Source: Pseudacidovorax intermedius
GTDB taxonomy: Bacteria; Pseudomonadota; Gammaproteobacteria; Burkholderiales; Burkholderiaceae_C
DNA: 64,000 nt
Reading direction: 5' to 3'
Assembly: GCF_003350475.1 (NCBI RefSeq)
Contig: NZ_QQAV01000016.1
Span: 1-64,000 of the forward strand
This document shows, piece by piece, positions 1 through 64,000 of the stretch (the stretch's first letter is position 1; the number at the start of each line of letters is the position of its first letter). Under the pieces are notes generated by a model. That model did no database searches. It had not been told where the DNA came from and saw nothing but the letters and a program-made list of their open reading frames with translations. The translations under genes were made by a program, and so were the position numbers.

Positions 1-968
1 ATGGTCACCGGGATGCCGGCATTCAGGAAGTTCATGCTGATGCCGCCGCCCATGGTGCCGGCGCCGATCACGCCCACCGTCTTGACGGGGCGCTGGGGCG
101 TGTCGTCGGGCACGTCGGCGATCTTGGCGGCCGCGCGCTCGCCGAAGAAGATGTTGCGCAGCGCCGCCGACTCGGCCGTCCACACCAGCTCGGTCACGCC
201 GCGGCGCTCGAAGGCCAGCGCCTCGTCGAAGGGCAGGCGCACCGACTGGGCGACGCAATCCAGGCACAGCAGCGGCGCCGGGAAGTGGCGCGACGCCCCG
301 GCCACCTGGGTGCGTGCGAACTGCAGATAGGCCTCGGGCGCCGGATGCACCACCTGCAGCTCGCGCACGCGCGGCAGCGGGCGCACCGCGGCGTGCTGCC
401 GCGCGAAGGCCACCGCAGCGCCGACCACGTCGGCGTCCACCAGTTCGTCGATCAGGCGCTGTCCCGGCAGCCGGGCCAGGTCCTCGCTCATCACCGTCTC
501 GCCGGTCACGATCATGTTCAGGGCCGGCTCCAGCCCGATGAGGCGGGGCAGCCGCTGCGTGCCGCTCGCACCGGGCAGGATGCCGATGCGCACCTCGGGC
601 AGCGAGACCTGCGTGCCCCGCTGTACCAGGCGGTAGTGGCAGCCCATGGCCAGCTCCAGCCCGCCGCCCATGGCCACGCGGTGCACGGCCGCGACGATGG
701 GCTTGTCGCTGCGCTCGATGAAGTCGATGACGTCGACCAGGTCCGGCGCCATGGTCGCCTCGGGCCGGTTGAACTCGCGGATGTCCGCCCCGCCGCAGAA
801 GGCGCGACCCCGGCCGGTGAGCACCATGGCCTTCACCTGCGGATCGCTGCCGGCGCGTGCAACCGATTCGGCGATGAAGCGACGGTTGGCCAGGCCCAGG
901 CTGTTGACGGGCGGCGTGTCCATGGTGATGACGGCGACGCCGTCCTGAATCTCGTAGCTGCCGCTCAT
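1..968 (-). CDS. FadB/FadJ-type bifunctional enoyl-CoA hydratase / 3-hydroxyacyl-CoA dehydrogenase, 3' end outside window
   Basis: This partial gene reads leftward off the window; 322 codons are visible. The N-terminal crotonase domain has the oxyanion-hole stretch CGGADIREF and both catalytic glutamates, in GGGLELAMG and LPEVRIGILPG. After a linker the NAD-binding Rossmann motif VGVIGAGTMGGG begins just before the edge, so the missing part should be the dehydrogenase domains of a protein of about 700 residues. It would hydrate enoyl-CoA and oxidise the 3-hydroxyacyl-CoA in beta-oxidation. The ATG at 968 follows GGAGA at good spacing. The gene diverges from the MaoC hydratase and acyl-CoA dehydrogenase to its right. 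The substrate is not deducible. Confidence 0.93.
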   Translation of the reverse strand, partial: MSGSYEIQDGVAVITMDTPPVNSLGLANRRFIAESVARAGSDPQVKAMVLTGRGRAFCGGADIREFNRPEATMAPDLVDVIDFIERSDKPIVAAVHRVAMGGGLELAMGCHYRLVQRGTQVSLPEVRIGILPGASGTQRLPRLIGLEPALNMIVTGETVMSEDLARLPGQRLIDELVDADVVGAAVAFARQHAAVRPLPRVRELQVVHPAPEAYLQFARTQVAGASRHFPAPLLCLDCVAQSVRLPFDEALAFERRGVTELVWTAESAALRNIFFGERAAAKIADVPDDTPQRPVKTVGVIGAGTMGGGISMNFLNAGIPVT

Positions 969-1167
969 GGGATGTCTCCTGGTCGGGTGTTGGGATCGGG
1001 CATGGGCCGTGCCCAAGGGGCCGGCGGGCCGATGTTCAGTCGCCCGTGCGACGCAGCGCATCAGCACTTTGAATCGCTCCGATGAAAACACTGCATGCCA
1101 CGGGGCTGCGCGACGCCGCCCGGCACGGCACCATCGGTGCACTCCCTTCGGCTTTCTCCGCACCCGC

Positions 1168-1626
1168 ATGACCGCCCTCACCCGCGCCAACCTCCACGAC
1201 TTTGTCGGCCAGTCCATCGGCACCTCGTCATGGGTCGATGTGCCCCAGTCGCGCATCGACGCCTTTGCCGACTGCACCGGCGACCGGCAATGGATCCACA
1301 TCGACGTGGCGCGCGCCACGCGCGAAAGCCCGTTCGGCGCGCCCATCGCCCACGGCTTCCTCACGCTGTCGCTGCTGCCCATCACCAGCTACGAGCTGCT
1401 GGAAGGACTGTCGCCCACGAAGTCGGTCAACTACGGGCTCGACAAGCTGCGCTTCATGTCGCCCGTCCAGGCCGGCGCACGGGTGCGCAACCACATGCGC
1501 CTGTTGGCCGCCGAGGCGCGCGACGACGGCTGGACGCTGCTGCGCTGCGAGAACACCATGGAGATCGAAGGCCAGGACAAGCCAGCGCTGGTGGCGGTGA
1601 GCCTGGGCCTGTTCTCCTGGGACTGA
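1168..1626 (+). CDS. MaoC-like (R)-specific enoyl-CoA hydratase
   Basis: 152 residues, a single hot-dog domain of normal length for the MaoC/hydratase-2 family. The signature is present: the TGDRQWIHID block (residues about 36-45) carries the catalytic Asp and His of hydratase 2, followed by GAPIAHGFLTLSL. The family hydrates trans-2-enoyl-CoA to (R)-3-hydroxyacyl-CoA. The frame stays open upstream to 967, but the conserved protein begins at this ATG (MTALTRANLHDF). No strong ribosome-binding site is visible, so the start is inferred from the family. It lies 48 bp before an acyl-CoA dehydrogenase on the same strand, which suggests an oxidation-then-hydration pair. Confidence 0.88.
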   Translation: MTALTRANLHDFVGQSIGTSSWVDVPQSRIDAFADCTGDRQWIHIDVARATRESPFGAPIAHGFLTLSLLPITSYELLEGLSPTKSVNYGLDKLRFMSPVQAGARVRNHMRLLAAEARDDGWTLLRCENTMEIEGQDKPALVAVSLGLFSWD

Positions 1627-1674
1627 ACGCGCCCGCGTCCCCCGCTTCCATCCGCTCCAACCGAGACACACCAC

Positions 1675-2916
<1,242 letters not shown>

Positions 2917-2967
2917 GCGCGGGCGCCGCGGGGCCTGCGCCCTGCGTCGCCGGCCCCCGGCGGCGAT

Positions 2968-4647
2968 TCAGGCGCCGCTGGCGCGCGGCGCAGTGAAGCC
3001 GGGCTCGCGCAGCATGCGCCGCAGCAGCTTGCCGTTGTCGGCGGCGGGCAGGCCATCGCGAAAGACGATGGTGCGTGGCACCTTGTAGTGCGACATGTGC
3101 GCCTGGCACCACTCGATCAGCACCTGATCCGTGCGGTCGCGGTGACGCCCGAAGCCATCAACGCGGATCTGCCGCGCGGCCGGATCCTTGAGCACCACGT
3201 AGGCCTGCAGCGCCTCGCCGCGGTCCGGGTCGGGCAGCCCGATCACCGCGGCCTGGCGCACGTCGGGATGGGTCGCCAGGATGGCCTCCACCTCCTCGGG
3301 GAAGACGCTGTAGCTCCAGACCTTGATCATCTCCTTGCGCCGTCCCACGAAGGTGAGGTAGCCCTCCTCGTCAAGCCGGCCGATGTCGCCCGTGCGCACC
3401 CAGCCGTCGCGCAACATGGCCGCCGTGGCCTCAGGCCGCATCCAGTAGCCTCTGAAGGGCAGGGGGCCGCGCAGCAGGATCTCGCCAACGGCGCCGCAGG
3501 GCCGGGGCTGACCGGTGTCGGGGTCGACGATGCGCACCTCGGTGCCGGGCACCGGCCTTCCATTGGTGCCCCAGCGCACGGCGTCGGCGGGCATCATCAC
3601 GTCGGAGCTGTGGGTCTCGCTCAGGCCGTAGCCTGCCTCGAACACCTGGGCACCGCCGGTGAATCGGTGCCAGCGGTCGGCGAGCGCACGGGTCAGGATG
3701 GTGCCGAAGCTGGTGCTGGCGGTGCCGCGCAGGGACGACACGTCATAGGTGTGCGCGTCGTCGGCGCCCATGACCAGTTCCAGCGAGGGCGCCATGGTGT
3801 ACCACCACGTCACGCGGCAGGCCTCGATGGCCTGCAGCACGGCGGTGGCGTCGAAGCGGCCCAGCAGCACCACCGTGGCGCCCATGTAGAGCACCACGCC
3901 CATCCCCGCCAGCAGGCCCGAGATGTGGTGAAGCGGCACGTCGGCCAGCAGCACGTCGTCGGCTGTCAGCCCCCAGCAGATCGACGTGGCGGCCGACTTG
4001 TAGAGCGCGACGTCATGGCCCAGCATGGCCGCCTTGGGCAGGCCCGTCGTGCCCGAGGTGCAGGCCATGAGCGCCACCTCGTCCATGGCCAGGTCGGCCA
4101 GAGGCTCGAAGGGCAGCATGGCCTCGAGCTCGTCCATGAGATCGACCACGCCGTCGGGCCAGGGCTTGGCGGGCTCGCCCGGCAGGCGGATGCAGGCGGG
4201 CACGTCCATGGCCAGCACGCCAGGCAGCATGTCGCCTGCCCGCACCCCGTACACGGTGCAATCGCGCCCGCCAGGCCGGGACTCATGGACCGTGGGCAGG
4301 TCCTCCTCGCCGGCGACCACGGCCCGCACGTCGAGTTCAGCGAACTGATGCGCAAGTTCGTACCGCCGGGCATGGGGACTGCAGGCGCTGACGACCACCC
4401 CCAGCTTCTGCGCACCCAGGTGGGCGATCACGAACTGCGGGCAGTTGTGGAGCACCAGCACCAGCACGTCGCCCTGCGACAGTCCGCGCTGGCGCAGGCT
4501 CTGGGCAAAGCGGTCGCTCAGGTCGTCGAGTTCGGCGTAACTGATGCGCCGGCCGTACCAGACGATGGCGGGCTTGTCGGGCGTGGCGCGGGCATGCAGA
4601 CGCAGGTAGTCATGCAGCGGCCGCTCGCCGTGGCGGTAGTCGATCAT
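2968..4647 (-). CDS. AMP-forming acyl-CoA synthetase / CoA ligase
   Basis: 559 residues of the ANL superfamily. The phosphate-binding loop CTSGTTGLPKAA lies at about residues 196-207, followed by GYGLSETHSS, WVRTGDIGRLDEEGYLTFVGRRKEMIKV and a C-terminal ADNGKLLRR that carries the adenylation-step lysine. It activates a carboxylic acid with ATP and CoA and would feed the acyl-CoA enzymes around it. I chose the ATG at 4647 because GGAGA stands about 10 bases upstream and the conserved N-terminus starts there; the frame stays open for 143 more codons without family similarity. It is 200 bp downstream of the GntR gene on the same strand. The substrate is unknown. Confidence 0.92.
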   Translation of the reverse strand: MIDYRHGERPLHDYLRLHARATPDKPAIVWYGRRISYAELDDLSDRFAQSLRQRGLSQGDVLVLVLHNCPQFVIAHLGAQKLGVVVSACSPHARRYELAHQFAELDVRAVVAGEEDLPTVHESRPGGRDCTVYGVRAGDMLPGVLAMDVPACIRLPGEPAKPWPDGVVDLMDELEAMLPFEPLADLAMDEVALMACTSGTTGLPKAAMLGHDVALYKSAATSICWGLTADDVLLADVPLHHISGLLAGMGVVLYMGATVVLLGRFDATAVLQAIEACRVTWWYTMAPSLELVMGADDAHTYDVSSLRGTASTSFGTILTRALADRWHRFTGGAQVFEAGYGLSETHSSDVMMPADAVRWGTNGRPVPGTEVRIVDPDTGQPRPCGAVGEILLRGPLPFRGYWMRPEATAAMLRDGWVRTGDIGRLDEEGYLTFVGRRKEMIKVWSYSVFPEEVEAILATHPDVRQAAVIGLPDPDRGEALQAYVVLKDPAARQIRVDGFGRHRDRTDQVLIEWCQAHMSHYKVPRTIVFRDGLPAADNGKLLRRMLREPGFTAPRASGA

Positions 4648-4847
4648 CCTGGCTTGTCTCCGGATCATTCGATGCGACCGGATACCGCGGGGCGGTTCCG
4701 GCTTCTTCCCGGATGATGACCCGCGCAGAGCGCCACCGCAAGGCGCGCCGGATGAATGTTGGGCATGGGCAAGCATGCCGGGGCTGCATGGCGCGGCGCA
4801 GCAAAGCACCGCCGCATCGCGGACCGGACGTCCGGCCGCCGGGACGA

Positions 4848-5573
4848 TCAGGCGCCGGCGGCCACCGTGGCGCCCGCCGTGGCTCCCTGCTGCTCGTGCA
4901 GGTAGGCCAGGATGGGGGCCATCGTGCGTTCGATCTCTTCCTCGATGCCGGCACGCGCGGTGTCCGCATCCGCCTTGCGCAGGCCGCGCAGCACGCGCTG
5001 GTGCGGGTGCTGGCGCCGCGGCTCGGCCATGGGCCGCGTCTGCAGTGCCCGCATCAGCGGCCCGCATTGCAGCCACAGGCCTTCGATCATGCGCAGCAGC
5101 ACGGGCTTGCCCGCCAGCGCATACACCGCCAGGTGGAAGCGCTCGGAGGCGAGCAGCTCGCCGGCGAAGTCCGCCGCCTCATGGCGGGCGGCCATGTCGC
5201 GGTGCAGCTGCTCCAGGCGGGCGATGTCCTCCGGGCCGGCCAGGGCCGCCGCATGCGCGGCCGCACGCCCTTCGAGCATCAGCCGCAGCTCGCACACCTC
5301 GGCGAAGCGCATGGCCGACATGACCGGCACGCGCACCGAATGGTGGCCGACCTGCTCCAGCGCCTGTTCGGAGATCAACCTGGCAAAGGCCTCGCGCACC
5401 GGCGTCGGGCTGATGCCCATCTCGGCCGCGAGGTCGCGCAGCTTGAGCTTCTCGCCCGGGGCGAAGCGCCCCGCCTTCAGGTCGCGGCACAGGCGGCCAT
5501 AGGCCAGGCCGTTGAGGCTTTCACGGGTCAGGGGCGCGTCGTCCATGGCTGCAGCGGCGGGGCCGAAAGTCAT
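4848..5573 (-). CDS. GntR-family transcriptional regulator, FadR/FCD subfamily
   Basis: 241 residues. The N-terminal winged helix includes LKLRDLAAEMGISPTPVREAFARL (residues about 46-69), the standard GntR recognition region. The C-terminal all-helical FCD domain holds acid and histidine positions (ELRLMLEGRAA, FHLAVYALAG, HQRVL) of the metal- and ligand-binding pocket. It likely senses an acid or CoA intermediate and represses the neighbouring catabolic operon, of which it is the last gene on the minus strand. Translation from the ATG at 5573 (a TTG lies two codons earlier) has no ribosome-binding site, but an AT-rich promoter-like stretch lies immediately upstream, so a leaderless mRNA is possible. 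Confidence 0.9.
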   Translation of the reverse strand: MTFGPAAAAMDDAPLTRESLNGLAYGRLCRDLKAGRFAPGEKLKLRDLAAEMGISPTPVREAFARLISEQALEQVGHHSVRVPVMSAMRFAEVCELRLMLEGRAAAHAAALAGPEDIARLEQLHRDMAARHEAADFAGELLASERFHLAVYALAGKPVLLRMIEGLWLQCGPLMRALQTRPMAEPRRQHPHQRVLRGLRKADADTARAGIEEEIERTMAPILAYLHEQQGATAGATVAAGA

Positions 5574-5600
5574 TTGCAATAAGTTATATCGTACAAGTCC
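5574..5600 (-). promoter_or_regulatory. AT-rich promoter/operator candidate directly before the GntR gene
   Basis: Read on the minus strand, this 27-base stretch contains TTGTACGATATAAC and TTGCAA and ends at the regulator's ATG. TATAAC ends about 9 bases before the start codon, where a -10 box would sit for a leaderless transcript. GTTATA/TATAAC is also the centre of the palindrome at 9345-9360, although overall similarity to that site is only 9 of 16 positions. It may be an internal promoter with an autoregulatory site; this is inference from position and composition. Confidence 0.4.
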
Positions 5601-5606
5601 ACTGCC

Positions 5607-6452
5607 TCAACGGCCGGTGAAGCGCGGGGCGCGCTTCTCCAGGAAATGCGCGACGCCCTCCTGGAAGTCCTCGCTGTCGAACGAGGCCACCATGTCGGCG
5701 TCGGCCCGCCGCCAGGCGGCGTCCAGGTCCTGGAACAGCCCGTCGTACACCTGCCGCTTGATCACGCCGATGGAGCGCGGCGACGCCGCATGCGTCCACT
5801 CCCGCGCCAAGCCCTGCACCGCGGCAAGGAAGCCGTCGGCGGGTCGCGCACGCACCAGGCCCAAGCGCTCGGCCTCGTCCGTCATCAGGGTGCGGGCCGA
5901 CATCAGCAGATCGAGCGCGTTGGTGAGGCCGACGATGCGAGGCAGCATCCACGAGGCGCCGTGCTCCGCGATCAGCCCGCGCTTGGCAAAGGCGGTGGTG
6001 AGCTTCTGCCCCTCGGCCATGTAGCGGAAGTCGCAGAACAGCGCCATGCACAGCCCGATGCCCGCCACCGGCCCGTTGATGGCCGCGAAGATGGGCTTGG
6101 GCACCTTCAGCAGGTAGCTGAAGCGCCAGGCGTAGTTGCGGTCCAGTCCCTCTGGCGCGGCCGCCTGCGCACCGCCCGCGGGTGCGGCGGCCGTGGCGTC
6201 GCCCGCCGCGGTGCCGCGGGTGCCGGCTTCGAGGATGTCCATGTCGGCCCCGGCGCAGAAGCCCCGGCCGGCGCCGGTGACCACGATGGCCCGCACCGCC
6301 GTGTCGGCCTCGGCGGCTTCGATGGCACGGCGGAACTCGGCCTCCATGGCCTCGGTCCAGGCGTTGAGGCGCTCGGGCCGGTTGAGCGTCAGGGTCATGA
6401 CGCCGTCGTCCACCGCGGTGGCGATCTGCTGGAAGTCGTCGTACGAAGGCAT
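5607..6452 (-). CDS. Enoyl-CoA hydratase/isomerase family protein
   Basis: 281 residues of the crotonase fold. LTLNRPERLNAW starts the domain; GRGFCAGADMDIL forms the first oxyanion-hole segment; PIFAAINGPVAGIGLCMALFCDFRYM is the second. In that second segment the usual first catalytic Glu position is not obvious, so isomerase or another crotonase chemistry is possible. An Ala/Gly-rich insertion follows AGADMDILEAGTRG and makes the protein slightly longer than usual. The ATG at 6452 follows a CGGAG-like element. It lies 40 bp after the SDR in the 9282-4848 operon. Specificity is unknown. Confidence 0.9.
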   Translation of the reverse strand: MPSYDDFQQIATAVDDGVMTLTLNRPERLNAWTEAMEAEFRRAIEAAEADTAVRAIVVTGAGRGFCAGADMDILEAGTRGTAAGDATAAAPAGGAQAAAPEGLDRNYAWRFSYLLKVPKPIFAAINGPVAGIGLCMALFCDFRYMAEGQKLTTAFAKRGLIAEHGASWMLPRIVGLTNALDLLMSARTLMTDEAERLGLVRARPADGFLAAVQGLAREWTHAASPRSIGVIKRQVYDGLFQDLDAAWRRADADMVASFDSEDFQEGVAHFLEKRAPRFTGR

Positions 6453-6492
6453 GCGTCGCTCCGGTATTGGATGGGCGGGCGATGGGCCGGCT

Positions 6493-7263
6493 TCAGGCCT
6501 CGCCACCGACGGTGGCGCCACCGTCGATGACCAGCGTGGTGCCGGTGATGAAGCGGCCGGCCTCGGAGGCCAGCAGCAGGGCGGCGCCGGCGATGTCCTC
6601 CGGCTCGCCAATGCGGTGCAGCGGGCTCGATGCGAGCGCGGCGGCCAGCGTGTCGGGGTTGTCCCAGAGCGCCTTGGCGAAGTCGGTCTTGATCAGGCCC
6701 GGCGCGATGCAGTTGGTGCGGATGCCCTGCTTGCCCCACTCCAGCGCCAGGTTGCGCGCGAGCTGCATGTCCGCCGCTTTCGATATGGCATAGGCGCCCA
6801 GCACGCGCGAGCCGGTCAGGCCGGCGATGGAGCTGATGATCACCACGCTGCCGCCACCCTTGGCCGCCATGCCCGGCGCCACGCGGTTGACCAGCCACAG
6901 GTTGGAGCGGATGTTCACGTCCATCACCTTGGAGAAGGCTTCGTCGGTGATGCCGGACATCGGCCCGTAGTACGGGTTGACCGCCGCATTGCAGACCAGC
7001 ACGTCGACGCTGCCGTAGTGCGATTCGGTCTGGTCCACCAGCGCAAGCACCTCGTCCTTGCGCGAGATGTTGCAGGCGATGGCCGTGGCCTCGCCGCCTT
7101 CGGTGCGGATCTGGTCGACCACGGCGGCACAGGCATCGGCCTTGCGGCTGGTGATCACGACCCGCGCACCGGCCCGGGCGAAGGCCAGCGCGATGGCGCG
7201 GCCGATGCCGCGCGACGAGCCGGTGACGATGGCGGTCTTGTCCTTGAGCGAGAAGCTGTCCAT
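6493..7263 (-). CDS. Short-chain dehydrogenase/reductase (3-hydroxyacyl-CoA dehydrogenase-like)
   Basis: 256 residues, classical SDR. The cofactor loop TGSSRGIG is at 14-21, NAA at 92-94, catalytic Ser in IISSIAG near 144, and Tyr158-x-x-x-Lys162 in YAISK. The C-terminus IDGGATVGG is typical of FabG-like enzymes. An Arg at position 40 after the second beta-strand hints at NADP, but this is weak. In this operon it would oxidise the 3-hydroxyacyl-CoA made by the flanking hydratases. The ATG at 7263 is chosen because GGAGA lies 6 bases upstream; an earlier in-frame ATG at 7290 overlaps the preceding gene. Confidence 0.92.
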   Translation of the reverse strand: MDSFSLKDKTAIVTGSSRGIGRAIALAFARAGARVVITSRKADACAAVVDQIRTEGGEATAIACNISRKDEVLALVDQTESHYGSVDVLVCNAAVNPYYGPMSGITDEAFSKVMDVNIRSNLWLVNRVAPGMAAKGGGSVVIISSIAGLTGSRVLGAYAISKAADMQLARNLALEWGKQGIRTNCIAPGLIKTDFAKALWDNPDTLAAALASSPLHRIGEPEDIAGAALLLASEAGRFITGTTLVIDGGATVGGEA

Positions 7264-7289
7264 GGGTTTCTCCGGCGCCAGCGGGCGCA

Positions 7290-8084
7290 TCAGCGGTTGT
7301 GGAAGACGGGGGTACGCTTGTCCATGAAGGCCCGGGCGGCCTCGAGGTGGTCCTCCGTCATGGCGCAGCGGATGTGGCGGATGGCTTCGTGGTCCAGCGC
7401 CTGCGCCAGCGTGGCGCCCTGCTCCGCCACATTCAGGTTGGACTTGATGTGGCCGAGGGTGATGGTGGGGCCGGCCGCCAGCTGGCGTGCGAGCCGCTGC
7501 CCTTCGTCATCGAGCGCCTCGTCGGGCACCACCTGCGTGACCAGACCCATTCGCAAGGCCTCCTCGGCCTGCAGCACGGGCGACAGCAGCGCGAAGGCCC
7601 GGGCACGCGGACCCAGCAGCTGCGTGAGGAAGTAGGTGCTGCCGAAATCGCCCGACAGCCCCACCTTGGCGAAGGCCGAGGTCATCTTGAGCGTGGAGCC
7701 GGCCACCAGCAGGTCGCAGGCCAGGGCCAGCGACAGGCCGGCCCCGGCGCAGGCGCCGCGCACCACGGCCAGCGTGGGCTTGGGCATCTCGTGCAGCAGG
7801 CGTGCGCATTCCATGTGCTCGCGCAGCTGGTGGGTGCGGGCTTCGAGCGTGGCCTCGGCGCCTTCCGACGCCGCCATGGCCTGCACGTCGCCACCGGCGC
7901 AGAAGCCGCGGCCGGCGCCCTTCAGCAGCACCGCGCGCACCTGCGGGTCGATGGCCGCACGGCGCAACGCGGCCAGCAGCGCGTCGGTCATGCTGGGCGT
8001 AAGCGCATTCAGCCGCTCGGGCCGGTTCAGCGTCAGGGTGAGCACGCCGCCGTCCAGCTGCTCGATCAATTCGGTGGTCATCAT
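7290..8084 (-). CDS. Enoyl-CoA hydratase/isomerase (PaaG-like)
   Basis: 264 residues of the crotonase superfamily. LTLNRPERLNALTPSM opens the domain; GRGFCAGGDVQAM and RGACAGAGLSLALACDLLV form the oxyanion hole; AFAKVGLSGDFGSTYFL follows, with Asp where hydratases have a second Glu. That pattern fits PaaG-type isomerases and similar single-acid enzymes better than a classical hydratase. Two ATGs (8084 and 8081) follow AAGGAG; the second has better spacing. The gene is 13 bp after the CoA-transferase and surely shares its message. Confidence 0.9.
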   Translation of the reverse strand: MMTTELIEQLDGGVLTLTLNRPERLNALTPSMTDALLAALRRAAIDPQVRAVLLKGAGRGFCAGGDVQAMAASEGAEATLEARTHQLREHMECARLLHEMPKPTLAVVRGACAGAGLSLALACDLLVAGSTLKMTSAFAKVGLSGDFGSTYFLTQLLGPRARAFALLSPVLQAEEALRMGLVTQVVPDEALDDEGQRLARQLAAGPTITLGHIKSNLNVAEQGATLAQALDHEAIRHIRCAMTEDHLEAARAFMDKRTPVFHNR

Positions 8085-8097
8085 GTCTCCTTCGTCG

Positions 8098-9282
8098 TCA
8101 AAGGGCTTCGGCCTGGCGCAGGGCGTCGACCTGCGCGGGGGTCCAGCCCAGCCACTGGCGCAGGACCTCGTCGTTGTGCGCGCCCACCTGCGGCAATGCG
8201 CTGCGCACGGCCAGCGGCGTGTCGGACAGATGGATGGTCACGCCCTGCATCGGCACCTCGGTACCGCCGAAGGGCAGGCGCACGATCGCGTCGCGATGGG
8301 CGAGCTGCGGGTTGTGGACCACTTCGTCGATGCGGGCGATCTTGGCGCAGGGCACGCCTTGCGCCTCCAGGCGCCGCACGATCTCGTCGGCCTCCAGCCC
8401 GGCCATCCAGTCGGCCACCAGGCCCTCCACCGCATCGCGGTGCGCCAGTCGGCTGGCCATGGTGGCGAAGCGCGGGTCGTCGATGAGGCCCGGGCGCTCC
8501 ATGGCGCGCAGCACGCGGGGAAACATGTTGTCGTCACCCCCCACCAGCAGCACATGGCGACCGTCGCCGGTCGCGAAGGTGTTGGAGGGTGCGACGAAGC
8601 GGTCGCGACTGCCCACGCGCGTCATGGTGGTGCCGAAGAGCAGCTGCTGCGGGATGGCCGTCATCAGCATCGACAGCGCACTCTCGAGGAGCGACACGTC
8701 GACCAGCTGCCCACGGCCTGTGGCATGGCGCGCATTGAGCGCCGCCAGGATGCCCAGGGCGGCATACATGCCCGTGGTGTAGTCGCAGATGAAGGAGCCG
8801 ATCATGGTGGGCGGCCCCTCGGGCTGGCCGGTCATGTCCATGAGGCCGCTCATGGCCTGGGCCACGCCGTCGAAGCACTGCTTGTTGGCGAGCGGCCCGT
8901 CCTGCCCGAAGCCGGAGATGCGCGCCATGACCAGGCGTGGGTTGAGGGCGTGCACTGCCTCCCAGCCCAGGCCCATCTTCTCCATGGTGCCCGGGCGGAA
9001 GTTCTCGACCAGCACGTCGGCCTCGGCAATCAGCGCGCGCAGCGTCGCCAGGCCCTCGGGATGGCGCAGATCCAGCGCCAGGCTCTTCTTGTTGCGGTTG
9101 ACGATGAAGGTGTAGAGGCTCTGGCCCTCGACGGCGGGCAAGGCCTGCCGAGCGTATTCCCCTTCGCCGGGCGGCTCGATCTTGACCACCTCGGCCCCCA
9201 TGTCGCCCAGCATCATGGCGCAATAGGGGCCGGCGATGAAGCGCGAGAGATCGAGGACGCGCAGGCCGGCCAGCGAGGTCAT
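8098..9282 (-). CDS. CaiB/BaiF family (class III) CoA-transferase
   Basis: 394 residues, normal for class III CoA-transferases. The N-terminal GLRVLDLSRFIAGP and EVVKIEPPGEGEY form the CoA-binding Rossmann part; VENFRPGTMEKMGLG is the family hallmark; Asp167 in ICDYTTGM matches the aspartate that forms the acyl-anhydride in formyl-CoA transferase. It would move CoA from a donor acyl-CoA (often succinyl-CoA) to an imported acid. It is the first gene of the minus-strand operon reaching down to the GntR regulator and shares the intergenic region with the divergent VOC gene. The substrate is unknown. Confidence 0.93.
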   Translation of the reverse strand: MTSLAGLRVLDLSRFIAGPYCAMMLGDMGAEVVKIEPPGEGEYARQALPAVEGQSLYTFIVNRNKKSLALDLRHPEGLATLRALIAEADVLVENFRPGTMEKMGLGWEAVHALNPRLVMARISGFGQDGPLANKQCFDGVAQAMSGLMDMTGQPEGPPTMIGSFICDYTTGMYAALGILAALNARHATGRGQLVDVSLLESALSMLMTAIPQQLLFGTTMTRVGSRDRFVAPSNTFATGDGRHVLLVGGDDNMFPRVLRAMERPGLIDDPRFATMASRLAHRDAVEGLVADWMAGLEADEIVRRLEAQGVPCAKIARIDEVVHNPQLAHRDAIVRLPFGGTEVPMQGVTIHLSDTPLAVRSALPQVGAHNDEVLRQWLGWTPAQVDALRQAEAL

Positions 9283-9344
9283 GGGAAATGTCTCCGTGTG
9301 GATGCGCGCCGTCTGCCTTTTCTCGATTCCTCAACGCGCTTTTT

Positions 9345-9360
9345 ATCTGTTATAACAGAT
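9345..9360. promoter_or_regulatory. Perfect 16-bp palindrome between divergent operons
   Basis: ATCTGTTATAACAGAT is a perfect inverted repeat in the 94-bp gap between the CoA-transferase (start 9282) and the VOC gene (start 9377). It sits 16 bases before the VOC start codon, just upstream of its CGGAGA ribosome-binding site, so a bound dimer would block that transcript. The obvious candidate protein is the GntR regulator at 4848-5573, the only regulator in either operon. Confidence 0.6.
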
Positions 9361-9376
9361 TTATCGGAGACAAAGC

Positions 9377-10186
9377 ATGACCGTTCATCCTTTCACGCCC
9401 CCTACCCTGCCCGCCTCGGCGCAGGCCAGCGCCTTCCTGCGGCTGCGCCAGATCTGCCTGGTGGCGAATGAACTCGATCCCGTGGTGGAAGACCTGTGCG
9501 CCGTCTTCGGCGTGGAGGTCTGCCACCGCGACCCCGAGGTCGGCCAGTTCGGGCTGCACAACGCGCTCATGCCCTTCGGCCAGCAGTTCATCGAGGTGGT
9601 CGCGCCGACCCGGGCCGACACGGCGGCCGGCCGCTACCTGGATCGGCGGGGCGGCGATGGCGGCTACATGGTGATCCTGGACACCGACGCCCTCTCGCGC
9701 TGGCGCACCCATGTGGCGGCCATGGGGGTGCGCGTGGCCGCGCCGCTGGCCCTGGGCGACTACGAAGGAATGCAGCTGCATCCGCGCGACACCGGCGGCG
9801 CCTTGCTGGAGCTCAACACCACCCTGGGCGGCGCTGCGCTCGACGGCCCCTATTGGCCGGCGGGGCCGCACTGGCAGACGCATGTGCGCACACAGCGGGT
9901 GACCGGCATCGCCGGCGCCGTGCTCCAGTCGGCCGAGCCGCAGACGCTGGCCCGCCGCTGGTCGCAGATCCTCCAGCGTCCGCTGGCGCAGGACCATCTG
10001 GCGCTGGACAACGCCACGCTGCGCTTCGTGCGGGAGGGCGACGGCCGCGGCGAAGGCCTGGCCGCCCTGCTGCTGCACACGCGCGACGTCCCGGCCATCG
10101 AGGCCGCCGCCCGCGCGCGCGGGCTGCCCTGCAGCGAAGGCCGGGTCACGGTCGGCGGCGTGCAGTTCCAACTGCAGGCGGCCTGA
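9377..10186 (+). CDS. VOC (glyoxalase/bleomycin-resistance fold) family protein
   Basis: 269 residues. The N-terminal half (LRQICLVANELDPVVEDLCAVFGVEV, then QFIEVVAPTRADTAAGRYLDRRGGDGGYMVIL) looks like a vicinal-oxygen-chelate module of the glyoxalase-3-like type; a second, weaker module occupies the C-terminal half, ending in GGVQFQLQ. Possible metal ligands are the Glu in FIEVV and a His in the C-terminal part, but none is certain. Family members act as isomerases, epimerases or dioxygenases. Placement as first gene before an acyl-CoA dehydrogenase suggests a CoA-ester epimerase-like role, which is inference. CGGAGA precedes the ATG. Confidence 0.78.
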   Translation: MTVHPFTPPTLPASAQASAFLRLRQICLVANELDPVVEDLCAVFGVEVCHRDPEVGQFGLHNALMPFGQQFIEVVAPTRADTAAGRYLDRRGGDGGYMVILDTDALSRWRTHVAAMGVRVAAPLALGDYEGMQLHPRDTGGALLELNTTLGGAALDGPYWPAGPHWQTHVRTQRVTGIAGAVLQSAEPQTLARRWSQILQRPLAQDHLALDNATLRFVREGDGRGEGLAALLLHTRDVPAIEAAARARGLPCSEGRVTVGGVQFQLQAA

Positions 10187-10228
10187 TCCACGCAGCCGCA
10201 GCCGCCCCGATCAACAAGGAGACATTCC

Positions 10229-11425
10229 ATGGAACTCGAATTCACCCCCGAAGAGCGCGCCTTCGCCGACGAGGTGCGCGACTTCATCGCCGGCCACCTG
10301 CCGCCCGACATTGCCCAGCGCGTGGAGCACGACCTGCACCTGGAGCGCGACGACTACATGCGCTGGCAGCAGATCCTGGGCCGGCGCGGCTGGCATGCCT
10401 ACACCTGGCCCGAGTCGCAGGGCGGGCCGGGCTGGAGCGTGATCCAGCGCTACCTGTTCGAGACCATCAGCGGGCAGATGAACTGCCCCACGATCCAGCC
10501 CTTCGGGCCGCGCATGGTCGGACCGGTGATCTATAACTTCGGCAATGCGCAGCAACAGGCGCAGCACCTGCCGGGCATCCGCGATTCGACGGTGTGGTGG
10601 TGCCAGGGCTATTCCGAACCCGCCTCGGGTTCGGACCTGGCCTCGCTGGCCACACGGGCGGACGACGCGGGCGACCACTACGTGGTCAATGGCCAGAAGA
10701 TCTGGACCTCGTACGCGCACCATGCCGACTGGATGTTCTGCCTGGTGCGCACCCGGCGCGAAAGCCGCAAGCAGGAGGGCATCTCCTTCCTGCTGATCGA
10801 CATGCGCACGCCGGGCATCGAGGTGCAGCCCATTCCGATGCTGGAGGGCACCCATTCCTTCAATGCCGTGTTCTTCACCGACGTGCGGGTCCCCAAGGCC
10901 AACCTGGTGGGCGAGGAAGGCCAGGGCTGGCGCTACGCCAAGTTCCTGCTGGAGCATGAGCGGGTCGAGAACTCGAACATCGGCTTTTCGACCTTTGCGC
11001 TGCGCCGCCTGCGACGCATGGCCGCCGCGGTGCAGGACCGGGGCCGGCCGCTGGTGGAGCAACCGCTGTTCCGCGCCAAGCTCGCGCGGATCGAGGCGCA
11101 ACTCAAGGCGCTGGAGATGACCACGCTGCGGGCGCTGTCGAGCATGGGCAGCGGCAGCTCGCCCGGCGCCGGGCTGGCGTCTGCCCTCAAGATCCGCGGC
11201 ACCGAGATCGGCCAGAGCCTGACCGAACTGCTCTTCGAGGCGGCCGGCCCGCTCGGGCAACGGCTGGACCCGGCCCTGGCCCATGGCGAGGGCGACCTCG
11301 CCAGCCTGGATGCCAGCCTGCGCGGCGCCCCGGCCAACTACTTCTGGCGGCGCGCCATGTCGATCTACGGCGGCAGCAACGAGATCCAGCGCAACATCGT
11401 GGCCAAGCAGGTGCTGGGGCTCTGA
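10229..11425 (+). CDS. Acyl-CoA dehydrogenase
   Basis: 398 residues, a complete acyl-CoA dehydrogenase. QGYSEPASGSDLASL is the FAD/substrate loop, NGQKIWTSYAHHADWMFCLVRT the central beta-domain, and YGGSNEIQRNIVAKQVLGL the C-terminal FAD-binding end. It is related to the dehydrogenases often found with CaiB transferases in Burkholderiales. Electrons would go to ETF. It lies 42 bp after the VOC gene with AAGGAGA before the ATG. The following 138 bp to the Bug gene contain no other gene. Confidence 0.93.
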   Translation: MELEFTPEERAFADEVRDFIAGHLPPDIAQRVEHDLHLERDDYMRWQQILGRRGWHAYTWPESQGGPGWSVIQRYLFETISGQMNCPTIQPFGPRMVGPVIYNFGNAQQQAQHLPGIRDSTVWWCQGYSEPASGSDLASLATRADDAGDHYVVNGQKIWTSYAHHADWMFCLVRTRRESRKQEGISFLLIDMRTPGIEVQPIPMLEGTHSFNAVFFTDVRVPKANLVGEEGQGWRYAKFLLEHERVENSNIGFSTFALRRLRRMAAAVQDRGRPLVEQPLFRAKLARIEAQLKALEMTTLRALSSMGSGSSPGAGLASALKIRGTEIGQSLTELLFEAAGPLGQRLDPALAHGEGDLASLDASLRGAPANYFWRRAMSIYGGSNEIQRNIVAKQVLGL

Positions 11426-11563
11426 GCGCCGGGCGCCGGTGGCGGCCTGCCCTGGCGCCGTTCCAGCAGGTGGAACGTCGGTCTTTGCGGGGGGCGTGGG
11501 CTGGCCTAAGCTGCCTCCCATTCACGAGCCGGTCATGCAACCGGTTCGGCCCGGAGACTTTCG

Positions 11564-12556
11564 ATGACCCCCACTGCCACCTCCCTTCGGCTTCGCCGCC
11601 GCGCGCTTCTTCAGGCCGCCGCCCTCGGCGCGGTCTTGCCCAATGCCTGGGCCCAGGGCGCCTTCCCGAACAAGCCGGTGCGCATCGTCGTGCCCTTCGC
11701 GGCCGGCGGCCCCACGGACCTGATGGCCCGGGCCATCGCCAAGGCCATGGGCCAGTCCACGGGGCAGCCCTTCATCGTCGACAACAAGCCGGGCGGCGGC
11801 GGCGTGATCGGCATGAGCGAGATCGGGCGCAACCCCGCCGACGGCTACACGCTGGTGATGCCGTCGATCCTGGCGGTGACCAACCCGGCGCTGATGCCGA
11901 ACTACCCCTTCGACACCCTGAAGGACTTCAGCCCGGTCACCATCGTCGGCTTCATTCCCCATGCCCTGGTCGTCAAGCCCGACTTTCCGGCCACCGACCT
12001 GCAGGGGCTGGTGAAGATGGGCAAGGCCAACCCCGGCAGCCTGTCGTACGCGTCGTCGGGCATCGGCACCTCCGCCCATCTGGCCGGCGCACTGTTCGCG
12101 CAGCGCGCGGGCATCCAGGCCACGCATGTGCCCTACCGGGGCGCCGGCCCGGCCGTGCAGGATCTGCTGGGCGGCCGTGTGCAGTTCATGTTCCTGGACA
12201 TGAGCACGGCCCTCGGGCAGATCCAGGCCGGCAAGCTGCGCGCACTGGCCGTGGCACCGGCCCAGCGCTTCGACGGCCTGCCGCAGGTGCCCACCGTCGC
12301 GGAGCAGGGCTACCCGGGCTTCGACGTGCATGGCTGGTACGGGCTCCTGGTGAAGTCGGGCACCCCCGCGCCGGTGGTCGATGCCCTGTACCGCGAGGTC
12401 AAGGCCGCCCTGACCGCGCCCGATCTGCAGGCCATGTTCCGCGCGCAGGGCATCGAACCCGGCGGCATGCCGCCAGCCGAATACGGCGAGGTCATCCGCA
12501 AGGACCTGGTGCAATGGCGCAAGACCATTGCCGAACTCGGCATCAAGCTCGACTGA
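11564..12556 (+). CDS. Bug/TctC-type tripartite tricarboxylate transporter receptor
   Basis: 330 residues. The N-terminus has an Arg-rich, Tat-like stretch (RLRRRALLQAA) and a hydrophobic core ending in AWA, so it should be exported to the periplasm. The mature part has the Bug family blocks VRIVVPFAAGGPTDLMAR, VDNKPGGGGVIGM, ADGYTL and VPTVAEQGYPGF. Bug proteins bind organic acids. No membrane partners (tctA/tctB) are present in the window. CGGAGA precedes the ATG, and the 2-hydroxyacid dehydrogenase starts 8 bp after its stop, so the two are co-transcribed. The ligand is unknown. Confidence 0.93.
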   Translation: MTPTATSLRLRRRALLQAAALGAVLPNAWAQGAFPNKPVRIVVPFAAGGPTDLMARAIAKAMGQSTGQPFIVDNKPGGGGVIGMSEIGRNPADGYTLVMPSILAVTNPALMPNYPFDTLKDFSPVTIVGFIPHALVVKPDFPATDLQGLVKMGKANPGSLSYASSGIGTSAHLAGALFAQRAGIQATHVPYRGAGPAVQDLLGGRVQFMFLDMSTALGQIQAGKLRALAVAPAQRFDGLPQVPTVAEQGYPGFDVHGWYGLLVKSGTPAPVVDALYREVKAALTAPDLQAMFRAQGIEPGGMPPAEYGEVIRKDLVQWRKTIAELGIKLD

Positions 12557-12564
12557 AGGCCATC

Positions 12565-13545
12565 ATGCGCATCGCGATTCCCGACGACTACCAGGACTGC
12601 GTGCGCGGGCTGGACTGCTTCGGCAAGCTCGCCGGGCACGAAGTCACCGTCTTCCACGACACCCTGCACGACCCGGCCGCGCTGGCCGAGCGCCTTCAGG
12701 ACTTCGACGCCGTGGTGCTCACGCGCGAGCGCACCCGAGTCGGCCCCGAGCTGCTGTCGCGGCTGCCGCGGCTGAAGCTGATCAGCCAGACCGGCAAGGT
12801 GGCCGGCCATGTGGACCTGGCCGCCTGCACCGCGCACGGCGTGGCCGTGGCCGACGGCCGCGGCTCGGGTGCGGCGACGGCCGAGCTGACCTGGGCCCTG
12901 CTGCTGGCCAGCCGGCGGCATCTGGTCGACGAAGCCAACCGCCTGCGCGCCGGCCAGTGGCAGGGCCACCTGGGCCAGCAGCTTTTTGGCCAGTGGCTGG
13001 GCATCTGGAGCTATGGCCGCATCGGCAGCCAGGTGGCCCGCTATGGCCGCGCCTTCGGCATGCAGGTGTGGGTGTGGGGCCGCGAAGCATCTACCGCCGC
13101 GGCGCGGGCAGACGGTTTCGACGTGGCGCCCTCGCGCGAGGCCTTCTTTGCCGAAAGCGATGCCGTCTGCCTGCATGTGCGCCTGGTGCCGCAGACGCAG
13201 GGCCTCGTCACCCGCGCCGACCTGGCCCGCATGAAGCCCGGCGCCGTGCTGGTCAACACCAGCCGCTCCGAGCTGATCGAGGACGGCGCCCTGGTCGAAG
13301 CCCTGCGCGCCGGGCGGCCGGGCTTTGCCGCGGTGGACGTCTTCGACCAGGACCTGGAGCCGCTGCAAGGCGGCCATCCGCTGCTCGACCTGCCCAATGC
13401 GCTGTGCACCCCGCACATCGGGTACGTGGAGCGCGACAACTACGAGCACTACTTCGGCACGGCCTTCGACAACATCGTGGCCTTTGCTCGGGGGGAGCCG
13501 CGCAACATCGTCAATCCGGAAGTGCTGGGCGCGCGGGCGGGCTGA
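12565..13545 (+). CDS. D-isomer-specific 2-hydroxyacid dehydrogenase family protein
   Basis: 326 residues. The N-terminal half of the catalytic domain ends in LKLISQTGKVAGHVDL; the NAD-binding loop is WSYGRIGSQVARYGRAFG; substrate Arg is in VNTSRSELIEDGAL; the catalytic His is in TPHIGYVERDNYEHYFG. The family reduces 2-oxoacids or oxidises D-2-hydroxyacids with NAD(P). An aromatic-rich C-terminus is seen in the branch often found beside Bug genes. I start at the ATG at 12565, 8 bp after the Bug stop. It probably processes the acid bound by that receptor. Confidence 0.9.
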   Translation: MRIAIPDDYQDCVRGLDCFGKLAGHEVTVFHDTLHDPAALAERLQDFDAVVLTRERTRVGPELLSRLPRLKLISQTGKVAGHVDLAACTAHGVAVADGRGSGAATAELTWALLLASRRHLVDEANRLRAGQWQGHLGQQLFGQWLGIWSYGRIGSQVARYGRAFGMQVWVWGREASTAAARADGFDVAPSREAFFAESDAVCLHVRLVPQTQGLVTRADLARMKPGAVLVNTSRSELIEDGALVEALRAGRPGFAAVDVFDQDLEPLQGGHPLLDLPNALCTPHIGYVERDNYEHYFGTAFDNIVAFARGEPRNIVNPEVLGARAG

Positions 13546-13607
13546 AGCTCTCGGGCACGCGGGCCGCTCGGCCCCGCACGCAAAAGCGGCTGGATGCGCC
13601 GCGGCGC

Positions 13608-14129
13608 TCAGCCGTGGCGGATCACGTTGAAGCCTTCGTCCGCCGTCGGCGGTACGAAATGTCGGGAGATCTGCTCGAACTCGGCGTCGCTCGTTTCGAA
13701 AGGGTGGTCCCCGGCCGCATTGCGGGCGCGAAGACGGGCCTTGCAGACCTCGTCGGGCACGTCCAGCAGGTGCAGGGCATGGGCGGCGCCTGCCCGCTCA
13801 TACAAGCCGCGCGCCCAGGCCCGGGTGGCGACCGTGTTGGCGGGAAAGTCGAGCACCACCGACACGCCATTGCGCAGCAGCGATTCGATGTGACCGCTCA
13901 TGGCGTCGCGCAGGCGGCCCGCGTAGCGCACATAGTCGGCGAGCACGTGGATATCGTTCGGATAGAGCCGCGACAGCCAATCGTCCTCGCTGATGCGCAC
14001 GGTGTTGGGGGCAGAGGCCAGGCGCTGCGTCAGCGTCGACTTGCCCGAGCCGATCTTGCCGCAGACCAAGTGCAGCGTGGCGGCGGAAGTAAGGGGCGCG
14101 GAGGGGGGCGGGACTTGCGGCGGGTTCAT
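13608..14129 (-). CDS. Small P-loop ATPase/kinase (AAA_33, zeta-like)
   Basis: 173 residues. A Walker A motif GKIGSGKST is at 24-32, followed by ISEDDWLSRLY (an acidic pair in the position of a phosphoryl-acceptor-site Asp), a helical lid, and KARLRARN near the C-terminus. This is the layout of small nucleoside/sugar-type kinases and zeta-toxin-like AAA_33 proteins. No antitoxin gene is next to it, so a toxin role is not supported. AGGAGA lies 6 bases before the ATG. A leader peptide, antiterminator and terminator lie directly upstream (14162-14276). The substrate is unknown. Confidence 0.85.
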   Translation of the reverse strand: MNPPQVPPPSAPLTSAATLHLVCGKIGSGKSTLTQRLASAPNTVRISEDDWLSRLYPNDIHVLADYVRYAGRLRDAMSGHIESLLRNGVSVVLDFPANTVATRAWARGLYERAGAAHALHLLDVPDEVCKARLRARNAAGDHPFETSDAEFEQISRHFVPPTADEGFNVIRHG

Positions 14130-14161
14130 TTCGATCTCCTGTGACGAGGGCCCGGGAGACA

Positions 14162-14192
14162 GAAAGAAAAAACCCGCCTCACCGGGCGGGTT
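14162..14192 (-). terminator. Rho-independent terminator in the kinase leader
   Basis: On the minus strand AACCCGCC, a short loop and GGCGGGTT are followed by a run of T (TTTTTTC), a standard intrinsic terminator. It sits only about 30 bp before the kinase start codon, between a leader open frame and the coding region. That is the position of an attenuator rather than of an ordinary gene end. It could also terminate the 14336-15046 gene. Confidence 0.8.
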
Positions 14193-14230
14193 GCGGATGG
14201 CGACCTGGGCCGCGCGCTAACCCACCCACC
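14190..14230 (-). promoter_or_regulatory. Candidate antiterminator pairing
   Basis: On the minus strand GGGTGGGTT (overlapping the last codons and stop of the leader open frame, 14219-14230) can pair with AACCCGCCC, the 5' arm of the terminator, through nine base pairs with one G-U. The two structures exclude each other. A ribosome that reaches the leader stop codon would cover GGGTGGGTT and allow termination; one stalled at the Ile codons would leave it free. Confidence 0.55.
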
Positions 14231-14276
14231 CCGGAATGGGGCGAATGATGATGGAGGCGATGCGCGGGGCGGTCAC
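14217..14276 (-). CDS. Putative 19-codon attenuator leader peptide
   Basis: The open frame reads VTAPRIASIIIRPIPGWVG from a GTG start. Five of 19 residues are Ile, three of them consecutive (ATC ATC ATT). It ends in TAG 25 bases before the terminator described above. No Shine-Dalgarno is visible, so translation might be leaderless or start elsewhere. The composition is what one expects of an isoleucine-responsive attenuator such as those of ilv operons, but the gene downstream is a P-loop kinase, not a biosynthetic enzyme. Existence of the peptide is inferred from its position relative to the antiterminator. Confidence 0.5.
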   Translation of the reverse strand: MTAPRIASIIIRPIPGWVG

Positions 14277-14335
14277 GAGGGCCAGCTTAACAGCGCAGCG
14301 GGGACTGCGGAAACGGAGCCGGTCACGCTCAACCT

Positions 14336-15046
14336 TCAGGTGAAGGCGTCATGGAACAGCTGCACGCCGCACGTCGCCACCTGGGCCTGCAAGGGAAACA
14401 CGCGCCAGGGCGCGGTGATGTCCATGTCGACCAGCCGGCGCAGCAGTTCGTCACGCGCGGCTGGCTTCACCTGCTGGCGCCAGTCGAGCACCTGGCCCCA
14501 GGTGGAGCTGCCGTTCAGGTGCAGCGGACCGCTGACGGGCTGGATGGATTTGACGAAGGCCTGTGGGAACAAGCGCGTATAGGCCTGGAGGTTGTAGAGC
14601 CAGGAGACGCCCATGACCGACCGTGCTTCAGGATGGGCGCTGCGGATGTGCTGGAACATCGCGCGCAGTTCATGGCGGCGCGCATCGACGGCTGCGGCGG
14701 CGAGCGGACTGGCGTCGAGGCCTTCCGGCGGCATGAAGTGGATACGCAGCACGCCTGCGGCGTTGGGGCTGTCGTATGAGAAGCATCCGAACGTTGGCGC
14801 GGGAGCAAGCGGAGGGCGCACTTCATGGAACCTGAGTGTGGTCGACAACAGCGCCTCTGGGTCATGGCGGACCTGGCCCAACTCGGCCAGATAGCTGGCC
14901 CATTGTTCAGCGCCGCTTGGGCCCCAGAGATGCAGGCGGCGGCGGAGGTTGGTGCAGCGGACGACCGCGACCTCGAAGGGCACACCTGCCGCGGCCGCGT
15001 AATGCGCAGCGACGATCAGCTGAAGGGAGAAGTAGGCGCTGGGCAC
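14336..15046 (-). CDS. Conserved hypothetical protein
   Basis: 236 residues from a GTG at 15046; the frame remains open to an ATG at 15214, but those extra 56 residues look like non-coding sequence. The body contains LIVAAHYAAAAGVPFEVAVVRCTNLRRRL near the start, a central FGCFSYDSPNAAGVLRIHFMP, and a GVSWLYNLQAYTRLFPQAFV stretch, followed by GSSTWGQVLDWRQQ. It has no signal peptide or membrane segment. I do not recognise an enzymatic motif. It lies at the left edge of the lower-GC island and diverges from the recombinase gene. Start and function are uncertain. Confidence 0.65.
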   Translation of the reverse strand: MPSAYFSLQLIVAAHYAAAAGVPFEVAVVRCTNLRRRLHLWGPSGAEQWASYLAELGQVRHDPEALLSTTLRFHEVRPPLAPAPTFGCFSYDSPNAAGVLRIHFMPPEGLDASPLAAAAVDARRHELRAMFQHIRSAHPEARSVMGVSWLYNLQAYTRLFPQAFVKSIQPVSGPLHLNGSSTWGQVLDWRQQVKPAARDELLRRLVDMDITAPWRVFPLQAQVATCGVQLFHDAFT

Positions 15047-15260
15047 AGCGTGTTGGACTGTCCGGAAGCTTTGATTGTGGTGGTTGAAAGGCGGCTTCAG
15101 ACTGATTGCTGTCGCTCGCCTGCCCAGCCACGAAGGACGGCTTCGATCAAGAACGGACGCTGGCCACTTGCAAGACCATATGCAGCCCACATGGTCACTC
15201 GTGGACAGCAGCATCAGGAAGGAGCATCTTCATGACCCATCCACTCGATGGGAGACCATC

Positions 15261-15884
15261 ATGGAAGCCGCTGCCCCCGTTGTTAACCGCGAACCCTGGA
15301 ACAAGGGCAAGATCGTCGGTCAGAAGGCACCGCTCAAGCCCAAAGATATTTGGGCGCTGCGCGTACGCCTTCAGATGGAGAATCGAACACGAGAACTCGC
15401 GCTGCTCAACCTCGGGATCGACAGCAAGCTGCGCGGATGTGACCTCGTCGCACTCAAAGTCCGCGACGTCTGCCACGGCGACCAAGTCGCTTCGCGTGCC
15501 GTTGTCATGCAGCAGAAAACGCGGCGTCCTGTGCAGTTTGAGATGACGGCCGCCACGCGCGAGGCACTTCAGTCCTGGATCAAGGCGAGGTGCCTGAGAT
15601 CCGAAGACTTCCTGTTCCCCAGTCGGCTGCACCGATCCCCTCATCTTGGCACCCGCCAGTACGCCCGAATACTGCATCATTGGGTCGAACGGCTCGGCCT
15701 TGATCCAGCAGACTACGGAACGCACTCCATACGTCGCACCAAGGCGACGCTCATCTACCGCAGGACCAAGAATCTCCGCGCCGTGCAACTTCTACTCGGC
15801 CATTCCAAGCTCGAATCAACCGTGCGGTATCTCGGCATCGATGTAGATGACGCGCTCGAAATATCGGAGCAAACCGAGCTTTGA
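15261..15884 (+). CDS. Tyrosine recombinase (phage-integrase family), catalytic domain only
   Basis: 207 residues. All active-site positions of the family are visible: Arg58 in KLRGCDLVAL, Lys86 in QQKTRRP, His155 and Arg158 in THSIRRT, His181 in LLGHSKLEST and the nucleophile Tyr190 in VRYLGI. There is almost no N-terminal core-binding domain, so it is much shorter than phage integrases (about 350-400 residues); this compact form is a known stand-alone type. It marks the start of the lower-GC island and is probably connected with it. I chose the ATG at 15261 because the conserved compact protein starts there; no clear ribosome-binding site is seen. Confidence 0.88.
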   Translation: MEAAAPVVNREPWNKGKIVGQKAPLKPKDIWALRVRLQMENRTRELALLNLGIDSKLRGCDLVALKVRDVCHGDQVASRAVVMQQKTRRPVQFEMTAATREALQSWIKARCLRSEDFLFPSRLHRSPHLGTRQYARILHHWVERLGLDPADYGTHSIRRTKATLIYRRTKNLRAVQLLLGHSKLESTVRYLGIDVDDALEISEQTEL

Positions 15885-16055
15885 AAGCACTTTGGTCGAC
15901 GACGGTATGTGCCCCCTGGAGGGGCATCCCTGCTGTTGCTTCGGCGCTGCAGCGCGGAGCGCAGCATCTCTCTTAGGTGCCACCCGCTGCTTCGAGGATC
16001 ACAATCGGGCCAAAAGTTGCCCGTGTCCGCTGGCCAGCTTGAAGGGAACGAATCC

Positions 16056-16286
16056 ATGCTCTGCCGCTTCAATGTGTTCGGTCGAATTATTGCCGTCGAG
16101 CGGGTGGGGGAAGCCTGGACTGCATACTTGGTGGGAAACGAGGGCAAGCGAAGGCCAGCAGGCCTCTCGATCCCGTCCGATTTGGCCCCCGCCGAGCTGT
16201 CCCAGTACCTGTACGACATCTACCATGAGTCTGCGACACCCACAAACGGCGATGTCTTCGATATTCCCTCCGCTCAGAATAGGTAG
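16056..16286 (+). CDS. Small DUF7661-like protein
   Basis: 76 residues: FNVFGRIIAVERVGEAW at the start, a central EGKRRPAGLSIPSDL, and SQYLYDIYHESATP near the end. It resembles the small DUF7661 family of unknown function (recognised from memory of its FxVFGR...W pattern, so moderate confidence). The ATG has GAAGGGAA upstream. It is a single-domain soluble protein without signal peptide. It stands alone in a cassette-like position between the recombinase and another small unknown gene. Confidence 0.7.
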   Translation: MLCRFNVFGRIIAVERVGEAWTAYLVGNEGKRRPAGLSIPSDLAPAELSQYLYDIYHESATPTNGDVFDIPSAQNR

Positions 16287-16341
16287 CCCATCGTGGTTCG
16301 CGCTCTAATCGACGGGCCTCGGCCAAGATCGGACGCACCAG

Positions 16342-16623
16342 ATGGAAATAGTGGATAGAGAAGCGACCTTCGCCGCCATTGAGGCGGAGTTCCGAACACA
16401 GCAGTTGGGGTACGTCTTCCGAGAAGCCGAAGAGTTTGCTCGGTTTGACTTGCGCGCCACCTACGTTGGGGGCGACGACGCCCTGACGGTTCGGCGATGC
16501 AGCGAACACCTCGCAGACCTGTACGACGCCGCCTGCGAACTGCCGCCTCGACCCGATGACCAGGCGGATGGAGCGCGGTCGAAAGCTGCCCTGCGCGTGT
16601 TCTTCCGGCACTTGTACGCTTAG
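16342..16623 (+). CDS. Hypothetical protein
   Basis: 93 residues, acidic, without signal peptide, Cys or membrane segment: MEIVDREATFAAIEAEFRTQ begins it and a conserved-looking RVFFRHLYA ends it. It starts 55 bp after the previous small gene. Its codon use resembles the island rather than the surrounding GC-rich chromosome. I recognise no family. Coding status rests on length, start context and spacing. Confidence 0.55.
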   Translation: MEIVDREATFAAIEAEFRTQQLGYVFREAEEFARFDLRATYVGGDDALTVRRCSEHLADLYDAACELPPRPDDQADGARSKAALRVFFRHLYA

Positions 16624-16684
16624 GTTCGATGTCTGCTTTGGGCAAGGCCCGGCACTAAGCTTCGGGCCCTTATCTCGACTTCGT

Positions 16685-16714
16685 CCAGAGGCTACAGTCG
16701 GTCACGACCGGTCG
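16685..16714 (+). repeat. Dispersed short repeat, copy matching 18388-18417
   Basis: This 30-base stretch in the gap before the serine hydrolase matches 18388-18417 at 23 of 30 positions. Shared blocks include GGCTAC, GTCGG and ACCGG. It belongs to a family of degenerate sequences found between the small genes of the island. Confidence 0.55.
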
Positions 16715-16839
16715 GTCGCGCAATTGGGAAATATTCAGGTAGAAGCAGACGTTCAAACTTCGCAACGGCCGAATCCTGGTAGACAGAAGACAAGTTCGGC
16801 GGACTCGCCCGGTCCCAGCTGGAGTAGAGAGACCTGCGC

Positions 16840-18276
16840 ATGAGACGGATCGTCCTCGCCATGTTCTTCAGCGTCTGCTGCGCTTCTGCAGGATCGGCTG
16901 CGCCCGCGCCAGAGTCCTGTGGCGCGCCACAATCAGGCCAAGACGGTTGGAGTATTGAGCAAAGTCCGCTTCATGGCGGATTCGACCCCGACCTGCTTTG
17001 TGATGCGATGCGGACGTTCGTCGGAAGCCCCCGCAATCGGCACAGCCTCGTGGTCGAGCGTCACGGCAAGCTGGTAGTCGACGCCTATCGATCCGGGCCA
17101 GACCGATCTACCTATGCCGTCGGGGCGAGTCGGACCAAGTTCGACAAGGACCAGCTCCACGACGTCCGTTCAATCACTAAATCGGTAGTGGCGACGCTTT
17201 GGGGCATTACCGAGAGCGGTCGCGTCGCTCCTCCCCTCACCACCCCCGTCCTTGATCTCTTGCCTGGTCTCAACGATCTGCGCAGTGGCGGGCGCGAACG
17301 CATCACTGTGGCAGACATGCTTTGCATGCGCAGTGGCTTGGCGTGGGATGAAGCCGGCGGCTATAGCCGCTGGACGAATGATGAGAGAGGTCTTCTCTGG
17401 CGGGGTGATCGCGCGCGATACGTGTTCAATAGGCCGCTCGCGGCATCTCCCGGAGCGCTGTTCAACTACAACGGCGGACTTTCCGCAGTGCTGGGACAGC
17501 TGCTGGAGGAGCAAACCGGCTCCAGTTTGAAAGACTATGCGGATCGATGGCTGTTCACGCCGCTTGGTATCACTGAATGGGAGTGGGTAGGTGACTTGCA
17601 TGGCCGCACTCGGGCATTCACGGGACTGCGGTTGCGCCCGCGGGACCTCGCGCGGTTCGGCCGACTCATGCTCCAAGGGGGCGAGTGGGAGGGTAGGCAG
17701 GTTGTTCCACAGGCTTGGGTTCAGACGCTGCTTTCTCCTTGCGCTCCGGACGGCGAGGAGTTCGGCCACCACTGGTGGTCCGGGAATGTGTTCGTCCGCG
17801 GCAAGGAGGTTCGCTGGCATGCGGCGTTCGGCAACGGCGGCCAACGCCTGTTCATCGTTCCTTCCCTGGACTTGGTGGTCGTGATGACCGCTGGAGAGTA
17901 CGACGATGGAAGCGTCGGTCGTGCGCAACGACACCTCCTGCAGCAAGTGGTGGCTGCGACCCTGGAACATGCAGGCGAATCGGCAACGTCGGCGGCTCCA
18001 ATGGCTCTCGTGGTCGAGCCGGTCGAGACGCGTGCTACCTTTAGCTCGGTGGCGCAGGAAGATGGTGGAACGCGGACCTACGTACGTTTGAAGGTAGTGC
18101 CCAGTGCGAATCTGCCATTCACTACTCTGCGTTTTCGCGTCCGAGATCCCGCAATCTTGGCAGGGTTGCGCGAGGGGGCATCCGTCAAGTTTCAAGCGGA
18201 GCGCATCGACGGCGAAAACTCTTTAACTGCGATCCGCGCCGTTCCGCCGTGCGCTCGCTCTCAGCCTTGCGATTGA
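16840..18276 (+). CDS. Exported serine hydrolase (class C beta-lactamase fold) with CusF-like C-terminal domain
   Basis: 478 residues. A signal peptide (MRRIVLAMFFSVCC... cleavage near AGSAA) directs it to the periplasm. The serine hydrolase domain spans about 35-380: Ser111-x-x-Lys114 (SITK), a Tyr210-Asn211 motif in FNYNGG, and HAAFGNGGQ (327-335) at the third box. Residues about 392-468 form a separate beta-rich domain resembling the CusF/copper-binding fold (LRFRVRDPAILAGLREG, then VKFQAERIDG, LTAIRAV). The Met/Trp/His metal ligands of CusF are replaced (LPFTTLRF), so metal binding is doubtful. The substrate could be a peptide, ester or amide. It lies alone in the low-GC island. Confidence 0.87.
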   Translation: MRRIVLAMFFSVCCASAGSAAPAPESCGAPQSGQDGWSIEQSPLHGGFDPDLLCDAMRTFVGSPRNRHSLVVERHGKLVVDAYRSGPDRSTYAVGASRTKFDKDQLHDVRSITKSVVATLWGITESGRVAPPLTTPVLDLLPGLNDLRSGGRERITVADMLCMRSGLAWDEAGGYSRWTNDERGLLWRGDRARYVFNRPLAASPGALFNYNGGLSAVLGQLLEEQTGSSLKDYADRWLFTPLGITEWEWVGDLHGRTRAFTGLRLRPRDLARFGRLMLQGGEWEGRQVVPQAWVQTLLSPCAPDGEEFGHHWWSGNVFVRGKEVRWHAAFGNGGQRLFIVPSLDLVVVMTAGEYDDGSVGRAQRHLLQQVVAATLEHAGESATSAAPMALVVEPVETRATFSSVAQEDGGTRTYVRLKVVPSANLPFTTLRFRVRDPAILAGLREGASVKFQAERIDGENSLTAIRAVPPCARSQPCD

Positions 18277-18387
18277 CCGCTACGAATCCGCCGCGAAAGC
18301 TTCGGTCAAAGCGCAATAGAAACATCAGGGTTCAAAGGTATGCTTTCACGAGTGCCGCATGTCCTATTGGCCCTCTCGCCCCATCGA

Positions 18388-18417
18388 CCAAGGGCTACTG
18401 TCGGCCACTACCGGACC
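18388..18417 (+). repeat. Dispersed short repeat, copy matching 16685-16714
   Basis: This lies in the 206-bp gap after the serine hydrolase. It shares CCA, GGCTAC, GTCGG, CAC and ACCGG with 16685-16714 in the same order and spacing. Its reverse complement contains TGGCCGACAGTAGCC, which resembles the copy at 20057-20080. Confidence 0.55.
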
Positions 18418-18482
18418 TTCGGCTTCATGGGCAGAATCCGAACAGAAGGGGAACTTCAAGGAGTACCCTGAAGGAGGCCAAA

Positions 18483-18746
18483 GTGTTTGAGGCGACCCAG
18501 GAAATGCGTGCGTTGGTTCGTGAGCAGCTTGCTCGTGAAGGGCTAGCCAGTGCGCTTCGAGCCGTGGCCCTTCAGTTCGGGCTCAACAAGACAAGCTTGG
18601 CCTGGCTTGCGGTGGACCTGTATGCCGACGTCATGACGTCTGATGTACAGGCGATTTGGCACTGGGACTTGGCAGGGCATGGCACCGGGCATACGGACGC
18701 GGAGCTTGATGAGATGCTTTCCCACCTGAACGTTAAACCTTTCTAA
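18483..18746 (+). CDS. Small hypothetical protein
   Basis: 87 residues from a GTG start. AGGAGG stands at 18472-18477, five bases before the GTG, the best ribosome-binding site in the island, and it decides this start over upstream in-frame codons. The protein is mostly helical: an amphipathic MRALVREQLAREGLASALRAVALQFG, then an SLAWLAVDLYADVM stretch and a C-terminal acidic helix DAELDEMLSHL. It has no signal peptide. I recognise no family. Confidence 0.65.
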   Translation: MFEATQEMRALVREQLAREGLASALRAVALQFGLNKTSLAWLAVDLYADVMTSDVQAIWHWDLAGHGTGHTDAELDEMLSHLNVKPF

Positions 18747-18756
18747 GCTACTCCAG

Positions 18757-18780
18757 CAATCGGTCAATAGCAGCCATTCG
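18757..18780 (-). repeat. Dispersed short repeat (GAATGGC-type)
   Basis: On the minus strand this reads CGAATGGCTGCTATTGACCG plus ATTG. It shares GAATGGC-N-GCT with 19441-19464 and 20057-20080. It lies immediately after the small gene that ends at 18746. Confidence 0.5.
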
Positions 18781-18802
18781 GCTTCCCTTACTAACAGGTC
18801 CA

Positions 18803-19402
18803 ATGAATCCTCCGTCGGAAGACAAAGCACGGCGACTGATAGAGCATTACAGCCGTTTCCTTGAGCCTGCTCCAACCGGACTGGATTACTACGAGCAATG
18901 GATTGAAGGCGAAGAAGAGGTTACGCCTGGCATATCTGCTCTTGTCCGCCGTGAGGCCATTCGCTGGCTGGCTTCAGATGATTTGTTGCTTGTCCGGAGC
19001 GCGGTTCAAGCTTTGGCCTGCACTGGACTGCCGACTGAAATCATGTTTGTGCAGCCCTTGCTCTCCAGCCGCGAGTCGGTGCTGGCTTCGGATGCGCAGG
19101 CCGCTATTGCTCGTATTGAATTCCGCGCGAAGTCCATAGACACGCTTTTTGCAGAGGTTAAAGACAAGTCATCATTCATCGTCTTCGCACGCGCGCTCGC
19201 CAAGGAGCGTGAACGGGCCGCTGCTCTGGAAGCCGAAGACTCTGCAACGTACTACGTGGATGGCGCATTAGGTTGGAAAAATGCTGATATCTCCTCATTC
19301 ATCTACGCTGGGCTCTCCGCGTTCGAGGGTGCGCCCGAGTCGGAGCAATGCACCTGGGCTGCGATGGCCCGGTTTCTGCTGCTCGGTAAGGAACTCGAGT
19401 AG
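18803..19402 (+). CDS. Hypothetical protein with HEAT-like N-terminus and DUF7660-like C-terminus
   Basis: 199 residues. The first half has alpha-helical repeat-like sequence (LVRREAIRWLASDDLLLVRSAVQALACTGLPTE and SVLASDAQAAIARIEFRAK), as in HEAT-type repeats. The second half (SFIVFARALAKERERAA, then LGWKNADISSFIYAGLSAFEG and TWAAMARFLLLGKELE) resembles the DUF7660 pattern of a Trp-Asn motif followed by a terminal W-x-x-x-A-x-x-L block. Proteins with this tail are often in the neighbourhood of toxins or immunity genes, but no toxin is visible here. Cytosolic, function unknown. Confidence 0.68.
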   Translation: MNPPSEDKARRLIEHYSRFLEPAPTGLDYYEQWIEGEEEVTPGISALVRREAIRWLASDDLLLVRSAVQALACTGLPTEIMFVQPLLSSRESVLASDAQAAIARIEFRAKSIDTLFAEVKDKSSFIVFARALAKERERAAALEAEDSATYYVDGALGWKNADISSFIYAGLSAFEGAPESEQCTWAAMARFLLLGKELE

Positions 19403-19440
19403 CTGTTCTGTCAGCGAAGTGATGTCCATTCCGAAGGTGC

Positions 19441-19464
19441 TGAATGGCCGCTCCGGGGATTCGC
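19441..19464 (+). repeat. Dispersed short repeat (GAATGGC-type)
   Basis: TGAATGGCCGCTCCGGGGAT plus TCGC, in the gap between the HEAT/DUF7660-like gene and the secreted protein gene. It matches 20057-20080 in TGAATGGC-N-GCTC. Confidence 0.5.
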
Positions 19465-19538
19465 GAAAGACAGCTTAGGGCCCATCAGAGACATTCGCGC
19501 CGCCAGAATGCAGACGCTCGTGTGCCACACAGCTAACT

Positions 19539-20018
19539 TCACTTTGGCGCTTGACGAATACGGCGAAGGGTGTCAGAAAACGCGACTCCAAGTTGCATGC
19601 GTTGGGCCGTCTGCAGGTAACGAGGGAAACCTTCACACCGGGCTCGATACACGTCTTCGCCACCCCTTCTCAATTGGATGTAGAAATCTTTCTTGGTGCT
19701 TTCGTAGAGCTCTTTAGACCAAGCATCTAGCGCCTCACGCCGACTGACGCTGCCCCCGGCCTTCTGTTCAAGTAACCTTTGCCAGCGGGTTTCAATCTCG
19801 CCGAGCACGGCAGCGTTACGCGCACGCCAATCCTCAACCGCAATACTGTTTGCTGCAGCACTAGCAGGGAAGTCTTTGGCGCACAAATCTCTCATGGCCT
19901 CTACCTGCCGGATTTCGCCGTGGAGCCCGGCGAGATCAACTGCATACTGGTCGCCAGAGGCTTGAGCCGACATTGAAAGAAACGTGGCGAAGATCACATG
20001 CAGGATTGAATGACGCAT
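19539..20018 (-). CDS. Small exported hypothetical protein
   Basis: 159 residues. The N-terminus MRHSILHVIFATFLSMSAQA is a classical signal peptide with cleavage after AQA, so the mature protein is periplasmic or secreted. Two Cys remain in the mature part (DLCAKDF and ARCEGF), possibly a disulfide. The rest is helical and charged (RWQRLLEQK, RREALDAWSKELYESTKKDF). I recognise no family. It is the last gene of the low-GC island and is followed by a 572-bp gap. Confidence 0.72.
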   Translation of the reverse strand: MRHSILHVIFATFLSMSAQASGDQYAVDLAGLHGEIRQVEAMRDLCAKDFPASAAANSIAVEDWRARNAAVLGEIETRWQRLLEQKAGGSVSRREALDAWSKELYESTKKDFYIQLRRGGEDVYRARCEGFPRYLQTAQRMQLGVAFSDTLRRIRQAPK

Positions 20019-20590
20019 TGGGAGGTTCCACTTTTGGCCGGTTTTTGCCTATCCCGTGAATGGCAGCTCTTGGCCGACAGCGGCCGGCGGCGAGCATAGC
20101 CCGAAGCTCGGCTTCCGCTGCATAGGCGCCGCTCGGGGTTGATCGGCGAATCGAAAGCCCGCTCATCTTTCAGCGGTGACTAAAGCGATTGCCGCACACC
20201 TGGGCCCAAAGCCGTCACGCGAAAGGGTCCTTGCCGCCTGACCGACCCGTCCTGCGCTGCAGACACTTCAACCACGAGCCCCCCGAAGACGCTCGTGCGT
20301 CGCTTCAAGCAGCCTGCTACCACATTGCCTTTGGCCTTGCAGTCACGGCAGGCTGCGGGCAAAGTGCTCGCTGGACTTCCGCGCGGTGATGTTCACGCGC
20401 ATCGCAAAGCGGATCGACGTCAGGGCAGTGCCTGCAGGCATCCGCAACCCCGCCCGATACGATACGGCCCACACCGTTATCAGAGGGTGCACGCCTTGCC
20501 ACCGGACTTCCCACCCGATCAGCCGCCCTCGCCCTGCCGGACCCAGCCTAACCGCGTGGCCAGCGGCCCACGTCAACAAGACCGCGCAAC
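20019..20590. other. Intergenic region with one repeat copy and no credible gene
   Basis: These 572 bases join the low-GC island to the GC-rich GGDEF gene. One repeat copy is at 20057-20080. The rest contains only short overlapping frames without ribosome-binding sites or family similarity. I see no tRNA, terminator or attachment-site duplication here. Confidence 0.6.
20057..20080 (+). repeat. Dispersed short repeat (GAATGGC-type), right end of island
   Basis: TGAATGGCAGCTCTTGGCCG plus ACAG. This is the best match to the common GAATGGC-N-GCT-TTGGCCGA pattern, and it marks the point where GC content rises again. Confidence 0.5.
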
Positions 20591-22207
20591 GTGACCCGCC
20601 ACATCATCCTCGGCGACTCCGACGACACCCCCGACGGCGCCCTGGCGGCGGCGTACGCCGCCCTGGACCAGGGCCAAGTCCACGAGGCCTACGACCTGGC
20701 CGCCGCCGCGCTGTCCGCGGCCAATGGCGACAACCTCCGGCTCGAGGCCCGCGCGCTGGCCTGCCTCGCGCATTGCGACCGCATCCATTCGCGCCTGCGC
20801 CGCGCGAGCGGCACCAGCCGCAGGGCGGCGCAGCTCTTCGAACAGCTGGGCGACGCGCAAGGCGAGGCCAACGCGCTGACCACGCTCGCGCATGTCTGCA
20901 TGCTGCTCGGTCGCAACGACGAGGCGGTCGAGGCCGCCTTGCTGAGCGTGCAGCTGTGCAAGACCAAGCAACCGCAGCCGCCCGCGGTGCTCGCGTTGAA
21001 CTCCCTGGGGCTGGCCTACTCCTGGGGCGGCGACCACAAGCGGGGCGATGCGGCACTGGAACTTGCCGTCGAGACGGCGCGGCGCTGCGAACCGGCGGTC
21101 AGCGTCTTTCAGCCGCGCATCAATCAGGTGTGGGTCGAGGCCTCTCGCCTGATCGATGAACGCTTCCACACCGGCGCGATGCGCAGCCTGGCGCGTCTGG
21201 CAAGCCTGGTGGCGGAGTGCCGGGAGCTGGAGCGCGCCGGCATTGGCTTCGCGCTGCTGCCGGGGCTGCAGGCCTTCCGCGCCGTGATTTCTCCGGCCTC
21301 GTGCGCGCTGCTGGCCACATGGCAAGGCGACGCGGGTCTGGCCCAGACCGAGTTCGAGGCAGCCCGCCGTGCACTGGGCACGACGGTCACCTGGCTCGAT
21401 GCCTTCGTACGGTGGTGTGCCGCCGAAATGGCCTGGGCACGGCAGGACTGGGCAGCCACGCAGCTCGAACTGGAAAGGATGCGCGATCTCGCCCTGAGCG
21501 TCGAGCACGAACAGTTGGCCTGCCGTGCCCATCTGCTGCTGATCCAGGTGTTCGAACTGCAGGGTCGCCATGAAGACGCGTTGCGCGAGAACCGAATCCT
21601 TCGGCAACGCGAACAACGGGTCGTCGCGGACAGCCTGAGCCACCGGGAGGCGCTGGTGTCCTGGCGCCTCGGTGCCAGGCAGAGCGAGCGTCACCTGCAG
21701 CAGGCGCTGGTGGCGTCCAGGCAGTTCGAGCGCTGGTCGCTGGAGGATGCACTGACGGGCATCGCCAATCGGCGACATCTGGAGCAGGTCCTGGATGAGG
21801 AGCTGCGGCTGCACGCATCCGCCGGGCAGCCCCTGGCCGTGGCGCTGCTCGACATCGACCAGTTCAAGTCGATCAACGACCGCTTCACCCACGAGGTGGG
21901 TGACCGTGTCCTGAAGACGGTGGCCGGCATCATGTCGTCGCAGCTGCGCAAACGCGACCTGCCGGCGCGCTGGGCGGGCGACGAGTTCGTCATCGTGTTC
22001 GCCAACGCCACGGCGGGCAGTGCGGCGCAGGTGTGCGAGCGCGTTCGTTCTGCCATCACATCCTTCGACTGGGAGTCGATTGCCGCGGGGCTGCGTGTGT
22101 CGGTGAGCATCGGTCTTGCGGAGGCCATGAGCGGGGACACCAACGCATCCCTTCTTCACCGCAGCGACACGTCGATGTACCGGGTCAAGCCACGCTCCGG
22201 TACCTAG
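20591..22207 (+). CDS. TPR-like sensor diguanylate cyclase (GGDEF domain)
   Basis: 538 residues. Residues about 15-350 are helical tandem repeats of the TPR type, a likely protein- or peptide-sensing part, with no membrane segment, so it acts in the cytosol. The C-terminal GGDEF domain begins at DALTGIANRRHLEQ and carries AGDEF at 462-466, a permitted variant of the active site, with an inhibitory RxxD site (Arg453-Lys-Arg-Asp456) at the correct spacing. It should make cyclic di-GMP and be feedback-inhibited. The start is a GTG with no clear ribosome-binding site, so an internal start is possible. Confidence 0.88.
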   Translation: MTRHIILGDSDDTPDGALAAAYAALDQGQVHEAYDLAAAALSAANGDNLRLEARALACLAHCDRIHSRLRRASGTSRRAAQLFEQLGDAQGEANALTTLAHVCMLLGRNDEAVEAALLSVQLCKTKQPQPPAVLALNSLGLAYSWGGDHKRGDAALELAVETARRCEPAVSVFQPRINQVWVEASRLIDERFHTGAMRSLARLASLVAECRELERAGIGFALLPGLQAFRAVISPASCALLATWQGDAGLAQTEFEAARRALGTTVTWLDAFVRWCAAEMAWARQDWAATQLELERMRDLALSVEHEQLACRAHLLLIQVFELQGRHEDALRENRILRQREQRVVADSLSHREALVSWRLGARQSERHLQQALVASRQFERWSLEDALTGIANRRHLEQVLDEELRLHASAGQPLAVALLDIDQFKSINDRFTHEVGDRVLKTVAGIMSSQLRKRDLPARWAGDEFVIVFANATAGSAAQVCERVRSAITSFDWESIAAGLRVSVSIGLAEAMSGDTNASLLHRSDTSMYRVKPRSGT

Positions 22208-22367
22208 CACCGCGCGGCGGGGCCATCCGTGCAACGGTTACATGGATGGAGATCGATACAAAGTGCCGGCCTCATGGGCCCGCTCGGTCAGGCCCGTGCA
22301 AGCCCACCCTGACGATGCTGCTCCTTCCTCCTCCAAAGGTGACTCGAAGAAGAAACACAGCCCCGCC

Positions 22368-22805
22368 ATGACGTTCACCGACCGATTCCCCCAGGCCGCG
22401 CGCCGCGCCCTTGCAGGCGGCCTTGCACTGGCCGCCATGGCAGCAGGCCTCAGCGCCTGCGTCACTCCCGTCGTTGAAGAGCGGCCCGTGATCGTTCGGC
22501 CACCACCGCCGCCACCCGCACCGCATGTGGTCGTGCGCGCCATGCCCGCGCCCGTGCATGAGGACCGCGGCAATCCGCCCGGCCCGGGCTTCAACTGGGT
22601 GCCGGGCCACTGGCGCTGGGCCGGCAACGACTGGCTCTGGCAGCACGGCCAATGGGTGCGCCAGCCGGTGCCACCCATGCCGCCGGTCATCATCGAACAG
22701 ATTGGCGTGCCGCCCTCACCACAGCATGTGTGGGTGCCGGGCCACTGGGTCTGGCGGCCGGAGGCCGGTGGATGGGCCTGGGTGCGTGGCAACTGGTACC
22801 GATGA
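22368..22805 (+). CDS. YXWGXW-repeat lipoprotein
   Basis: 145 residues. A lipoprotein signal peptide ends in LSAC, predicting lipidation at the Cys and a place in the envelope. A Pro-rich linker (VRPPPPPPAP) follows, then two Trp-rich repeats: WVPGHWRWAGNDWLWQHGQW and WVPGHWVWRPEAGGWAWV. These match the YXWGXW/BcpO-like repeat family, whose function is unknown. The first candidate start (22242) lies far upstream; the ATG at 22368 gives a signal peptide of normal length. It follows the GGDEF gene by 160 bp. Confidence 0.88.
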   Translation: MTFTDRFPQAARRALAGGLALAAMAAGLSACVTPVVEERPVIVRPPPPPPAPHVVVRAMPAPVHEDRGNPPGPGFNWVPGHWRWAGNDWLWQHGQWVRQPVPPMPPVIIEQIGVPPSPQHVWVPGHWVWRPEAGGWAWVRGNWYR

Positions 22806-22816
22806 GCCAGCAGCGC

Positions 22817-23731
22817 TCACACCCCACCCGCCACCAGATGCTCCGCAAACGCCTTCACCTTGGCCGACTGCCGCCGCTGGCTCGGGCTGACCAGATGCAC
22901 GGGGATCTCGGGCGCAGGCCAGTCGAGCAGCAGCACTTGCAGGTCGCCGCGCGCCATCTCGTCCTCGAACAGCCAGGTCGGTGAGAAGCCGACGCCCATG
23001 CCTGACAGGACCGCTGCCCGGATGACCTCGCTGCTGTTGGTCTGAAGACTGCCCTGGGCGCGGATGGTCACGGCCGTGCCGGCCGGCACCGGCGCGCCCG
23101 GCCCGGCATGGAAGGTCCAGGCGTTCTGCGTGGCCAGTTCCGTGTAGACGATGCAGTTGAGCTGCAGCAGGTCTTCCGGCACGCGCGGCTGGCGCAGCGC
23201 CCTGGGCAGCGAGCGCAGGTACTGGCGGCTGGCCACCAGCGCGCGCCGGCTGGTGCCGATGCGCCGGGCCACCAGGCTGCTGTCGGCCAGTTCGCCGATG
23301 CGCACCGCCACGTCGATGCCCTGCTCGACCAGGTCGACGAAGCCATCGTTGAGGCGCAGGTCGATCTTCACGGCCGGATTGGCAGCCAGGAAGCTGTTGA
23401 CCAGCGGCAGCAGTTTCAGGCGCCCGAAGCCCACCGAGGCCGCCACGCGCAGCCAGCCGCTGAGTTGCTGCTCGCCCTTCCGCAGGCTGCCTTCGGCCTC
23501 GGCGATCTCGGCCACCAGGCGACGTACCTGCTCGAAGTAGCGCTCGCCGTCCTCGGTCAGCGCCAATGAACGCGTGGTGCGGCTCAGCAGCCGCGCGCCC
23601 AGGCTGCGCTCCAGCGCGGCCACCTGCTTGCTCACGGCGCTCTGCGTGGCCTGCAGCTCGCGCGCCACCGCCGAAAAGCTGCCCGTCTCGACGACGCGGA
23701 TGAAGGTCTGCATGGCGGCAAGTCGGTCCAC
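22817..23731 (-). CDS. LysR-family transcriptional regulator
   Basis: 304 residues from a GTG at 23731 (then DRLAAMQTFIRVVETGSFSAVA), the usual LysR length. The winged helix is residues 1-60 with recognition region TQSAVSKQVAALERSLG; the effector domain follows. The GTG start is preferred over the upstream ATG at 23806 because LysR proteins begin MDRLxAM. It diverges from the AhpD-like gene at 23862, and the 130-bp gap contains an imperfect inverted GTGCC/GGCAC pair. It probably controls that gene and its neighbour, the EamA exporter. Confidence 0.92.
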   Translation of the reverse strand: MDRLAAMQTFIRVVETGSFSAVARELQATQSAVSKQVAALERSLGARLLSRTTRSLALTEDGERYFEQVRRLVAEIAEAEGSLRKGEQQLSGWLRVAASVGFGRLKLLPLVNSFLAANPAVKIDLRLNDGFVDLVEQGIDVAVRIGELADSSLVARRIGTSRRALVASRQYLRSLPRALRQPRVPEDLLQLNCIVYTELATQNAWTFHAGPGAPVPAGTAVTIRAQGSLQTNSSEVIRAAVLSGMGVGFSPTWLFEDEMARGDLQVLLLDWPAPEIPVHLVSPSQRRQSAKVKAFAEHLVAGGV

Positions 23732-23861
23732 GACGATTTCCCATTCATTCTGGAGGGGACTGGATCTTAGTGCCGCAGCCTGTCTAGTGCGGAGGCACGG
23801 CATCAATCACAGTTCGTCCGTCGCGCTTCACGACGCCCTTCCACCCACCGCCCGACCCATC

Positions 23862-24401
23862 ATGACCCTCATCACCGTTCCCACCCGCGATCAAGTCTCT
23901 GGGCCCAACCAGGCACTGTTCGACACGCTGCACAAGCGCCTGGGCAAGGTGCCCAACCTGTATGCCACCCTGGCCTTGTCCGACCACGCGCTGGGCAGCT
24001 ACCTGGCCTTTCAGAACGCGCCCAGCAGCATCACCGACAAGGCTCGCGAGGTGGTCAACCTGGTCGTCAGCCAGGTCAACCGCTGCGACTACTGCCTGGC
24101 GGCCCACACCCTCATCGGCGGCATGGTGGGCTTCACGCCCGAGCAGATCCTGGAAGTCCGGCGCGGTCGCGCGACTTTCGACGCCCGGCTGGACGCGCTT
24201 GCACAGCTGGTGAAGGCCATCGCCATCGAGCGCGGCCATGCCGACCCGGCCCGCGTACAGCACTTCCTGGACGCCGGCTGGACGCAGGAGAACCTGATCG
24301 ATGTCATCGTCGCGATCGGCGACAAGACGGTCACCAACTACCTGCATGCCACGACGCAAGTGCCGGTGGACTTTCCGGCCGCGCCGGCACTTGCGGACTG
24401 A
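23862..24401 (+). CDS. Carboxymuconolactone decarboxylase/AhpD-family protein
   Basis: 179 residues. The redox motif is present: AREVVNLVVSQVNRCDYCLAAHTLIG holds Cys-x-x-Cys and the His four residues on, with the Glu of the AhpD proton relay upstream. Members of this type are alkylhydroperoxidase-like thiol proteins rather than decarboxylases. It is divergent from the LysR gene and 37 bp before the EamA exporter, a typical LysR-controlled pair. Expect a cytosolic oligomer. Confidence 0.9.
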   Translation: MTLITVPTRDQVSGPNQALFDTLHKRLGKVPNLYATLALSDHALGSYLAFQNAPSSITDKAREVVNLVVSQVNRCDYCLAAHTLIGGMVGFTPEQILEVRRGRATFDARLDALAQLVKAIAIERGHADPARVQHFLDAGWTQENLIDVIVAIGDKTVTNYLHATTQVPVDFPAAPALAD

Positions 24402-24438
24402 GCGGCATTGGCCGCAAGACTTCGCCAGGAGCCCCGCC

Positions 24439-25392
24439 ATGAATGCCGTCAGCCCTGTTCTTCCGATGCCCGCCGCGGGCGCGCCGACCCGACTGGTGGC
24501 CGGCATCGCGGTGGGCCTGCTGGCCGCCGGCATCGGCGCGCTCTACACCGTGTTCGCCCGCTGGGGCATCGCCCGCGGTCTGCAGTCGCCCGACCTCACC
24601 GTGCTGCGCTTCGGCGTGGCCGGTGTGCTGATGCTGCCCGTGCTGATCGGCGCCTGGCGCCGGGACGCCACCCAGTTCACCCAGCGCTGGCAGGTATGGG
24701 CGGCGGTCGCGCTGCTGGCCGGCACGCCCTTCGGGCTGCTGATGTTCGGGGCGCTGCAGTTCGCGCCCGTCAGCCATGCGGCGGTCTTTCCCTTCACGGC
24801 CATGAGCGTGATGGGAATGGCGCTGGGCGCGCTGGTGCTGGGCGAAGCCCTTGGCCGACGCAAGGTGGCCGGCATCGCCGTGGTGCTGGTGGGCCTGGTG
24901 CTGGTGTCCGGCCTGGACGCCGCCAGCCTCAGCGCACGTGCGGCACTGGGCGATGCGATGTTCGTGGCCGCGGGCAGCCTGTGGGCGGCCTTCGGCATCC
25001 TGCTGCGCCGGCACCGGCTCGATCCGCTGTTGGCCACGGCTGTGGTGTCGCTGTCGGCGCTCGCGACCTATGTGCCGGCCTACTTCTGGTGGGTGGGCTC
25101 GGCACGGCTGATGGGCGTCGCGTCGCAGGTCTTCTGGACCGAGGTGCTGGTGCAGGGCGTCCTCGCTGGGGCGGGCACCCTCTTCACCTACGCCAAGATG
25201 GTGTCGCTCCTGGGCCCGGGCCGCGCCGCCGTCTTTCCTGCGCTGGCGCCAGGGCTGGCCGCGCTGATGGCCTGGCCCGTGCTCGGGCACGTGCCGACGG
25301 CCTCGGAAGCGGCGGGCCTGGTGGTCGTCATGGTCGGGCTGATCGTGGCGGTGACGGCCCGCGCCGCCGCTGCGCCCGGCACGCGCCGCTGA
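24439..25392 (+). CDS. EamA/DMT-family transporter
   Basis: 317 residues, ten predicted membrane helices in two five-helix EamA repeats; for example VAGIAVGLLAAGIGALYTVFA opens repeat one and GDAMFVAAGSLWAAFGILL opens repeat two. It belongs to the drug/metabolite transporter superfamily in the inner membrane, usually exporters of amino acids or small metabolites. CAGGAG precedes the ATG at 24439, and it is co-directional with the AhpD-like gene. The substrate is unknown. Confidence 0.9.
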   Translation: MNAVSPVLPMPAAGAPTRLVAGIAVGLLAAGIGALYTVFARWGIARGLQSPDLTVLRFGVAGVLMLPVLIGAWRRDATQFTQRWQVWAAVALLAGTPFGLLMFGALQFAPVSHAAVFPFTAMSVMGMALGALVLGEALGRRKVAGIAVVLVGLVLVSGLDAASLSARAALGDAMFVAAGSLWAAFGILLRRHRLDPLLATAVVSLSALATYVPAYFWWVGSARLMGVASQVFWTEVLVQGVLAGAGTLFTYAKMVSLLGPGRAAVFPALAPGLAALMAWPVLGHVPTASEAAGLVVVMVGLIVAVTARAAAAPGTRR

Positions 25393-25420
25393 CTGCGCTC
25401 CCTGTCGGGCCGTGGCAGGC

Positions 25421-26608
25421 CTACCCCCGCGCTGCTTCCAGCAGCATGCGCACCGTCTCCACCCCCTCGATCGGCCGAGGATTGGTGCGGATCCATGGGT
25501 CGAGCATGGCGGCCTGCGCCACGGCCTCGATGGCCTCGTCGTCGTCCAGGCCCACCTCGCGCAGCGTGCGCGGCAGGCCCAGCCCTTCGATCAGTGCCGC
25601 CACCGCCTGCCAGGCAGGCACGCCGGGCTGCCCCATGGCTTCACTGATCATCGCGTGCTGCTCGCGCACCACCGGTTCGTTGAAGCGCATCACATGCGGC
25701 ATGAGGACGCAGGACGTGAGCCCGTGCGGCACGCCGCCCGTGCCGCCCAGGGCGTGGCCGATGCCATGGCTCGCGCCCTTGTTGACGCCGGCCTGCGAGC
25801 CCACGGTAGAGAGCCAGCCCGCCACCTGCGCATCGAGCCGCGCGCGCAGATTGGCGGCGTCGTGATGGGTGGCCGGCAACGCGCGGGTCAACAGGCGGAT
25901 GGCCTGCAGCGCCGTGCCCTGCGAATAGGGCTGCGCGTCGATGGAGCAGATGTCCTCCACGGCATGGTCGAGCGCCCGGACGCCGGTCGACAGCCACAGC
26001 GCCTGCGGCGTGGGCAGCGTCACCGACGGATCGAGCACGACGACGCGCGGCACTTGCTGCGGATGGGTAAACACCTCCTTCAGACGCGTCCGCGGATGCG
26101 TGACGCCGGCATAGGCCGTGAACTCGGCACCCGCCAGGGTGGTGGGCACCGCCAGCAGCGGCAACTGCGGCGCGCGCACGCCAGCGCCAGCCGCGGTCAT
26201 GGACTGCGAGGGCGACTTGCGCAGGGCGTCCATGTCGTCCACGGTGCGGACGTCGTTGGCCAGGCAGGTCGCCACCACCTTGGCCGCGTCGATGACGGAG
26301 CCGCCACCCAGCGCCACCAGGAGGTCGGCTTCGGCGCGCCGGGCGGCCTCCACCGCGGCGATGACGTCGTCGCGCGGGGTATGGGCGGCGATGCCGCTCC
26401 AGGTGGCCGCATGGCGCGCGCCCAGTGCGACGGCCAGGCGCGCGGGCACGTCCGTCTGTTCGGCCAACAGCGCGGCGGTCAGCACGAAGACGCGCTTAGC
26501 GCCCAGGCGCTCGGCCTCTGCCGCGACCACCTCGGCCGCCGGCCGGCCAAAGACCACACGCTCGATCTTGGGCAGGGTGTAGATGCCGCGGTACAGCTCG
26601 TCATTCAT
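25421..26608 (-). CDS. Iron-containing alcohol dehydrogenase, maleylacetate reductase-like
   Basis: 395 residues. The NAD-binding GGGSVIDAAKVVA and VPTTLAGAEFTAYAGVT match maleylacetate reductases. Metal ligands are visible as Asp and His in ALDHAVEDI and the two His of ASHGIGHALGGTGGVPHG. Maleylacetate reductase produces 3-oxoadipate at the end of hydroxyquinol and chlorocatechol pathways, but no ring-cleavage dioxygenase is in the window, so a different 2-enoate or aldehyde substrate is possible. It lies 71 bp after the Bug gene in an operon controlled by the divergent IclR gene. The ATG at 26608 starts the conserved domain (MNDELYRGIYTLP). Confidence 0.88.
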   Translation of the reverse strand: MNDELYRGIYTLPKIERVVFGRPAAEVVAAEAERLGAKRVFVLTAALLAEQTDVPARLAVALGARHAATWSGIAAHTPRDDVIAAVEAARRAEADLLVALGGGSVIDAAKVVATCLANDVRTVDDMDALRKSPSQSMTAAGAGVRAPQLPLLAVPTTLAGAEFTAYAGVTHPRTRLKEVFTHPQQVPRVVVLDPSVTLPTPQALWLSTGVRALDHAVEDICSIDAQPYSQGTALQAIRLLTRALPATHHDAANLRARLDAQVAGWLSTVGSQAGVNKGASHGIGHALGGTGGVPHGLTSCVLMPHVMRFNEPVVREQHAMISEAMGQPGVPAWQAVAALIEGLGLPRTLREVGLDDDEAIEAVAQAAMLDPWIRTNPRPIEGVETVRMLLEAARG

Positions 26609-26679
26609 GTCGCTTCGACTCCATGCGGCGCAATGGGCCGCCGTGATGGCATTCGGGGGATCGGTGCATGACGGCCGGC

Positions 26680-27672
26680 CTATTGCAGTTCCAGGCCGGT
26701 GAGCTTGACCAGCGACTTCCAGCGCGCGATCTCCTCGACCTGGTAGCGGCGCATGTCCTCGGGCGTGGAAAGCCGCATGTTCACTAGCTGGCCTTCGTAG
26801 AACTTGCGGGTCTCGTCGCTGCGCCCGGCCTGGGTGAACAGTTCGGCGAGCCGCCGCGTCGCCTCGGGTGGCGTCCTGGCGGCCACGGCCGCGCCCACCC
26901 AGGTGAAGGCGTCGAAGGCGGCCAGGCCGGCCTCGGGCGCGCTGGGCACGTCGGGCATCAGGGGCGAGCGCTGGGGCGCCGCGAGCATCAGCCCGCGCAC
27001 ACGGCCCGACTTGACGAGCTCGACCGTGCTGCTCGCGTCGACGATGGCGAAGTCCACGTTGCCCGCCATGACGGCGGCACCGGCATCGCCCGAGCCCTTG
27101 TAGTTGATGGGCGTGGCCTTGATGCCGGCAAGCTGGTCCATCCACTCCGCATACAGCGTGTACGAGATCGAGCCCGAGCCATAGTTGAGCGCACCGGGCC
27201 GCTGCCTGGCATCGGCCACCAGATCGGCCACGCTGCGGTAACGCGAGGTCGGCGGCACCACCAGCATCACGGGCGCGCCCACCAGCAACGAGATCGGCGC
27301 AAGGTCGACCAGCGGGTCGTAGGGCAGCTTGCGAAAGGCCGCGGCATTGGTCGCCAGGGTCGAGTTGCTGCCGAGCAGCACCGTGTGCCCATCGGCCGGC
27401 GCATTCAGCACCATCTGCACGGCGATGAAGCCATTGCCGCCCGGCTTGTTCTCCACGATGGCGGGCTGGCCCGACATCTCCCCGAGCAGGCGCGCGAAGT
27501 GCCGCGCCGCGATGTCCGTGCCGCTGCCCGGCGGAAAGGGCACCACGAGCTTGAGCGGGCGCGATGGGAAGGGCTCCGTCGCCGCGAGGGCGCCCGTCGC
27601 CTGGGTGGCCGCGAGGCCAGCACCGCCAAGCAGTGCAAGCCATCGGCGGCGCGTGAAGGAATGCTGGGGCAT
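26680..27672 (-). CDS. Bug/TctC-type periplasmic receptor
   Basis: 330 residues. The Tat-like start SFTRRRWLALLGGAGLAAT and cleavage near ALAA indicate periplasmic export. The family blocks LKLVVPFPPGSGTDIAAR, VENKPGGNGFIAV, ADGHTVLLGS and YDPLVDLAPIS follow. It should bind an organic acid that the downstream alcohol dehydrogenase, or enzymes elsewhere, process. It is the first gene of the minus-strand operon opposite the IclR regulator, whose operator lies 83 bp upstream. Confidence 0.93.
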   Translation of the reverse strand: MPQHSFTRRRWLALLGGAGLAATQATGALAATEPFPSRPLKLVVPFPPGSGTDIAARHFARLLGEMSGQPAIVENKPGGNGFIAVQMVLNAPADGHTVLLGSNSTLATNAAAFRKLPYDPLVDLAPISLLVGAPVMLVVPPTSRYRSVADLVADARQRPGALNYGSGSISYTLYAEWMDQLAGIKATPINYKGSGDAGAAVMAGNVDFAIVDASSTVELVKSGRVRGLMLAAPQRSPLMPDVPSAPEAGLAAFDAFTWVGAAVAARTPPEATRRLAELFTQAGRSDETRKFYEGQLVNMRLSTPEDMRRYQVEEIARWKSLVKLTGLELQ

Positions 27673-27754
27673 GACGATGTCTCCGTTGTTGTTGCCGACC
27701 GCTGTCGATCATGGGCGGCAGCCCCTTCTTCCTCAACCGGGCTCACGCCAGTCA

Positions 27755-27771
27755 TTTCCATAGAATGGAAA
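27755..27771. promoter_or_regulatory. IclR-type operator (inverted repeat)
   Basis: TTTCCAT-AGA-ATGGAAA is a perfect inverted repeat with seven-base arms, the size and shape of known IclR-family sites. It lies in the divergent gap between the Bug gene and the IclR gene, and so could control both. The ATG inside its right arm (27765) has been mistaken for a start in some reading frames, but the real start is likely 27807. Confidence 0.7.
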
Positions 27772-27806
27772 ACTCCCGCTCGCACCCCGTACCCAGGAGC
27801 TGCTCC

Positions 27807-28595
27807 TTGCGACCTCGCAAGCCTGTCGACCACACCGACACCGCCACCAACCAGACCCTGCGCCGCGGACTGGCACTGCTCAAGGCCTTCCGGCCCGGCT
27901 TTCCCGTCCTGACCAACGGGGCCCTCGCGGAGCTGAGCGGGCTGGCGCCGTCGACGGTCAGCCGCATGACCGGGGCGCTGATCGAGGCAGGCCTGCTGCG
28001 GCAGTTGCCGGGCGCGGGCGGCTATGCGCCCACGGCGGCCTGCATCAGCCTGGGCTTTGCGACCTTCCAGGCGATGGCACCGGTGCGTCAGCAGGTGCTG
28101 GCCCGCATGGAAGAGGCCGCCGACCGCCACAACGTGAGCGTGAGCCTGGCCGCCCCCGACGGCGACGACATGGTCTACGTCGACACCTTCCGCCGTGCGC
28201 GGCGCGAGACGCTGATGCACATTGCGCCGGGCGTGCGCATTCCCATGACCTACACCGCCCTCGGCACGGCCGCGCTGGCCTGCATGCCGGCACAGGCGCG
28301 GTCCGCGCAGATCGAGCACCTGGTCGCGCGCCACACAGGTGACCGCGCCGCCTTGCGCGCGCAGATCGAAGCGGGCGTGCAACACCACCAGATGCACGGC
28401 TGGTGCCAGGCCTCGTGGGTGGCCGACGTGGTGGGCGTGGCGCGGGCGGTGCACTTGCCGGCGCACGGCATCCTCAGCTTCAACTGCGCCGGTTCGTCGG
28501 CGCAGATGAGCGCCTCGAAGATCGAGCGCAAGCTGGTGCCGCTGCTGTTCGAGCTGACCGAACTGGCCCTGGCCGCCGACAGCGAAGCGCGCTGA
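27807..28595 (+). CDS. IclR-family transcriptional regulator
   Basis: 262 residues from a TTG at 27807, with AGGAG seven bases upstream (27795-27799). The in-frame ATG at 27765 is rejected because it lies inside the predicted operator. The N-terminal winged helix contains LAELSGLAPSTVSRMTGALIEAGLL. The C-terminal ligand domain has the usual EEAADRHNVSVSLA, YVDTFRR and ALGTAALACM blocks. The family senses organic acids and acts on a nearby divergent operon, here Bug plus maleylacetate-reductase-like gene. Confidence 0.9.
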   Translation: MRPRKPVDHTDTATNQTLRRGLALLKAFRPGFPVLTNGALAELSGLAPSTVSRMTGALIEAGLLRQLPGAGGYAPTAACISLGFATFQAMAPVRQQVLARMEEAADRHNVSVSLAAPDGDDMVYVDTFRRARRETLMHIAPGVRIPMTYTALGTAALACMPAQARSAQIEHLVARHTGDRAALRAQIEAGVQHHQMHGWCQASWVADVVGVARAVHLPAHGILSFNCAGSSAQMSASKIERKLVPLLFELTELALAADSEAR

Positions 28596-28662
28596 TGGCA
28601 TCGGCCGTCGGCCCCAGAGCCGACCCCTAGAATCCGCCCGCTCCAGCGCCCCTCACCCGCCC

Positions 28663-29721
28663 ATGAAACACCACGCCAAACGCGCCAGCATCAAGGACGT
28701 GGCGGCGTTCGCGGGCGTGTCGCTGGGCAGCGTGTCGCGGGTCATCAACAAGGCCGGCAACGTCGGCGACGAAGTGCGGGCGCGGGTGGAGCGCGCCATG
28801 CGCGAGCTGGACTATTCGCCCGACCAGACGGCGCAGGCCTTGCGCTCGCGCAGTTCGCGCACGGTGGGCTGCATGTTCACCGACGTGGCCAACCCGCTCT
28901 ATGCGCGGCTCTACCAGACCTTCGAGACCAAGCTGCACAAGGCTGGCTACATGGTGCTGCTGGCCAACAGCCTGAACGACCTGCAGCGCGAGCGCGAGAT
29001 CCTGTCGATGTTCCAGAGCCGCCGCATGGACGGCGCCATCGTCGCGCCGGGTCACGAGCGCGATCCGGCCCTGCTGGAGACGATGGACAAGCTGGGCCTG
29101 CCCGTGGTCGTCCTCGACCGCGACATGGACGTGGCGCACGACCGCGTGCTGTTCGACCACCTGCGCGGCCTGCACGACGCCGTGCAGCACCTGGCCGCGC
29201 TGCAGCACCGCGACGTGGCCCTGCTCATCGCCGATGTGCCCAACCGGCCGATGCGTCGACGCCTCGAAGGCTTCAAGGCCGGGCTGGAATCCGCCGGTCT
29301 GGCGTTCCGACCGGAGCGGGTGGTGCGGCTGGGCTCATCGACCAGCCCGGCCTATGACGAAGTGCTGCGGCTGCTGCGCCCGGCCGACCGGCCGACGGCG
29401 CTGATCACCCCCGGCACCAGCGTGCTGGCCGATGCGCTCAACGCGGCCGAAGCGCTGGGCCTGCAGGTGCCACGCGACCTGTCCATCGTGAGCCTGGGCG
29501 ACCCGGACTTTGCCCGCCATCACCGGCCCTCGATCACCAGCATCGCCATCGACCACGAGATCGCGGCCGAGGCCGGCGTGGACATGCTACTCAAGCGCAT
29601 GCGCGGCGAACCGCCCGCGCAGCCGCGCGAGGCCATGGCGCCCGCGCGCTTCGTGGCGCGCGAGTCGACCGGGCCCGCCCCCACCCTGCCCCTTCGCCGC
29701 GCACGCACCCCCCGCCCCTGA
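28663..29721 (+). CDS. LacI-family transcriptional regulator
   Basis: 352 residues. The N-terminal helix-turn-helix SIKDVAAFAGVSLGSVSRVIN and hinge helix (AQALRSRSSRTVG) are typical, followed by a periplasmic-binding-protein-like effector domain (VGCMFTDVANPLYARLYQTFE, then GAIVAPG and SIVSLGDPDFA). It starts 67 bp after the IclR gene and stops 141 bp before an SDR gene. The palindrome between them (29762-29777) is a model LacI-family operator. The ligand is probably the substrate of the SDR/CMD/Bug operon. Confidence 0.92.
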   Translation: MKHHAKRASIKDVAAFAGVSLGSVSRVINKAGNVGDEVRARVERAMRELDYSPDQTAQALRSRSSRTVGCMFTDVANPLYARLYQTFETKLHKAGYMVLLANSLNDLQREREILSMFQSRRMDGAIVAPGHERDPALLETMDKLGLPVVVLDRDMDVAHDRVLFDHLRGLHDAVQHLAALQHRDVALLIADVPNRPMRRRLEGFKAGLESAGLAFRPERVVRLGSSTSPAYDEVLRLLRPADRPTALITPGTSVLADALNAAEALGLQVPRDLSIVSLGDPDFARHHRPSITSIAIDHEIAAEAGVDMLLKRMRGEPPAQPREAMAPARFVARESTGPAPTLPLRRARTPRP

Positions 29722-29761
29722 GACATCCGCCGGCCGGGCAGCGGTACTAAATACACCTCGT

Positions 29762-29777
29762 GGTGAAACGTTTCACC
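29762..29777. promoter_or_regulatory. LacI-family operator palindrome
   Basis: GGTGAAACGTTTCACC is a perfect 16-bp inverted repeat with the central CG typical of LacI-family sites. It is 41 bp after the LacI-type gene and 86 bp before the SDR start, in the likely promoter of the SDR operon. Confidence 0.8.
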
Positions 29778-29862
29778 CTGGGGAAAACGCTCTTCTTGTG
29801 CGGTTGCGCGCAGACCTACGCTGAGGCCATCACTCCATGGGCCATCGGCCCCGAGGTCCCGC

Positions 29863-30732
29863 GTGAACACCACTCCGACCCCTTTCGGCGCCGCCGACCA
29901 TTCCCAACCCGCAAGCAGCCGCCTGGACGGCCGCGTCGCCATCGTGACCGGCGCCGGCTCGCGCACCGCCGACGTGGGCAACGGCCGCGCGGCCGCCATC
30001 CTGCTGGCACGCCGCGGCGCCCGCGTGCTGCTGCTCGACCTGCAATCCGATGCCGCGCGCGAGACGGAGCGCACCATCGCGGCCGAGGGCGGGCAGGCGA
30101 TCACGCTGGCCTGCGATGTGGCCCAGGCCGAGGCCTGCCGCCAGGCCGTGGCCACGGCCGTGGAGGCCTGGGGGCGCGTCGACATCCTGGTCAACAACGT
30201 CGGCATCGGCGGCCCCGGCGGCAGTTCGGTCGACCTGGACCTGGACGAGTGGGACCGGGCACTGCGCATCAACGTGACCTCGATGATGCTGATGGCCCGC
30301 TATGCCATCCCCGAGATGCGCAAGCTGGGCCGCGGCGCCATCGTCAACATCGCGTCGGTGGCGGGGCTCATGGGCGGCACGCCGGCCCTGCTCTATCCCA
30401 CCTCCAAGGGCGCGGTGGTCAACATGACGCGTGCCATGGCCGCGCACCACGGCACCGAGGGCATCCGCGTCAACTGCGTGGCGCCCGGCATGGTCTACAC
30501 GCCCATGGTCGCGGGCCGCATGACGCCCGAGGTGCGCGAGGAACGGCGCATGCGCTCGCTGCTGCAGACCGAAGGCTCGGGCTGGGATGTGGGCCAGGCC
30601 GTGGCCTACCTGGCCAGCGACGAGGCACGCTGGGTCACGGGCGTGATCCTGCCCGTGGATGCCGGGGCCACCGCCGGCAAGGCGCCCTCGCCGGGCCTGA
30701 AGCCCGACGAGCGCGAGGCCAAAGCCGGCTGA
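29863..30732 (+). CDS. Short-chain dehydrogenase/reductase with extended cofactor loop
   Basis: 289 residues from a GTG. NNVGIGG and Tyr178-x-x-x-Lys182 (YPTSK) place it in the SDRs, and IASVAG carries the Ser. The nucleotide loop is unusual: TGAGSRTADVGNGRAAA has several extra residues between the glycines, as in some Burkholderiales SDRs of catabolic clusters. The C-terminus is extended beyond the usual LPVDAGATAG. It is the first gene of a four-gene operon (SDR, CMD, Bug, CMD) under the LacI-type regulator. Its substrate is unknown. Confidence 0.9.
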   Translation: MNTTPTPFGAADHSQPASSRLDGRVAIVTGAGSRTADVGNGRAAAILLARRGARVLLLDLQSDAARETERTIAAEGGQAITLACDVAQAEACRQAVATAVEAWGRVDILVNNVGIGGPGGSSVDLDLDEWDRALRINVTSMMLMARYAIPEMRKLGRGAIVNIASVAGLMGGTPALLYPTSKGAVVNMTRAMAAHHGTEGIRVNCVAPGMVYTPMVAGRMTPEVREERRMRSLLQTEGSGWDVGQAVAYLASDEARWVTGVILPVDAGATAGKAPSPGLKPDEREAKAG

Positions 30733-30763
30733 GCTCACCCCTGCCCCATCGCCAGCCAGCCCC

Positions 30764-31378
30764 ATGCCCCGCATCCCCCTGCTCCCCGAACACCCGGCCG
30801 ATCCGCAGGCCGCCGCCCTCTTCGACGAAGTGCGCCAGGCCCGCGGCCCGGACTTTCCGATGCCACATCTCTACCGCGTGCTGGCCACGGCGCCGGCCAT
30901 GTTCCGCGGCTGGCTCGACTTCGCCTGGCCGCTGCGGCAGAACGCCCACACGCCCCGCCCGCTGCGCGAGCTGCTGATCCTGCGCGGGGCACAGATCTCC
31001 GGCACCGCCTACGAATGGGCCCACCATGTGCCCATGGCGCTGGAAGCCGGCGTGAGCCAGGCGCAGATCGATGCGCTCGCCGATTGGCAGGCATCGGCGC
31101 TGTTCGACGGCCCGCAACGCGCCGTGCTGCAGCTGGCCGATGAGGTCACGCGCGGCCCGGCCGCCTCGAACGCCACGTTGGAGCAGCTCAAGCAGAGCGG
31201 CTTCGACGATGCCGCCGTGGTGGAGCTGGTGCTCACGGCGAGCTTCTACGTTTGCGTCGGGCGCTTTCTGCAGTCGATGGACATCGAGCTCGAGCCCGGC
31301 GACGACGCACTGTCGGCGTCCATGCGGACCGCCGACGCGCCCCCCACCGCCAACCCGCCCTCGGGCCCTGTGCACTGA
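30764..31378 (+). CDS. Carboxymuconolactone decarboxylase-family protein
   Basis: 204 residues. The CMD core is LRELLILRGAQISGTAYEWAHHVPMALEAG: the Glu, the YEWAHH motif and the helical bundle are conserved, but both redox Cys of AhpD are missing. This is the decarboxylase- or lactonase-like branch rather than the peroxidase branch. It is 31 bp after the SDR. A second CMD paralog follows two genes later, so two related small-molecule transformations may take place in the pathway. The substrate is unknown. Confidence 0.87.
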   Translation: MPRIPLLPEHPADPQAAALFDEVRQARGPDFPMPHLYRVLATAPAMFRGWLDFAWPLRQNAHTPRPLRELLILRGAQISGTAYEWAHHVPMALEAGVSQAQIDALADWQASALFDGPQRAVLQLADEVTRGPAASNATLEQLKQSGFDDAAVVELVLTASFYVCVGRFLQSMDIELEPGDDALSASMRTADAPPTANPPSGPVH

Positions 31379-31398
31379 ACCCACGAAAGGATTCCGCG

Positions 31399-32412
31399 AT
31401 GACGCACCTTCCTCGCACGCCCCGCCGCCGCGCATGGGGCGCTGTCATTGGCCTGCTGCTCAGCGCCGGCCTGCTGGCCGCCACGCCGGCTCAGGCCCAG
31501 GCGCAGAGCCAGATCGGCACCTTTCCCGACCGGCCGCTCAAGATCATCCTGATGTTCCCGGCCGGCAACGGGCTGGACACCAGCACCCGCAACTTCGCCG
31601 ATGCGCTGGGCAAGGAACTGGGCCAGCCGGTGGTGGTCGACAACCGGCCCGGGGCCAATGGCGTCATCGCCTTCTCGGCCGTGCGCTTGGCGCCGGCCGA
31701 TGGCTACACGCTGCTGGTGGGCAGCTCGTCGGGCATCACCATCCCCGTCGCCTACGGCAAGAGCCTGCCCTACGACCCGTTCAAGGACTTCAAGCTGGTC
31801 GGCGGCATGCTGCGCGCGCCGGCCATCCTGACGGTGCCACCCGACTCCAAATTCACCACCATCCGCCAGATGATCGAGGTGGGCAAGGCCAAGCCCGAGC
31901 CGCTGACCATCGGCACCTATTCCGACGGCTACTACCTCACGTCGCAGCGCCTGGCCAACCTCGCCGGCATCAAGCTGCGCAACGTGCCCTACAAGGGCTA
32001 TCCGGCCTCGCTGCCCGACCTGGCGGCCGGCCGAATCGACATCGGCTACGGCGACGCCACGGCCACGCAGGAGCTGATCAAGTCCGGCAAGATCCGCGCC
32101 CTGGCCGTGACGGGCACCACGCGCCATCCCAACTACCCGGACGTGCCCACGGTGGCCGAAAGCGGGGTGCCCGACTTCTCGTACTACAGCTGGGACGTCT
32201 TCCTGGTGCGCAACGAGACGCCGGCGCCCATCACCGAGAAGTTGATGACCGCGGTCAAGCGGGTGCTCCACGGCCCCGACTATCCGGCCTTCCTGCGGGC
32301 GAATGGCTCCGAGCCCATGCTCGACGACATGCCCGCCATCCAGAAGATGATGACCGACGAGGTCACGCTCTACAAGTCGCTCATCGCCAGCACCAGCGCC
32401 GAAAGCCGCTGA
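31399..32412 (+). CDS. Bug/TctC-type periplasmic receptor
   Basis: 337 residues. Signal peptide: PRRRAWGAVIGLLLSAGLLAA, cleaved near AQAQA. Mature family blocks are FPDRPLKIILMFPAGNGLDTSTR, VDNRPGANGVIAFSA, ADGYTLLVGSSSG and VPYKGYPASLPDLAAGRID. It is the third gene in the LacI-controlled operon and starts 20 bp after the CMD gene with AAAGGA upstream. The bound acid is presumably the substrate of the flanking SDR and CMD enzymes. Confidence 0.92.
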   Translation: MTHLPRTPRRRAWGAVIGLLLSAGLLAATPAQAQAQSQIGTFPDRPLKIILMFPAGNGLDTSTRNFADALGKELGQPVVVDNRPGANGVIAFSAVRLAPADGYTLLVGSSSGITIPVAYGKSLPYDPFKDFKLVGGMLRAPAILTVPPDSKFTTIRQMIEVGKAKPEPLTIGTYSDGYYLTSQRLANLAGIKLRNVPYKGYPASLPDLAAGRIDIGYGDATATQELIKSGKIRALAVTGTTRHPNYPDVPTVAESGVPDFSYYSWDVFLVRNETPAPITEKLMTAVKRVLHGPDYPAFLRANGSEPMLDDMPAIQKMMTDEVTLYKSLIASTSAESR

Positions 32413-32493
32413 GCGCTCTGCCCACTGCGCATCGCGCACTGCCCATTGCATCGGCCGCCCGCCAGCCGATGCGGCTCAACCCCACACCACACC

Positions 32494-33027
32494 ATGGCCC
32501 GCGTTCCCTACTTCGACCTCGACCAAGCCTCCGACAACTACCGCCAGCTGATCGGCTCGCGCCCACCCCTCAACCTCTACCGCATGCTGCCGCACGCCGG
32601 CAAGGTGGCCGAGGGCTTCCTGGCGCTGGGCGGCGCCATCCTGCGCGAGAACCGGCTGGACTCGCGCCTGCGCGAGATCGCCATCCTGCGCGTGGGCCTG
32701 CTGTGCGGTTCGAGCTACGAAGTGCACCAGCACCGGCGCGTGGCGCGCAGCGTGGGACTGGCCGACGACAAGGTGGCGGCCCTGGAAATCGGCGCCGACA
32801 CGGGTGCGCTCGACGACACCGAGCGCATGGTGCTGGACTACGTCGACCAGGTGGTGACTCACGTCAAGGCACCCGACGCGATGTTCGACGCCCTGTGCCA
32901 GCAACTCTCGCCCGCCCTCGTGGCCGAGCTGACGCTCGTGATCGGCTTCTACATGATGGTGAGCCGCTTCCTCGAGAACTTCGAGGTGGACATCGAGGCG
33001 CCAGCCGCGACGCAGAACGCCGGTTGA
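32494..33027 (+). CDS. Carboxymuconolactone decarboxylase-family protein (second paralog)
   Basis: 177 residues. The core LREIAILRVGLLCGSSYEVHQHRRVARSVG has a single Cys instead of the Cys-x-x-Cys pair and the YEVxxH motif of non-redox CMD proteins. It is shorter than the paralog at 30764. It ends the SDR/CMD/Bug/CMD operon. Function by family is decarboxylation or ring opening of small acids; the exact reaction is unknown. Confidence 0.85.
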   Translation: MARVPYFDLDQASDNYRQLIGSRPPLNLYRMLPHAGKVAEGFLALGGAILRENRLDSRLREIAILRVGLLCGSSYEVHQHRRVARSVGLADDKVAALEIGADTGALDDTERMVLDYVDQVVTHVKAPDAMFDALCQQLSPALVAELTLVIGFYMMVSRFLENFEVDIEAPAATQNAG

Positions 33028-33036
33028 GGCCCGGCC

Positions 33037-33537
33037 TCAACTGACCTTGCCGTCTTCCTGCTTGGCCTGGGCCATGGCCTCGGGCTCCAGTTCTTCCGCC
33101 TCCCGGTTGTAGCGGATGAAGACGCCCCACCCCGCGAGCAGCACGCCGACGGCAACGACGAGGGCGCTGGCGTAGAGCATGTCTGCCGGCGCCCTTTGCG
33201 CCTTGAAGGCGGCCACCAGCCCCTCGACCGCGAGCGCCACCACCAGCACGACCAGAAAGCGCGACAGGAAGCGGCGCACCCGCGTCGGTCCGCTGATGTG
33301 GGCTTCGCGCACCACCTCCTCTTCCGCGATGGTGCGCGAGATCTGCAGCGCCACCACCGCCGAGGCCAGCACGCCCAGCGCCTCGATGATGGAAGCGGCC
33401 GAGCCGCGGTCCAGGCCGGCACCGAAGGCATCCCAGCCGATGCGCGCCGCGATCACCAGCAGCATCAGCGACGCCACCGCGAACACCACGGCCATCAGGG
33501 CGTGCACCAGAGGGAAGAGGTCGAGAAAGCGCTTCAT
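33037..33537 (-). CDS. Four-helix inner-membrane protein of unknown function
   Basis: 166 residues with four predicted membrane helices: LVHALMAVVFAVASLMLLVI, SIIEALGVLASAVVALQIS, FLVVLVVALAVEGLVAAF and LYASALVVAVGVLLAGWGVF. A charged cytosolic loop (RTIAEEEVVREAHI) separates pairs, and the tail is acidic. Similar small proteins are common in Burkholderiales without an assigned role. The ATG at 33537 starts at the first helix. It converges with the CMD gene with only 9 bp between stops. Confidence 0.78.
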   Translation of the reverse strand: MKRFLDLFPLVHALMAVVFAVASLMLLVIAARIGWDAFGAGLDRGSAASIIEALGVLASAVVALQISRTIAEEEVVREAHISGPTRVRRFLSRFLVVLVVALAVEGLVAAFKAQRAPADMLYASALVVAVGVLLAGWGVFIRYNREAEELEPEAMAQAKQEDGKVS

Positions 33538-33791
33538 CGGCTGAACCGTTGCTGCATCTCGGCGCAGCACGTGTCAGGCGAGGCAGCATCTGCAGGACGG
33601 CGGGCAGGCCGCAATCATTCGGCGACGCGCGGCACCACTGCCGCACCGGGGCCCTTCACCATTGCGCCTTTCCAGATGCCCCTGCGCACCACGTCCGTCG
33701 GCGCATGAGGAGCGGGACTACGAAAGCCGGTGATCGGGCGGCGTACGCTGGCCCCGCATGTCGCATCCACTCATTTGCGCTGGAGGCCGTT

Positions 33792-34409
33792 ATGGATATC
33801 CGAACACCGCCCAACTCCGGGCGCCCAGATGCTGAGCAAAGTCCAAGCCGCGAGCACCAGATGCCTTTGATGAAGACGGGCCGCTACGGCCGTTTCTGGG
33901 CGATGGTGGCCACATCGGCCGTGCTGGGTTGGGGCGCGATGTATCTCAACACCTATCAATTCGACCATGTGCTGTTCAGTTGGACCCGCGTGTTCATGGC
34001 ACTGATCATGGGCGGCCTCATGACCGCCGTCATGATGGCGTTCATGTGGAACATGTACCCGAGCAGACGGATGAACCTGGCGGTCATGGGCATCGCCTTC
34101 GTGCTGTTCATGGCGGGACTGGGCCTGGTCAGGTCCCAGGCCACCGTCAACGATCTGGCGTACATGCGGGCCATGGTTCCGCATCACTCCATCGCGGTGC
34201 TGACCAGCAGTCGTGCCCAAATCGCGGACCCGCGGGTGCGCAAGCTGGCCGACGGAATCATCGAGGCGCAGGTGCGGGAGATTGCCGAAATGAAGATGCT
34301 CATTGCGGATATCGAGCACAGCGGCCCGCGAGGTGCCGCGCCTTTGCCTTCCCGTTCGACGGCACTGACGCCGGAAATGAAGCGGCGTGCGGAGGACGGC
34401 GCGCGCTAG
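33792..34409 (+). CDS. DUF305-domain membrane protein
   Basis: 205 residues. Three membrane helices (RFWAMVATSAVLGWGAMYL, VFMALIMGGLMTAVMMAF, MNLAVMGIAFVLFMAGLGLV) are followed by a DUF305 domain with the hallmark MRAMVPHHSIAVL and a second helix IEAQVREIAEMKMLI. DUF305 proteins are four-helix bundles with His/Met-rich surfaces, often in copper or other metal-response loci, but no metal gene is adjacent. GGAGG lies before the ATG. Its stop overlaps the convergent LysR gene by four bases. Confidence 0.87.
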   Translation: MDIRTPPNSGRPDAEQSPSREHQMPLMKTGRYGRFWAMVATSAVLGWGAMYLNTYQFDHVLFSWTRVFMALIMGGLMTAVMMAFMWNMYPSRRMNLAVMGIAFVLFMAGLGLVRSQATVNDLAYMRAMVPHHSIAVLTSSRAQIADPRVRKLADGIIEAQVREIAEMKMLIADIEHSGPRGAAPLPSRSTALTPEMKRRAEDGAR

Positions 34410-35311
34410 ACGGCTGCGGCCACGGCAGCCAGATGCTCCGCGAGCAGCCGTGCGGCCGGTGAGAGCTGCGCGGCATCGCGAAAGCAGATCGCGAAGCGCC
34501 GCTGCGCCCATGCGTCGGTGAGCGGCACCACCCGCAGGCGCGCGTCGGGACGCGCGTTCTCCACGATCTCCCGCGGCACCACGGCCACGCCCAGCCCGGC
34601 CTGCACGCAGCGCAGCGACGCATCGAAGGTGGAGACCACGGCCCGGTAGTAGATCGGCCGGCCAATGATGGCCGCGGCACGGGCGAGCAGCGTGTGCACG
34701 GCCGTGTTGGCCGGCAGGCCCACATGGTCGTGCGCCAGCGTCTGCGCCAGGCTGCAGCGCTTCAGGCGCGCCAGGGGATGGCCGCGGGGCACGGCCACGG
34801 CCAGCTGGTCGCCACGGTAGGGCAGCGTCTGCAGGCCCTCGAGGTCGGCCGCGTCCCAGCACACACCCAGCGGCGCCAGACCTTCGCGCAAGGCCTGTAC
34901 CAGGCTGGCGCTGGTGCGCTCCTCGATGTCCACGCGGATCTGCGCGTGCGCAGGCTGCTGCAGAAAGGTCGCAATGTCGTCCGGCAGATGCTGCGAGATC
35001 GACGAGACCGAGGCCAACACCCGCACCTGCCCCTTCACGCCATGGCGCCACGCGCTCATGTCGCGGGCCACGCGGTCGGCCGTCGCCAACATGGCCCGCG
35101 CATGCTCCAGCAGGATCTCGCCGGCGGCGGTGGGCACCACGCCCCGGCGGTGCCGTTCGAGCAGCGGCGCCTGCACCTGCGCCTCCAGCTGTGCCAGGCG
35201 CTTGCTGATCGCGGAAGGGCCCAGGTGCTCCTGCTGACCGGCGCGCGCCATGTTGCGGTGGTCGCACACGGCGGCGAAGAGACGCAGGGTGGTGAGGTCG
35301 AGATCGGGCAT
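34406..35311 (-). CDS. LysR-family transcriptional regulator
   Basis: 301 residues. The winged helix DLTTLRLFAAVCDHRNMARAGQQEHLGPSAISKRLAQLE is followed by a LysR substrate domain. The ATG at 35311 begins the conserved region (MPDLDLTTLRL). It diverges from the HMG-CoA-lyase-like gene (35423), and the gap contains an inverted repeat at 35320-35334. It most likely activates the lyase/CoA-transferase/Bug operon. Confidence 0.92.
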   Translation of the reverse strand: MPDLDLTTLRLFAAVCDHRNMARAGQQEHLGPSAISKRLAQLEAQVQAPLLERHRRGVVPTAAGEILLEHARAMLATADRVARDMSAWRHGVKGQVRVLASVSSISQHLPDDIATFLQQPAHAQIRVDIEERTSASLVQALREGLAPLGVCWDAADLEGLQTLPYRGDQLAVAVPRGHPLARLKRCSLAQTLAHDHVGLPANTAVHTLLARAAAIIGRPIYYRAVVSTFDASLRCVQAGLGVAVVPREIVENARPDARLRVVPLTDAWAQRRFAICFRDAAQLSPAARLLAEHLAAVAAAV

Positions 35312-35319
35312 GGTCAGCC

Positions 35320-35334
35320 TTTCCGGGTCGGAAA
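35320..35334. promoter_or_regulatory. Inverted repeat in the LysR/lyase divergent gap
   Basis: TTTCCG-GGT-CGGAAA is a perfect 6+3+6 repeat beginning nine bases before the LysR start codon. It could be an autoregulatory site of that LysR protein. It lacks the usual T-N11-A shape, so confidence is low. Confidence 0.35.
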
Positions 35335-35422
35335 CCCTGGACGGAAGAATCATCACTTTACCGTCGCTTCAGGCACTTCTACATTGCCCGCCAGAGACAA
35401 CAGCCGCCACACACAGACGCCC

Positions 35423-36367
35423 ATGGCCCCGCATTCCTACCCCTCCCACGTCACGATCCGCGAGGTCGGCCTGCGCGATGGGCTGCAGAGCATCGCCACC
35501 ATGGTGCCCACCGCCGCCAAGTGCGAGTGGCTGCGCCAGGCCGTGGCGGCCGGCCAGACCGAGATCGAGGTGGGCTCCTTCGTGCCGCCGCGGCTGATGC
35601 CGCAACTGGCCGACACCGGCGAGGTGCTGGCCTTCGCCAAGACCTTGCCGGGCCTGCGCGTCTCGGTACTGGTGCCCAACCTGCGCGGTGCCGAGCGCGC
35701 GCTGGAGGGCGATGCCGATCTGATGATCCTGCCCCTGTCGGCCAGCCACGCCCACAGCCTGGCCAACCTGCGCAAGACGCCCGACGAGGTGGTGGCGGAA
35801 CTGGCCCGCATCCGCGCGGCGCGCGACGCCTCGGGCCGCAAGACGCTGATCGAAGGCGGCGTGGGCACGGCCTTCGGCTGCACGTTGCAGGGCCGCGTCG
35901 AGCCCGCCGAGGTGCTGCGGCTGATGCAGGCCCTGCTCGACGCCGGTGCCGACCGCGTCAGTCTGGCCGACACGGTCGGTTATGCCGATCCGGCCTCGGT
36001 CGGCCGGCTGTTCGAGCAGGCGCTTCGCATCGCGGGCGATCGCTTCTGCTGCGGCCATTTCCACGACACGCGTGGCCTGGCCCTGGCCAATGTGCATGCG
36101 GCGCTGCTGCTGGGCGTGAAGCGCTTCGACGCCTCGCTGGCCGGCATCGGCGGCTGCCCGCATGCGCCGGGCGCCAGCGGCAACGCGGCCACGGAAGACC
36201 TGGCCTTCATGGTCGAAGCCATGGGCATCCGCACCGGGCTCGACCTTCCGGCCCTGCTGGCGCTGCGCACCCAGGTGGCGGGCTGGATCGCGGGCGAGCC
36301 CATGCACGGTGCGCTCTGGCGCGCCGGCTTGCCGAAAACCTTCCAAGCCGTGGCCGAGCCGGGCTGA
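35423..36367 (+). CDS. Hydroxymethylglutaryl-CoA lyase-like enzyme
   Basis: 314 residues of the DRE-TIM barrel family. Arg18-Asp19-Gly20 (REVGLRDGLQ) is the active-site loop; GHFHDTRG (211-218) carries the metal-binding His pair; GIGGCPHAPGASGN (242-254) holds the essential Cys245. The enzyme cleaves HMG-CoA to acetyl-CoA and acetoacetate, and relatives act on citramalyl-CoA-type substrates. The CoA-transferase 27 bp downstream can make the CoA ester, which supports catabolism of a 3-hydroxy-3-methyl-dicarboxylate. The exact substrate is inferred. Confidence 0.9.
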   Translation: MAPHSYPSHVTIREVGLRDGLQSIATMVPTAAKCEWLRQAVAAGQTEIEVGSFVPPRLMPQLADTGEVLAFAKTLPGLRVSVLVPNLRGAERALEGDADLMILPLSASHAHSLANLRKTPDEVVAELARIRAARDASGRKTLIEGGVGTAFGCTLQGRVEPAEVLRLMQALLDAGADRVSLADTVGYADPASVGRLFEQALRIAGDRFCCGHFHDTRGLALANVHAALLLGVKRFDASLAGIGGCPHAPGASGNAATEDLAFMVEAMGIRTGLDLPALLALRTQVAGWIAGEPMHGALWRAGLPKTFQAVAEPG

Positions 36368-36394
36368 CTCCATTCACACAGGCAACGACCACCC

Positions 36395-37546
36395 ATGACC
36401 CCCGACTCTTCCGCCCTGCCGCTGACCGGCCTGCGCGTCCTCGAATTCACCCACATGGTGATGGGCCCCACCTGCGGGATGATCCTGGCCGACCTGGGCG
36501 CCGAGGTCATCAAGATCGAGCCGCCGGGCGGCGACAAGACGCGGCGCCTGCCCGGCCTGGGCATCGGCTTCTTCCGCAGCTTCAACCGCAACAAGAAGAG
36601 CGTGGTGCTCGACATCACGACCGAGGCCGGCCGCCAGACGGCCGCCGAGCTGATCGGCACCTGCGACGTGGTGCTGGAGAACTTCCGCCCCGGCCTGATG
36701 CAGGAGCTCGGTCTTGACTACGCCACGCTCTCGGCGCGGCATCCGGGCCTGATCTACGTGAGCCACAAGGGCTTCCTGCCCGGCCCCTACGAGAAGCGCC
36801 TGGCGCTGGACGAGGTGGTGCAGATGATGGGCGGCCTGTCGTACATGACGGGGCCGGTGGGCCGGCCGCTGCGGGCCGGCACCAGCGTCAACGACATCAT
36901 GGGCGGCATGTTCGGTGCCATCGGGGTGCTGGCCGCGTTGCGCGAGCGCGAACGCACCGGCCGCGGCCAGGAGGTGCAGAGCGCGCTGTTCGAGAACTGC
37001 GTCTTCCTGTCCTCGCAGCACATGCAGCAGTACCTGATGACTGGCGAGGCACCGCCGCCCATGCCGTCGCGCGTTTCCGCCTGGAGCGTGTACGACGTCT
37101 TCACCCTGGCCGGCGGCGAGCAGCTGTTCATCGGCGCGGTGAGCGACAAGCAGTTCGCCACGCTGTGCCGCGTGCTGGACTGCCCCGCCTTGACCCTGCG
37201 GCCCGAGTACGTCGACAACGCCGCCCGCGTCGCCGTGCGGCCACAGCTGCTGGCCGAGCTGGGCGTCATCCTGGCCGATCACCGGCTGGACGAGTTGGCG
37301 CCGCGGCTGGAGGCCGCCGGAATTCCCTATGCGCCGATCGCGCGGCCCGAGCAACTCGTGGACGATCCCCACCTGCGCCAGAGTGGTGGCCTCGCGCCCA
37401 TGGTGACCGACGACGGCGGCACCACCGACGTGGTGCTGCTGCCCCTGACCCTCGGTGGCCGCCGGCCCGGCGTGCGCATGCCGTTGCCGCGCGTGGGTGA
37501 GCACAGCGAGGAGATCCTGTCCGCCCTCAAGGCCACTGCAGCCTGA
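36395..37546 (+). CDS. CaiB/BaiF family (class III) CoA-transferase
   Basis: 383 residues. GLRVLEFTHMVMGP and EVIKIEPPGGDKTR are the N-terminal binding part, LENFRPGLMQELGLD is the family signature and Asp167 (SVNDIMGG) is the expected catalytic aspartate. It follows the HMG-CoA-lyase-like gene by 27 bp and precedes a Bug gene by 71 bp, so the set lyase, CoA-transferase and receptor forms one unit under the LysR regulator. The donor and acceptor acids are unknown. Confidence 0.92.
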   Translation: MTPDSSALPLTGLRVLEFTHMVMGPTCGMILADLGAEVIKIEPPGGDKTRRLPGLGIGFFRSFNRNKKSVVLDITTEAGRQTAAELIGTCDVVLENFRPGLMQELGLDYATLSARHPGLIYVSHKGFLPGPYEKRLALDEVVQMMGGLSYMTGPVGRPLRAGTSVNDIMGGMFGAIGVLAALRERERTGRGQEVQSALFENCVFLSSQHMQQYLMTGEAPPPMPSRVSAWSVYDVFTLAGGEQLFIGAVSDKQFATLCRVLDCPALTLRPEYVDNAARVAVRPQLLAELGVILADHRLDELAPRLEAAGIPYAPIARPEQLVDDPHLRQSGGLAPMVTDDGGTTDVVLLPLTLGGRRPGVRMPLPRVGEHSEEILSALKATAA

Positions 37547-37617
37547 GCTTCGAAGAAGGCCGCGCGCGCTGCGCCGCGGCCTGCCCCCGTATCGCATTCA
37601 GAACGATGGAGACACCC

Positions 37618-38637
37618 ATGAAGATCGCCAATGCCCGCCCCTTCCTGCCCGCACGCCCCGCCGCGCTGCGCCGCCGCACGCTCATGGCGTGCGGCGCTGC
37701 GGCCGTGGCGCTCGGCCTGGCCGGCGCCGTCCATGCGCAGGGCAGCACGCCGCTGCGCGTCATCCTGCCGGTGAGCGCCGGCTCGGGCGTGGACGTGATC
37801 CTGCGCTCGGCCCAGGTCGCGCTGTCGAAGGCACTGGGCGGCCAGCCGGTGGTCATCGAGAACATGCCCGGCGCGGGCGGCATCACCGGCACGCAGGCAG
37901 CGGTCCGGGCCGCGCCCGGCGGCAACACCATCGCAGTGGTCTCCAACAACCATGCCGTCAACCCCAGCGTGTTCCGCAAGCTGCCCTACGACAGCCTGGG
38001 CGACATCACGCCGATCACGGTGATCGGGGGCTCGCCCTTCGTGTTCGTCGTCAATCCGGCGAAGGTGCCGGCACGCAATGCCAGGGAGCTGCAGGCGCTG
38101 CTCAAGAGCAAGCCTGGCGAACTCAACTTCGCGTCCTCAGGCAACGGCACCATCATCCACCTGGCCGGCGAGCTCGCGGTGAGCGAGCTGGGTGGCAGCG
38201 CACGCCACATCCCCTACAAGGGCATGGGCCCCATGATCACCGACCTGATGAGCGGCCAGGTCGAGATGGGCGCGGCCGCGGTCGTCGCGGTGCAGGGCCA
38301 GATCAAGGCCGGCCAGCTGCGGCCCATCGGCGTGATGGGCAAGGAGCGCGTCAGCGCCCTGCCCGACGTGCCGACGCTCGCGGAGCAGGGCTTCCCGGGC
38401 ATCGACATCGCGGGCTGGTTCGCGGCGGTGGGGCCCAAGGGCCTGCCGTCGGCGCAGGTCAAGCGCCTGCACGATGCCTTCGTCATCGCCTTCAACGATC
38501 CGGAGGTGAAGGCCGGCTTCGCCAAGCGCGACGACCAGTTGATCCTCAACAGTCCCGAGGAAGCCGCGCGCTTCCTGAAGTCGGAACAGGAGCGTTACGC
38601 GGCGCTGGTCAAAAAGGCCAACGTGATCGCCGAATAG
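37618..38637 (+). CDS. Bug/TctC-type periplasmic receptor
   Basis: 339 residues. The ATG at 37618 is preferred to the one at 37606 because GGAG falls six bases before it. The N-terminus ALRRRTLMACGAAAVALGLAG is a Tat-like or Sec signal ending near VHAQ. Mature family blocks are LRVILPVSAGSGVDVILR, ENMPGAGGITG and LPYDSLGDITPIT. It is the last gene of the lyase/CoA-transferase unit. The final sequence LVKKANVIAE is typical of the family. Confidence 0.92.
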   Translation: MKIANARPFLPARPAALRRRTLMACGAAAVALGLAGAVHAQGSTPLRVILPVSAGSGVDVILRSAQVALSKALGGQPVVIENMPGAGGITGTQAAVRAAPGGNTIAVVSNNHAVNPSVFRKLPYDSLGDITPITVIGGSPFVFVVNPAKVPARNARELQALLKSKPGELNFASSGNGTIIHLAGELAVSELGGSARHIPYKGMGPMITDLMSGQVEMGAAAVVAVQGQIKAGQLRPIGVMGKERVSALPDVPTLAEQGFPGIDIAGWFAAVGPKGLPSAQVKRLHDAFVIAFNDPEVKAGFAKRDDQLILNSPEEAARFLKSEQERYAALVKKANVIAE

Positions 38638-38657
38638 GCGCCGCCGCCGTAGGGGCT

Positions 38658-39884
38658 TCAGGCGGCCTGCTTCACGGCACCCGCGGCCGCCAGCGATTCG
38701 ATCTCCTCGGTCGACAGCCCCGCCTCGCGCAGCACTTCGGCGGAATGCTCGCCCAGCGTCGGCGCCAGGCGCGCGATGCGTGCCGGCGTCGTGCCAAAGC
38801 GCACGGGCGGCCGCACCTGCACGGTGGGGCCCTCGGTGGGATGCTCGTGGGTCTCGAACAAGCCGACGCTGACCAACTGGGGATGCTCGCGCAGCTCATC
38901 GAGCGCGTAGATGCGCGTGGCCGGGATGTCCAGCGCTTCGCACAGTGCCAGGCAGGTGTCGCAGTCCATGTCCGCCACCACCGCGGCCAGGTCGGCGTAC
39001 AGCTCGCGCACACGGGCATTGAGCTGGCTGCGGTCCATCGGGCCGTACTTCTGCAGCAGGGCCGCATGGCCGGTGCGCTCGAACAGCGCCTGCCAGTGGG
39101 CCGGTGAGTACGGCAGCACCGTCACATGGCCGTCGCGCACGGCGATGGGTCGCCGCCCGCCATTGAGCACCCGCGCGTAGCCGGGCTCCGCCGTGGCCGG
39201 CTCGAAGGCATGGCCACCCTGGTGCTCGACCAACGTGAAGGCGGTCATCGCCTCGAACATGGGCACTTCCACATACTGGCCCTGGCCGCTGCGCGCACGG
39301 TGCAGCAGCGCGGCCGTCACGGCCTGCGCCACCATCAGGCCCGCAGCCTTGTCCGCCACCAATGTGGGCATGTAGCGCGGCTGCGCGCCGTCGCGCAGGT
39401 TCAGGTCCACCAGGCCGCAGCCCGACTGCACGATGTCGTCGAACACCGGCTTGCCGGCGAAGGCGCCGCCTTCCTGGTAGCCGGTCGCCACGCAGTAGAC
39501 GATGTCGGGTTTGACCCGGCGCAGTGCCTCGTAGCCCAGTCCGAGCCGCTCGATGGCCGGCACGCGCATGTTGTGGACGAACACATCGGCCGTGGCCGCC
39601 AGCCGCAGCAGCGCCTGCACACCCTCGGGCCGCTTGAGGTCCAGCGCCAGCGAGCGCTTGTTGCGGTTGATGGTGAGGTAAATCGAGCTCATGCCGCGGT
39701 GGCGCGACACGCCATTGGCCCGCATCAGGTCGCCCTCCAGGCTTTCGACCTTGATCACGTCCGCACCCTGGTCGCCCAGGATCTGGGTGGCCAGCGGGCC
39801 GAGCACCACGGCGGTGAGGTCGAGGACGCGCAGGCCCGCAAGCGGCCCGCTGGCGGAGGAAGAGTTCTGCTCGGAAGGCTTCAT
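38658..39884 (-). CDS. CaiB/BaiF family (class III) CoA-transferase
   Basis: 408 residues from the ATG at 39884 (a TTG three codons earlier lacks any ribosome-binding site). LRVLDLTAVVLGPLATQILG and DVIKVESLEGDLMR form the binding part; Asp178 in LVADKAAGL is the candidate catalytic residue. The hallmark ENFRPG is changed to HNMRVPAIERLGLG, as in the branch close to CoA:oxalate or itaconate-type transferases of this order. It converges with the Bug gene at 38637 and lies downstream of another Bug gene with a terminator between. Confidence 0.9.
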   Translation of the reverse strand: MKPSEQNSSSASGPLAGLRVLDLTAVVLGPLATQILGDQGADVIKVESLEGDLMRANGVSRHRGMSSIYLTINRNKRSLALDLKRPEGVQALLRLAATADVFVHNMRVPAIERLGLGYEALRRVKPDIVYCVATGYQEGGAFAGKPVFDDIVQSGCGLVDLNLRDGAQPRYMPTLVADKAAGLMVAQAVTAALLHRARSGQGQYVEVPMFEAMTAFTLVEHQGGHAFEPATAEPGYARVLNGGRRPIAVRDGHVTVLPYSPAHWQALFERTGHAALLQKYGPMDRSQLNARVRELYADLAAVVADMDCDTCLALCEALDIPATRIYALDELREHPQLVSVGLFETHEHPTEGPTVQVRPPVRFGTTPARIARLAPTLGEHSAEVLREAGLSTEEIESLAAAGAVKQAA

Positions 39885-39894
39885 GGGATCCAAA

Positions 39895-39930
39895 GAAAAA
39901 AGGCCGGCACGCGCATGGCGTCCACCGGCC
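39895..39930 (-). terminator. Rho-independent terminator after the 39940-40929 Bug gene
   Basis: On the minus strand GGCCGG, a 17-base loop and CCGGCC are followed by TTTTTT. It sits between the Bug stop (39940) and the CoA-transferase start (39884), so the two genes may not be fully co-transcribed, or readthrough may be regulated. Confidence 0.65.
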
Positions 39931-39939
39931 GGGTCATCG

Positions 39940-40929
39940 TCATTGCTGCACCAGGCCGGCCGCTTCGGCCACGCGCTTGAAGCGCTCGTACTCGCGCTGC
40001 TGGAACTTGCGCATCTCGTCGCCCTTGAGGTCCAGGAAGTCGGCGCCCCGCTGCTGGCGGTAGGCCACGGCCTCCGGCTGTGCCATGACTTCGGCCAACG
40101 CGCCGATCAGCTTCTGGGTGATGTCGGCGGGCGTCTCGCTGCGCACGAAGAAGGAGCTCCAGACGTAGGTCTCGAAGTCAGCGAAGCCGCTCTCGATCAT
40201 GGTGGGCACCGCAGGCAGCGTGCCCATGCGCTTGGCGCCGGTCACAGCCAGCATGCGAATGCGGCCTTCCTTCTGCATCTCGACAAAGGCCGAGGGGTCG
40301 ACGATGGCCACTTCCAGCTGGCCGCCGATCACGTCGGTGACCATCTGCGAGCCGCCCTTGTAGTTGATGTGGTTGATCTGCGCGCCCGAGGCCGTGCCCA
40401 GCCACGCGGCCACCAGTTGATAGCCCGCTGAATAGTTGCCCACTGCGATCGGCCGCTTTTCGCGCTTGGCGGCGGCCACCACGTCCTGGATGCTGTGTGC
40501 GGCCGAATCGCCTTTCACCACGAAGGCGGCCGGGCCGACGGCCGAGCCCACCAGCGGCTTGAAGTCCTTGAACGGGTCGTAGGGCAGGTTCTTCATCACG
40601 GCCGGATTGACCGACATGGGCGAGTTGCTGGCCAGGAGGATGCTGTAGCCGTCGGCCGGGGCCGACTTGACCGACTGCACCGCGATCAGACCGCTACCCC
40701 CGGGCCGGTTCTCCACGATCACCGGCTGGCCCAGCTTCTTGCCCAGCAGGTCGCCGTAGAAGCGCGAGTCAGAGTCGGAGCCGCTGCCCGCGGTGAAGGG
40801 CACCACGATGCGCAGCGGCTTGGTGGGAAAGCCAGGCTGGGCCAGCGCGGCCGGGCTGGCCGCCAGCAGTGCGCCGCTGGCGCCGATGGCGCCCAGCGCG
40901 GCCAGGAAGGCGCGACGTTCAAGGGTCAT
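39940..40929 (-). CDS. Bug/TctC-type periplasmic receptor
   Basis: 329 residues. The ATG at 40929 follows CGGAGA; the signal peptide ERRAFLAALGAIGASGALLA ends near ALAQ. Blocks LRIVVPFTAGSGSDSDSR, VENRPGGSGLIAV, ADGYSILLASNS and MKNLPYDPFKDFKPL are all present. It is divergent from the acyl-CoA dehydrogenase pair, with an inverted repeat (41023-41036) in the gap. It is one of five such receptors in the window, none with its membrane partners. Confidence 0.92.
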   Translation of the reverse strand: MTLERRAFLAALGAIGASGALLAASPAALAQPGFPTKPLRIVVPFTAGSGSDSDSRFYGDLLGKKLGQPVIVENRPGGSGLIAVQSVKSAPADGYSILLASNSPMSVNPAVMKNLPYDPFKDFKPLVGSAVGPAAFVVKGDSAAHSIQDVVAAAKREKRPIAVGNYSAGYQLVAAWLGTASGAQINHINYKGGSQMVTDVIGGQLEVAIVDPSAFVEMQKEGRIRMLAVTGAKRMGTLPAVPTMIESGFADFETYVWSSFFVRSETPADITQKLIGALAEVMAQPEAVAYRQQRGADFLDLKGDEMRKFQQREYERFKRVAEAAGLVQQ

Positions 40930-41022
40930 GGGATGTCTCCGTCTGTGTAGATGTGGATTCACGCAAGTCCGGGAAGGCCCGGGGTGGACCTCGCTTGCCT
41001 GGGCGGACTCTAGCACTTATAT

Positions 41023-41036
41023 TTGTTGACCAACAA
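41023..41036. promoter_or_regulatory. Inverted-repeat operator in the Bug/acyl-CoA dehydrogenase divergent promoter
   Basis: TTGTTG-AC-CAACAA is a perfect 14-bp palindrome inside the only AT-rich part of the 172-bp gap. The surrounding ACTTATATTTG could contain a -10 box. The nearby TetR protein (45108-45854), at the other end of the acyl-CoA dehydrogenase operon, is the natural candidate to bind it. Confidence 0.6.
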
Positions 41037-41101
41037 GCAAGTTGCTTTAGGTGTTGACCCGGACGCTCCTGCCCGGCACGCACCTTCGAAGGAGACAAGC
41101 C

Positions 41102-42241
41102 ATGCAAGCCCTGGACATCCGTCCGGCCGAACTGCCGCCCGATTGCGAGCAGCTGCGCGCCGAGGTGCGCGACTTTCTCGCGCAGACGCTCGGCGACCTG
41201 CCGCCGCATGAGCGGGCGCGCAACTGGTCCGGCTACAGCCCCGAGTTCAGCCGCGCCCTTGGCCAACGCGGCTGGATCGGCATGACCTGGCCGCGCCGCT
41301 ACGGCGGGGGCGAGCGCTCGATGCTGGAGCGCTACGTGGTGCTCGAAGAGCTGCTGGCCGCCGGCGCGCCCGTCTCGGCCCACTGGGTGGCCGACCGCCA
41401 GAGCGGCCCGCTGCTGATGCGCTATTCGCCCGAGGTGCTGGCGCCCGAGCTGCTGCCGCGCATCGCGCGGGGCGAGTGCCACTTCTGCATCGGCATGAGC
41501 GAACCCGATTCGGGCTCGGACCTCGCCTCCATCCGCACCCGGGCCGTGCGCGATGGCGACGGCTGGCGCATCAGCGGCCGCAAGGTGTGGACCTCGGCCG
41601 CACACAAGGCGCACTACATGATCGCGCTGGTGCGCACCGCGCCGCCGAGCGCCGACCGGCATGCCGGCATGTCCCAGTTCCTGGTGGACATGCGAAGCCC
41701 TGGCCTGACCATCCGCCCCATCGTCAACCAGCTGGGCGAGCACGAGTTCAACGAGGTCACCTTCGACGATGTGCCGGTGCCCGCGCACCACCTGATCGGC
41801 GCCGAAGGCGAAGGCTGGCACCAGGTCACGACCGAGCTGACCTTCGAGCGCTCGGGCCCCGAGCGCTACATGAGCAGCACGCAGCTCATGCTGGAGATGC
41901 TGGACGCCGCCGATGCGGACAACCCGCACCACCAGCTGGTGCTGGGCCGCCTGGCGGCGCAGTACGCCACGCTGCGGCAGATGTCGCTGGGCGTGGCCGG
42001 CATGCTGGCCGAGGGGCAGAACCCAGGCCTGGCGGCGGCGGCCGTCAAGGACCAGGGCGCCCTGCTGGAGCAGGGCCTGCCCGACCTGGCGCACGAACTC
42101 TTCGGCGGCCGCATGCCGCCCGAGAGCGACCTGGCGCGCGTGCAGCGGCACCTGGTGCTGGCCACGCCGTCCTTCTCCCTGCGCGGCGGTACGCGCGAAA
42201 TCCTCCGCGGCATGCTGGCAAAAGGAATGGGGCTGCGATGA
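41102..42241 (+). CDS. Acyl-CoA dehydrogenase, first subunit of a pair
   Basis: 379 residues. MSEPDSGSDLASIRTRA is the FAD/substrate loop, VDMRSPGLTIRPI the beta domain, LRGGTREILRGMLAKGMGLR the C-terminus. AAGGAGA precedes the ATG. The stop overlaps the next gene's start (ATGA), a sign of translational coupling; paired acyl-CoA dehydrogenase genes of this kind encode alpha2beta2 enzymes in steroid and branched-chain acid catabolism. Whether this pair also forms a heteromer is inferred. Confidence 0.92.
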   Translation: MQALDIRPAELPPDCEQLRAEVRDFLAQTLGDLPPHERARNWSGYSPEFSRALGQRGWIGMTWPRRYGGGERSMLERYVVLEELLAAGAPVSAHWVADRQSGPLLMRYSPEVLAPELLPRIARGECHFCIGMSEPDSGSDLASIRTRAVRDGDGWRISGRKVWTSAAHKAHYMIALVRTAPPSADRHAGMSQFLVDMRSPGLTIRPIVNQLGEHEFNEVTFDDVPVPAHHLIGAEGEGWHQVTTELTFERSGPERYMSSTQLMLEMLDAADADNPHHQLVLGRLAAQYATLRQMSLGVAGMLAEGQNPGLAAAAVKDQGALLEQGLPDLAHELFGGRMPPESDLARVQRHLVLATPSFSLRGGTREILRGMLAKGMGLR

Positions 42242-43329
42242 ACAACGACCATCAGATGATCCAGGACAGCGCCGCGCGCCTGTTCGCCGATGCGGCCGGG
42301 GCCGCGCTCAACACGCAGGTGGAGGCGGGCGGGTTTCCGCAGGCCCTGTGGCTGCAGGTGGAAGAGGCCGGCTTCGCGGCTGCGCTGGCTGCGGGCGAGC
42401 AGGGCTTCGGCCTCACCCCCGACCAGGCGCTGCCGATCTTCGAAGAGCTGGGTCGCCACCGCGTGCCGCTGCCGCTGGCCGAGACGGCCGCTGGCTTGGC
42501 CCTGCTGGCCTGCGCAGGCCATGCGCCGCTGGCCGGGCCGGGCACGCTGATCGACGCCGGGCCGGGCCAGACGCTGGCGCTGACGGCCGATGGCCGCCAC
42601 CTGAGCGGTGAGGCGCCTGCCGTCCCCTGGGGCCGCCATGCCGCCTGGGCACTCGTGCAACTGCCGCAGGGCGACATCGCCGTGGTGGACCTGAAGGATG
42701 CCGCCGACCTCACCTGCGAACCCGACCTGGACCTCGCCGGCCTGCCCGCCGACCGCCTGCGCCTCGCGGGCGTCGCGGTGCGCACGGTGCTCCCGGCCGA
42801 AGCCTTCGGCATCGCACTGCCACTGCGCAGTACGGCCGCCCTGCTGCATGCGGCCATGATGGTCGGGGCCATGGAATGGGCGCTGGCCGAGGCCATCCAG
42901 TACGCCAACGACCGCGTGCAGTTCGGCCGGCCCATCGGCAAGAACCAGGCGCTGCAGCAGATGCTGGCGCAGGCCGCGGGCGATGTGGCCTCGGCCCGCA
43001 TGGCGGTGCGCGCGGCGGGGCTGGACTTCCGGCTTGGCGACGCGGAGCGCGCGGCGCGTGTCGACTTCGGCGTGGCCGCCGCCAAGGTACGCTGCGGCGA
43101 GGCAGCGACACGCGTGGCCGCGACTGCGCACCAGGTGCTGGGCGCCATCGGCTTCACGCACGAGCATGCGCTGCACTTCGCCACGCGCCGGCTGTGGGCC
43201 TGGCGCGCGGCCTACGGCGCCGACGCCTGGTGGGCGCAGCGACTGGGCGCAGCGGCCATCCGCGCCCGTGCGGCCGGCTTCTGGCCGGCGATGACGCAGC
43301 GGCAGTTCTCCGCGACGGCGGCAGGTTGA
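42238..43329 (+). CDS. Acyl-CoA dehydrogenase, second subunit of a pair
   Basis: 363 residues. The middle beta-domain is shortened and lacks the clear SEPxxGSD loop of its partner, while the C-terminal helical domain is conserved (YANDRVQFGRPIGKNQALQQMLA and HQVLGAIGFTHEHALHFATRR). This division of motifs between two subunits is the pattern of heteromeric acyl-CoA dehydrogenases. It overlaps the preceding gene by four bases. It probably does not work alone. Confidence 0.9.
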   Translation: MNNDHQMIQDSAARLFADAAGAALNTQVEAGGFPQALWLQVEEAGFAAALAAGEQGFGLTPDQALPIFEELGRHRVPLPLAETAAGLALLACAGHAPLAGPGTLIDAGPGQTLALTADGRHLSGEAPAVPWGRHAAWALVQLPQGDIAVVDLKDAADLTCEPDLDLAGLPADRLRLAGVAVRTVLPAEAFGIALPLRSTAALLHAAMMVGAMEWALAEAIQYANDRVQFGRPIGKNQALQQMLAQAAGDVASARMAVRAAGLDFRLGDAERAARVDFGVAAAKVRCGEAATRVAATAHQVLGAIGFTHEHALHFATRRLWAWRAAYGADAWWAQRLGAAAIRARAAGFWPAMTQRQFSATAAG

Positions 43330-43366
43330 ACACGCCCTTCCATCCCCTCATTCCAGCGAGACCCTC

Positions 43367-44155
43367 ATGCCCCCACGCAGCTACACCGACCTGGGCGTCG
43401 ACATGGACGGCCATGTCGCCGTCATCGAGATCCGCCGCCCGCCGCACAACTTCTTCGACGTGCCGCTGATCACCGCCATCGCCGATGCGCTCGAAGACCT
43501 GGAAGCCAACGCTGACTGCCGCGCCGTCGTGCTGGCGGCGCAAGGCACGGCCTTCTGCGCCGGCGCCAACTTCGGCGGCAACACCGACGCCACCGCGGCA
43601 CCCAGCCCGCGCGCGCTGAACCCCATCTATGCCGAGGCGCTGCGCATCTACGCCACCGGCAAGCCCATCGTGGCGGCCGTGCACGGGCCGGCCATCGGCG
43701 GTGGGCTGGGCCTGGCCCTTGCGGCGGACTTCCGCGTGAGCTGTCCGCAGGCGCGCTTCAGCGCCAACTTCAACCGGCTGGGCTTCCATCCGGGCTTCGG
43801 CCTGTCGGTCACGCTGCCGCGGCTGGTGGGTCCGCAACAGGCGGCCCTGCTCTTCTATACCGGCCGACGCATCGACGGCACGCAGGCACAGGCGTTGGGC
43901 CTCGTCGATGCGCTGGTCGACACGCCCGAGGCCGTGCGTGGCGCGGCCCTGGAACTCGCGCAGGAGATCGCGCTGTCGGCGCCCGTCGCCGTGCAGGCCA
44001 CCCGCGCCACGCTCCGGCGCGACCTGCTGCCGGAACTGCGTGAAGCCGTGGCCCACGAAAGCGAGATGCAGTTCGCGCACTTCCGCAGCGAGGACTTCCG
44101 CGAAGGTGTGCAGGCCATGTCCGAACGCCGGCCGCCGAAGTTCAGCGGCCGGTGA
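43367..44155 (+). CDS. Enoyl-CoA hydratase/isomerase family protein
   Basis: 262 residues, crotonase fold. GTAFCAGANFGG and HGPAIGGGLGLALAADFRV are the oxyanion-hole segments; NRLGFHPGFGLSVTLPRLVG follows, without the second Glu of classical hydratases. It is 37 bp after the acyl-CoA dehydrogenase pair. It would hydrate or rearrange the enoyl-CoA formed by that pair. Substrate unknown. Confidence 0.91.
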   Translation: MPPRSYTDLGVDMDGHVAVIEIRRPPHNFFDVPLITAIADALEDLEANADCRAVVLAAQGTAFCAGANFGGNTDATAAPSPRALNPIYAEALRIYATGKPIVAAVHGPAIGGGLGLALAADFRVSCPQARFSANFNRLGFHPGFGLSVTLPRLVGPQQAALLFYTGRRIDGTQAQALGLVDALVDTPEAVRGAALELAQEIALSAPVAVQATRATLRRDLLPELREAVAHESEMQFAHFRSEDFREGVQAMSERRPPKFSGR

Positions 44156-44221
44156 GGCGGCTGCCCGCGTCGCCCCCACCTCTTCCGCCACAACGCCCGC
44201 CTCGCGGGCCAAGGAACCCCC

Positions 44222-45091
44222 ATGCTTCAAGACGGACTGCTGCGCGGACGGCGCATCCTCATCACCGGTGGCGGCACAGGCCTCGGGCTCGCCATGGCCG
44301 ATCGCTTCGCGGCGCTGGGCGCACAGCTGGTGCTGTCCGGCCGCCGAGCCGAGGTGCTGGCCGCCGCGCGCGACGGCCTCGTGGCGCGCCATGGCGCCAG
44401 CGTGCAGACCCTGACCTGCGATGTGCGCGATGCGGCCGCCGTCGAGGCGATGTTCGATGCGGCATGGCAGCAGGGACCGCTTGACGTGCTGGTCAACAAC
44501 GCCGCCGCCACCTTCATCGCGCAGACCGAACGCCTGAGCGCCCGCGCGGCCGACGCCATCCTGGGGCCGACGCTGCACGGCGCGCTGTACTGCACGCTGC
44601 AGGCCGGTCGACGCTGGATCGACGGCGGCCGCCCGGGCGTGGTGCTCAGCATCCTCTCGACCTCCACCCGCACCGGCCGCGCCTTCACCGTGCCCTCGGC
44701 CATGGCCAAGTCGGGGCTGCTGGCCATGACGCGCAGCCTGGCCGTGGAATGGGGCCCGCACGGCATCCGCAGCGTGGCCATCGCGCCCGGGCCCTTCCCG
44801 ACAGCGGGCGCCGGCCAGGCGCTCGACCCGACGGCGGGGCGGGCGTTCGCCAATGTGGCACCAAGTGCCGGGGCAGCCGCTCCTTATCCCGCCAACCCGC
44901 TCGGCCGCGTCGGTCGGCCGCCGGAGCTGGCCGAGCTGGCCGCCTTCCTGGTGAGCGACAGTGCCGCCTACATCAACGGCGAGATGATCGCCATCGACGG
45001 CGGCCAGCACCTGCGCACTTCCGGCGCCGAAGACCTGCTGGGCTGGGGGCCCGACGACTGGGCCCGCGCACGGGCGGGGCGCGGCGGCTGA
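44222..45091 (+). CDS. SDR related to 2,4-dienoyl-CoA reductase
   Basis: 289 residues. TGGGTGLG (15-22) is the cofactor loop and VNNAAATF follows strand four. The catalytic Tyr of ordinary SDRs is replaced: Ser159-x-x-x-Lys163 (PSAMAK) stands in the YxxxK position, the arrangement of mammalian-type 2,4-dienoyl-CoA reductases and related bacterial enzymes. The C-terminus INGEMIAIDGGQHL is conserved in that branch. It completes an ACAD pair/hydratase/SDR set and would reduce or oxidise a CoA ester with NADP(H). It converges with the TetR gene. Confidence 0.9.
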   Translation: MLQDGLLRGRRILITGGGTGLGLAMADRFAALGAQLVLSGRRAEVLAAARDGLVARHGASVQTLTCDVRDAAAVEAMFDAAWQQGPLDVLVNNAAATFIAQTERLSARAADAILGPTLHGALYCTLQAGRRWIDGGRPGVVLSILSTSTRTGRAFTVPSAMAKSGLLAMTRSLAVEWGPHGIRSVAIAPGPFPTAGAGQALDPTAGRAFANVAPSAGAAAPYPANPLGRVGRPPELAELAAFLVSDSAAYINGEMIAIDGGQHLRTSGAEDLLGWGPDDWARARAGRGG

Positions 45092-45107
45092 GTCCGTGCA
45101 ACCGCAC

Positions 45108-45854
45108 TCAATGCGCGGCCAGGGTCCTGTCGACCATCTGCAGGGCGAGGTCCCGCACCTTGTCCAGGCGCAGGTCGCCCAGCACCAGCCGCTGGTGCAG
45201 CACGCCGCGTAGCGCGCCGAGCAGCAGCGTGGCGGCGGTGGTCGGATCGATGTCGGCGCGGATCTCGCCCAGCGCGATGCCGTCGCGGATGTGCTGCTCC
45301 AGGCGCGAGATGCTGCTGCGGATGTATTCGCCGATGTAGGGGTTGAGTTCCGAGTCCTCCATGAAGCCCTCGGTCATCATCACCAGCAGGGCGCGCGTCT
45401 CGATCCAGCGGGTGTCGTCGCGGACGAAATAGGTGGAGACCAGACTGCGCACCGCGTCGAGCCCCGGGCGGTGCTGCGGCAGCGCGAGCCGGCGGGCCTC
45501 GAAGCGCGCGCCGATGTTGAGCACCACCCGCTGCAGCAGGCCGGCCTTGTTGCCGAAGCGGTGCGCCGGCAGGCCGCGGCTGTAGCCGGCGGCCTCGCCC
45601 ACTTCGGCCAGCGTCATGCGCACCGAGCCCCGGCGCGCGACCAGCTCCAGCGCCGCGTCCAGGATGCGCCGCTCGGCCAGCGCGCGGCGCTCGGCCTGCG
45701 TCATCCGCGCCCCGCCGCCGCCAGCGCCCTCGTCCATTTCGGCGTCCATGTTCTCCGTCTCCGCATCCACCGACGGCGCAGGCACGGTGGCCTTGCGGAC
45801 AGGCCGCTTGCGCGGCGCGGGCGCGGCGGGACGGGACGAGGCATCGACAGGCAT
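45108..45854 (-). CDS. TetR-family transcriptional regulator
   Basis: 248 residues. The helix-turn-helix is RRILDAALELVARRGSVRMTLAEVGEAAGYSRGLPAHRFGNKAGLL. It is preceded by an unusual N-terminal tail of about 50 residues that is first basic (RKRPVRKA) and then acidic and Gly-rich; this may be disordered, or the true start may be the Met at position 51. The C-terminal ligand domain has an ERRADIDPTTAATLLLGALRG-type ending. It likely represses the acyl-CoA degradation operon 41102-45091. Confidence 0.9.
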   Translation of the reverse strand: MPVDASSRPAAPAPRKRPVRKATVPAPSVDAETENMDAEMDEGAGGGGARMTQAERRALAERRILDAALELVARRGSVRMTLAEVGEAAGYSRGLPAHRFGNKAGLLQRVVLNIGARFEARRLALPQHRPGLDAVRSLVSTYFVRDDTRWIETRALLVMMTEGFMEDSELNPYIGEYIRSSISRLEQHIRDGIALGEIRADIDPTTAATLLLGALRGVLHQRLVLGDLRLDKVRDLALQMVDRTLAAH

Positions 45855-46068
45855 GGTCGGTCGTGGAGGCGCGATGGGGATGGGCCGGAAACGATAGCAC
45901 CTCCCTCACCCGTCGCAAGCCGCAGGCTGGGCGGTGCGCAGCCGTCGGCCGCGGTATGGCAGAGCGGCAGCCGGCCGGTACGCCGCGCGAGTTGCAGCCG
46001 CACAAGCGATGCCCGCAAGGTCGGCATGCCAGGCTTTCGTAGACTCTGGACCTTTACAAAGGAATCCA

Positions 46069-46320
46069 ATGGCAGAACCCAAGAGCGGCTTCGCACGTCC
46101 CATGACCCCCAGCGCAGAACTGGCGGCCATCATCGGCTCGCAGCCGCAGCCGCGCACGCAAGTCACCAAGTTGATCTGGGACTACATCAAGGCAAACAAC
46201 CTACAGAACCCCGCCAACAAGCGGAACATCCTGTGCGACGCCAAGCTCAAGGCTGTGATGGGGAAGGACGAGGTCACGATGTTCGAGATGACCGGCCTTG
46301 TCGGGAAACACCTGAGCTGA
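46069..46320 (+). CDS. SWIB/MDM2 domain protein
   Basis: 83 residues, almost entirely a SWIB domain: GFARPMTPSAELAAIIGS, TQVTKLIWDYIKANNLQNPANKR and VTMFEMTGLVGKHL. The fold is known from eukaryotic chromatin remodellers and is present as a stand-alone protein in Chlamydia and many proteobacteria, where it is thought to touch chromosome structure; its bacterial role is not settled. AAAGGA precedes the ATG at 46069. A strong terminator follows, so it is transcribed on its own. Confidence 0.92.
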   Translation: MAEPKSGFARPMTPSAELAAIIGSQPQPRTQVTKLIWDYIKANNLQNPANKRNILCDAKLKAVMGKDEVTMFEMTGLVGKHLS

Positions 46321-46647
46321 TGTCTCATTGCCCGGCTGCAAGGTGATCCCCCCTCTCACCTCCCCTTGGTAAGCCGGGCGAGGTACTCCAAGCTCCATGA
46401 AGACCTGCGCTCGCAGGTCTTTTTTTGTGTCACGCTGGCTCCAGCCCGGTACTTCGCTGGACCGCCCGGAGCCAGGACAGCAGATCAATCGATGCACTGG
46501 GCGACCGACACAGGCTGGTGCTTCCTGAAGCTGACCCGGCGGGCGCTGCGTCTTCATGCGCCCGGCCCGACATTGCTGCGTCCATGGAAACGTTTGCCTA
46601 CAAGCCGGCCGAGGCAAACACTGCCTTCGGCGCGTGCTGCGCAAGAT
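46321..46647. other. Intergenic region holding one terminator
   Basis: These 327 bases contain the SWIB terminator (46401-46426). The rest shows no gene, RNA or repeat that I can recognise; it runs into the 3' end of the DUF6157 gene. Confidence 0.6.
46401..46426 (+). terminator. Rho-independent terminator of the SWIB gene
   Basis: AGACCTGC-GCTC-GCAGGTCT is a perfect eight-base-pair stem with a four-base loop followed by seven T residues. It lies 80 bp after the SWIB stop codon. Confidence 0.92.
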
Positions 46648-47232
46648 TCAACCTGGCCGCGGCGTGGAGCTATCGCCCGCAGGGCAGGAGTCCGTGCCCT
46701 CACGTCCCGAGGGTTCCCCCTGGCGAGGAAGCCCGGCGGCCCGGTGATTGCGCATTCCGGCCACGATCTTCAGGTTCTTGCGCGTGATCAGTTCGCGGTA
46801 GGCCTCGGTGGCCACGTCGTAGGCAGCGACCTTCGATTCGGCGTCATGGTGGAGGCCCCAACCGAACTGCTTGACCAGGGGCGAAGCGCGCAGGCAGGCC
46901 TGGGGCTTGGAAAAGAACGCTGTGCGTGCCTGCCCGCGATCTTCCGGGGCAACGGCGTGGCGGATGGCGTGGACTTCGAACAGCAGGTCGTCGCTGGTGA
47001 AGTGGTAGGGCTGTGCGGTCAGGAGCTGGTGCTGAAGCTGCGCGATGGAGACTGCCTTCGATGGCACTTCGCCTTTGGATGCGGTGCAGTCGGGAGAGAC
47101 GGCGAGAGGGTCGTGCGGGCCTGCGCCCTGGGTGCCATCGACTGGCCGTGCCCGGCACGCTTCGACGCGCGGTGCTGGCAGCCCTGGCGCTGCTGCTGGG
47201 GGGCTGCGGCAGCATCGGCTTCCTGCATCCAC
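46648..47232 (-). CDS. DUF6157-family protein with a disrupted 5' end
   Basis: The recognisable part runs from about 47112 leftward: SPDCTASKGEVPSKAVSIAQLQ, YHFTSDDLLFEVHAIRHAV, FFSKPQACLRASPLVKQFGWG and TRKNLKIVAGMRNHRA. These blocks match the DUF6157 family (about 130-150 residues, function unknown). The usual first residues (an MxTxNY start) are missing and there is no start codon at that point. The frame stays open to an ATG at 47232, but that extra 30-residue stretch is unlike the family and lies antisense to the cyoA signal peptide. The gene appears truncated by whatever joined it to cyoA. Confidence 0.65.
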   Translation of the reverse strand: MDAGSRCCRSPPAAAPGLPAPRVEACRARPVDGTQGAGPHDPLAVSPDCTASKGEVPSKAVSIAQLQHQLLTAQPYHFTSDDLLFEVHAIRHAVAPEDRGQARTAFFSKPQACLRASPLVKQFGWGLHHDAESKVAAYDVATEAYRELITRKNLKIVAGMRNHRAAGLPRQGEPSGREGTDSCPAGDSSTPRPG

Positions 47233-48056
47233 ACGGGCCGGTGGCCGCCACGCAGCGCGATCTCTTCTTCGAGGTCACGGGCTGGATGATGGTGGTGGTG
47301 CTGCCGGCCATCCTGCTCGTGCCCGTCATGGCCTGGCGCTACCGGCGCAGTGCGCGCCGCTCGGCCTGCCAACCGGACTGGAAGTTCTCGTGGCCGATCG
47401 AGATCGCGCTGGGGGGGGTGCCGGTGCTGCTGGTCGTCATCCTGGCGACGCTCATCGTCCGCAAGGCTGTCGCGCTCGACCCCTATGCACCCATCGCGTC
47501 GGGCCAGCCGCCGCTGGAGGTCGAGGTGATCGGCCTCGATGACAAGTGGCTGTTCGTCTATCCACAGGAGCAGGTGGCCGCCATCGGCGTGTTGCCGCTG
47601 CCGGTGGGGCGGCCGGTGCACTTCCGCCTCACCAGTGGCACCGTGATGCAGTCCTTCGCCATTCCCGCGCTGGGCAGTCGGATCTACGCCATGGCCGGCA
47701 TGGTGACCGAGCTGAACCTGCTGGCCGACCGGCCCGGCGTGCTGCTGGGCCAGAACACCCAGTTCAACGGCAGCGGCTTCCAGGCGCAGAAGTTCCAGGC
47801 GCGCGCCATGCCGCCCGCGGACTTCGCCCGCTGGATCGTGCAGGCCCGCGCCGCAGGCCGGCCCCTCGACGCCGCGGCCTATGCCCGCGTGGCCCGGCCC
47901 GGCCAGCTCGCCGACCTTCGACGGCACTTCGGCGTCGACCCGGCGCAGGGCCTCGTCTTCTCGGCCGTTCCGCCGGGCCTCTTCGACGGCGTGGTCGCGC
48001 AATCGCGGCCGGCCCTTCCCCATCCTCACACCGGAGCGGCCCATGCCCATCCATGA
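47148..48056 (+). CDS. cyoA: Cytochrome bo ubiquinol oxidase subunit II
   Basis: 302 residues from a GTG at 47148. A lipoprotein signal peptide ends in LGGC, then two membrane helices (DLFFEVTGWMMVVVLPAILLV and IEIALGGVPVLLVVILATLIV) and a periplasmic domain with IGLDDKWLFVYPQ, FAIPALGSRIYAMAGMVTELNLLADRPG and FQARAM. The Cys/His ligands of a CuA centre are absent, so the electron donor is quinol, not cytochrome c: CyoA, not CoxB. It overlaps cyoB by 14 bases. The start is uncertain because no ribosome-binding site is seen and the 5' end abuts the damaged DUF6157 gene. Confidence 0.88.
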   Translation: MPGTLRRAVLAALALLLGGCGSIGFLHPHGPVAATQRDLFFEVTGWMMVVVLPAILLVPVMAWRYRRSARRSACQPDWKFSWPIEIALGGVPVLLVVILATLIVRKAVALDPYAPIASGQPPLEVEVIGLDDKWLFVYPQEQVAAIGVLPLPVGRPVHFRLTSGTVMQSFAIPALGSRIYAMAGMVTELNLLADRPGVLLGQNTQFNGSGFQAQKFQARAMPPADFARWIVQARAAGRPLDAAAYARVARPGQLADLRRHFGVDPAQGLVFSAVPPGLFDGVVAQSRPALPHPHTGAAHAHP

Positions 48057-49937
48057 CGGCTGGTGGGGCGTCGTGCTGGGACGCCTGTCCTTCGACGCCC
48101 TGCCTTTCTACAGTGCCATCGCCACGGCCGCGGCCTCGCTCGTCGTGCTCGGTGCCCTGGGCGTCGCCGGCCTGCTCACCTGGCTGGGCCGCTGGGGCTG
48201 GCTCTGGCGCGAATGGCTCACCAGCCTGGACCACAAGAAGATCGGCATGATGTACGTGGTGCTGTCGCTGGTCATGCTGTCGCGCGGCGTGATCGAGGGC
48301 GCGCTGATGCGGGCGCAGCAGGCGGTGGCCCTGGACAGCCCCGGCTTTCTGCCGCCGGAGCATTTCGCCCAGCTCTTCTCTACGCACGGCTCGATCATGG
48401 TCTTCTTCATGGCCATGCCCTTCCTGACGGGCCTCATCAACTTCGTGCTGCCGCTGCAGCTGGGCGCGCGGGACGTGTCCTTTCCGCTGCTCAATTCGAT
48501 GTCGCTGTGGCTCACGGCGGGCGGCGCCGGGCTGATGATGGTGTCGCTGGTCCTCGGCAAGTTCTCCACCGGCGGCTGGAGCGGCTATCCGCCGTACACC
48601 GAGGCCGCGTTCAACCCGGGCGTGGGGCCGGACTACTGGATCTGGGCCGTCACGCTCGGCTCCATCGCCTCCACCATGACGGGCATCAACGTGGCGGTCA
48701 CGGTCTACAAGCGGCGCTGCCCGGGCATGACGCTGATGCGCATGCCGCTGTTCTGCTGGACGGCGTTGTGCACCGCCATCCTGATGATCTTCGCCATGCC
48801 ACCGCTCACCGTGGCCACCGGGCTGCTGGCGCTGGACCGCTACGCCGGCATGCACTTCTTCACCAACGATGCCGGCGGCAACATGATGAACTTTGCCAAT
48901 CTGTTCTGGCTGTTCGGGCATCCGGAGGTCTACATCCTCATCCTGCCGGCCTTCGGCGTGTATTCGCAGGTCATCTCCAACTTCTCGTCCAAGGTGCTCT
49001 ACGGCTACGACTCGCTGATCGCGGCCACCATGTGCATCGCCGTGCTCTCGTTCACCGTGTGGGTGCACCACTTCTTCACCATGGGCCAGAGCGCCAAGCT
49101 CAACGCCGTGTTCGGCATCGCCACCATGGCCATCGGCATTCCCACCGGCGTGAAGGTGTTCGACTGGATCCTCACCATGTTCCGCGGCCGGGTGCGCCTG
49201 TCGGTGCCCATGCTCTATGCCCTGGCCTTCATGGTGCTGTTCGTCATGGGCGGCCTCACCGGCGTGCTGCTGGCCAACCCGGCCATCGACTACCAGGTGC
49301 ACAACTCGGTGTTCCTGGTCGCGCACTTCCACAACATGCTGATCCCCGGCCTGCTCTACGGCCTGCTGGCTGCCTACACCTACTGGTTCCCCAAGGCCTT
49401 CGGCTTCCGGCTGCACGAGGGCTGGGGCCGCATCGCCTGCGGCTGATCGTCTCCGTCCGCCAGCGCGCCGCCCTGGCCGTGCCGGGCGGCGACCCCTGGA
49501 ATGCGCGCACGCTGGAGTGGTCCATTCCCTGTCCGGCGCCGCACTACAACTATGCGGTGCTGCCGGTCGTGCACGCTCGTGACGCCTTCCATGCCGCCAA
49601 GGCCGCGGACACCGCCTACCCGCTCACGCGCGATTACGAAGACATCGAGATGCCCCGCAACACCGGCACCGGCGTGGTGATGGGCGTGGCGCTGGCGGCG
49701 GCCTGCTTCGGCCTGGTCTGGTGGATGTGGTGGCTGGCCGTGGCGGGCCTCGTCGTGGCGGTCGGGGCCGTGGTCGCGCGCAGCTTTGCCACCGACACCC
49801 TGCACCGCATCCCCGCCGCCGAGGTGCGCCGGCAGGACCAGGCCTGGCTCGCCTTCGCCCGCGCATTGCCGTGCACGGGCCGCGAGGCCGAGGCGAGCCC
49901 CGCCAACCGCGGCATGGCCGAGGCGGCCGGCGTATGA
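48043..49937 (+). pseudogene. cyoB: Cytochrome bo ubiquinol oxidase subunit I, internally deleted and frameshifted
   Basis: The first 467 codons (48043-49446) hold all metal ligands: His115 in FSTHGSIMVFF, GHPEVY with the CuB His and cross-linked Tyr, VHHFFTMG, and HFHN. The frame stops at 49444 in HEGWGRIACG-stop. The normal C-terminus resumes at once in another frame: LIVSVRQR, GDPWNARTLEWSIP, YNYAVLPVVH, and terminal helices GVVMGVALAAACFGLVWWMWW, ending at 49937 with cyoC overlapping. Compared with the usual about 660 residues, roughly 60 are missing, which in E. coli CyoB are membrane helices XI-XII and the Arg pair that holds the haem propionates. Unless this is an assembly artefact the oxidase is non-functional. 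Confidence 0.85.
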
Positions 49938-50560
49938 GCGCCGCGCCGCCCAGCCGGCATCCCGGCATCAACCTCGGCCAGACCGACGCACCGGCCCATC
50001 GCGAGGCGGAAGAGACGGTCTTCGGCTTCTGGATCTTCCTGATGAGCGACCTGGTGCTGTTCGCCCTGCTCTTCGCGACCTACGCGGCCATGCTCGGCGC
50101 GACGAATGGCGGCCCCGGCCCGCGCGACGTGCTGGAGCTGCGCAGCGTCGGCGCGCAGACCGCGCTGCTGCTGCTGTCGAGCCTGAGCTTCGGCATGGCC
50201 TCCATCGCCATGAAGTACGGCGCGCCGGTGCGCCGCCTCCAGCTGTGGCTGGGGCTCACGCTGCTGCTCGGGCTGGCCTTCCTGGGCCTGTCGCTGCGCG
50301 AGTCCGCGCATCTGGCGGCAGAGGGTGCCGTGCCGCAGCACAGCGGCTGGCTGTCGTCCTTCTTCGCGCTCGTGGGCACCCATGGCCTGCACGTGGCCCT
50401 GGGGTGCTTCTGGATCGGCGTGATGATGGTGCAGGTGCGCGTGTTCGGCGTGCAGCGGCCCGTCAAGCTGCGCCTGCTGCGGCTGGGCCTTTTCTGGCAC
50501 ATGCTGGACGTGGTGTGGATCTTCCTGTTCTCGGTCGTCTACCTGGGGGGCCTGGCATGA
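49934..50560 (+). CDS. cyoC: Cytochrome bo ubiquinol oxidase subunit III
   Basis: 208 residues with five membrane helices. TVFGFWIFLMSDLVLFALLFATYA, the Glu in LRESAH, and GTHGLHVALGCFWIGVMM (with the conserved His) match CyoC/CoxC. The ATG overlaps the cyoB stop (ATGA) and its own stop overlaps the cyoD start in the same way, so cyoBCD are translationally coupled. The subunit itself looks intact. Confidence 0.92.
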   Translation: MSAAPPSRHPGINLGQTDAPAHREAEETVFGFWIFLMSDLVLFALLFATYAAMLGATNGGPGPRDVLELRSVGAQTALLLLSSLSFGMASIAMKYGAPVRRLQLWLGLTLLLGLAFLGLSLRESAHLAAEGAVPQHSGWLSSFFALVGTHGLHVALGCFWIGVMMVQVRVFGVQRPVKLRLLRLGLFWHMLDVVWIFLFSVVYLGGLA

Positions 50561-50940
50561 GCGGACACCCGTCCGATTCGGACGCCCCGCGCGACGCCGG
50601 TGAGGCCGGGCGGGCATTCGCGCAAGGCGAGGACGTGCGGCAGGAGAAGCGCCGCGAGCTGCGCGCCTACCTCAGCGGCTTCGTCATCTCGGTGCTGCTG
50701 ACCGCCCTGCCCTTCGCGCTGGTGGCCGGCGGCTGGGCCACCGGGCTGCGCGCCTATGCCGTCATCGGCGCAGCCGCGCTGGTGCAGGTGGCCGTGCACT
50801 TCCGCTTCTTCCTGCACATCGGCCTGGGCCGCTCCACGCGCGACGACCTGCAGCTGATCCTGTTCACCGCGCTGATCATCGTGCTGATGGTGGGCGGCAC
50901 GCTGTGGATCCTGGGGAATCTGCATGCGCGGATGATGTAG
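50557..50940 (+). CDS. cyoD: Cytochrome bo ubiquinol oxidase subunit IV
   Basis: 127 residues with three membrane helices: YLSGFVISVLLTALPFALVA, AYAVIGAAALVQVAVHFRFFLHI and LILFTALIIVLMVGGTLWIL. VHFRFFLHI is diagnostic for CyoD. It begins inside the cyoC stop codon. The haem O synthase gene cyoE, which usually follows, is absent; a convergent ABC receptor gene lies next. Confidence 0.92.
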   Translation: MSGHPSDSDAPRDAGEAGRAFAQGEDVRQEKRRELRAYLSGFVISVLLTALPFALVAGGWATGLRAYAVIGAAALVQVAVHFRFFLHIGLGRSTRDDLQLILFTALIIVLMVGGTLWILGNLHARMM

Positions 50941-51030
50941 CCGGACCGGCGGCGTGGCCGCCGTGAGTCCGCTGGCTCTTCCGCTGGGGTTGGCGGCTCT
51001 CCTCCTCGAGCCGGCGAGCAGCCGGCGCCC

Positions 51031-52605
51031 CTACTCCTTCCACGCCGTCCAGGCCAGCGGGCGGCCAGAAGCCCACGGCTGATAACCGCGAACGGACCGC
51101 CCCACCGCTTCGACCGTCGGTGCGTAGAACAGGCCGATGATGGGTACCTCGACGCGCATCTGCGCGTGCATGCGACGGAAGATGGCGGCCCGGGCGTCCT
51201 GGTCGGTGATGGACGAGCTCTCTTCCAGCAACTCGCGAGCGCTCTGGCTGCCCCACTGGGCCCACTTGGCCGTGGCCTTGTCTGCAACGAACGCCGCATA
51301 CATCAGGCTCGGGTCGAAACGCGGCGAGAACGCAAAGGAGGACAGCTGAAAGCGGCCATTGACATAGTTGTCGAGCTGCGCAGACCAGTCCAGCACCTCG
51401 AGCTGCACATTGAGCCCGACGGCGCTGAGCATCGCCTGGATCATCACGGCGCTGTCGTACATGCCCACCGTGCGCTTGTTGGTCTGCAGCTTGATCACCT
51501 CGCCCTTGTAGCCCGCCTTGCGGATCAATGCCGCGGCGGCGGCGGGGTCGTACTTGGGCCATTCGAGGAATTCCGGCGAGAACGCCCGCATGCTCTCTGC
51601 GACGCCCGAAGGGTTGGGCTTGGCCAGGCCGTTGCTGCGCACGGCGGTGAGCTGCGCCAGATCGATGCCGTGGGCAATGGCCTGCCGGAGGTTCTGGTTC
51701 TTCAGCAGCGGATCGTCGGTCTGGATCAGCAGCGCCGACCAGGTCAGGCCAGGCGCCGTCATCACCTTGACACCAGCGGCCTTGAGCTCCGCCATCTTGC
51801 TCGAGTCGAGATCCGGAACGATGTCCACGGCACCGGTCTTCACCGCTGCCGAAGCCGCATCGGCATCGGGGATCACCTGGAAGCGCACGGCATCCACATA
51901 GGCGATGCGGGCCCCCGAATAGCCGCTGGCGGGCTCCCTGGAGGGAACATAGCCTTCATAACGGCTCAGGCTCAAGGCATCGCCGCGCTTCCAGGTGCCC
52001 ATCTTGAATGGCCCGGTCCCGATCGGCGTCCAGCTGCCATCGGCACCTGCACTCGCCGGGCTGGCGACCAGCACGCCGCACTGCACATTGGCCAGTTGCG
52101 TGAGGAACAGCCCGGAAGGCTTCGCCAGTCTGAAAACGACGGTCGATGGATCGGGGGTCTCGACCGCCTCGACCTTGAGGCCCGCCTGGCCATTGAAGAA
52201 GCGGGCGCACAGCCAGTTCGCCTGGGACATCTTGCGCTCCCAGCTCCACTTCACGGCCGCCGAGCTCAGCTTCTCGCCGTTGTGGAAGCTCACGCCTTCA
52301 CGCAGCTTGAAGGTGTAGCTCAGGCCGTCCGGCGAGATCGACCAACTGCTCGCCAGCGCCGGCCCCACGCTCAGATCGGTCCGATAGCCGACCAGGCCTT
52401 CGAAGAGGTGATTCACCACGATGTCCGAATTGGAGTCGCGATTGATACCGGGCTCCAGGCTGCGCGGATCGGCATTGACGGCGATGACCAAGGTACCGCC
52501 CCGCTTCGGGGCATCCGCCGCCCGGGCCGCAGCGGGCGCGAGCGCGACCCACACGCTGGCGGCGAGCAGCACGCAGCGAAGCCCGATCGAGATGGGTGAT
52601 TTCAT
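51031..52605 (-). CDS. ABC transporter substrate-binding protein, oligopeptide/dipeptide type
   Basis: 524 residues of the SBP_bac_5 family. A Sec signal peptide (LRCVLLAASVWVALAPAAARA) directs it to the periplasm. Typical blocks: KRGGTLVIAVNADPRSLEP, ASSWSISPDGLSYTFKLREGVSFHNGE, GTGPFKMGTWKRGD and LRQAIAHGIDLAQL. It delivers a ligand to the permeases and ATPase at 58770-62235, which are encoded beyond the GntR regulator on the other strand. It is the third gene of the minus-strand operon (amidase, hydrolase, receptor). The ligand is unknown but presumably an amide or acylated amine. ATG at 52605. Confidence 0.93.
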   Translation of the reverse strand: MKSPISIGLRCVLLAASVWVALAPAAARAADAPKRGGTLVIAVNADPRSLEPGINRDSNSDIVVNHLFEGLVGYRTDLSVGPALASSWSISPDGLSYTFKLREGVSFHNGEKLSSAAVKWSWERKMSQANWLCARFFNGQAGLKVEAVETPDPSTVVFRLAKPSGLFLTQLANVQCGVLVASPASAGADGSWTPIGTGPFKMGTWKRGDALSLSRYEGYVPSREPASGYSGARIAYVDAVRFQVIPDADAASAAVKTGAVDIVPDLDSSKMAELKAAGVKVMTAPGLTWSALLIQTDDPLLKNQNLRQAIAHGIDLAQLTAVRSNGLAKPNPSGVAESMRAFSPEFLEWPKYDPAAAAALIRKAGYKGEVIKLQTNKRTVGMYDSAVMIQAMLSAVGLNVQLEVLDWSAQLDNYVNGRFQLSSFAFSPRFDPSLMYAAFVADKATAKWAQWGSQSARELLEESSSITDQDARAAIFRRMHAQMRVEVPIIGLFYAPTVEAVGRSVRGYQPWASGRPLAWTAWKE

Positions 52606-52690
52606 GGTGTCCGTGTTCCTATGGTGGGGTGGGGATGGGCACAGGCAACGCACCTGTGGAAGAGAGCAACAGGAGGCGTCAGCCGGGCAG

Positions 52691-53551
52691 TCACCCGTCC
52701 GACGGGGGCGATCCGAGACAGCTGGCGAAGAAGGCCTTCACCGACGGCAGCAATGGCTTCTGCTGGTGATCCGCACCGGCCACGATGTCGTGGCGGACCT
52801 CGACGCCCTGCGTCTGCAGACTCGTCTTCAGCGCCACCATGCGTTCGAGTCGGTTGTGGCCGTGGGTATCGAACGCCGGCTGCCACCACGGGTGATGCGG
52901 CGAGAGCGCGATCTCCCAGGTCTCGGTGTCCTCGCCACCGACGACCATATGGACCGCGACTTTGCGGATGGCGTCCAGATCGAGGGGCCTGCCGAAGATT
53001 CGCTCGAAGTCGCCCACGCCCGCCAGCCAGGGGGTCTGTGCATCCAGAAGCGTCACGATGCCCGGGGCACCGATGGACACCGCGGCCAGCCGCTGCGGAT
53101 GGGCATAGAGAAAGCGATGGGCAAAGTGCCCGCCGCCCGAAAAGCCGAAGAGATGGAAACGCCGTGCGTCGAGCCGGTAGATGCGGGACACCTCCTCGAT
53201 CATCGACAGCAGGACCAGGTCGTACGCAGGCCCTTCACCGCTCGCACCACGCAGCCGCTTGTAGCTCGACAGCTCGCGCGGCGAGGTGATGCCGGCAGGA
53301 AAAAGCGGCGCCAGCACCAGGAGCCGGTGGCGTTCGGCCAGGTCGATGAAGTCGTCCCTGCAGGCGCCGTTGTCGCGGCGGGTGCCATGCACCACCACCA
53401 GCAGGCGCAGGCGCTCCGTGCCGCGCTCGTCATAGCTTTCGGGCACGTAGGCGCAGTACGAGAAGCGCGGGTCGGCGGCGCAGACCTGGACGGCCGTGCG
53501 GCCGATGTCGTAGTAGGACAGCTGGGCGCCGTGCCCGGTTCGCTTGTGCAT
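52691..53551 (-). CDS. Alpha/beta hydrolase (PHB-depolymerase/esterase-like)
   Basis: 286 residues. The oxyanion loop is VVVHGTRRDNGACRDDF, the nucleophile elbow GFSGGG places Ser138, and GGEDTETW and GADHQQKP supply candidate acid and His residues. The layout resembles the intracellular PHB depolymerase/feruloyl esterase group without a signal peptide, so it acts in the cytosol on a small ester or amide. It lies 26 bp after the amidase and 85 bp before the ABC receptor on the same strand. The substrate is unknown. Confidence 0.87.
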   Translation of the reverse strand: MHKRTGHGAQLSYYDIGRTAVQVCAADPRFSYCAYVPESYDERGTERLRLLVVVHGTRRDNGACRDDFIDLAERHRLLVLAPLFPAGITSPRELSSYKRLRGASGEGPAYDLVLLSMIEEVSRIYRLDARRFHLFGFSGGGHFAHRFLYAHPQRLAAVSIGAPGIVTLLDAQTPWLAGVGDFERIFGRPLDLDAIRKVAVHMVVGGEDTETWEIALSPHHPWWQPAFDTHGHNRLERMVALKTSLQTQGVEVRHDIVAGADHQQKPLLPSVKAFFASCLGSPPSDG

Positions 53552-53577
53552 GGTGCAAGGCCTCTCTCTGGGGCAGC

Positions 53578-55065
53578 TCAGCGCGGATCGATGGGGCACA
53601 GCCGCGGCATGGCCGCTTCGATCACGAAGCCGGCGGCAAAGCACAGGTCTTCGCGCCCCGGGGCGGCCACCAGCTGCACACCGGTGGGCAGGTCGATGCG
53701 GCCGTGCACGGCATCGACACCCGCCAGTCCGGTGGGCACCGACAGCGCGGGCAGGCCCAGCACCGAGATCGCCAGCAGCGGGGCCTGTGCACGCATGACC
53801 TGTGCCGCCATGGCGGGCGACTCCACATCCGCCAGTCGGGCAAAGGGCGGCTGCAGCGAAGTCGGCATCACGATCACCGGCCATTCGGCCAGAAAGCGCT
53901 GCCATTGCCGCAGCAGGCCATGCCGTCGAGCGACCGCGGCAAGGCCATCGGCGGCCGTGAACTCTCCGAGCGCCTGGCGCCAGTACGCGACCGCCGTCAC
54001 GATGTTCGGATCGCCCGCCGCAGGAAGCACGGGATCCAGCGCACCCATGAGATCCGGGATGGTGATGGCGGCCCACATCCGGTGGAGTTCATCCAGGCCG
54101 GGCGGCACCGCCTCCACCACGTCCCAGCCGGCGGCGGCCAGCGCCTGCGCCGCCTGTTCCACCGCGCGAACCGCGGTGGGATGGCAGTCGGGCCAGGCGC
54201 TGCGCGCGAGCACTGCGGCCCGGCGTGGTGCGGGGTGGAGCGGCGCAGGCATCGACCCTGTGCGGGGATCGTCGATATGCGGCACCGCCATCGCGGCGAA
54301 TGCCAGCTCCACGTCCCGCACGGTCCGCGCGATGGGCCCCTGCACCGCCATCAGTTGAGACGCCACGGAGCCCGCTCCCTTGGCCGTGGCGTTGAACGAA
54401 GGCACGCGCCCGTACGAGGGCCGCAGGCCCACCAGGCCATTGCAGAAGGCGGGATAGCGCACCGAGCCGCCGATGTCGTTGCCATGGGCGATGGGAACCA
54501 TGCCGCTGGACACGGACGCCGCGGCGCCACCCGAGGAGCCGCCCACCGTGTATTCGCGGTGCCAGGGGTTGTAGGTGGCGCCATGCAGCGTGTTGTCGGT
54601 GAACCAGCGCATCGAGTACACCGGCGCATTGGTGCGGCCCACGACAATGGCCCCCGCTGCGCGCAGGTTGGCAACCACGGGGTTGTCGGCGGCAGCGACC
54701 AGGTCCTGATAGAGCGCCGTGCCGTTGTCGGTGGGATGCCCCCGCTGATCGATGTTGATCTTCACCGTCACCGGCACCCCATGCAGGGCCCCCAATGGCT
54801 GCCCGTCGGCCGCTGCGCGGTCCGCGAGTTCGGCCGCCCGCCGCGCCTCGTCGTCCATCCGCCGGACCACGGCGTTCACCGCCGGATTCACCTCTTCGAT
54901 GCGCGCCAACGCGGCCTCCACCAGCGCCGCAGCGGTCAGCTCCCGTTTGGCCACCCGGGCTGCCATGGTGGCAGCATCGAGCCTGTGAAGCGCCTCCGAC
55001 GGGGCCGCCTCCGATCGATGGACAGGCGACGAGGAGGTAGAGCGGGCAAGGGGCCGATCGGACAT
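53578..55065 (-). CDS. Amidase-signature family amidase
   Basis: 495 residues, full length. Lys102 in PVTVKINID, the GGSSGGAAA block (175-183) with the cis-Ser, and nucleophile Ser201 in DIGGSVRYPA form the Ser-cisSer-Lys triad. It hydrolyses a carboxamide, releasing ammonia or an amine. It is the first gene of the minus-strand operon, divergent from the GntR regulator, with a 49-bp gap holding the regulator's likely operator at its right edge. Together with the C45 enzyme and aminotransferase it suggests catabolism of an amide-linked amino compound. Confidence 0.93.
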   Translation of the reverse strand: MSDRPLARSTSSSPVHRSEAAPSEALHRLDAATMAARVAKRELTAAALVEAALARIEEVNPAVNAVVRRMDDEARRAAELADRAAADGQPLGALHGVPVTVKINIDQRGHPTDNGTALYQDLVAAADNPVVANLRAAGAIVVGRTNAPVYSMRWFTDNTLHGATYNPWHREYTVGGSSGGAAASVSSGMVPIAHGNDIGGSVRYPAFCNGLVGLRPSYGRVPSFNATAKGAGSVASQLMAVQGPIARTVRDVELAFAAMAVPHIDDPRTGSMPAPLHPAPRRAAVLARSAWPDCHPTAVRAVEQAAQALAAAGWDVVEAVPPGLDELHRMWAAITIPDLMGALDPVLPAAGDPNIVTAVAYWRQALGEFTAADGLAAVARRHGLLRQWQRFLAEWPVIVMPTSLQPPFARLADVESPAMAAQVMRAQAPLLAISVLGLPALSVPTGLAGVDAVHGRIDLPTGVQLVAAPGREDLCFAAGFVIEAAMPRLCPIDPR

Positions 55066-55112
55066 GGTGCGGTTCCGGGTAGTCAGCGAAGACTGGATTG
55101 TTTTTTGAGACT

Positions 55113-55128
55113 ATATGATGCAGCATAA
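55113..55128 (+). promoter_or_regulatory. Operator candidate at the GntR start, copy 1
   Basis: ATATGATGCAGCATAA overlaps the possible ATG codons of the GntR gene and is nearly palindromic (TATG-ATGCAG-CATA, all but one base pair). On the opposite strand of 56053-56068 the same motif occurs with 12 of 16 matches (core TGATGCA). Two copies placed before the regulator and before the aminotransferase fit an autoregulated repressor. Confidence 0.5.
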
Positions 55129-56032
55129 GGATATGCAAGAAATCGTTGCCGATTCCGCTGGCCCCTCGCGCCTCCAGCGCGATCTGCTGCCTCGCACGCT
55201 GGAGTACATCCGCACCTCCGGATTGCGCGTGGGCGACCGCCTGACCGAAATGGCGCTGGCCAGCCACCTGCAGGTTTCGCGCACCCCGGTGCGCGCCGTG
55301 CTCGAGGAGCTTGCGCGCAGGGGCGTGCTCGACAACGAGCCCCGGCGCGGCTTCAGTGTGCGCACGCTGCCCGAACTCGACGCACCCTCCGCCACCCCGC
55401 CGAACGAGATCGACCAGCTTTGTCTGCGCATCGCCGGTGACCGCCATGGTGGACGCCTGCCGGCCGAGGTTTCAGAAGCCGACCTGATGCGCCGGTACGG
55501 CGTGAGCAGACCGCTGCTGCTGCGCGTGCTCGGCCAGCTGTCGGAAATCGGCATGGCCGAGCGCAAACCGGGCCACGGCTGGGCCTTTCTTCCCATCCTG
55601 GACGGAGAGGCCCGCCGGGAAAGCTACGAGTTCCGCCTGCTGATCGAACCGGCCTGCGTCATCGCCGCCGGCTTCCGGCTCGACGCGGGCTGGGTCGAGG
55701 AAATGCGTCGGCAGCACAAGAACTTCCTGGAGGCGCCCTGGAGCGAGACGTCCAGCATCGCCCTGTTCGAGATGAATGCCGCCTTCCATGAAGGCCTGGC
55801 CCAGGCCTCCGGCAACCGCTTCATCCTGAATGCCATCCGGCAGCAGAGCCGCATGCGCCGTTTCTCGAACTACGACTGGGCCTATGGCCAGGACCGCGTG
55901 CGCGTTTCCTGCCTCGAGCACCTGGAAATCCTCGATCGACTGGAACTCGATCAGCGCGAAGTGGCGGCCGCACTCATCCGTCGACATCTGGAGCAGGCGT
56001 CGGTCCTGACGCGCGCTCAGCAGGACCCGTGA
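55115..56032 (+). CDS. GntR-family regulator with two winged-helix domains and an FCD-like domain
   Basis: 305 residues. The first winged helix is RLTEMALASHLQVSRTPVRAVLEELARRGVL (about 42-72), a normal GntR reader. A second helix-turn-helix-like stretch follows at about 96-155 (EADLMRRYGVSRPLLLRVLGQLSEIGMAERK, then GWAFLP), before a C-terminal helical FCD-type domain (YEFRLLIEPACVIAAGFRL, FHEGLAQASGN, HLEILDRLE). A single GntR winged helix is usual, so two is noteworthy. Starts at 55115, 55118 or 55133 are possible; AAGG lies just before 55133. It likely controls both divergent operons of the amide cluster. Confidence 0.88.
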   Translation: MMQHKDMQEIVADSAGPSRLQRDLLPRTLEYIRTSGLRVGDRLTEMALASHLQVSRTPVRAVLEELARRGVLDNEPRRGFSVRTLPELDAPSATPPNEIDQLCLRIAGDRHGGRLPAEVSEADLMRRYGVSRPLLLRVLGQLSEIGMAERKPGHGWAFLPILDGEARRESYEFRLLIEPACVIAAGFRLDAGWVEEMRRQHKNFLEAPWSETSSIALFEMNAAFHEGLAQASGNRFILNAIRQQSRMRRFSNYDWAYGQDRVRVSCLEHLEILDRLELDQREVAAALIRRHLEQASVLTRAQQDP

Positions 56033-56052
56033 ATCAGGTCTTGCGCATTGTT

Positions 56053-56068
56053 TTATATTGCATCAAAA
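56053..56068 (-). promoter_or_regulatory. Operator candidate before the aminotransferase, copy 2
   Basis: Read on the minus strand this is TTTTGATGCAATATAA, matching the site at 55113-55128 in TGATGCA and ATAA. It lies 28-43 bases before the aminotransferase start in the only AT-rich part of the 63-bp gap, where a promoter for the long downstream operon would be. Confidence 0.5.
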
Positions 56069-56095
56069 TTCATTTGAGCACTATGGAGCAAACGG

Positions 56096-57451
56096 ATGCG
56101 CCCTGACCCCCTGAACCCCGACAACGCTGGCCTCGCCGGTTCTGCGAACGACAGCCTCCAGCCCTACTGGATGCCGTTCACCGCCAACCGGCTGTTCAAG
56201 TCGAAGCCACGCATGTTCGTGGCCGCCGAAGGCATGCATTACGTCACCGACGACGGGCGCCGCATCCTGGATGCCATGGCGGGCCTGTGGTGCGTGAATG
56301 CCGGCCACAACCCGCCGCGGATCGTGCGCGCGATCCAGGAACAGGCGGCGCGACTGGATTTCGTGTCCTCGTTCCAGATGGGCCACCCGCTGGCCTTCCA
56401 GCTGGCCGAGCGCATCGCCGAACTGGCGCCTGCGGGGCTCGATCGGGTCTTCTTCACCAACTCGGGCTCCGAGGCCGTGGACACCGCGCTCAAGATTGCC
56501 CGGGCGTACCACAAGGTTCGAGGCGATGCGAACCGCATCAAGCTGATCGGCCGCGCCAAGGCGTATCACGGGATGGGCTTCGGCGGACTGTCCGTGGCCG
56601 GCATCCCGCGCCACCGTCGCGATTTCGGCCCTCTGCTGGGGGACGTGGACCACCTGCCTCATACGCACGACCTCACGCACAACGCCTTTTCGCGTGGGCA
56701 GCCCGCGTGGGGCGCCCATCTGGCCGACGAGCTGGAGGCCATCGTGCAGATCCACGACGCGTCGACCATCGCCGCAGTCATCGTCGAGCCCGTCACGGGC
56801 TCGGGCGGCGTCCTGCCGCCGCCGGTGGGCTATCTGGAGCGGCTGCGCGAGCTGTGCACCCGCTACGGCATCCTGCTGATCTTCGACGAGGTCATCTCGG
56901 GCTTCGGCCGCCTGGGGGCACCTTTCGGTTCGACGGCGCTGGGTGTCACGCCCGACCTGATCACCTGCGCCAAGGGCATGACCAACGGCGCCGTCCCCAT
57001 GGGCGGCGTGATCGCCTCCAGCGCGGTGTACGACGCTTTCATGGCAGCCCCGGAGGCGGCCGTCGAGCTGATGCACGGCTACACCTATTCCGGCCATCCC
57101 CTGGCCTGCGCTGCGGGCCTGGCGGCGATCGACACCTACGAACAGGAAGGCCTGTTCGCCCGTGGACCGCAGATCAGCGCGACCTGGGAAGCCGCCGTGC
57201 ACCAGCTCAAGGGCGCGCCGCACGTGCGCGACATCCGCAATATCGGCGTGCTGGCCGCCATCGAGCTCACACCGCGGGAGGGGGCACCGGGCGCCCGCGC
57301 GGCAGAGGCCGTGGAGCACTGCTTCGCTGCCGGCGTGCTGGTCCGGGTGGCGGGCGACAACCTGGTGCTGTCTCCGCCGCTGACCATCTCGCCCGACCAG
57401 ATGACCCAGGTCGTCGAGACCATCGACGCTGCGCTGCGAACGGTCGCCTGA
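56096..57451 (+). CDS. Class III (omega) aminotransferase, beta-alanine:pyruvate type
   Basis: 451 residues. The N-terminal WMPFTANRLFKSKPRMFVAAEGMHY, the PLP-contacting Asp264 in IFDEVISGFGR and PLP Lys293 in CAKGMTNGAVPMGG are diagnostic for omega-amino acid:pyruvate aminotransferases. It removes an amino group from a terminal amine or beta-amino acid to give a semialdehyde, which the aldehyde dehydrogenase at the end of the operon can oxidise. GGAG lies eight bases before the ATG, and the regulator's second operator copy lies just upstream. Confidence 0.93.
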   Translation: MRPDPLNPDNAGLAGSANDSLQPYWMPFTANRLFKSKPRMFVAAEGMHYVTDDGRRILDAMAGLWCVNAGHNPPRIVRAIQEQAARLDFVSSFQMGHPLAFQLAERIAELAPAGLDRVFFTNSGSEAVDTALKIARAYHKVRGDANRIKLIGRAKAYHGMGFGGLSVAGIPRHRRDFGPLLGDVDHLPHTHDLTHNAFSRGQPAWGAHLADELEAIVQIHDASTIAAVIVEPVTGSGGVLPPPVGYLERLRELCTRYGILLIFDEVISGFGRLGAPFGSTALGVTPDLITCAKGMTNGAVPMGGVIASSAVYDAFMAAPEAAVELMHGYTYSGHPLACAAGLAAIDTYEQEGLFARGPQISATWEAAVHQLKGAPHVRDIRNIGVLAAIELTPREGAPGARAAEAVEHCFAAGVLVRVAGDNLVLSPPLTISPDQMTQVVETIDAALRTVA

Positions 57452-57538
57452 CACCCCGTGTGCCCCCACCGCGCGCCGCCCGCCCCGGGTGGCGCGCGGC
57501 CTGCTCCTGCATTCAACGCCTGTCGGCGACATTCATCC

Positions 57539-58693
57539 ATGGACAACCTTGCCCCCTTTCCCTTCGTGTCGGTCAGCGGCACGGCTTATGAGCGCGGACG
57601 CGCCTATGGCGCTGCCGTGCCCGATCGGGTGGCGCGCAGTGCCCAGATCTATGGCCGGGCGCTGGACGGACTCGGCGCCGGCGAGGCCTTCCGCCGGCAG
57701 CTGACCACCGAGTTCGCCGCGCGCATCGAAGCCTACGGCAGCCACTATCTCGAGGAGATGCGCGGCATCGCCGACGGCGCGGGCGTCTCGCTCGGGGACG
57801 TGGTGATGATCAACGCCCGCACCGAAGTGGTGGCCCAGGCCCGGCGACAGGCGGGGGCCGGTGGCGCGACCGCCACGCCGCCCGAACCCGAGGAGGGCTG
57901 CACGGGCGCCGTGGTCCTGGCCGGGCGCAGCAGCAACGGGCGCCTGCTTCACGGCCAGAACTGGGACTGGCGCTCGGAATGCATCGAGACCGGCATCGTG
58001 CTGCGCGTCCAGCGGGAAGACGGGCCCGACATCCTGACCTTCGTGGAGGCCGGCGGGCTGGCGCGCTCCGGGCTCAACAGCGCAGGCATCGCCTTGACGG
58101 CCAACTACCTGGAGTGCGAACGGGACTTCCGCACGACCGGCGTGCCGCTCTCGCTGCTGCGCCGCAAGATCCTGGAACAGCAGCACTTCGCCGAGGCGAT
58201 GGGCGCGGTGGTGAACACGCCGAAGTCCTGCGCCAACAATCTGATGATGAGCACCGCGGAAGGCTTTGCCATCGACTTCGAATGCGCACCCGACGAGGTC
58301 TTCAGCGTGCTCCCCGAGGACGACCTGCTGGTGCACGCCAACCACTGGGTCAGCACGGCGGCACGCAGCAAGCTCAGGGACACGGGCGTCGCCAACATGC
58401 CCGACAGCTACTACCGGGACTGGCGCGTCAAGCGTCTGCTGGTCGAGGCCGGCCCTTCTCTCGACCTGGACGACCTCAAGCAGGCCTTCTTCGACGACTT
58501 CGCCACGCCCTTCGCCGTATGCCGGCCGCCCCGGCCGTCGTCCCTCGCGGGCAACCTCTCGGCCACGGTCGCCATGATCGCGATGGAACCGGCCGGCGGC
58601 TTCATGGACGTGCTGCCCCTGCCGGCCCTGCAGCGAGGCTTCACCCGCTATTCGCTGACCGAGCAGCCACAGCCGGTGGCGGAACCCGCCTGA
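57539..58693 (+). CDS. C45-family N-terminal-nucleophile acylase (acyl-CoA:6-APA acyltransferase-like)
   Basis: 384 residues. EEGC at 118-121 followed by TGAVV is the self-cleavage site of the C45 family, where Cys121 becomes the N-terminal nucleophile after the propeptide is cut. The rest shows GQNWDWRSE, GLNSAGIALTANYL and DFECAPDEVFSVL, typical of acyltransferase/acylase members related to the fungal penicillin acyltransferase and bacterial N-acyl hydrolases. It probably hydrolyses an N-acyl bond. It follows the aminotransferase by 87 bp and precedes the permeases. Confidence 0.88.
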   Translation: MDNLAPFPFVSVSGTAYERGRAYGAAVPDRVARSAQIYGRALDGLGAGEAFRRQLTTEFAARIEAYGSHYLEEMRGIADGAGVSLGDVVMINARTEVVAQARRQAGAGGATATPPEPEEGCTGAVVLAGRSSNGRLLHGQNWDWRSECIETGIVLRVQREDGPDILTFVEAGGLARSGLNSAGIALTANYLECERDFRTTGVPLSLLRRKILEQQHFAEAMGAVVNTPKSCANNLMMSTAEGFAIDFECAPDEVFSVLPEDDLLVHANHWVSTAARSKLRDTGVANMPDSYYRDWRVKRLLVEAGPSLDLDDLKQAFFDDFATPFAVCRPPRPSSLAGNLSATVAMIAMEPAGGFMDVLPLPALQRGFTRYSLTEQPQPVAEPA

Positions 58694-58769
58694 GGCTGCG
58701 CGCGCCGCCCTGTCCGTACGTCACGACCGATCATTTCCAGCCACCGACCACAGGCAGCACGGGACCCCG

Positions 58770-59714
58770 ATGGGACGCTTCATCCTCACACGCATCACCA
58801 TGGGAGTGCCCACGCTGCTGATCGTCGCAGCCACGGTGTTCTTCCTGATCCGGCTCATTCCGGGCGACCCCGCCACCCTGATGCTCGGCGACATGGCCAC
58901 CCCCGACATGGTGGCGGCGGTGCACCGCGACCTGGGGCTGGATCGCCCCCTGCCCGTGCAGTTCGTGCGGTGGCTGGGCCAGGTCCTCAGCGGCGATCTG
59001 GGCCGCTCGATCTCGACCGGCCAGGCCGTGGCACCGCTGGTGCTCGAGCGCTTTGCCGTCAGCGGCACCATCGTCGCGGTGGCGGTGGCCCTTGCGACGC
59101 TGATCGCCGTTCCGGCCGGCATGGTGGCGGCCTGGCACCAGAACAGCGCGCTGGATCTGGGGCTGGTCGCCATTGCCACCTTGCTGCTGTCGGTTCCCAC
59201 CTTCTGGCTGGGCCTGCTGCTGCTGATGCTGTTCGGCCTGCACCTGGGATGGCTGCCGGTGGTCGGCTATGTGGGCCTGTCCGAAAACCTGCGCGCGGGC
59301 CTGCTCTACCTGGCGCTGCCCGTCATGACCCTGGTCCTGCACGAGATCGGGGTCATCATCCGGATGGCGCGCGCGAGCATGCTGGAGGTTCAGCGCCTCG
59401 ACTACATCGTCCACGCGCGCGCCAAAGGCCTGTCGGAGCGTGCGGTGCTCTGGCGCCATGCGTTCAAGAACGCATTCGCGCCCACCTGGACATTGATCGG
59501 CCTGATCCTGGGCAATCTGCTCGGCGGCATCGCCGTCGTCGAGACCGTGTTCACCATTCCCGGCCTGGGCCGCCTGCTGGTGGATGCCATCTTTGCCCGC
59601 GACTATCCGGTGGTGCAGGGCTGCATGCTGTTCATCGCGGCGGTCTATGTGCTGGTCAACATGGTCATCGACCTGTGCTACCCGGCGTTCGACCCGCGCG
59701 TCACGCTGGACTGA
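58770..59714 (+). CDS. ABC transporter permease, DppB type
   Basis: 314 residues. MGRFILTRITMGVPTLLIVAATVFFLIRLIPGDPA is the hallmark N-terminus of the DppB/OppB permeases. Six membrane helices follow, and YIVHARAKGLSERAVLWRHAFKNA is the cytosolic EAA loop that docks on the ATPase. It lies in the inner membrane and pairs with the next permease, the ATPase and the receptor at 51031. ATG at 58770. Confidence 0.94.
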   Translation: MGRFILTRITMGVPTLLIVAATVFFLIRLIPGDPATLMLGDMATPDMVAAVHRDLGLDRPLPVQFVRWLGQVLSGDLGRSISTGQAVAPLVLERFAVSGTIVAVAVALATLIAVPAGMVAAWHQNSALDLGLVAIATLLLSVPTFWLGLLLLMLFGLHLGWLPVVGYVGLSENLRAGLLYLALPVMTLVLHEIGVIIRMARASMLEVQRLDYIVHARAKGLSERAVLWRHAFKNAFAPTWTLIGLILGNLLGGIAVVETVFTIPGLGRLLVDAIFARDYPVVQGCMLFIAAVYVLVNMVIDLCYPAFDPRVTLD

Positions 59715-59725
59715 GGAACTCGCCG

Positions 59726-60547
59726 ATGACCTTCCGTTCAATGCGCGGGCTGATCGGCCTGCTGCTCACCGGCGCCATGGCGCTGATCGCCTGCGTGGCA
59801 CAGGTATGGACACCGCGCAGCCCGCTCGCGCTCGACCTGCTGCACCGATTCACCGCCCCAGGAAGCCCCGCCTTCCCGCTCGGCACCGACGAATTCGGGC
59901 GCGACGTGCTCAGCCGCCTGATGGCGGGGGCAGCCTCCAGCATGGGCATCGCACTCATGACGGTCATGTTCGCCGTGCTCATCGGCGGCGTGGTCGGCAT
60001 CCTGTCCGGTTACTTCCGCGGCTGGGTCGACCGCGTCGTGATGACCTTCAACGATGCGCTGCTGGCGTTCCCGGGCATCCTCCTGGCACTGGGACTGCTG
60101 GTGGTACTGGGCAGCGGCCGCAGCGGCATCGTGCTGGCGCTGGGCCTGGCCTATGTGCCGTCGGTGGTGCGCGTGGTGCGCGGCGCCACCCTGTCGCTGC
60201 GTGAGAACGCGTTCATCGAAGCCTCGCGCGTCATGGGCCACAGCGAGCTCTACATCATGGGACGCCACGTGCTGCCCAACTGCGTCGCACCACTGACCGT
60301 GCTTGGGACCTCGATGTTCGGCTGGGTGCTGCTGTCCGAAAGCGCCCTCTCCTTCCTGGGGCTGGGCCCGCCGCCCCCGGCGCCCAGCTGGGGCAACATG
60401 CTGGCCGGCGGCCGCGCGTTCATGGCACAGGCCCCCTGGCTCGGCATCCTGCCCGGACTGTGCATCTCGCTCACCTTGCTGGGCATCAACCTCCTGGGCG
60501 ACGCCTTGCGCGATCGGCTCGATCCGCGCATGAGGAACATGGCATGA
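59726..60547 (+). CDS. ABC transporter permease, DppC type
   Basis: 273 residues. FPLGTDEFGRDVLSRLMAGAASSMGIAL is the DppC signature and ENAFIEASRVMGHSELYIMGRHVLPN the EAA loop. It starts 11 bp after the DppB-type gene with GAGGAA upstream, and its stop overlaps the ATPase start (ATGA). It forms the second half of the membrane channel. Confidence 0.94.
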   Translation: MTFRSMRGLIGLLLTGAMALIACVAQVWTPRSPLALDLLHRFTAPGSPAFPLGTDEFGRDVLSRLMAGAASSMGIALMTVMFAVLIGGVVGILSGYFRGWVDRVVMTFNDALLAFPGILLALGLLVVLGSGRSGIVLALGLAYVPSVVRVVRGATLSLRENAFIEASRVMGHSELYIMGRHVLPNCVAPLTVLGTSMFGWVLLSESALSFLGLGPPPPAPSWGNMLAGGRAFMAQAPWLGILPGLCISLTLLGINLLGDALRDRLDPRMRNMA

Positions 60548-62235
60548 CGACCGTTCCCCCTCCTCTGCTCGACGTGCGCGGACTCTGCCTGGGCGTCGGC
60601 GACGCCGGCCGGCTGGTGGTCGATCGCGCGAGCTTCCAGGTCCGCGCCGGCGAGATCGTGGCCGTGGTCGGCGAGAGCGGCAGCGGCAAGACGCTCGCGG
60701 CGCGCGCCGTTCTCGGACTCACGCCGCCCGCCATCCGCGTGCGCGGCGGCGCCATCCACATCGAGGGCCGCGATCTGACCGCGCTCAAGCCGGCAGAGCT
60801 GCGGGCCCTTCGAGGCCGCCGCATCGGCATGGTGTTCCAGGAGCCCATGACGTCGCTGAACCCGGCGCTCAGCGTCGGCCGCCAACTGGAGGAGGCGCTG
60901 GCACTGCACACGCCGCTCGACGCCCAGGAGCGCCGGGCCGCCATCATCGCGATGCTGCAGCGGGTGGGCCTGGCCGACCCGGACCGGGTACTGCGCGCCT
61001 GGCCGCACGAGTTCTCCGGCGGCATGCGCCAACGCATCATGCTGGCCTCCGTGATGCTGCCGCGCCCTGCACTGCTGGTGGCGGACGAGCCCACCACGGC
61101 GCTCGATGCGGTGGTGCAGCGGGATGTCCTGGAGCTGATGGTCTCGCTGACCGCAGAGAGCGGCACGGCCGTGCTCATGATCAGCCATGACCTGGCGATG
61201 GTCGCGCGCTACTCGCACCGTGTCATCGTGATGTGCCGGGGCGAGATCGTCGAACAGGGGCCGACCGAGCAGATCCTGCGGGCGCCGGCGCATCCGTACA
61301 CACGTCAGCTGCTCGGCGCGATGCCGCGGCGCCGCGACGTGCCCGCCGTCGCCCCCCAGGATGCGCCGCTGGTCGAAGTCCGCCAGCTGGTGGTCGATTT
61401 CCCGGCGCGGGGTGGACTGCTGCGAAGGGGCCAGCCGCAGCGGGCGCTCCACGGCATCGACCTGGCTCTGCGCCCGCGCGAGGTGGTGGCGGTGGTGGGC
61501 GGCTCGGGCTCCGGCAAGACCACGCTCGGACGCGTCATCGCCCATCTGCAGAAGCCCAGCAGCGGCGAGTTGCTTTTCGATGGCCAAGCCGTGCGCGGCA
61601 GCTCTGGCGCCACCTGGGCCGCCTACCGCCGCGACTGCCAGATGGTGTTCCAGGATCCCTATGCCTCGCTGGACCCGCGGATGACCGTCGCGCAGAGCAT
61701 CGGCGAAGCGCTGCGCGGCACCGGCCTGAACCGCGAGACGGCTGCCGCACGCGTGCGCGAGGCGATCGAGGAAGTGGGGCTGGACGCCGGGCACGCATCG
61801 CGCTATCCCCATGAACTGTCGGGCGGACAGCGGCAGCGCGTCGCCATCGCCCGCGCGGTCGTGCGGCGGCCGCGGCTGGTGGTCGCCGACGAACCGGTCT
61901 CGGCCCTCGACACGACGGTGCGTGCGCAGATCCTGGACCTGTTCGCCGAGCTGCAGCACCGCCACGGCTTCGCCTGCCTGTTCATCAGCCACGACCTGGC
62001 CGTGGTCGAGCAACTGGCCAACCGGGTGGTGGTGATGAACCAGGGCCGGATCGTGGAAGAAGGACCGCGCGATCAGGTCTTCGACCGGCCCGCCCACCCC
62101 TACACCCGCCGTCTGCTGCAGGCCATCCCGGCCCTGGAGCCCACGCCCGACGGAGGCGTGCGCCTGCGCTGGCGGCACGCCGATGACACGCCCGCGCCGG
62201 CCGCATCCGGCGGCGCGTGCCGCCCTGCGGACTGA
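60544..62235 (+). CDS. Fused dipeptide-type ABC transporter ATPase (DppD-DppF type)
   Basis: 563 residues, two ABC domains in one chain. Domain one: Walker A GESGSGKT (43-50), signature FSGGMRQRI, Walker B LLVADEPTTALD, followed by AHPYTRQLLGAMP. Domain two: GGSGSGKTT (about 319-327), LSGGQRQRV, LVVADEPVSALD and AHPYTRRLLQAIP. Fusion removes the need for separate DppD and DppF genes. It energises import by the two permeases. Its start overlaps the permease stop by four bases. Confidence 0.95.
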   Translation: MTTVPPPLLDVRGLCLGVGDAGRLVVDRASFQVRAGEIVAVVGESGSGKTLAARAVLGLTPPAIRVRGGAIHIEGRDLTALKPAELRALRGRRIGMVFQEPMTSLNPALSVGRQLEEALALHTPLDAQERRAAIIAMLQRVGLADPDRVLRAWPHEFSGGMRQRIMLASVMLPRPALLVADEPTTALDAVVQRDVLELMVSLTAESGTAVLMISHDLAMVARYSHRVIVMCRGEIVEQGPTEQILRAPAHPYTRQLLGAMPRRRDVPAVAPQDAPLVEVRQLVVDFPARGGLLRRGQPQRALHGIDLALRPREVVAVVGGSGSGKTTLGRVIAHLQKPSSGELLFDGQAVRGSSGATWAAYRRDCQMVFQDPYASLDPRMTVAQSIGEALRGTGLNRETAAARVREAIEEVGLDAGHASRYPHELSGGQRQRVAIARAVVRRPRLVVADEPVSALDTTVRAQILDLFAELQHRHGFACLFISHDLAVVEQLANRVVVMNQGRIVEEGPRDQVFDRPAHPYTRRLLQAIPALEPTPDGGVRLRWRHADDTPAPAASGGACRPAD

Positions 62236-62277
62236 CCCGCTCCCGTTCTTGCCGCCTCGCGCACCGACGAACCTGCC

Positions 62278-63735
62278 ATGACCTCTTCCCCCACGACGGA
62301 CTATCCCGACACCCTCCTCCACATCGATGGCGCCTGGAGCGCCGGCGCGGCCGGTCTTGACGCGCCGGTCCTGAACCCCGCCACCGGGGCGGAGATCGGG
62401 CGGGTTGCGCACGCGACGACGGCGGATCTCGACCTCGCCGTGGAGGTCAGCCACCGCGCCTTCCAGCACTGGCGCCGCGTCTCGGCCTTCGAGCGCTCCA
62501 GGCTCATGCGGCAGGCCGCCCAGCTCATGCGCGAGCGCGCCGACGCCACCGCCCGCCTGCTGACCCAGGAGCAGGGCAAGCCGCTGGCGGAGGCGCGCGC
62601 AGAAGCCCTGGGTTCGGCCGACGTCATCGACTGGTTCGCCGAGGAGGCGCGCCGCACCTATGGCCGGATCGTGCCTGCGCGGGCGCCTGGCCACATGCAG
62701 CTGGTGACGCGCGAACCTGTCGGGCCGGTCGCGGCGTTCGGCCCGTGGAATTTCCCGATCAACCAGGTGGTGCGCAAGATCGCACCGGCGCTGGCGGCAG
62801 GCTGCACCATCATCGTCAAGGGTCCCGAGGAAACGCCGGCGAGCTGCGCTGCCCTGGTGAAGGCCTTTGCCGATGCAGGCATCCCGCCCGGTGTGATCCA
62901 GCTCGTGTACGGGAGGCCTGCCGACATCTCGGCGCACCTGGTGCCGCATCCGCTGATCCGCAAGATCTCGTTCACGGGTTCGACTGCCGTCGGCAAGCAG
63001 CTGGCGGCGCTGGCTGGGCTGCACATGAAGCGCGCCACGATGGAACTGGGCGGCCACGCCCCCGCCATTGTCTTCAGCGACGCCGATCCTGCGCGGGCTG
63101 CCCGTGCGCTGGCGGCGCAAAAGTTCCGCAATGCGGGCCAGGTCTGCATCTCCCCCACACGCCTCCTGGTGCATGAGGATCTCGCCGACGCCTTCGTCGA
63201 GCACTTCGTCGCCGCTGCGGCCGCCATCCGCGTCGGCAATGGCCTGGAAGCCGGGGTCCAGATGGGCCCGTTGGCCCACGCGCGCCGCGTGGAGGCGATG
63301 CAGGCGCTGGTGGCGGACGCCGTCGATCAGGGCGCACGCGTGCGGACAGGCGGCAGCCGCATCGGCACGTCGGGCTTCTTCTTTGCACCGACCGTGCTGA
63401 CGGACGTGCCGCTGTCCGCCCGCCTGATGAACGAAGAGCCCTTCGGCCCCGTGGCGCCGATCAGCACCTTCCGCGACTATGACGCGCTGATCGCCGAGGC
63501 CAATCGCCTCCCCTGGGGCCTGGCCGCCTATGCCTATACGTCCTCGGCCGGCACGGCGGCGGCCGTCTCCGCCGATATCGAGTCCGGCATGGTCTCGATC
63601 AACCAGGCGCCGCTGGGCCTGCCAGAGGTGCCCTTCGGTGGCATCAAGGACTCGGGACACGGATCGGAAGGCGGCACCGAAGCGATGGAAGCCTGGCTGG
63701 TCACCAAGCTGACGTCGCACAACACCGCGTTCTGA
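62278..63735 (+). CDS. NAD(P)-dependent aldehyde dehydrogenase, succinate-semialdehyde type
   Basis: 485 residues. [22 protein letters not shown] holds the oxyanion Asn158, MELGGHAP gives catalytic Glu256 and NAGQVCISP nucleophile Cys290. The nearest functional groups are succinate-, glutarate- and aliphatic-semialdehyde dehydrogenases. At the end of the amide operon it would oxidise the semialdehyde left by the omega-aminotransferase to a dicarboxylate or a half-amide. It lies 42 bp after the ATPase. Chain length is unknown. Confidence 0.94.
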
Positions 63736-63786
63736 GACAGGCACGCGAGACAGGCACGGCCGGCTGCTCGCGCAGCCCGCCGGGAT

Positions 63787-64000
63787 TCAGCGGCGTTGCA
63801 GATGGACGCCCAAGCGATCCACCACCTGCGCGAAAGCGGTCGCCGCACCCGCCGAAAGGCCGGCGTACCCCGGGAAGTTGTGGATCATGTCCGACAGCTG
63901 CACATGCTCTACCACGCCGCCGGCGCCGGCCAGCCGCTGCGCCATGGCATCGCCCTGGTCGCGCAGCGGGTCGTAGCCCGCCGTCACGACGACCACCGGA
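63787..64000 (-). CDS. Alpha/beta hydrolase (hormone-sensitive-lipase-like esterase), 5' part outside window
   Basis: Only the last 71 codons are in the window. VVVTAGYDPLRDQGDAMAQRLAGAG carries the catalytic Asp in the HSL-family DPLRD motif, and LSDMIHNFPGYAGL the catalytic His. The start and nucleophile lie beyond position 64000. It converges on the aldehyde dehydrogenase and may or may not belong to the amide cluster. Confidence 0.85.
   Translation of the reverse strand, partial: PVVVVTAGYDPLRDQGDAMAQRLAGAGGVVEHVQLSDMIHNFPGYAGLSAGAATAFAQVVDRLGVHLQRR

Follow-up and report, generated by a model that had tools for sequence, protein, structure and literature searches.

Enzymes of the C45 family are mainly familiar from penicillin biosynthesis, in which the fungal isopenicillin-N acyltransferase acts, from insect pigment and from a few biosynthetic clusters. 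The nylon-oligomer genes NylA to NylE include an amidase-signature (AS)-type amidase, an aminotransferase and a dehydrogenase, and in this outline they resemble the locus described here; yet the Pfam families to which NylB and NylC are taken to belong were unmatched among its ten proteins, and its aminotransferase belongs to the beta-alanine group. AzsT, a bacterial C45 enzyme of azaserine biosynthesis, hydrolyses a succinyl amide and removes the succinyl group, according to the part of the report consulted (PMC10445470). Both AzsT and isopenicillin-N acyltransferase, the latter with a Gly-Cys self-cleavage site, share the family of our C45 enzyme but work in a biosynthetic setting, whereas the setting here would be catabolic. 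Ectoine clusters, as described in the consulted portion of PMC8739950, combine an importer, ring hydrolysis and deacetylation with Ssd and Atf, by their names a dehydrogenase and an aminotransferase, and a local regulator. They differ in using EutD/EutE hydrolases, a TRAP importer and a MocR/GabR regulator, and that portion names neither a C45 enzyme nor an AS amidase. For the Pseudomonas jessenii caprolactam pathway, the sections consulted describe an omega-aminotransferase followed by a dehydrogenase resembling succinate-semialdehyde dehydrogenase (SSADH), as in our locus; its ATP-dependent lactamase is, in contrast, hydantoin-utilization-like, its neighbours are CsiD, LhgO and CsiR, and an importer is suggested just by induced binding proteins (PMC6061476).

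The locus lies at 51031-63735 of the window, by which we mean the whole 64-kb stretch of DNA analysed. The original prediction placed ten named genes there, in two operons with a single GntR regulator between them; the coordinates matched, Pfam and NCBIfam profile scans, by which we assigned the ten proteins, confirmed the families, and the gene order bore out the position of the regulator. The minus-strand operon encodes the SBP_bac_5 receptor of a dipeptide-type importer (51031..52608; PF00496, 257 bits), an alpha/beta hydrolase of the PHB-depolymerase-esterase type (52691..53530; PF10503, a weak match of 24.2 bits at a cut-off of 23) and an AS-family amidase (53578..55065; PF01425, 303 bits; NF005687, 530 bits, cut-off 428). 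A divergent promoter gap of 49 bp (55066..55114), with the operator-like TTGTTTTTTG at 55098-55107, separates it from the plus-strand operon. There, a GntR/FCD regulator (55115..56032; PF00392 in two stretches, PF07729 for FCD) is followed by a class III omega-aminotransferase of the AptA or beta-alanine:pyruvate type (56096..57451), a C45 N-acyl amide hydrolase/acyltransferase (57530..58693), importer permeases B (58770..59714; PF00528, PF19300) and C (59720..60547; PF00528), a fused importer ATPase with two nucleotide-binding domains (60544..62235; PF00005 and oligo_HPY, each in two stretches) and an SSADH-like semialdehyde dehydrogenase (62278..63735; PF00171, 524 bits). Spacing between genes of the same operon ranges from -4 to 82 bp. 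Neither Rfam nor tRNA scans gave a match in the 64-kb window.

We propose that these proteins form a single substrate-induced catabolic cassette. The dipeptide (Opp/Dpp)-type ABC importer would take up an amide-linked small molecule, whose amide (or ester) bonds would be cut in the cytoplasm by the C45 Ntn-type acylase, the AS amidase and the alpha/beta hydrolase, releasing a product that bears a primary amine. The AptA-type aminotransferase would transfer this amine to pyruvate, the SSADH-like dehydrogenase would oxidise the resulting semialdehyde to an acid for central metabolism, and the GntR/FCD protein would repress both operons until an intermediate binds. What we observe is the gene content, the catalytic residues expected, the spacing of the operons, a unit conserved in other genomes and, in two relatives, an element common to both promoters; from this we infer each of these reactions, their order and the repression. 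With the substrate left unnamed, the single-unit reading appears highly probable to us; the cassette with its full mechanism as proposed is likely.

The importer is complete, as Pfam recovered a family-5 receptor, two permeases and two nucleotide-binding domains. By sequence, the solved structures nearest to the receptor are HbpA (6ofq), AgaA (6hlx) and YliB (1uqw); comparison of receptor residues in five alignments gave no substrate reading. The C45 protein combines both hallmarks of its family, a score of 279 bits against NF040521 (cut-off 85) and a Gly-Cys site. Gly123-Cys124 aligns with the Gly-Cys of isopenicillin-N acyltransferase 2x1d and is the predicted point of self-cleavage; Gly123, Cys124 and Asn144-Trp-Asp146 are kept in at least 95% of 132 distinct homologues. 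C45 relatives of the Reyranella type (~48-52%) occur in a different setting, near subunits resembling sulfopyruvate/phosphonopyruvate decarboxylase. Amidase-signature hydrolases use a Ser-cisSer-Lys catalytic set, which is present in the PF01425-matched amidase, with Lys102, Ser177/178 and Ser201 kept in all four distinct homologues. In the alpha/beta hydrolase, Ser131 (in GFSGGG) and His255 are kept in at least 95% of 50 distinct homologues; its weak PDB relatives are LpqC (3d0k) and poly(aspartic acid) hydrolase-1, and inspection by eye revealed no obvious signal peptide.

The aminotransferase scored 683 bits against the AptA equivalog model NF052567 (cut-off 500), its flipping Arg aligned, and its three nearest solved relatives are beta-alanine/omega-amino acid:pyruvate transaminases. 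These matches speak for a rival reading, in which a beta-alanyl amide, as a special case pantothenate or a pantetheine fragment, is imported, the amidase or the C45 enzyme frees beta-alanine, and the AptA-type enzyme converts it to malonate semialdehyde. Insect Tan is also among the C45 relatives in the part of the source consulted. Tan is a beta-alanyl-amine hydrolase. To our knowledge, an Opp-type importer would be unusual for pantothenate, which counts against that special case. C45-importer loci are present in Pseudomonas, and the consulted part of PMC10393543 describes pantothenase activity in P. fluorescens as an orphan, the protein behind it being unknown as of 2023. On the other side, a second close aminotransferase homologue in the same genome (C8:146818, 50%) could handle beta-alanine, and the best model for the dehydrogenase is SSADH, with the CoA-acylating (methyl)malonate-semialdehyde model not among the best 25 of 42. 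We regard the beta-alanyl reading as possible but doubtful. In favour of the cassette as we propose it, the sections of PMC4907197 consulted show that KES23458, an omega-transaminase of a beta-alanine pathway, takes alpha-, beta- and omega-amino acids as well as diamines. The dehydrogenase keeps Cys290 and Glu256 in at least 95% of 9 distinct homologues; since it scored 482 bits against TIGR01780, below the strict cut-off of 646, we call it SSADH-like only.

The likeness to nylon-oligomer degradation raised in the original prediction held for the outline of the steps, that is, amide cleavage, omega-transamination and semialdehyde oxidation, but not for the nearest relatives of the enzymes. The best PDB match of the aminotransferase is the beta-alanine:pyruvate transaminase 4b98 (466 bits, against 241 for 6g4b, which we take to be the P. 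jessenii 6-aminohexanoate enzyme). Several AS proteins matched the amidase better than the 6-aminohexanoate cyclic-dimer hydrolase 3a2p (3.8e-39), among them 8xac (1.3e-49), and membership of the nylon pathway was rejected on these grounds. Breakdown of synthetic polyamides or lactams, such as 6-aminohexanoate oligomers or caprolactam, is very improbable in our estimate, even though the consulted sections on the caprolactam pathway also propose an SSADH-like dehydrogenase (PMC6061476). Pfam found the hydantoin-utilization-like caprolactamase family in none of the ten proteins, and a place in the caprolactam pathway was likewise dismissed for want of these subunits in the cluster.

Comparison with other genomes, the synteny check suggested along with the original prediction, recovered the gene set. 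All ten genes occur in unchanged order in Pseudacidovorax sp. NFM-22 (L006), Variovorax ginsengisoli (L003) and Tistrella mobilis (L092), with amino acid identities to the window proteins of 97-100%, 69-86% and 71-84%, respectively, which speaks against a chance arrangement. The Tistrella copy is on plasmid pTM1 of this alphaproteobacterium, flanked on both sides by toxin-antitoxin genes. Since the same genes recur in the same order, also on this plasmid, the set appears to move between genomes as a block and to be shared horizontally across classes. Its conservation in three genera and two classes and seemingly joint transfer support the claim of a single pathway as far as one unit of regulator, importer and catabolic genes is concerned; the linear order of steps, the identity of the compound and a need for all three hydrolases are the conjectural parts of that claim. 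A Pseudoroseomonas plasmid carries nine of the ten genes, rearranged, with no match to the dehydrogenase in that stretch. In Ensifer and R. etli, the C45 gene is accompanied by those for the aminotransferase (61% and 56%, respectively), dehydrogenase (61% and 62%), importer, receptor and GntR protein; the window amidase and alpha/beta hydrolase were unmatched in both stretches, and in R. etli a PHB-type esterase is annotated instead, along with an AbgB-like amidohydrolase. Among the matches listed, we found no description of the ten-gene set in the open-access (PMC) literature.

From sampled genomes we picked 43 C45 loci by homology, and 33 of them had the importer permease at a threshold of at least 55%. 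Genes in unannotated stretches were called with a crude GC-frame script. The receptor was found at 29 of these 33 C45-importer loci, a long GntR protein at 27 and the alpha/beta hydrolase at 20. This core of C45 enzyme, importer and receptor, mostly with GntR and often with the alpha/beta hydrolase, occurs in Pseudomonas, Polaromonas, Bosea, rhizobia and others, and on a conjugative Klebsiella plasmid. A class III aminotransferase adjoins it at eight loci, an amidase at six and an aldehyde dehydrogenase at five; the three are add-ons to the core in a minority of loci. At the thresholds used, 25 of the 33 lacked an adjoining aminotransferase, 28 a dehydrogenase and 27 an amidase. The predominance of loci that lack aminotransferase and dehydrogenase (25 of 33), the Klebsiella plasmid and the penicillin-biosynthetic role of the named fungal C45 enzyme would fit general scavenging of peptides or N-acyl amino acids, or detoxification of antibiotic amides, with the aminotransferase and dehydrogenase as a separate omega-amino acid route sharing the regulator only. 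We consider this unlikely, given that the ten genes are kept together across classes and that an aminotransferase adjoins the core more often than by chance, five times of the AptA type and three times nearest to the polyamine-type query. At the class III match density of the window genome and with shared ancestry ignored, eight in 33 would arise by chance with a probability of ~2e-5; such an excess is expected if cleavage releases a primary amine. Relatives of the aminotransferase with 57-62% identity are also found apart from C45, which had no match in the six fetched plasmid stretches that bear them. Agmatinase next to the Klebsiella locus and nspC next to a Chelatococcus locus were considered as conserved neighbours but dropped, as neither matched at the other loci fetched by then.

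A clue to the substrate comes from two genomes of one genus (L131 and L132). There, genes resembling those of polyamine catabolism are on the same strand as the C45, importer and amidase genes and apparently belong to one operon with them. These polyamine-related neighbours resemble gamma-glutamylputrescine synthetase, polyamine:pyruvate transaminase and an FAD amine oxidase, with PuuC in L132 only. C45 was matched in three of the 28 genomes of the family to which both belong; in the third (L136), a dehydrogenase matched at 51% and the other polyamine queries did not. Because of these operons, a conjugated polyamine is our leading guess and a beta-alanine conjugate its main rival: we tentatively name a conjugated (N-acyl) polyamine or a similar omega-amino amide as the most likely class. 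Against a polyamine, the window aminotransferase is nearest to beta-alanine rather than polyamine transaminases. Although Puu-like genes share the apparent operon at L131 and L132, the synthetase and oxidase of the gamma-glutamylputrescine (Puu) pathway are both missing from the window cluster by Pfam, and with no such synthetase among the ten proteins the cluster does not qualify as that pathway. The best matches to the L131 synthetase elsewhere in the window's own genome reach 31-32% only.

Conceivably, though we hold this with still more reserve, the locus represents a mobile system of catabolism, so far undescribed, whose conserved enzyme is a C45 Ntn-hydrolase and through which conjugated polyamines or other omega-amino amides enter omega-transamination; pantothenase, an acyl-polyamine hydrolase or a similar orphan activity may be found among its hydrolases. 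The locus points to a recurrent catabolic role of C45 enzymes with a testable substrate class. Plasmids seemingly carry the compact set from class to class, and a conjugative Klebsiella plasmid already bears its core; given such mobility, knowing the substrate would account for a nutrient (or detoxification) trait that is at present annotated only as peptide transport and a C45 peptidase.

In the regulator, Pfam placed two GntR winged-helix matches ahead of the FCD domain, a detail additional to the original prediction. The FadR/VanR-like operator pattern T.GT..AC.A was not found on the plus strand at 51000-63800. TTGTWTTWTG has its sole exact match in the 64-kb window at 55098-55107, in the divergent gap, with 0.01 expected. 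The form TTGTWTTTTG, a motif picked post hoc, was absent from 14 other loci scanned and is present in only one of the two promoter gaps in the window and in Pseudacidovorax sp. NFM-22. The other promoter gap of the window carries TTGTTTTATA, two mismatches away from the element; with one mismatch permitted, the window still has one site against 0.46 expected by chance. In Variovorax and Tistrella, TTGTATTTTG occupies the equivalent position of the divergent gap and the motif is exact in both promoter gaps, which offers a lead towards possible co-regulation of the two operons.

All ten genes of the original prediction were found at 51031-63735 and matched their families in Pfam/NCBIfam. The minus strand carries the receptor, i.e., the solute-binding protein of the importer (51031-52608), an alpha/beta hydrolase (52691-53530) and an amidase-signature amidase (53578-55065). 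On the plus strand lie a GntR/FCD regulator (55115-56032), an omega-aminotransferase of the beta-alanine:pyruvate (AptA) type (56096-57451), the C45 enzyme (57530-58693), two permeases followed by a fused ATPase (ending at 62235) and a dehydrogenase (62278-63735). Gaps within the operons range from -4 to 82 bp, and the divergent gap is 49 bp. As terminal-oxidase genes lie to the left and a convergent Abhydrolase_3 esterase to the right, the cassette seems bounded on both sides. In the oxidase region (47013-50940; COX2 and COX1 in Pfam), the subunit-I reading frame (47881-49446) ends at position 383 of 436 of Pfam COX1 and a subunit-I-like tail was seen by eye in a different frame (48063-49937); this gene therefore looks broken or rearranged.

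A search for the same gene set elsewhere had been proposed. Gene order was compared by tblastn of the ten window proteins on fetched loci, and all ten genes were present in identical order in Pseudacidovorax sp. NFM-22 (97-100% protein identity), Variovorax ginsengisoli (69-86%) and the Tistrella mobilis plasmid pTM1 (71-84%). In similarity, the alphaproteobacterial plasmid copy comes close to the one in Variovorax, which suggests that the whole set may have been transferred as one. Six genes, from the aminotransferase through the dehydrogenase, could be followed until the contig end in locus L149 (genome G177, same genus) and in L002, which is probably the same stretch. The C45 protein had no match in G071, another genome of this genus. 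A Pseudoroseomonas cervicalis plasmid carries nine of the ten genes in rearranged order, the dehydrogenase being unmatched in the 21 kb fetched. Both Ensifer adhaerens (L105) and R. etli (L103) have the C45 enzyme, aminotransferase (61 and 56% identity, respectively), dehydrogenase (61 and 62%), importer, receptor and GntR regulator; the window's amidase and alpha/beta hydrolase were both unmatched in these stretches. Near the R. etli genes are an AbgB-like amidohydrolase, a protein annotated as a PHB-type esterase and two members of the deacetylase family that match PuuE weakly.

Of 399 genomes of the order, 11 matched the C45 protein at E <= 1e-60, as did nine of the 398 in the phylum sample (each count includes the own genome). 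One further family gave matches at E <= 1e-80 in 21 of the 297 genomes searched, a sample overlapping the rhizobial stretches L018, L020 and L105. Within the own family, three of 200 genomes gave a match at E <= 0.001: the window's own, G177 (92%) and G087 (31%). We examined 43 C45 places of 12-20 kb each (18 drawn from the order and phylum searches and 25 from the additional family, without the own copy) with identity cut-offs of at least 55% for the permease, 28% for the amidase, 33% for class-III aminotransferases and 55% for the AptA type. The permease was present at 33 loci, accompanied by the receptor at 29, a long GntR regulator at 27, the alpha/beta hydrolase at 20, the amidase at six and an aldehyde dehydrogenase at five. 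A class-III aminotransferase was found at eight (five of AptA type, three nearest the polyamine-type query from locus L131). The ten loci lacking the importer had no amidase, one aminotransferase and one dehydrogenase. Taking as background the window genome's 11 class-III matches, fragments counted, and ignoring shared ancestry, the chance of eight class-III neighbours in 33 is ~2e-5 and that of five AptA-type neighbours ~3e-6.

Among 80 named loci ranked by homology the permease was present at 30 and absent at 50; the 30 included nine with an AptA-type aminotransferase, three with the dehydrogenase and two with the amidase. Fifteen of 56 plasmid records having a C45 match were fetched, and 13 of these stretches held the permease (aminotransferase on seven, dehydrogenase on three, amidase on two). 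Six further plasmid stretches (L107-L112) with 57-62% aminotransferase relatives had no C45 gene alongside. From these locus counts, the core is the C45 enzyme, importer and receptor, usually with GntR and often with the alpha/beta hydrolase, and the remaining genes are add-ons. The window holds the fullest form among the loci examined. On a Klebsiella pneumoniae conjugative plasmid (L095, 8246-16074), the core (GntR, alpha/beta hydrolase, C45, receptor, two permeases, ATPase) adjoins an IS110 transposase.

The C45 protein can be aligned to isopenicillin-N acyltransferase 2x1d (E 2.8e-24), and at least 95% of 132 distinct homologues share its Gly123-Cys124 and Asn144-Trp-Asp146. Also present are Lys102, Ser177/178 and Ser201 of the amidase (four homologues compared), Cys290 and Glu256 of the dehydrogenase (nine) and Ser131 and His255 of the alpha/beta hydrolase (50), whose catalytic roles we assume from their families. 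In the aminotransferase, the 'flipping' arginine of beta-alanine:pyruvate transaminases has an aligned arginine counterpart; the role of this residue is described in PMC4907197.

The sole exact match to TTGTWTTWTG in the 64-kb window, TTGTTTTTTG, lies in the amidase/GntR gap (55066-55114; 0.01 expected), and it is still the sole site for TTGTWTTTTG with one mismatch (0.46 expected). The latter motif occurs in both this and the GntR/aminotransferase gap of V. ginsengisoli and T. mobilis (once more outside these gaps in T. mobilis), in the amidase/GntR gap alone of the window and NFM-22, and in none of 14 other loci scanned. The window's GntR/aminotransferase gap holds TTGTTTTATA, two mismatches away. 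Since the motif was chosen from the same sequences it was scored on, the shared element is a lead towards co-regulation, not proof.

Clues to the substrate came from neighbouring genes. In L131 and L132 (two genomes of one genus), C45, importer, receptor and amidase share a strand with genes resembling the gamma-glutamylputrescine (Puu) pathway: a glutamine-synthetase-family synthetase (gamma-glutamylputrescine synthetase, 206 bits vs. a cut-off of 650), an aminotransferase with putrescine and polyamine transaminases among its best solved relatives, a DAO-family FAD oxidoreductase and, in L132 only, a dehydrogenase resembling PuuC (642 bits vs. 850). In L131, the opposite strand then carries gabT- and gabD-like genes. 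Among the matches listed, only two of these proteins exceeded NCBIfam cut-offs: the aminotransferase, in a broad subfamily model, and the gabT-like one, in TIGR00700. At six Acetobacteraceae-type loci (Roseomonas, Falsiroseomonas etc.), the aminotransferase gene is next to that of a different FAD oxidoreductase, which at five of the six separates it from the GntR gene; the oxidoreductase of L061 is nearest L-pipecolate oxidase, far under cut-off. The bacterial C45 enzyme AzsT takes a succinyl group off an amide (PMC10445470), and a beta-alanine-pathway transaminase also accepts diamines (PMC4907197). Together these make a conjugated polyamine our leading guess. Counting against it, the window aminotransferase is nearest beta-alanine transaminases, so that beta-alanine conjugates, pantothenate among them, remain the main rival. 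Elsewhere in the 5.98-Mb parent genome, a second homologue of this enzyme (C8:146818-148113; L089, 8816-10249; 50%), with a LysR-like neighbour seen by eye, is perhaps the housekeeping beta-alanine enzyme.

The cassette shares its logic with ectoine (PMC8739950) and caprolactam (PMC6061476) breakdown, but the hydrolases differ. Membership in the nylon, caprolactam or Puu pathways failed in each case on the features tested, and no description of the ten-gene set was found among the matches listed in the open-access literature.

C45 relatives also occur in other settings. In Reyranella-like alphaproteobacteria (L037, 8836-9997, and similar), one lies near two small genes resembling sulfopyruvate/phosphonopyruvate decarboxylase alpha and beta subunits; among the loci clustered, the alpha-like cluster is found in 30 and the beta-like in 25. 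At L014, L029, L103, L134, L135 and L200, C45 relatives lie near paired polysaccharide-deacetylase-family genes, the R. etli copies of which gave weak matches to the allantoinase PuuE; these loci may represent a variation on the cassette theme with an imide or amide hydrolase. A second C45 gene accompanies the cluster in L018 (16221-17471) and L101 (17240-18325). In Microvirga lotononidis (L106, 7139-9900), a dehydrogenase of another subfamily, 40% identical to the PuuC-like query from L132, directly adjoins an AptA-type aminotransferase on the same strand.
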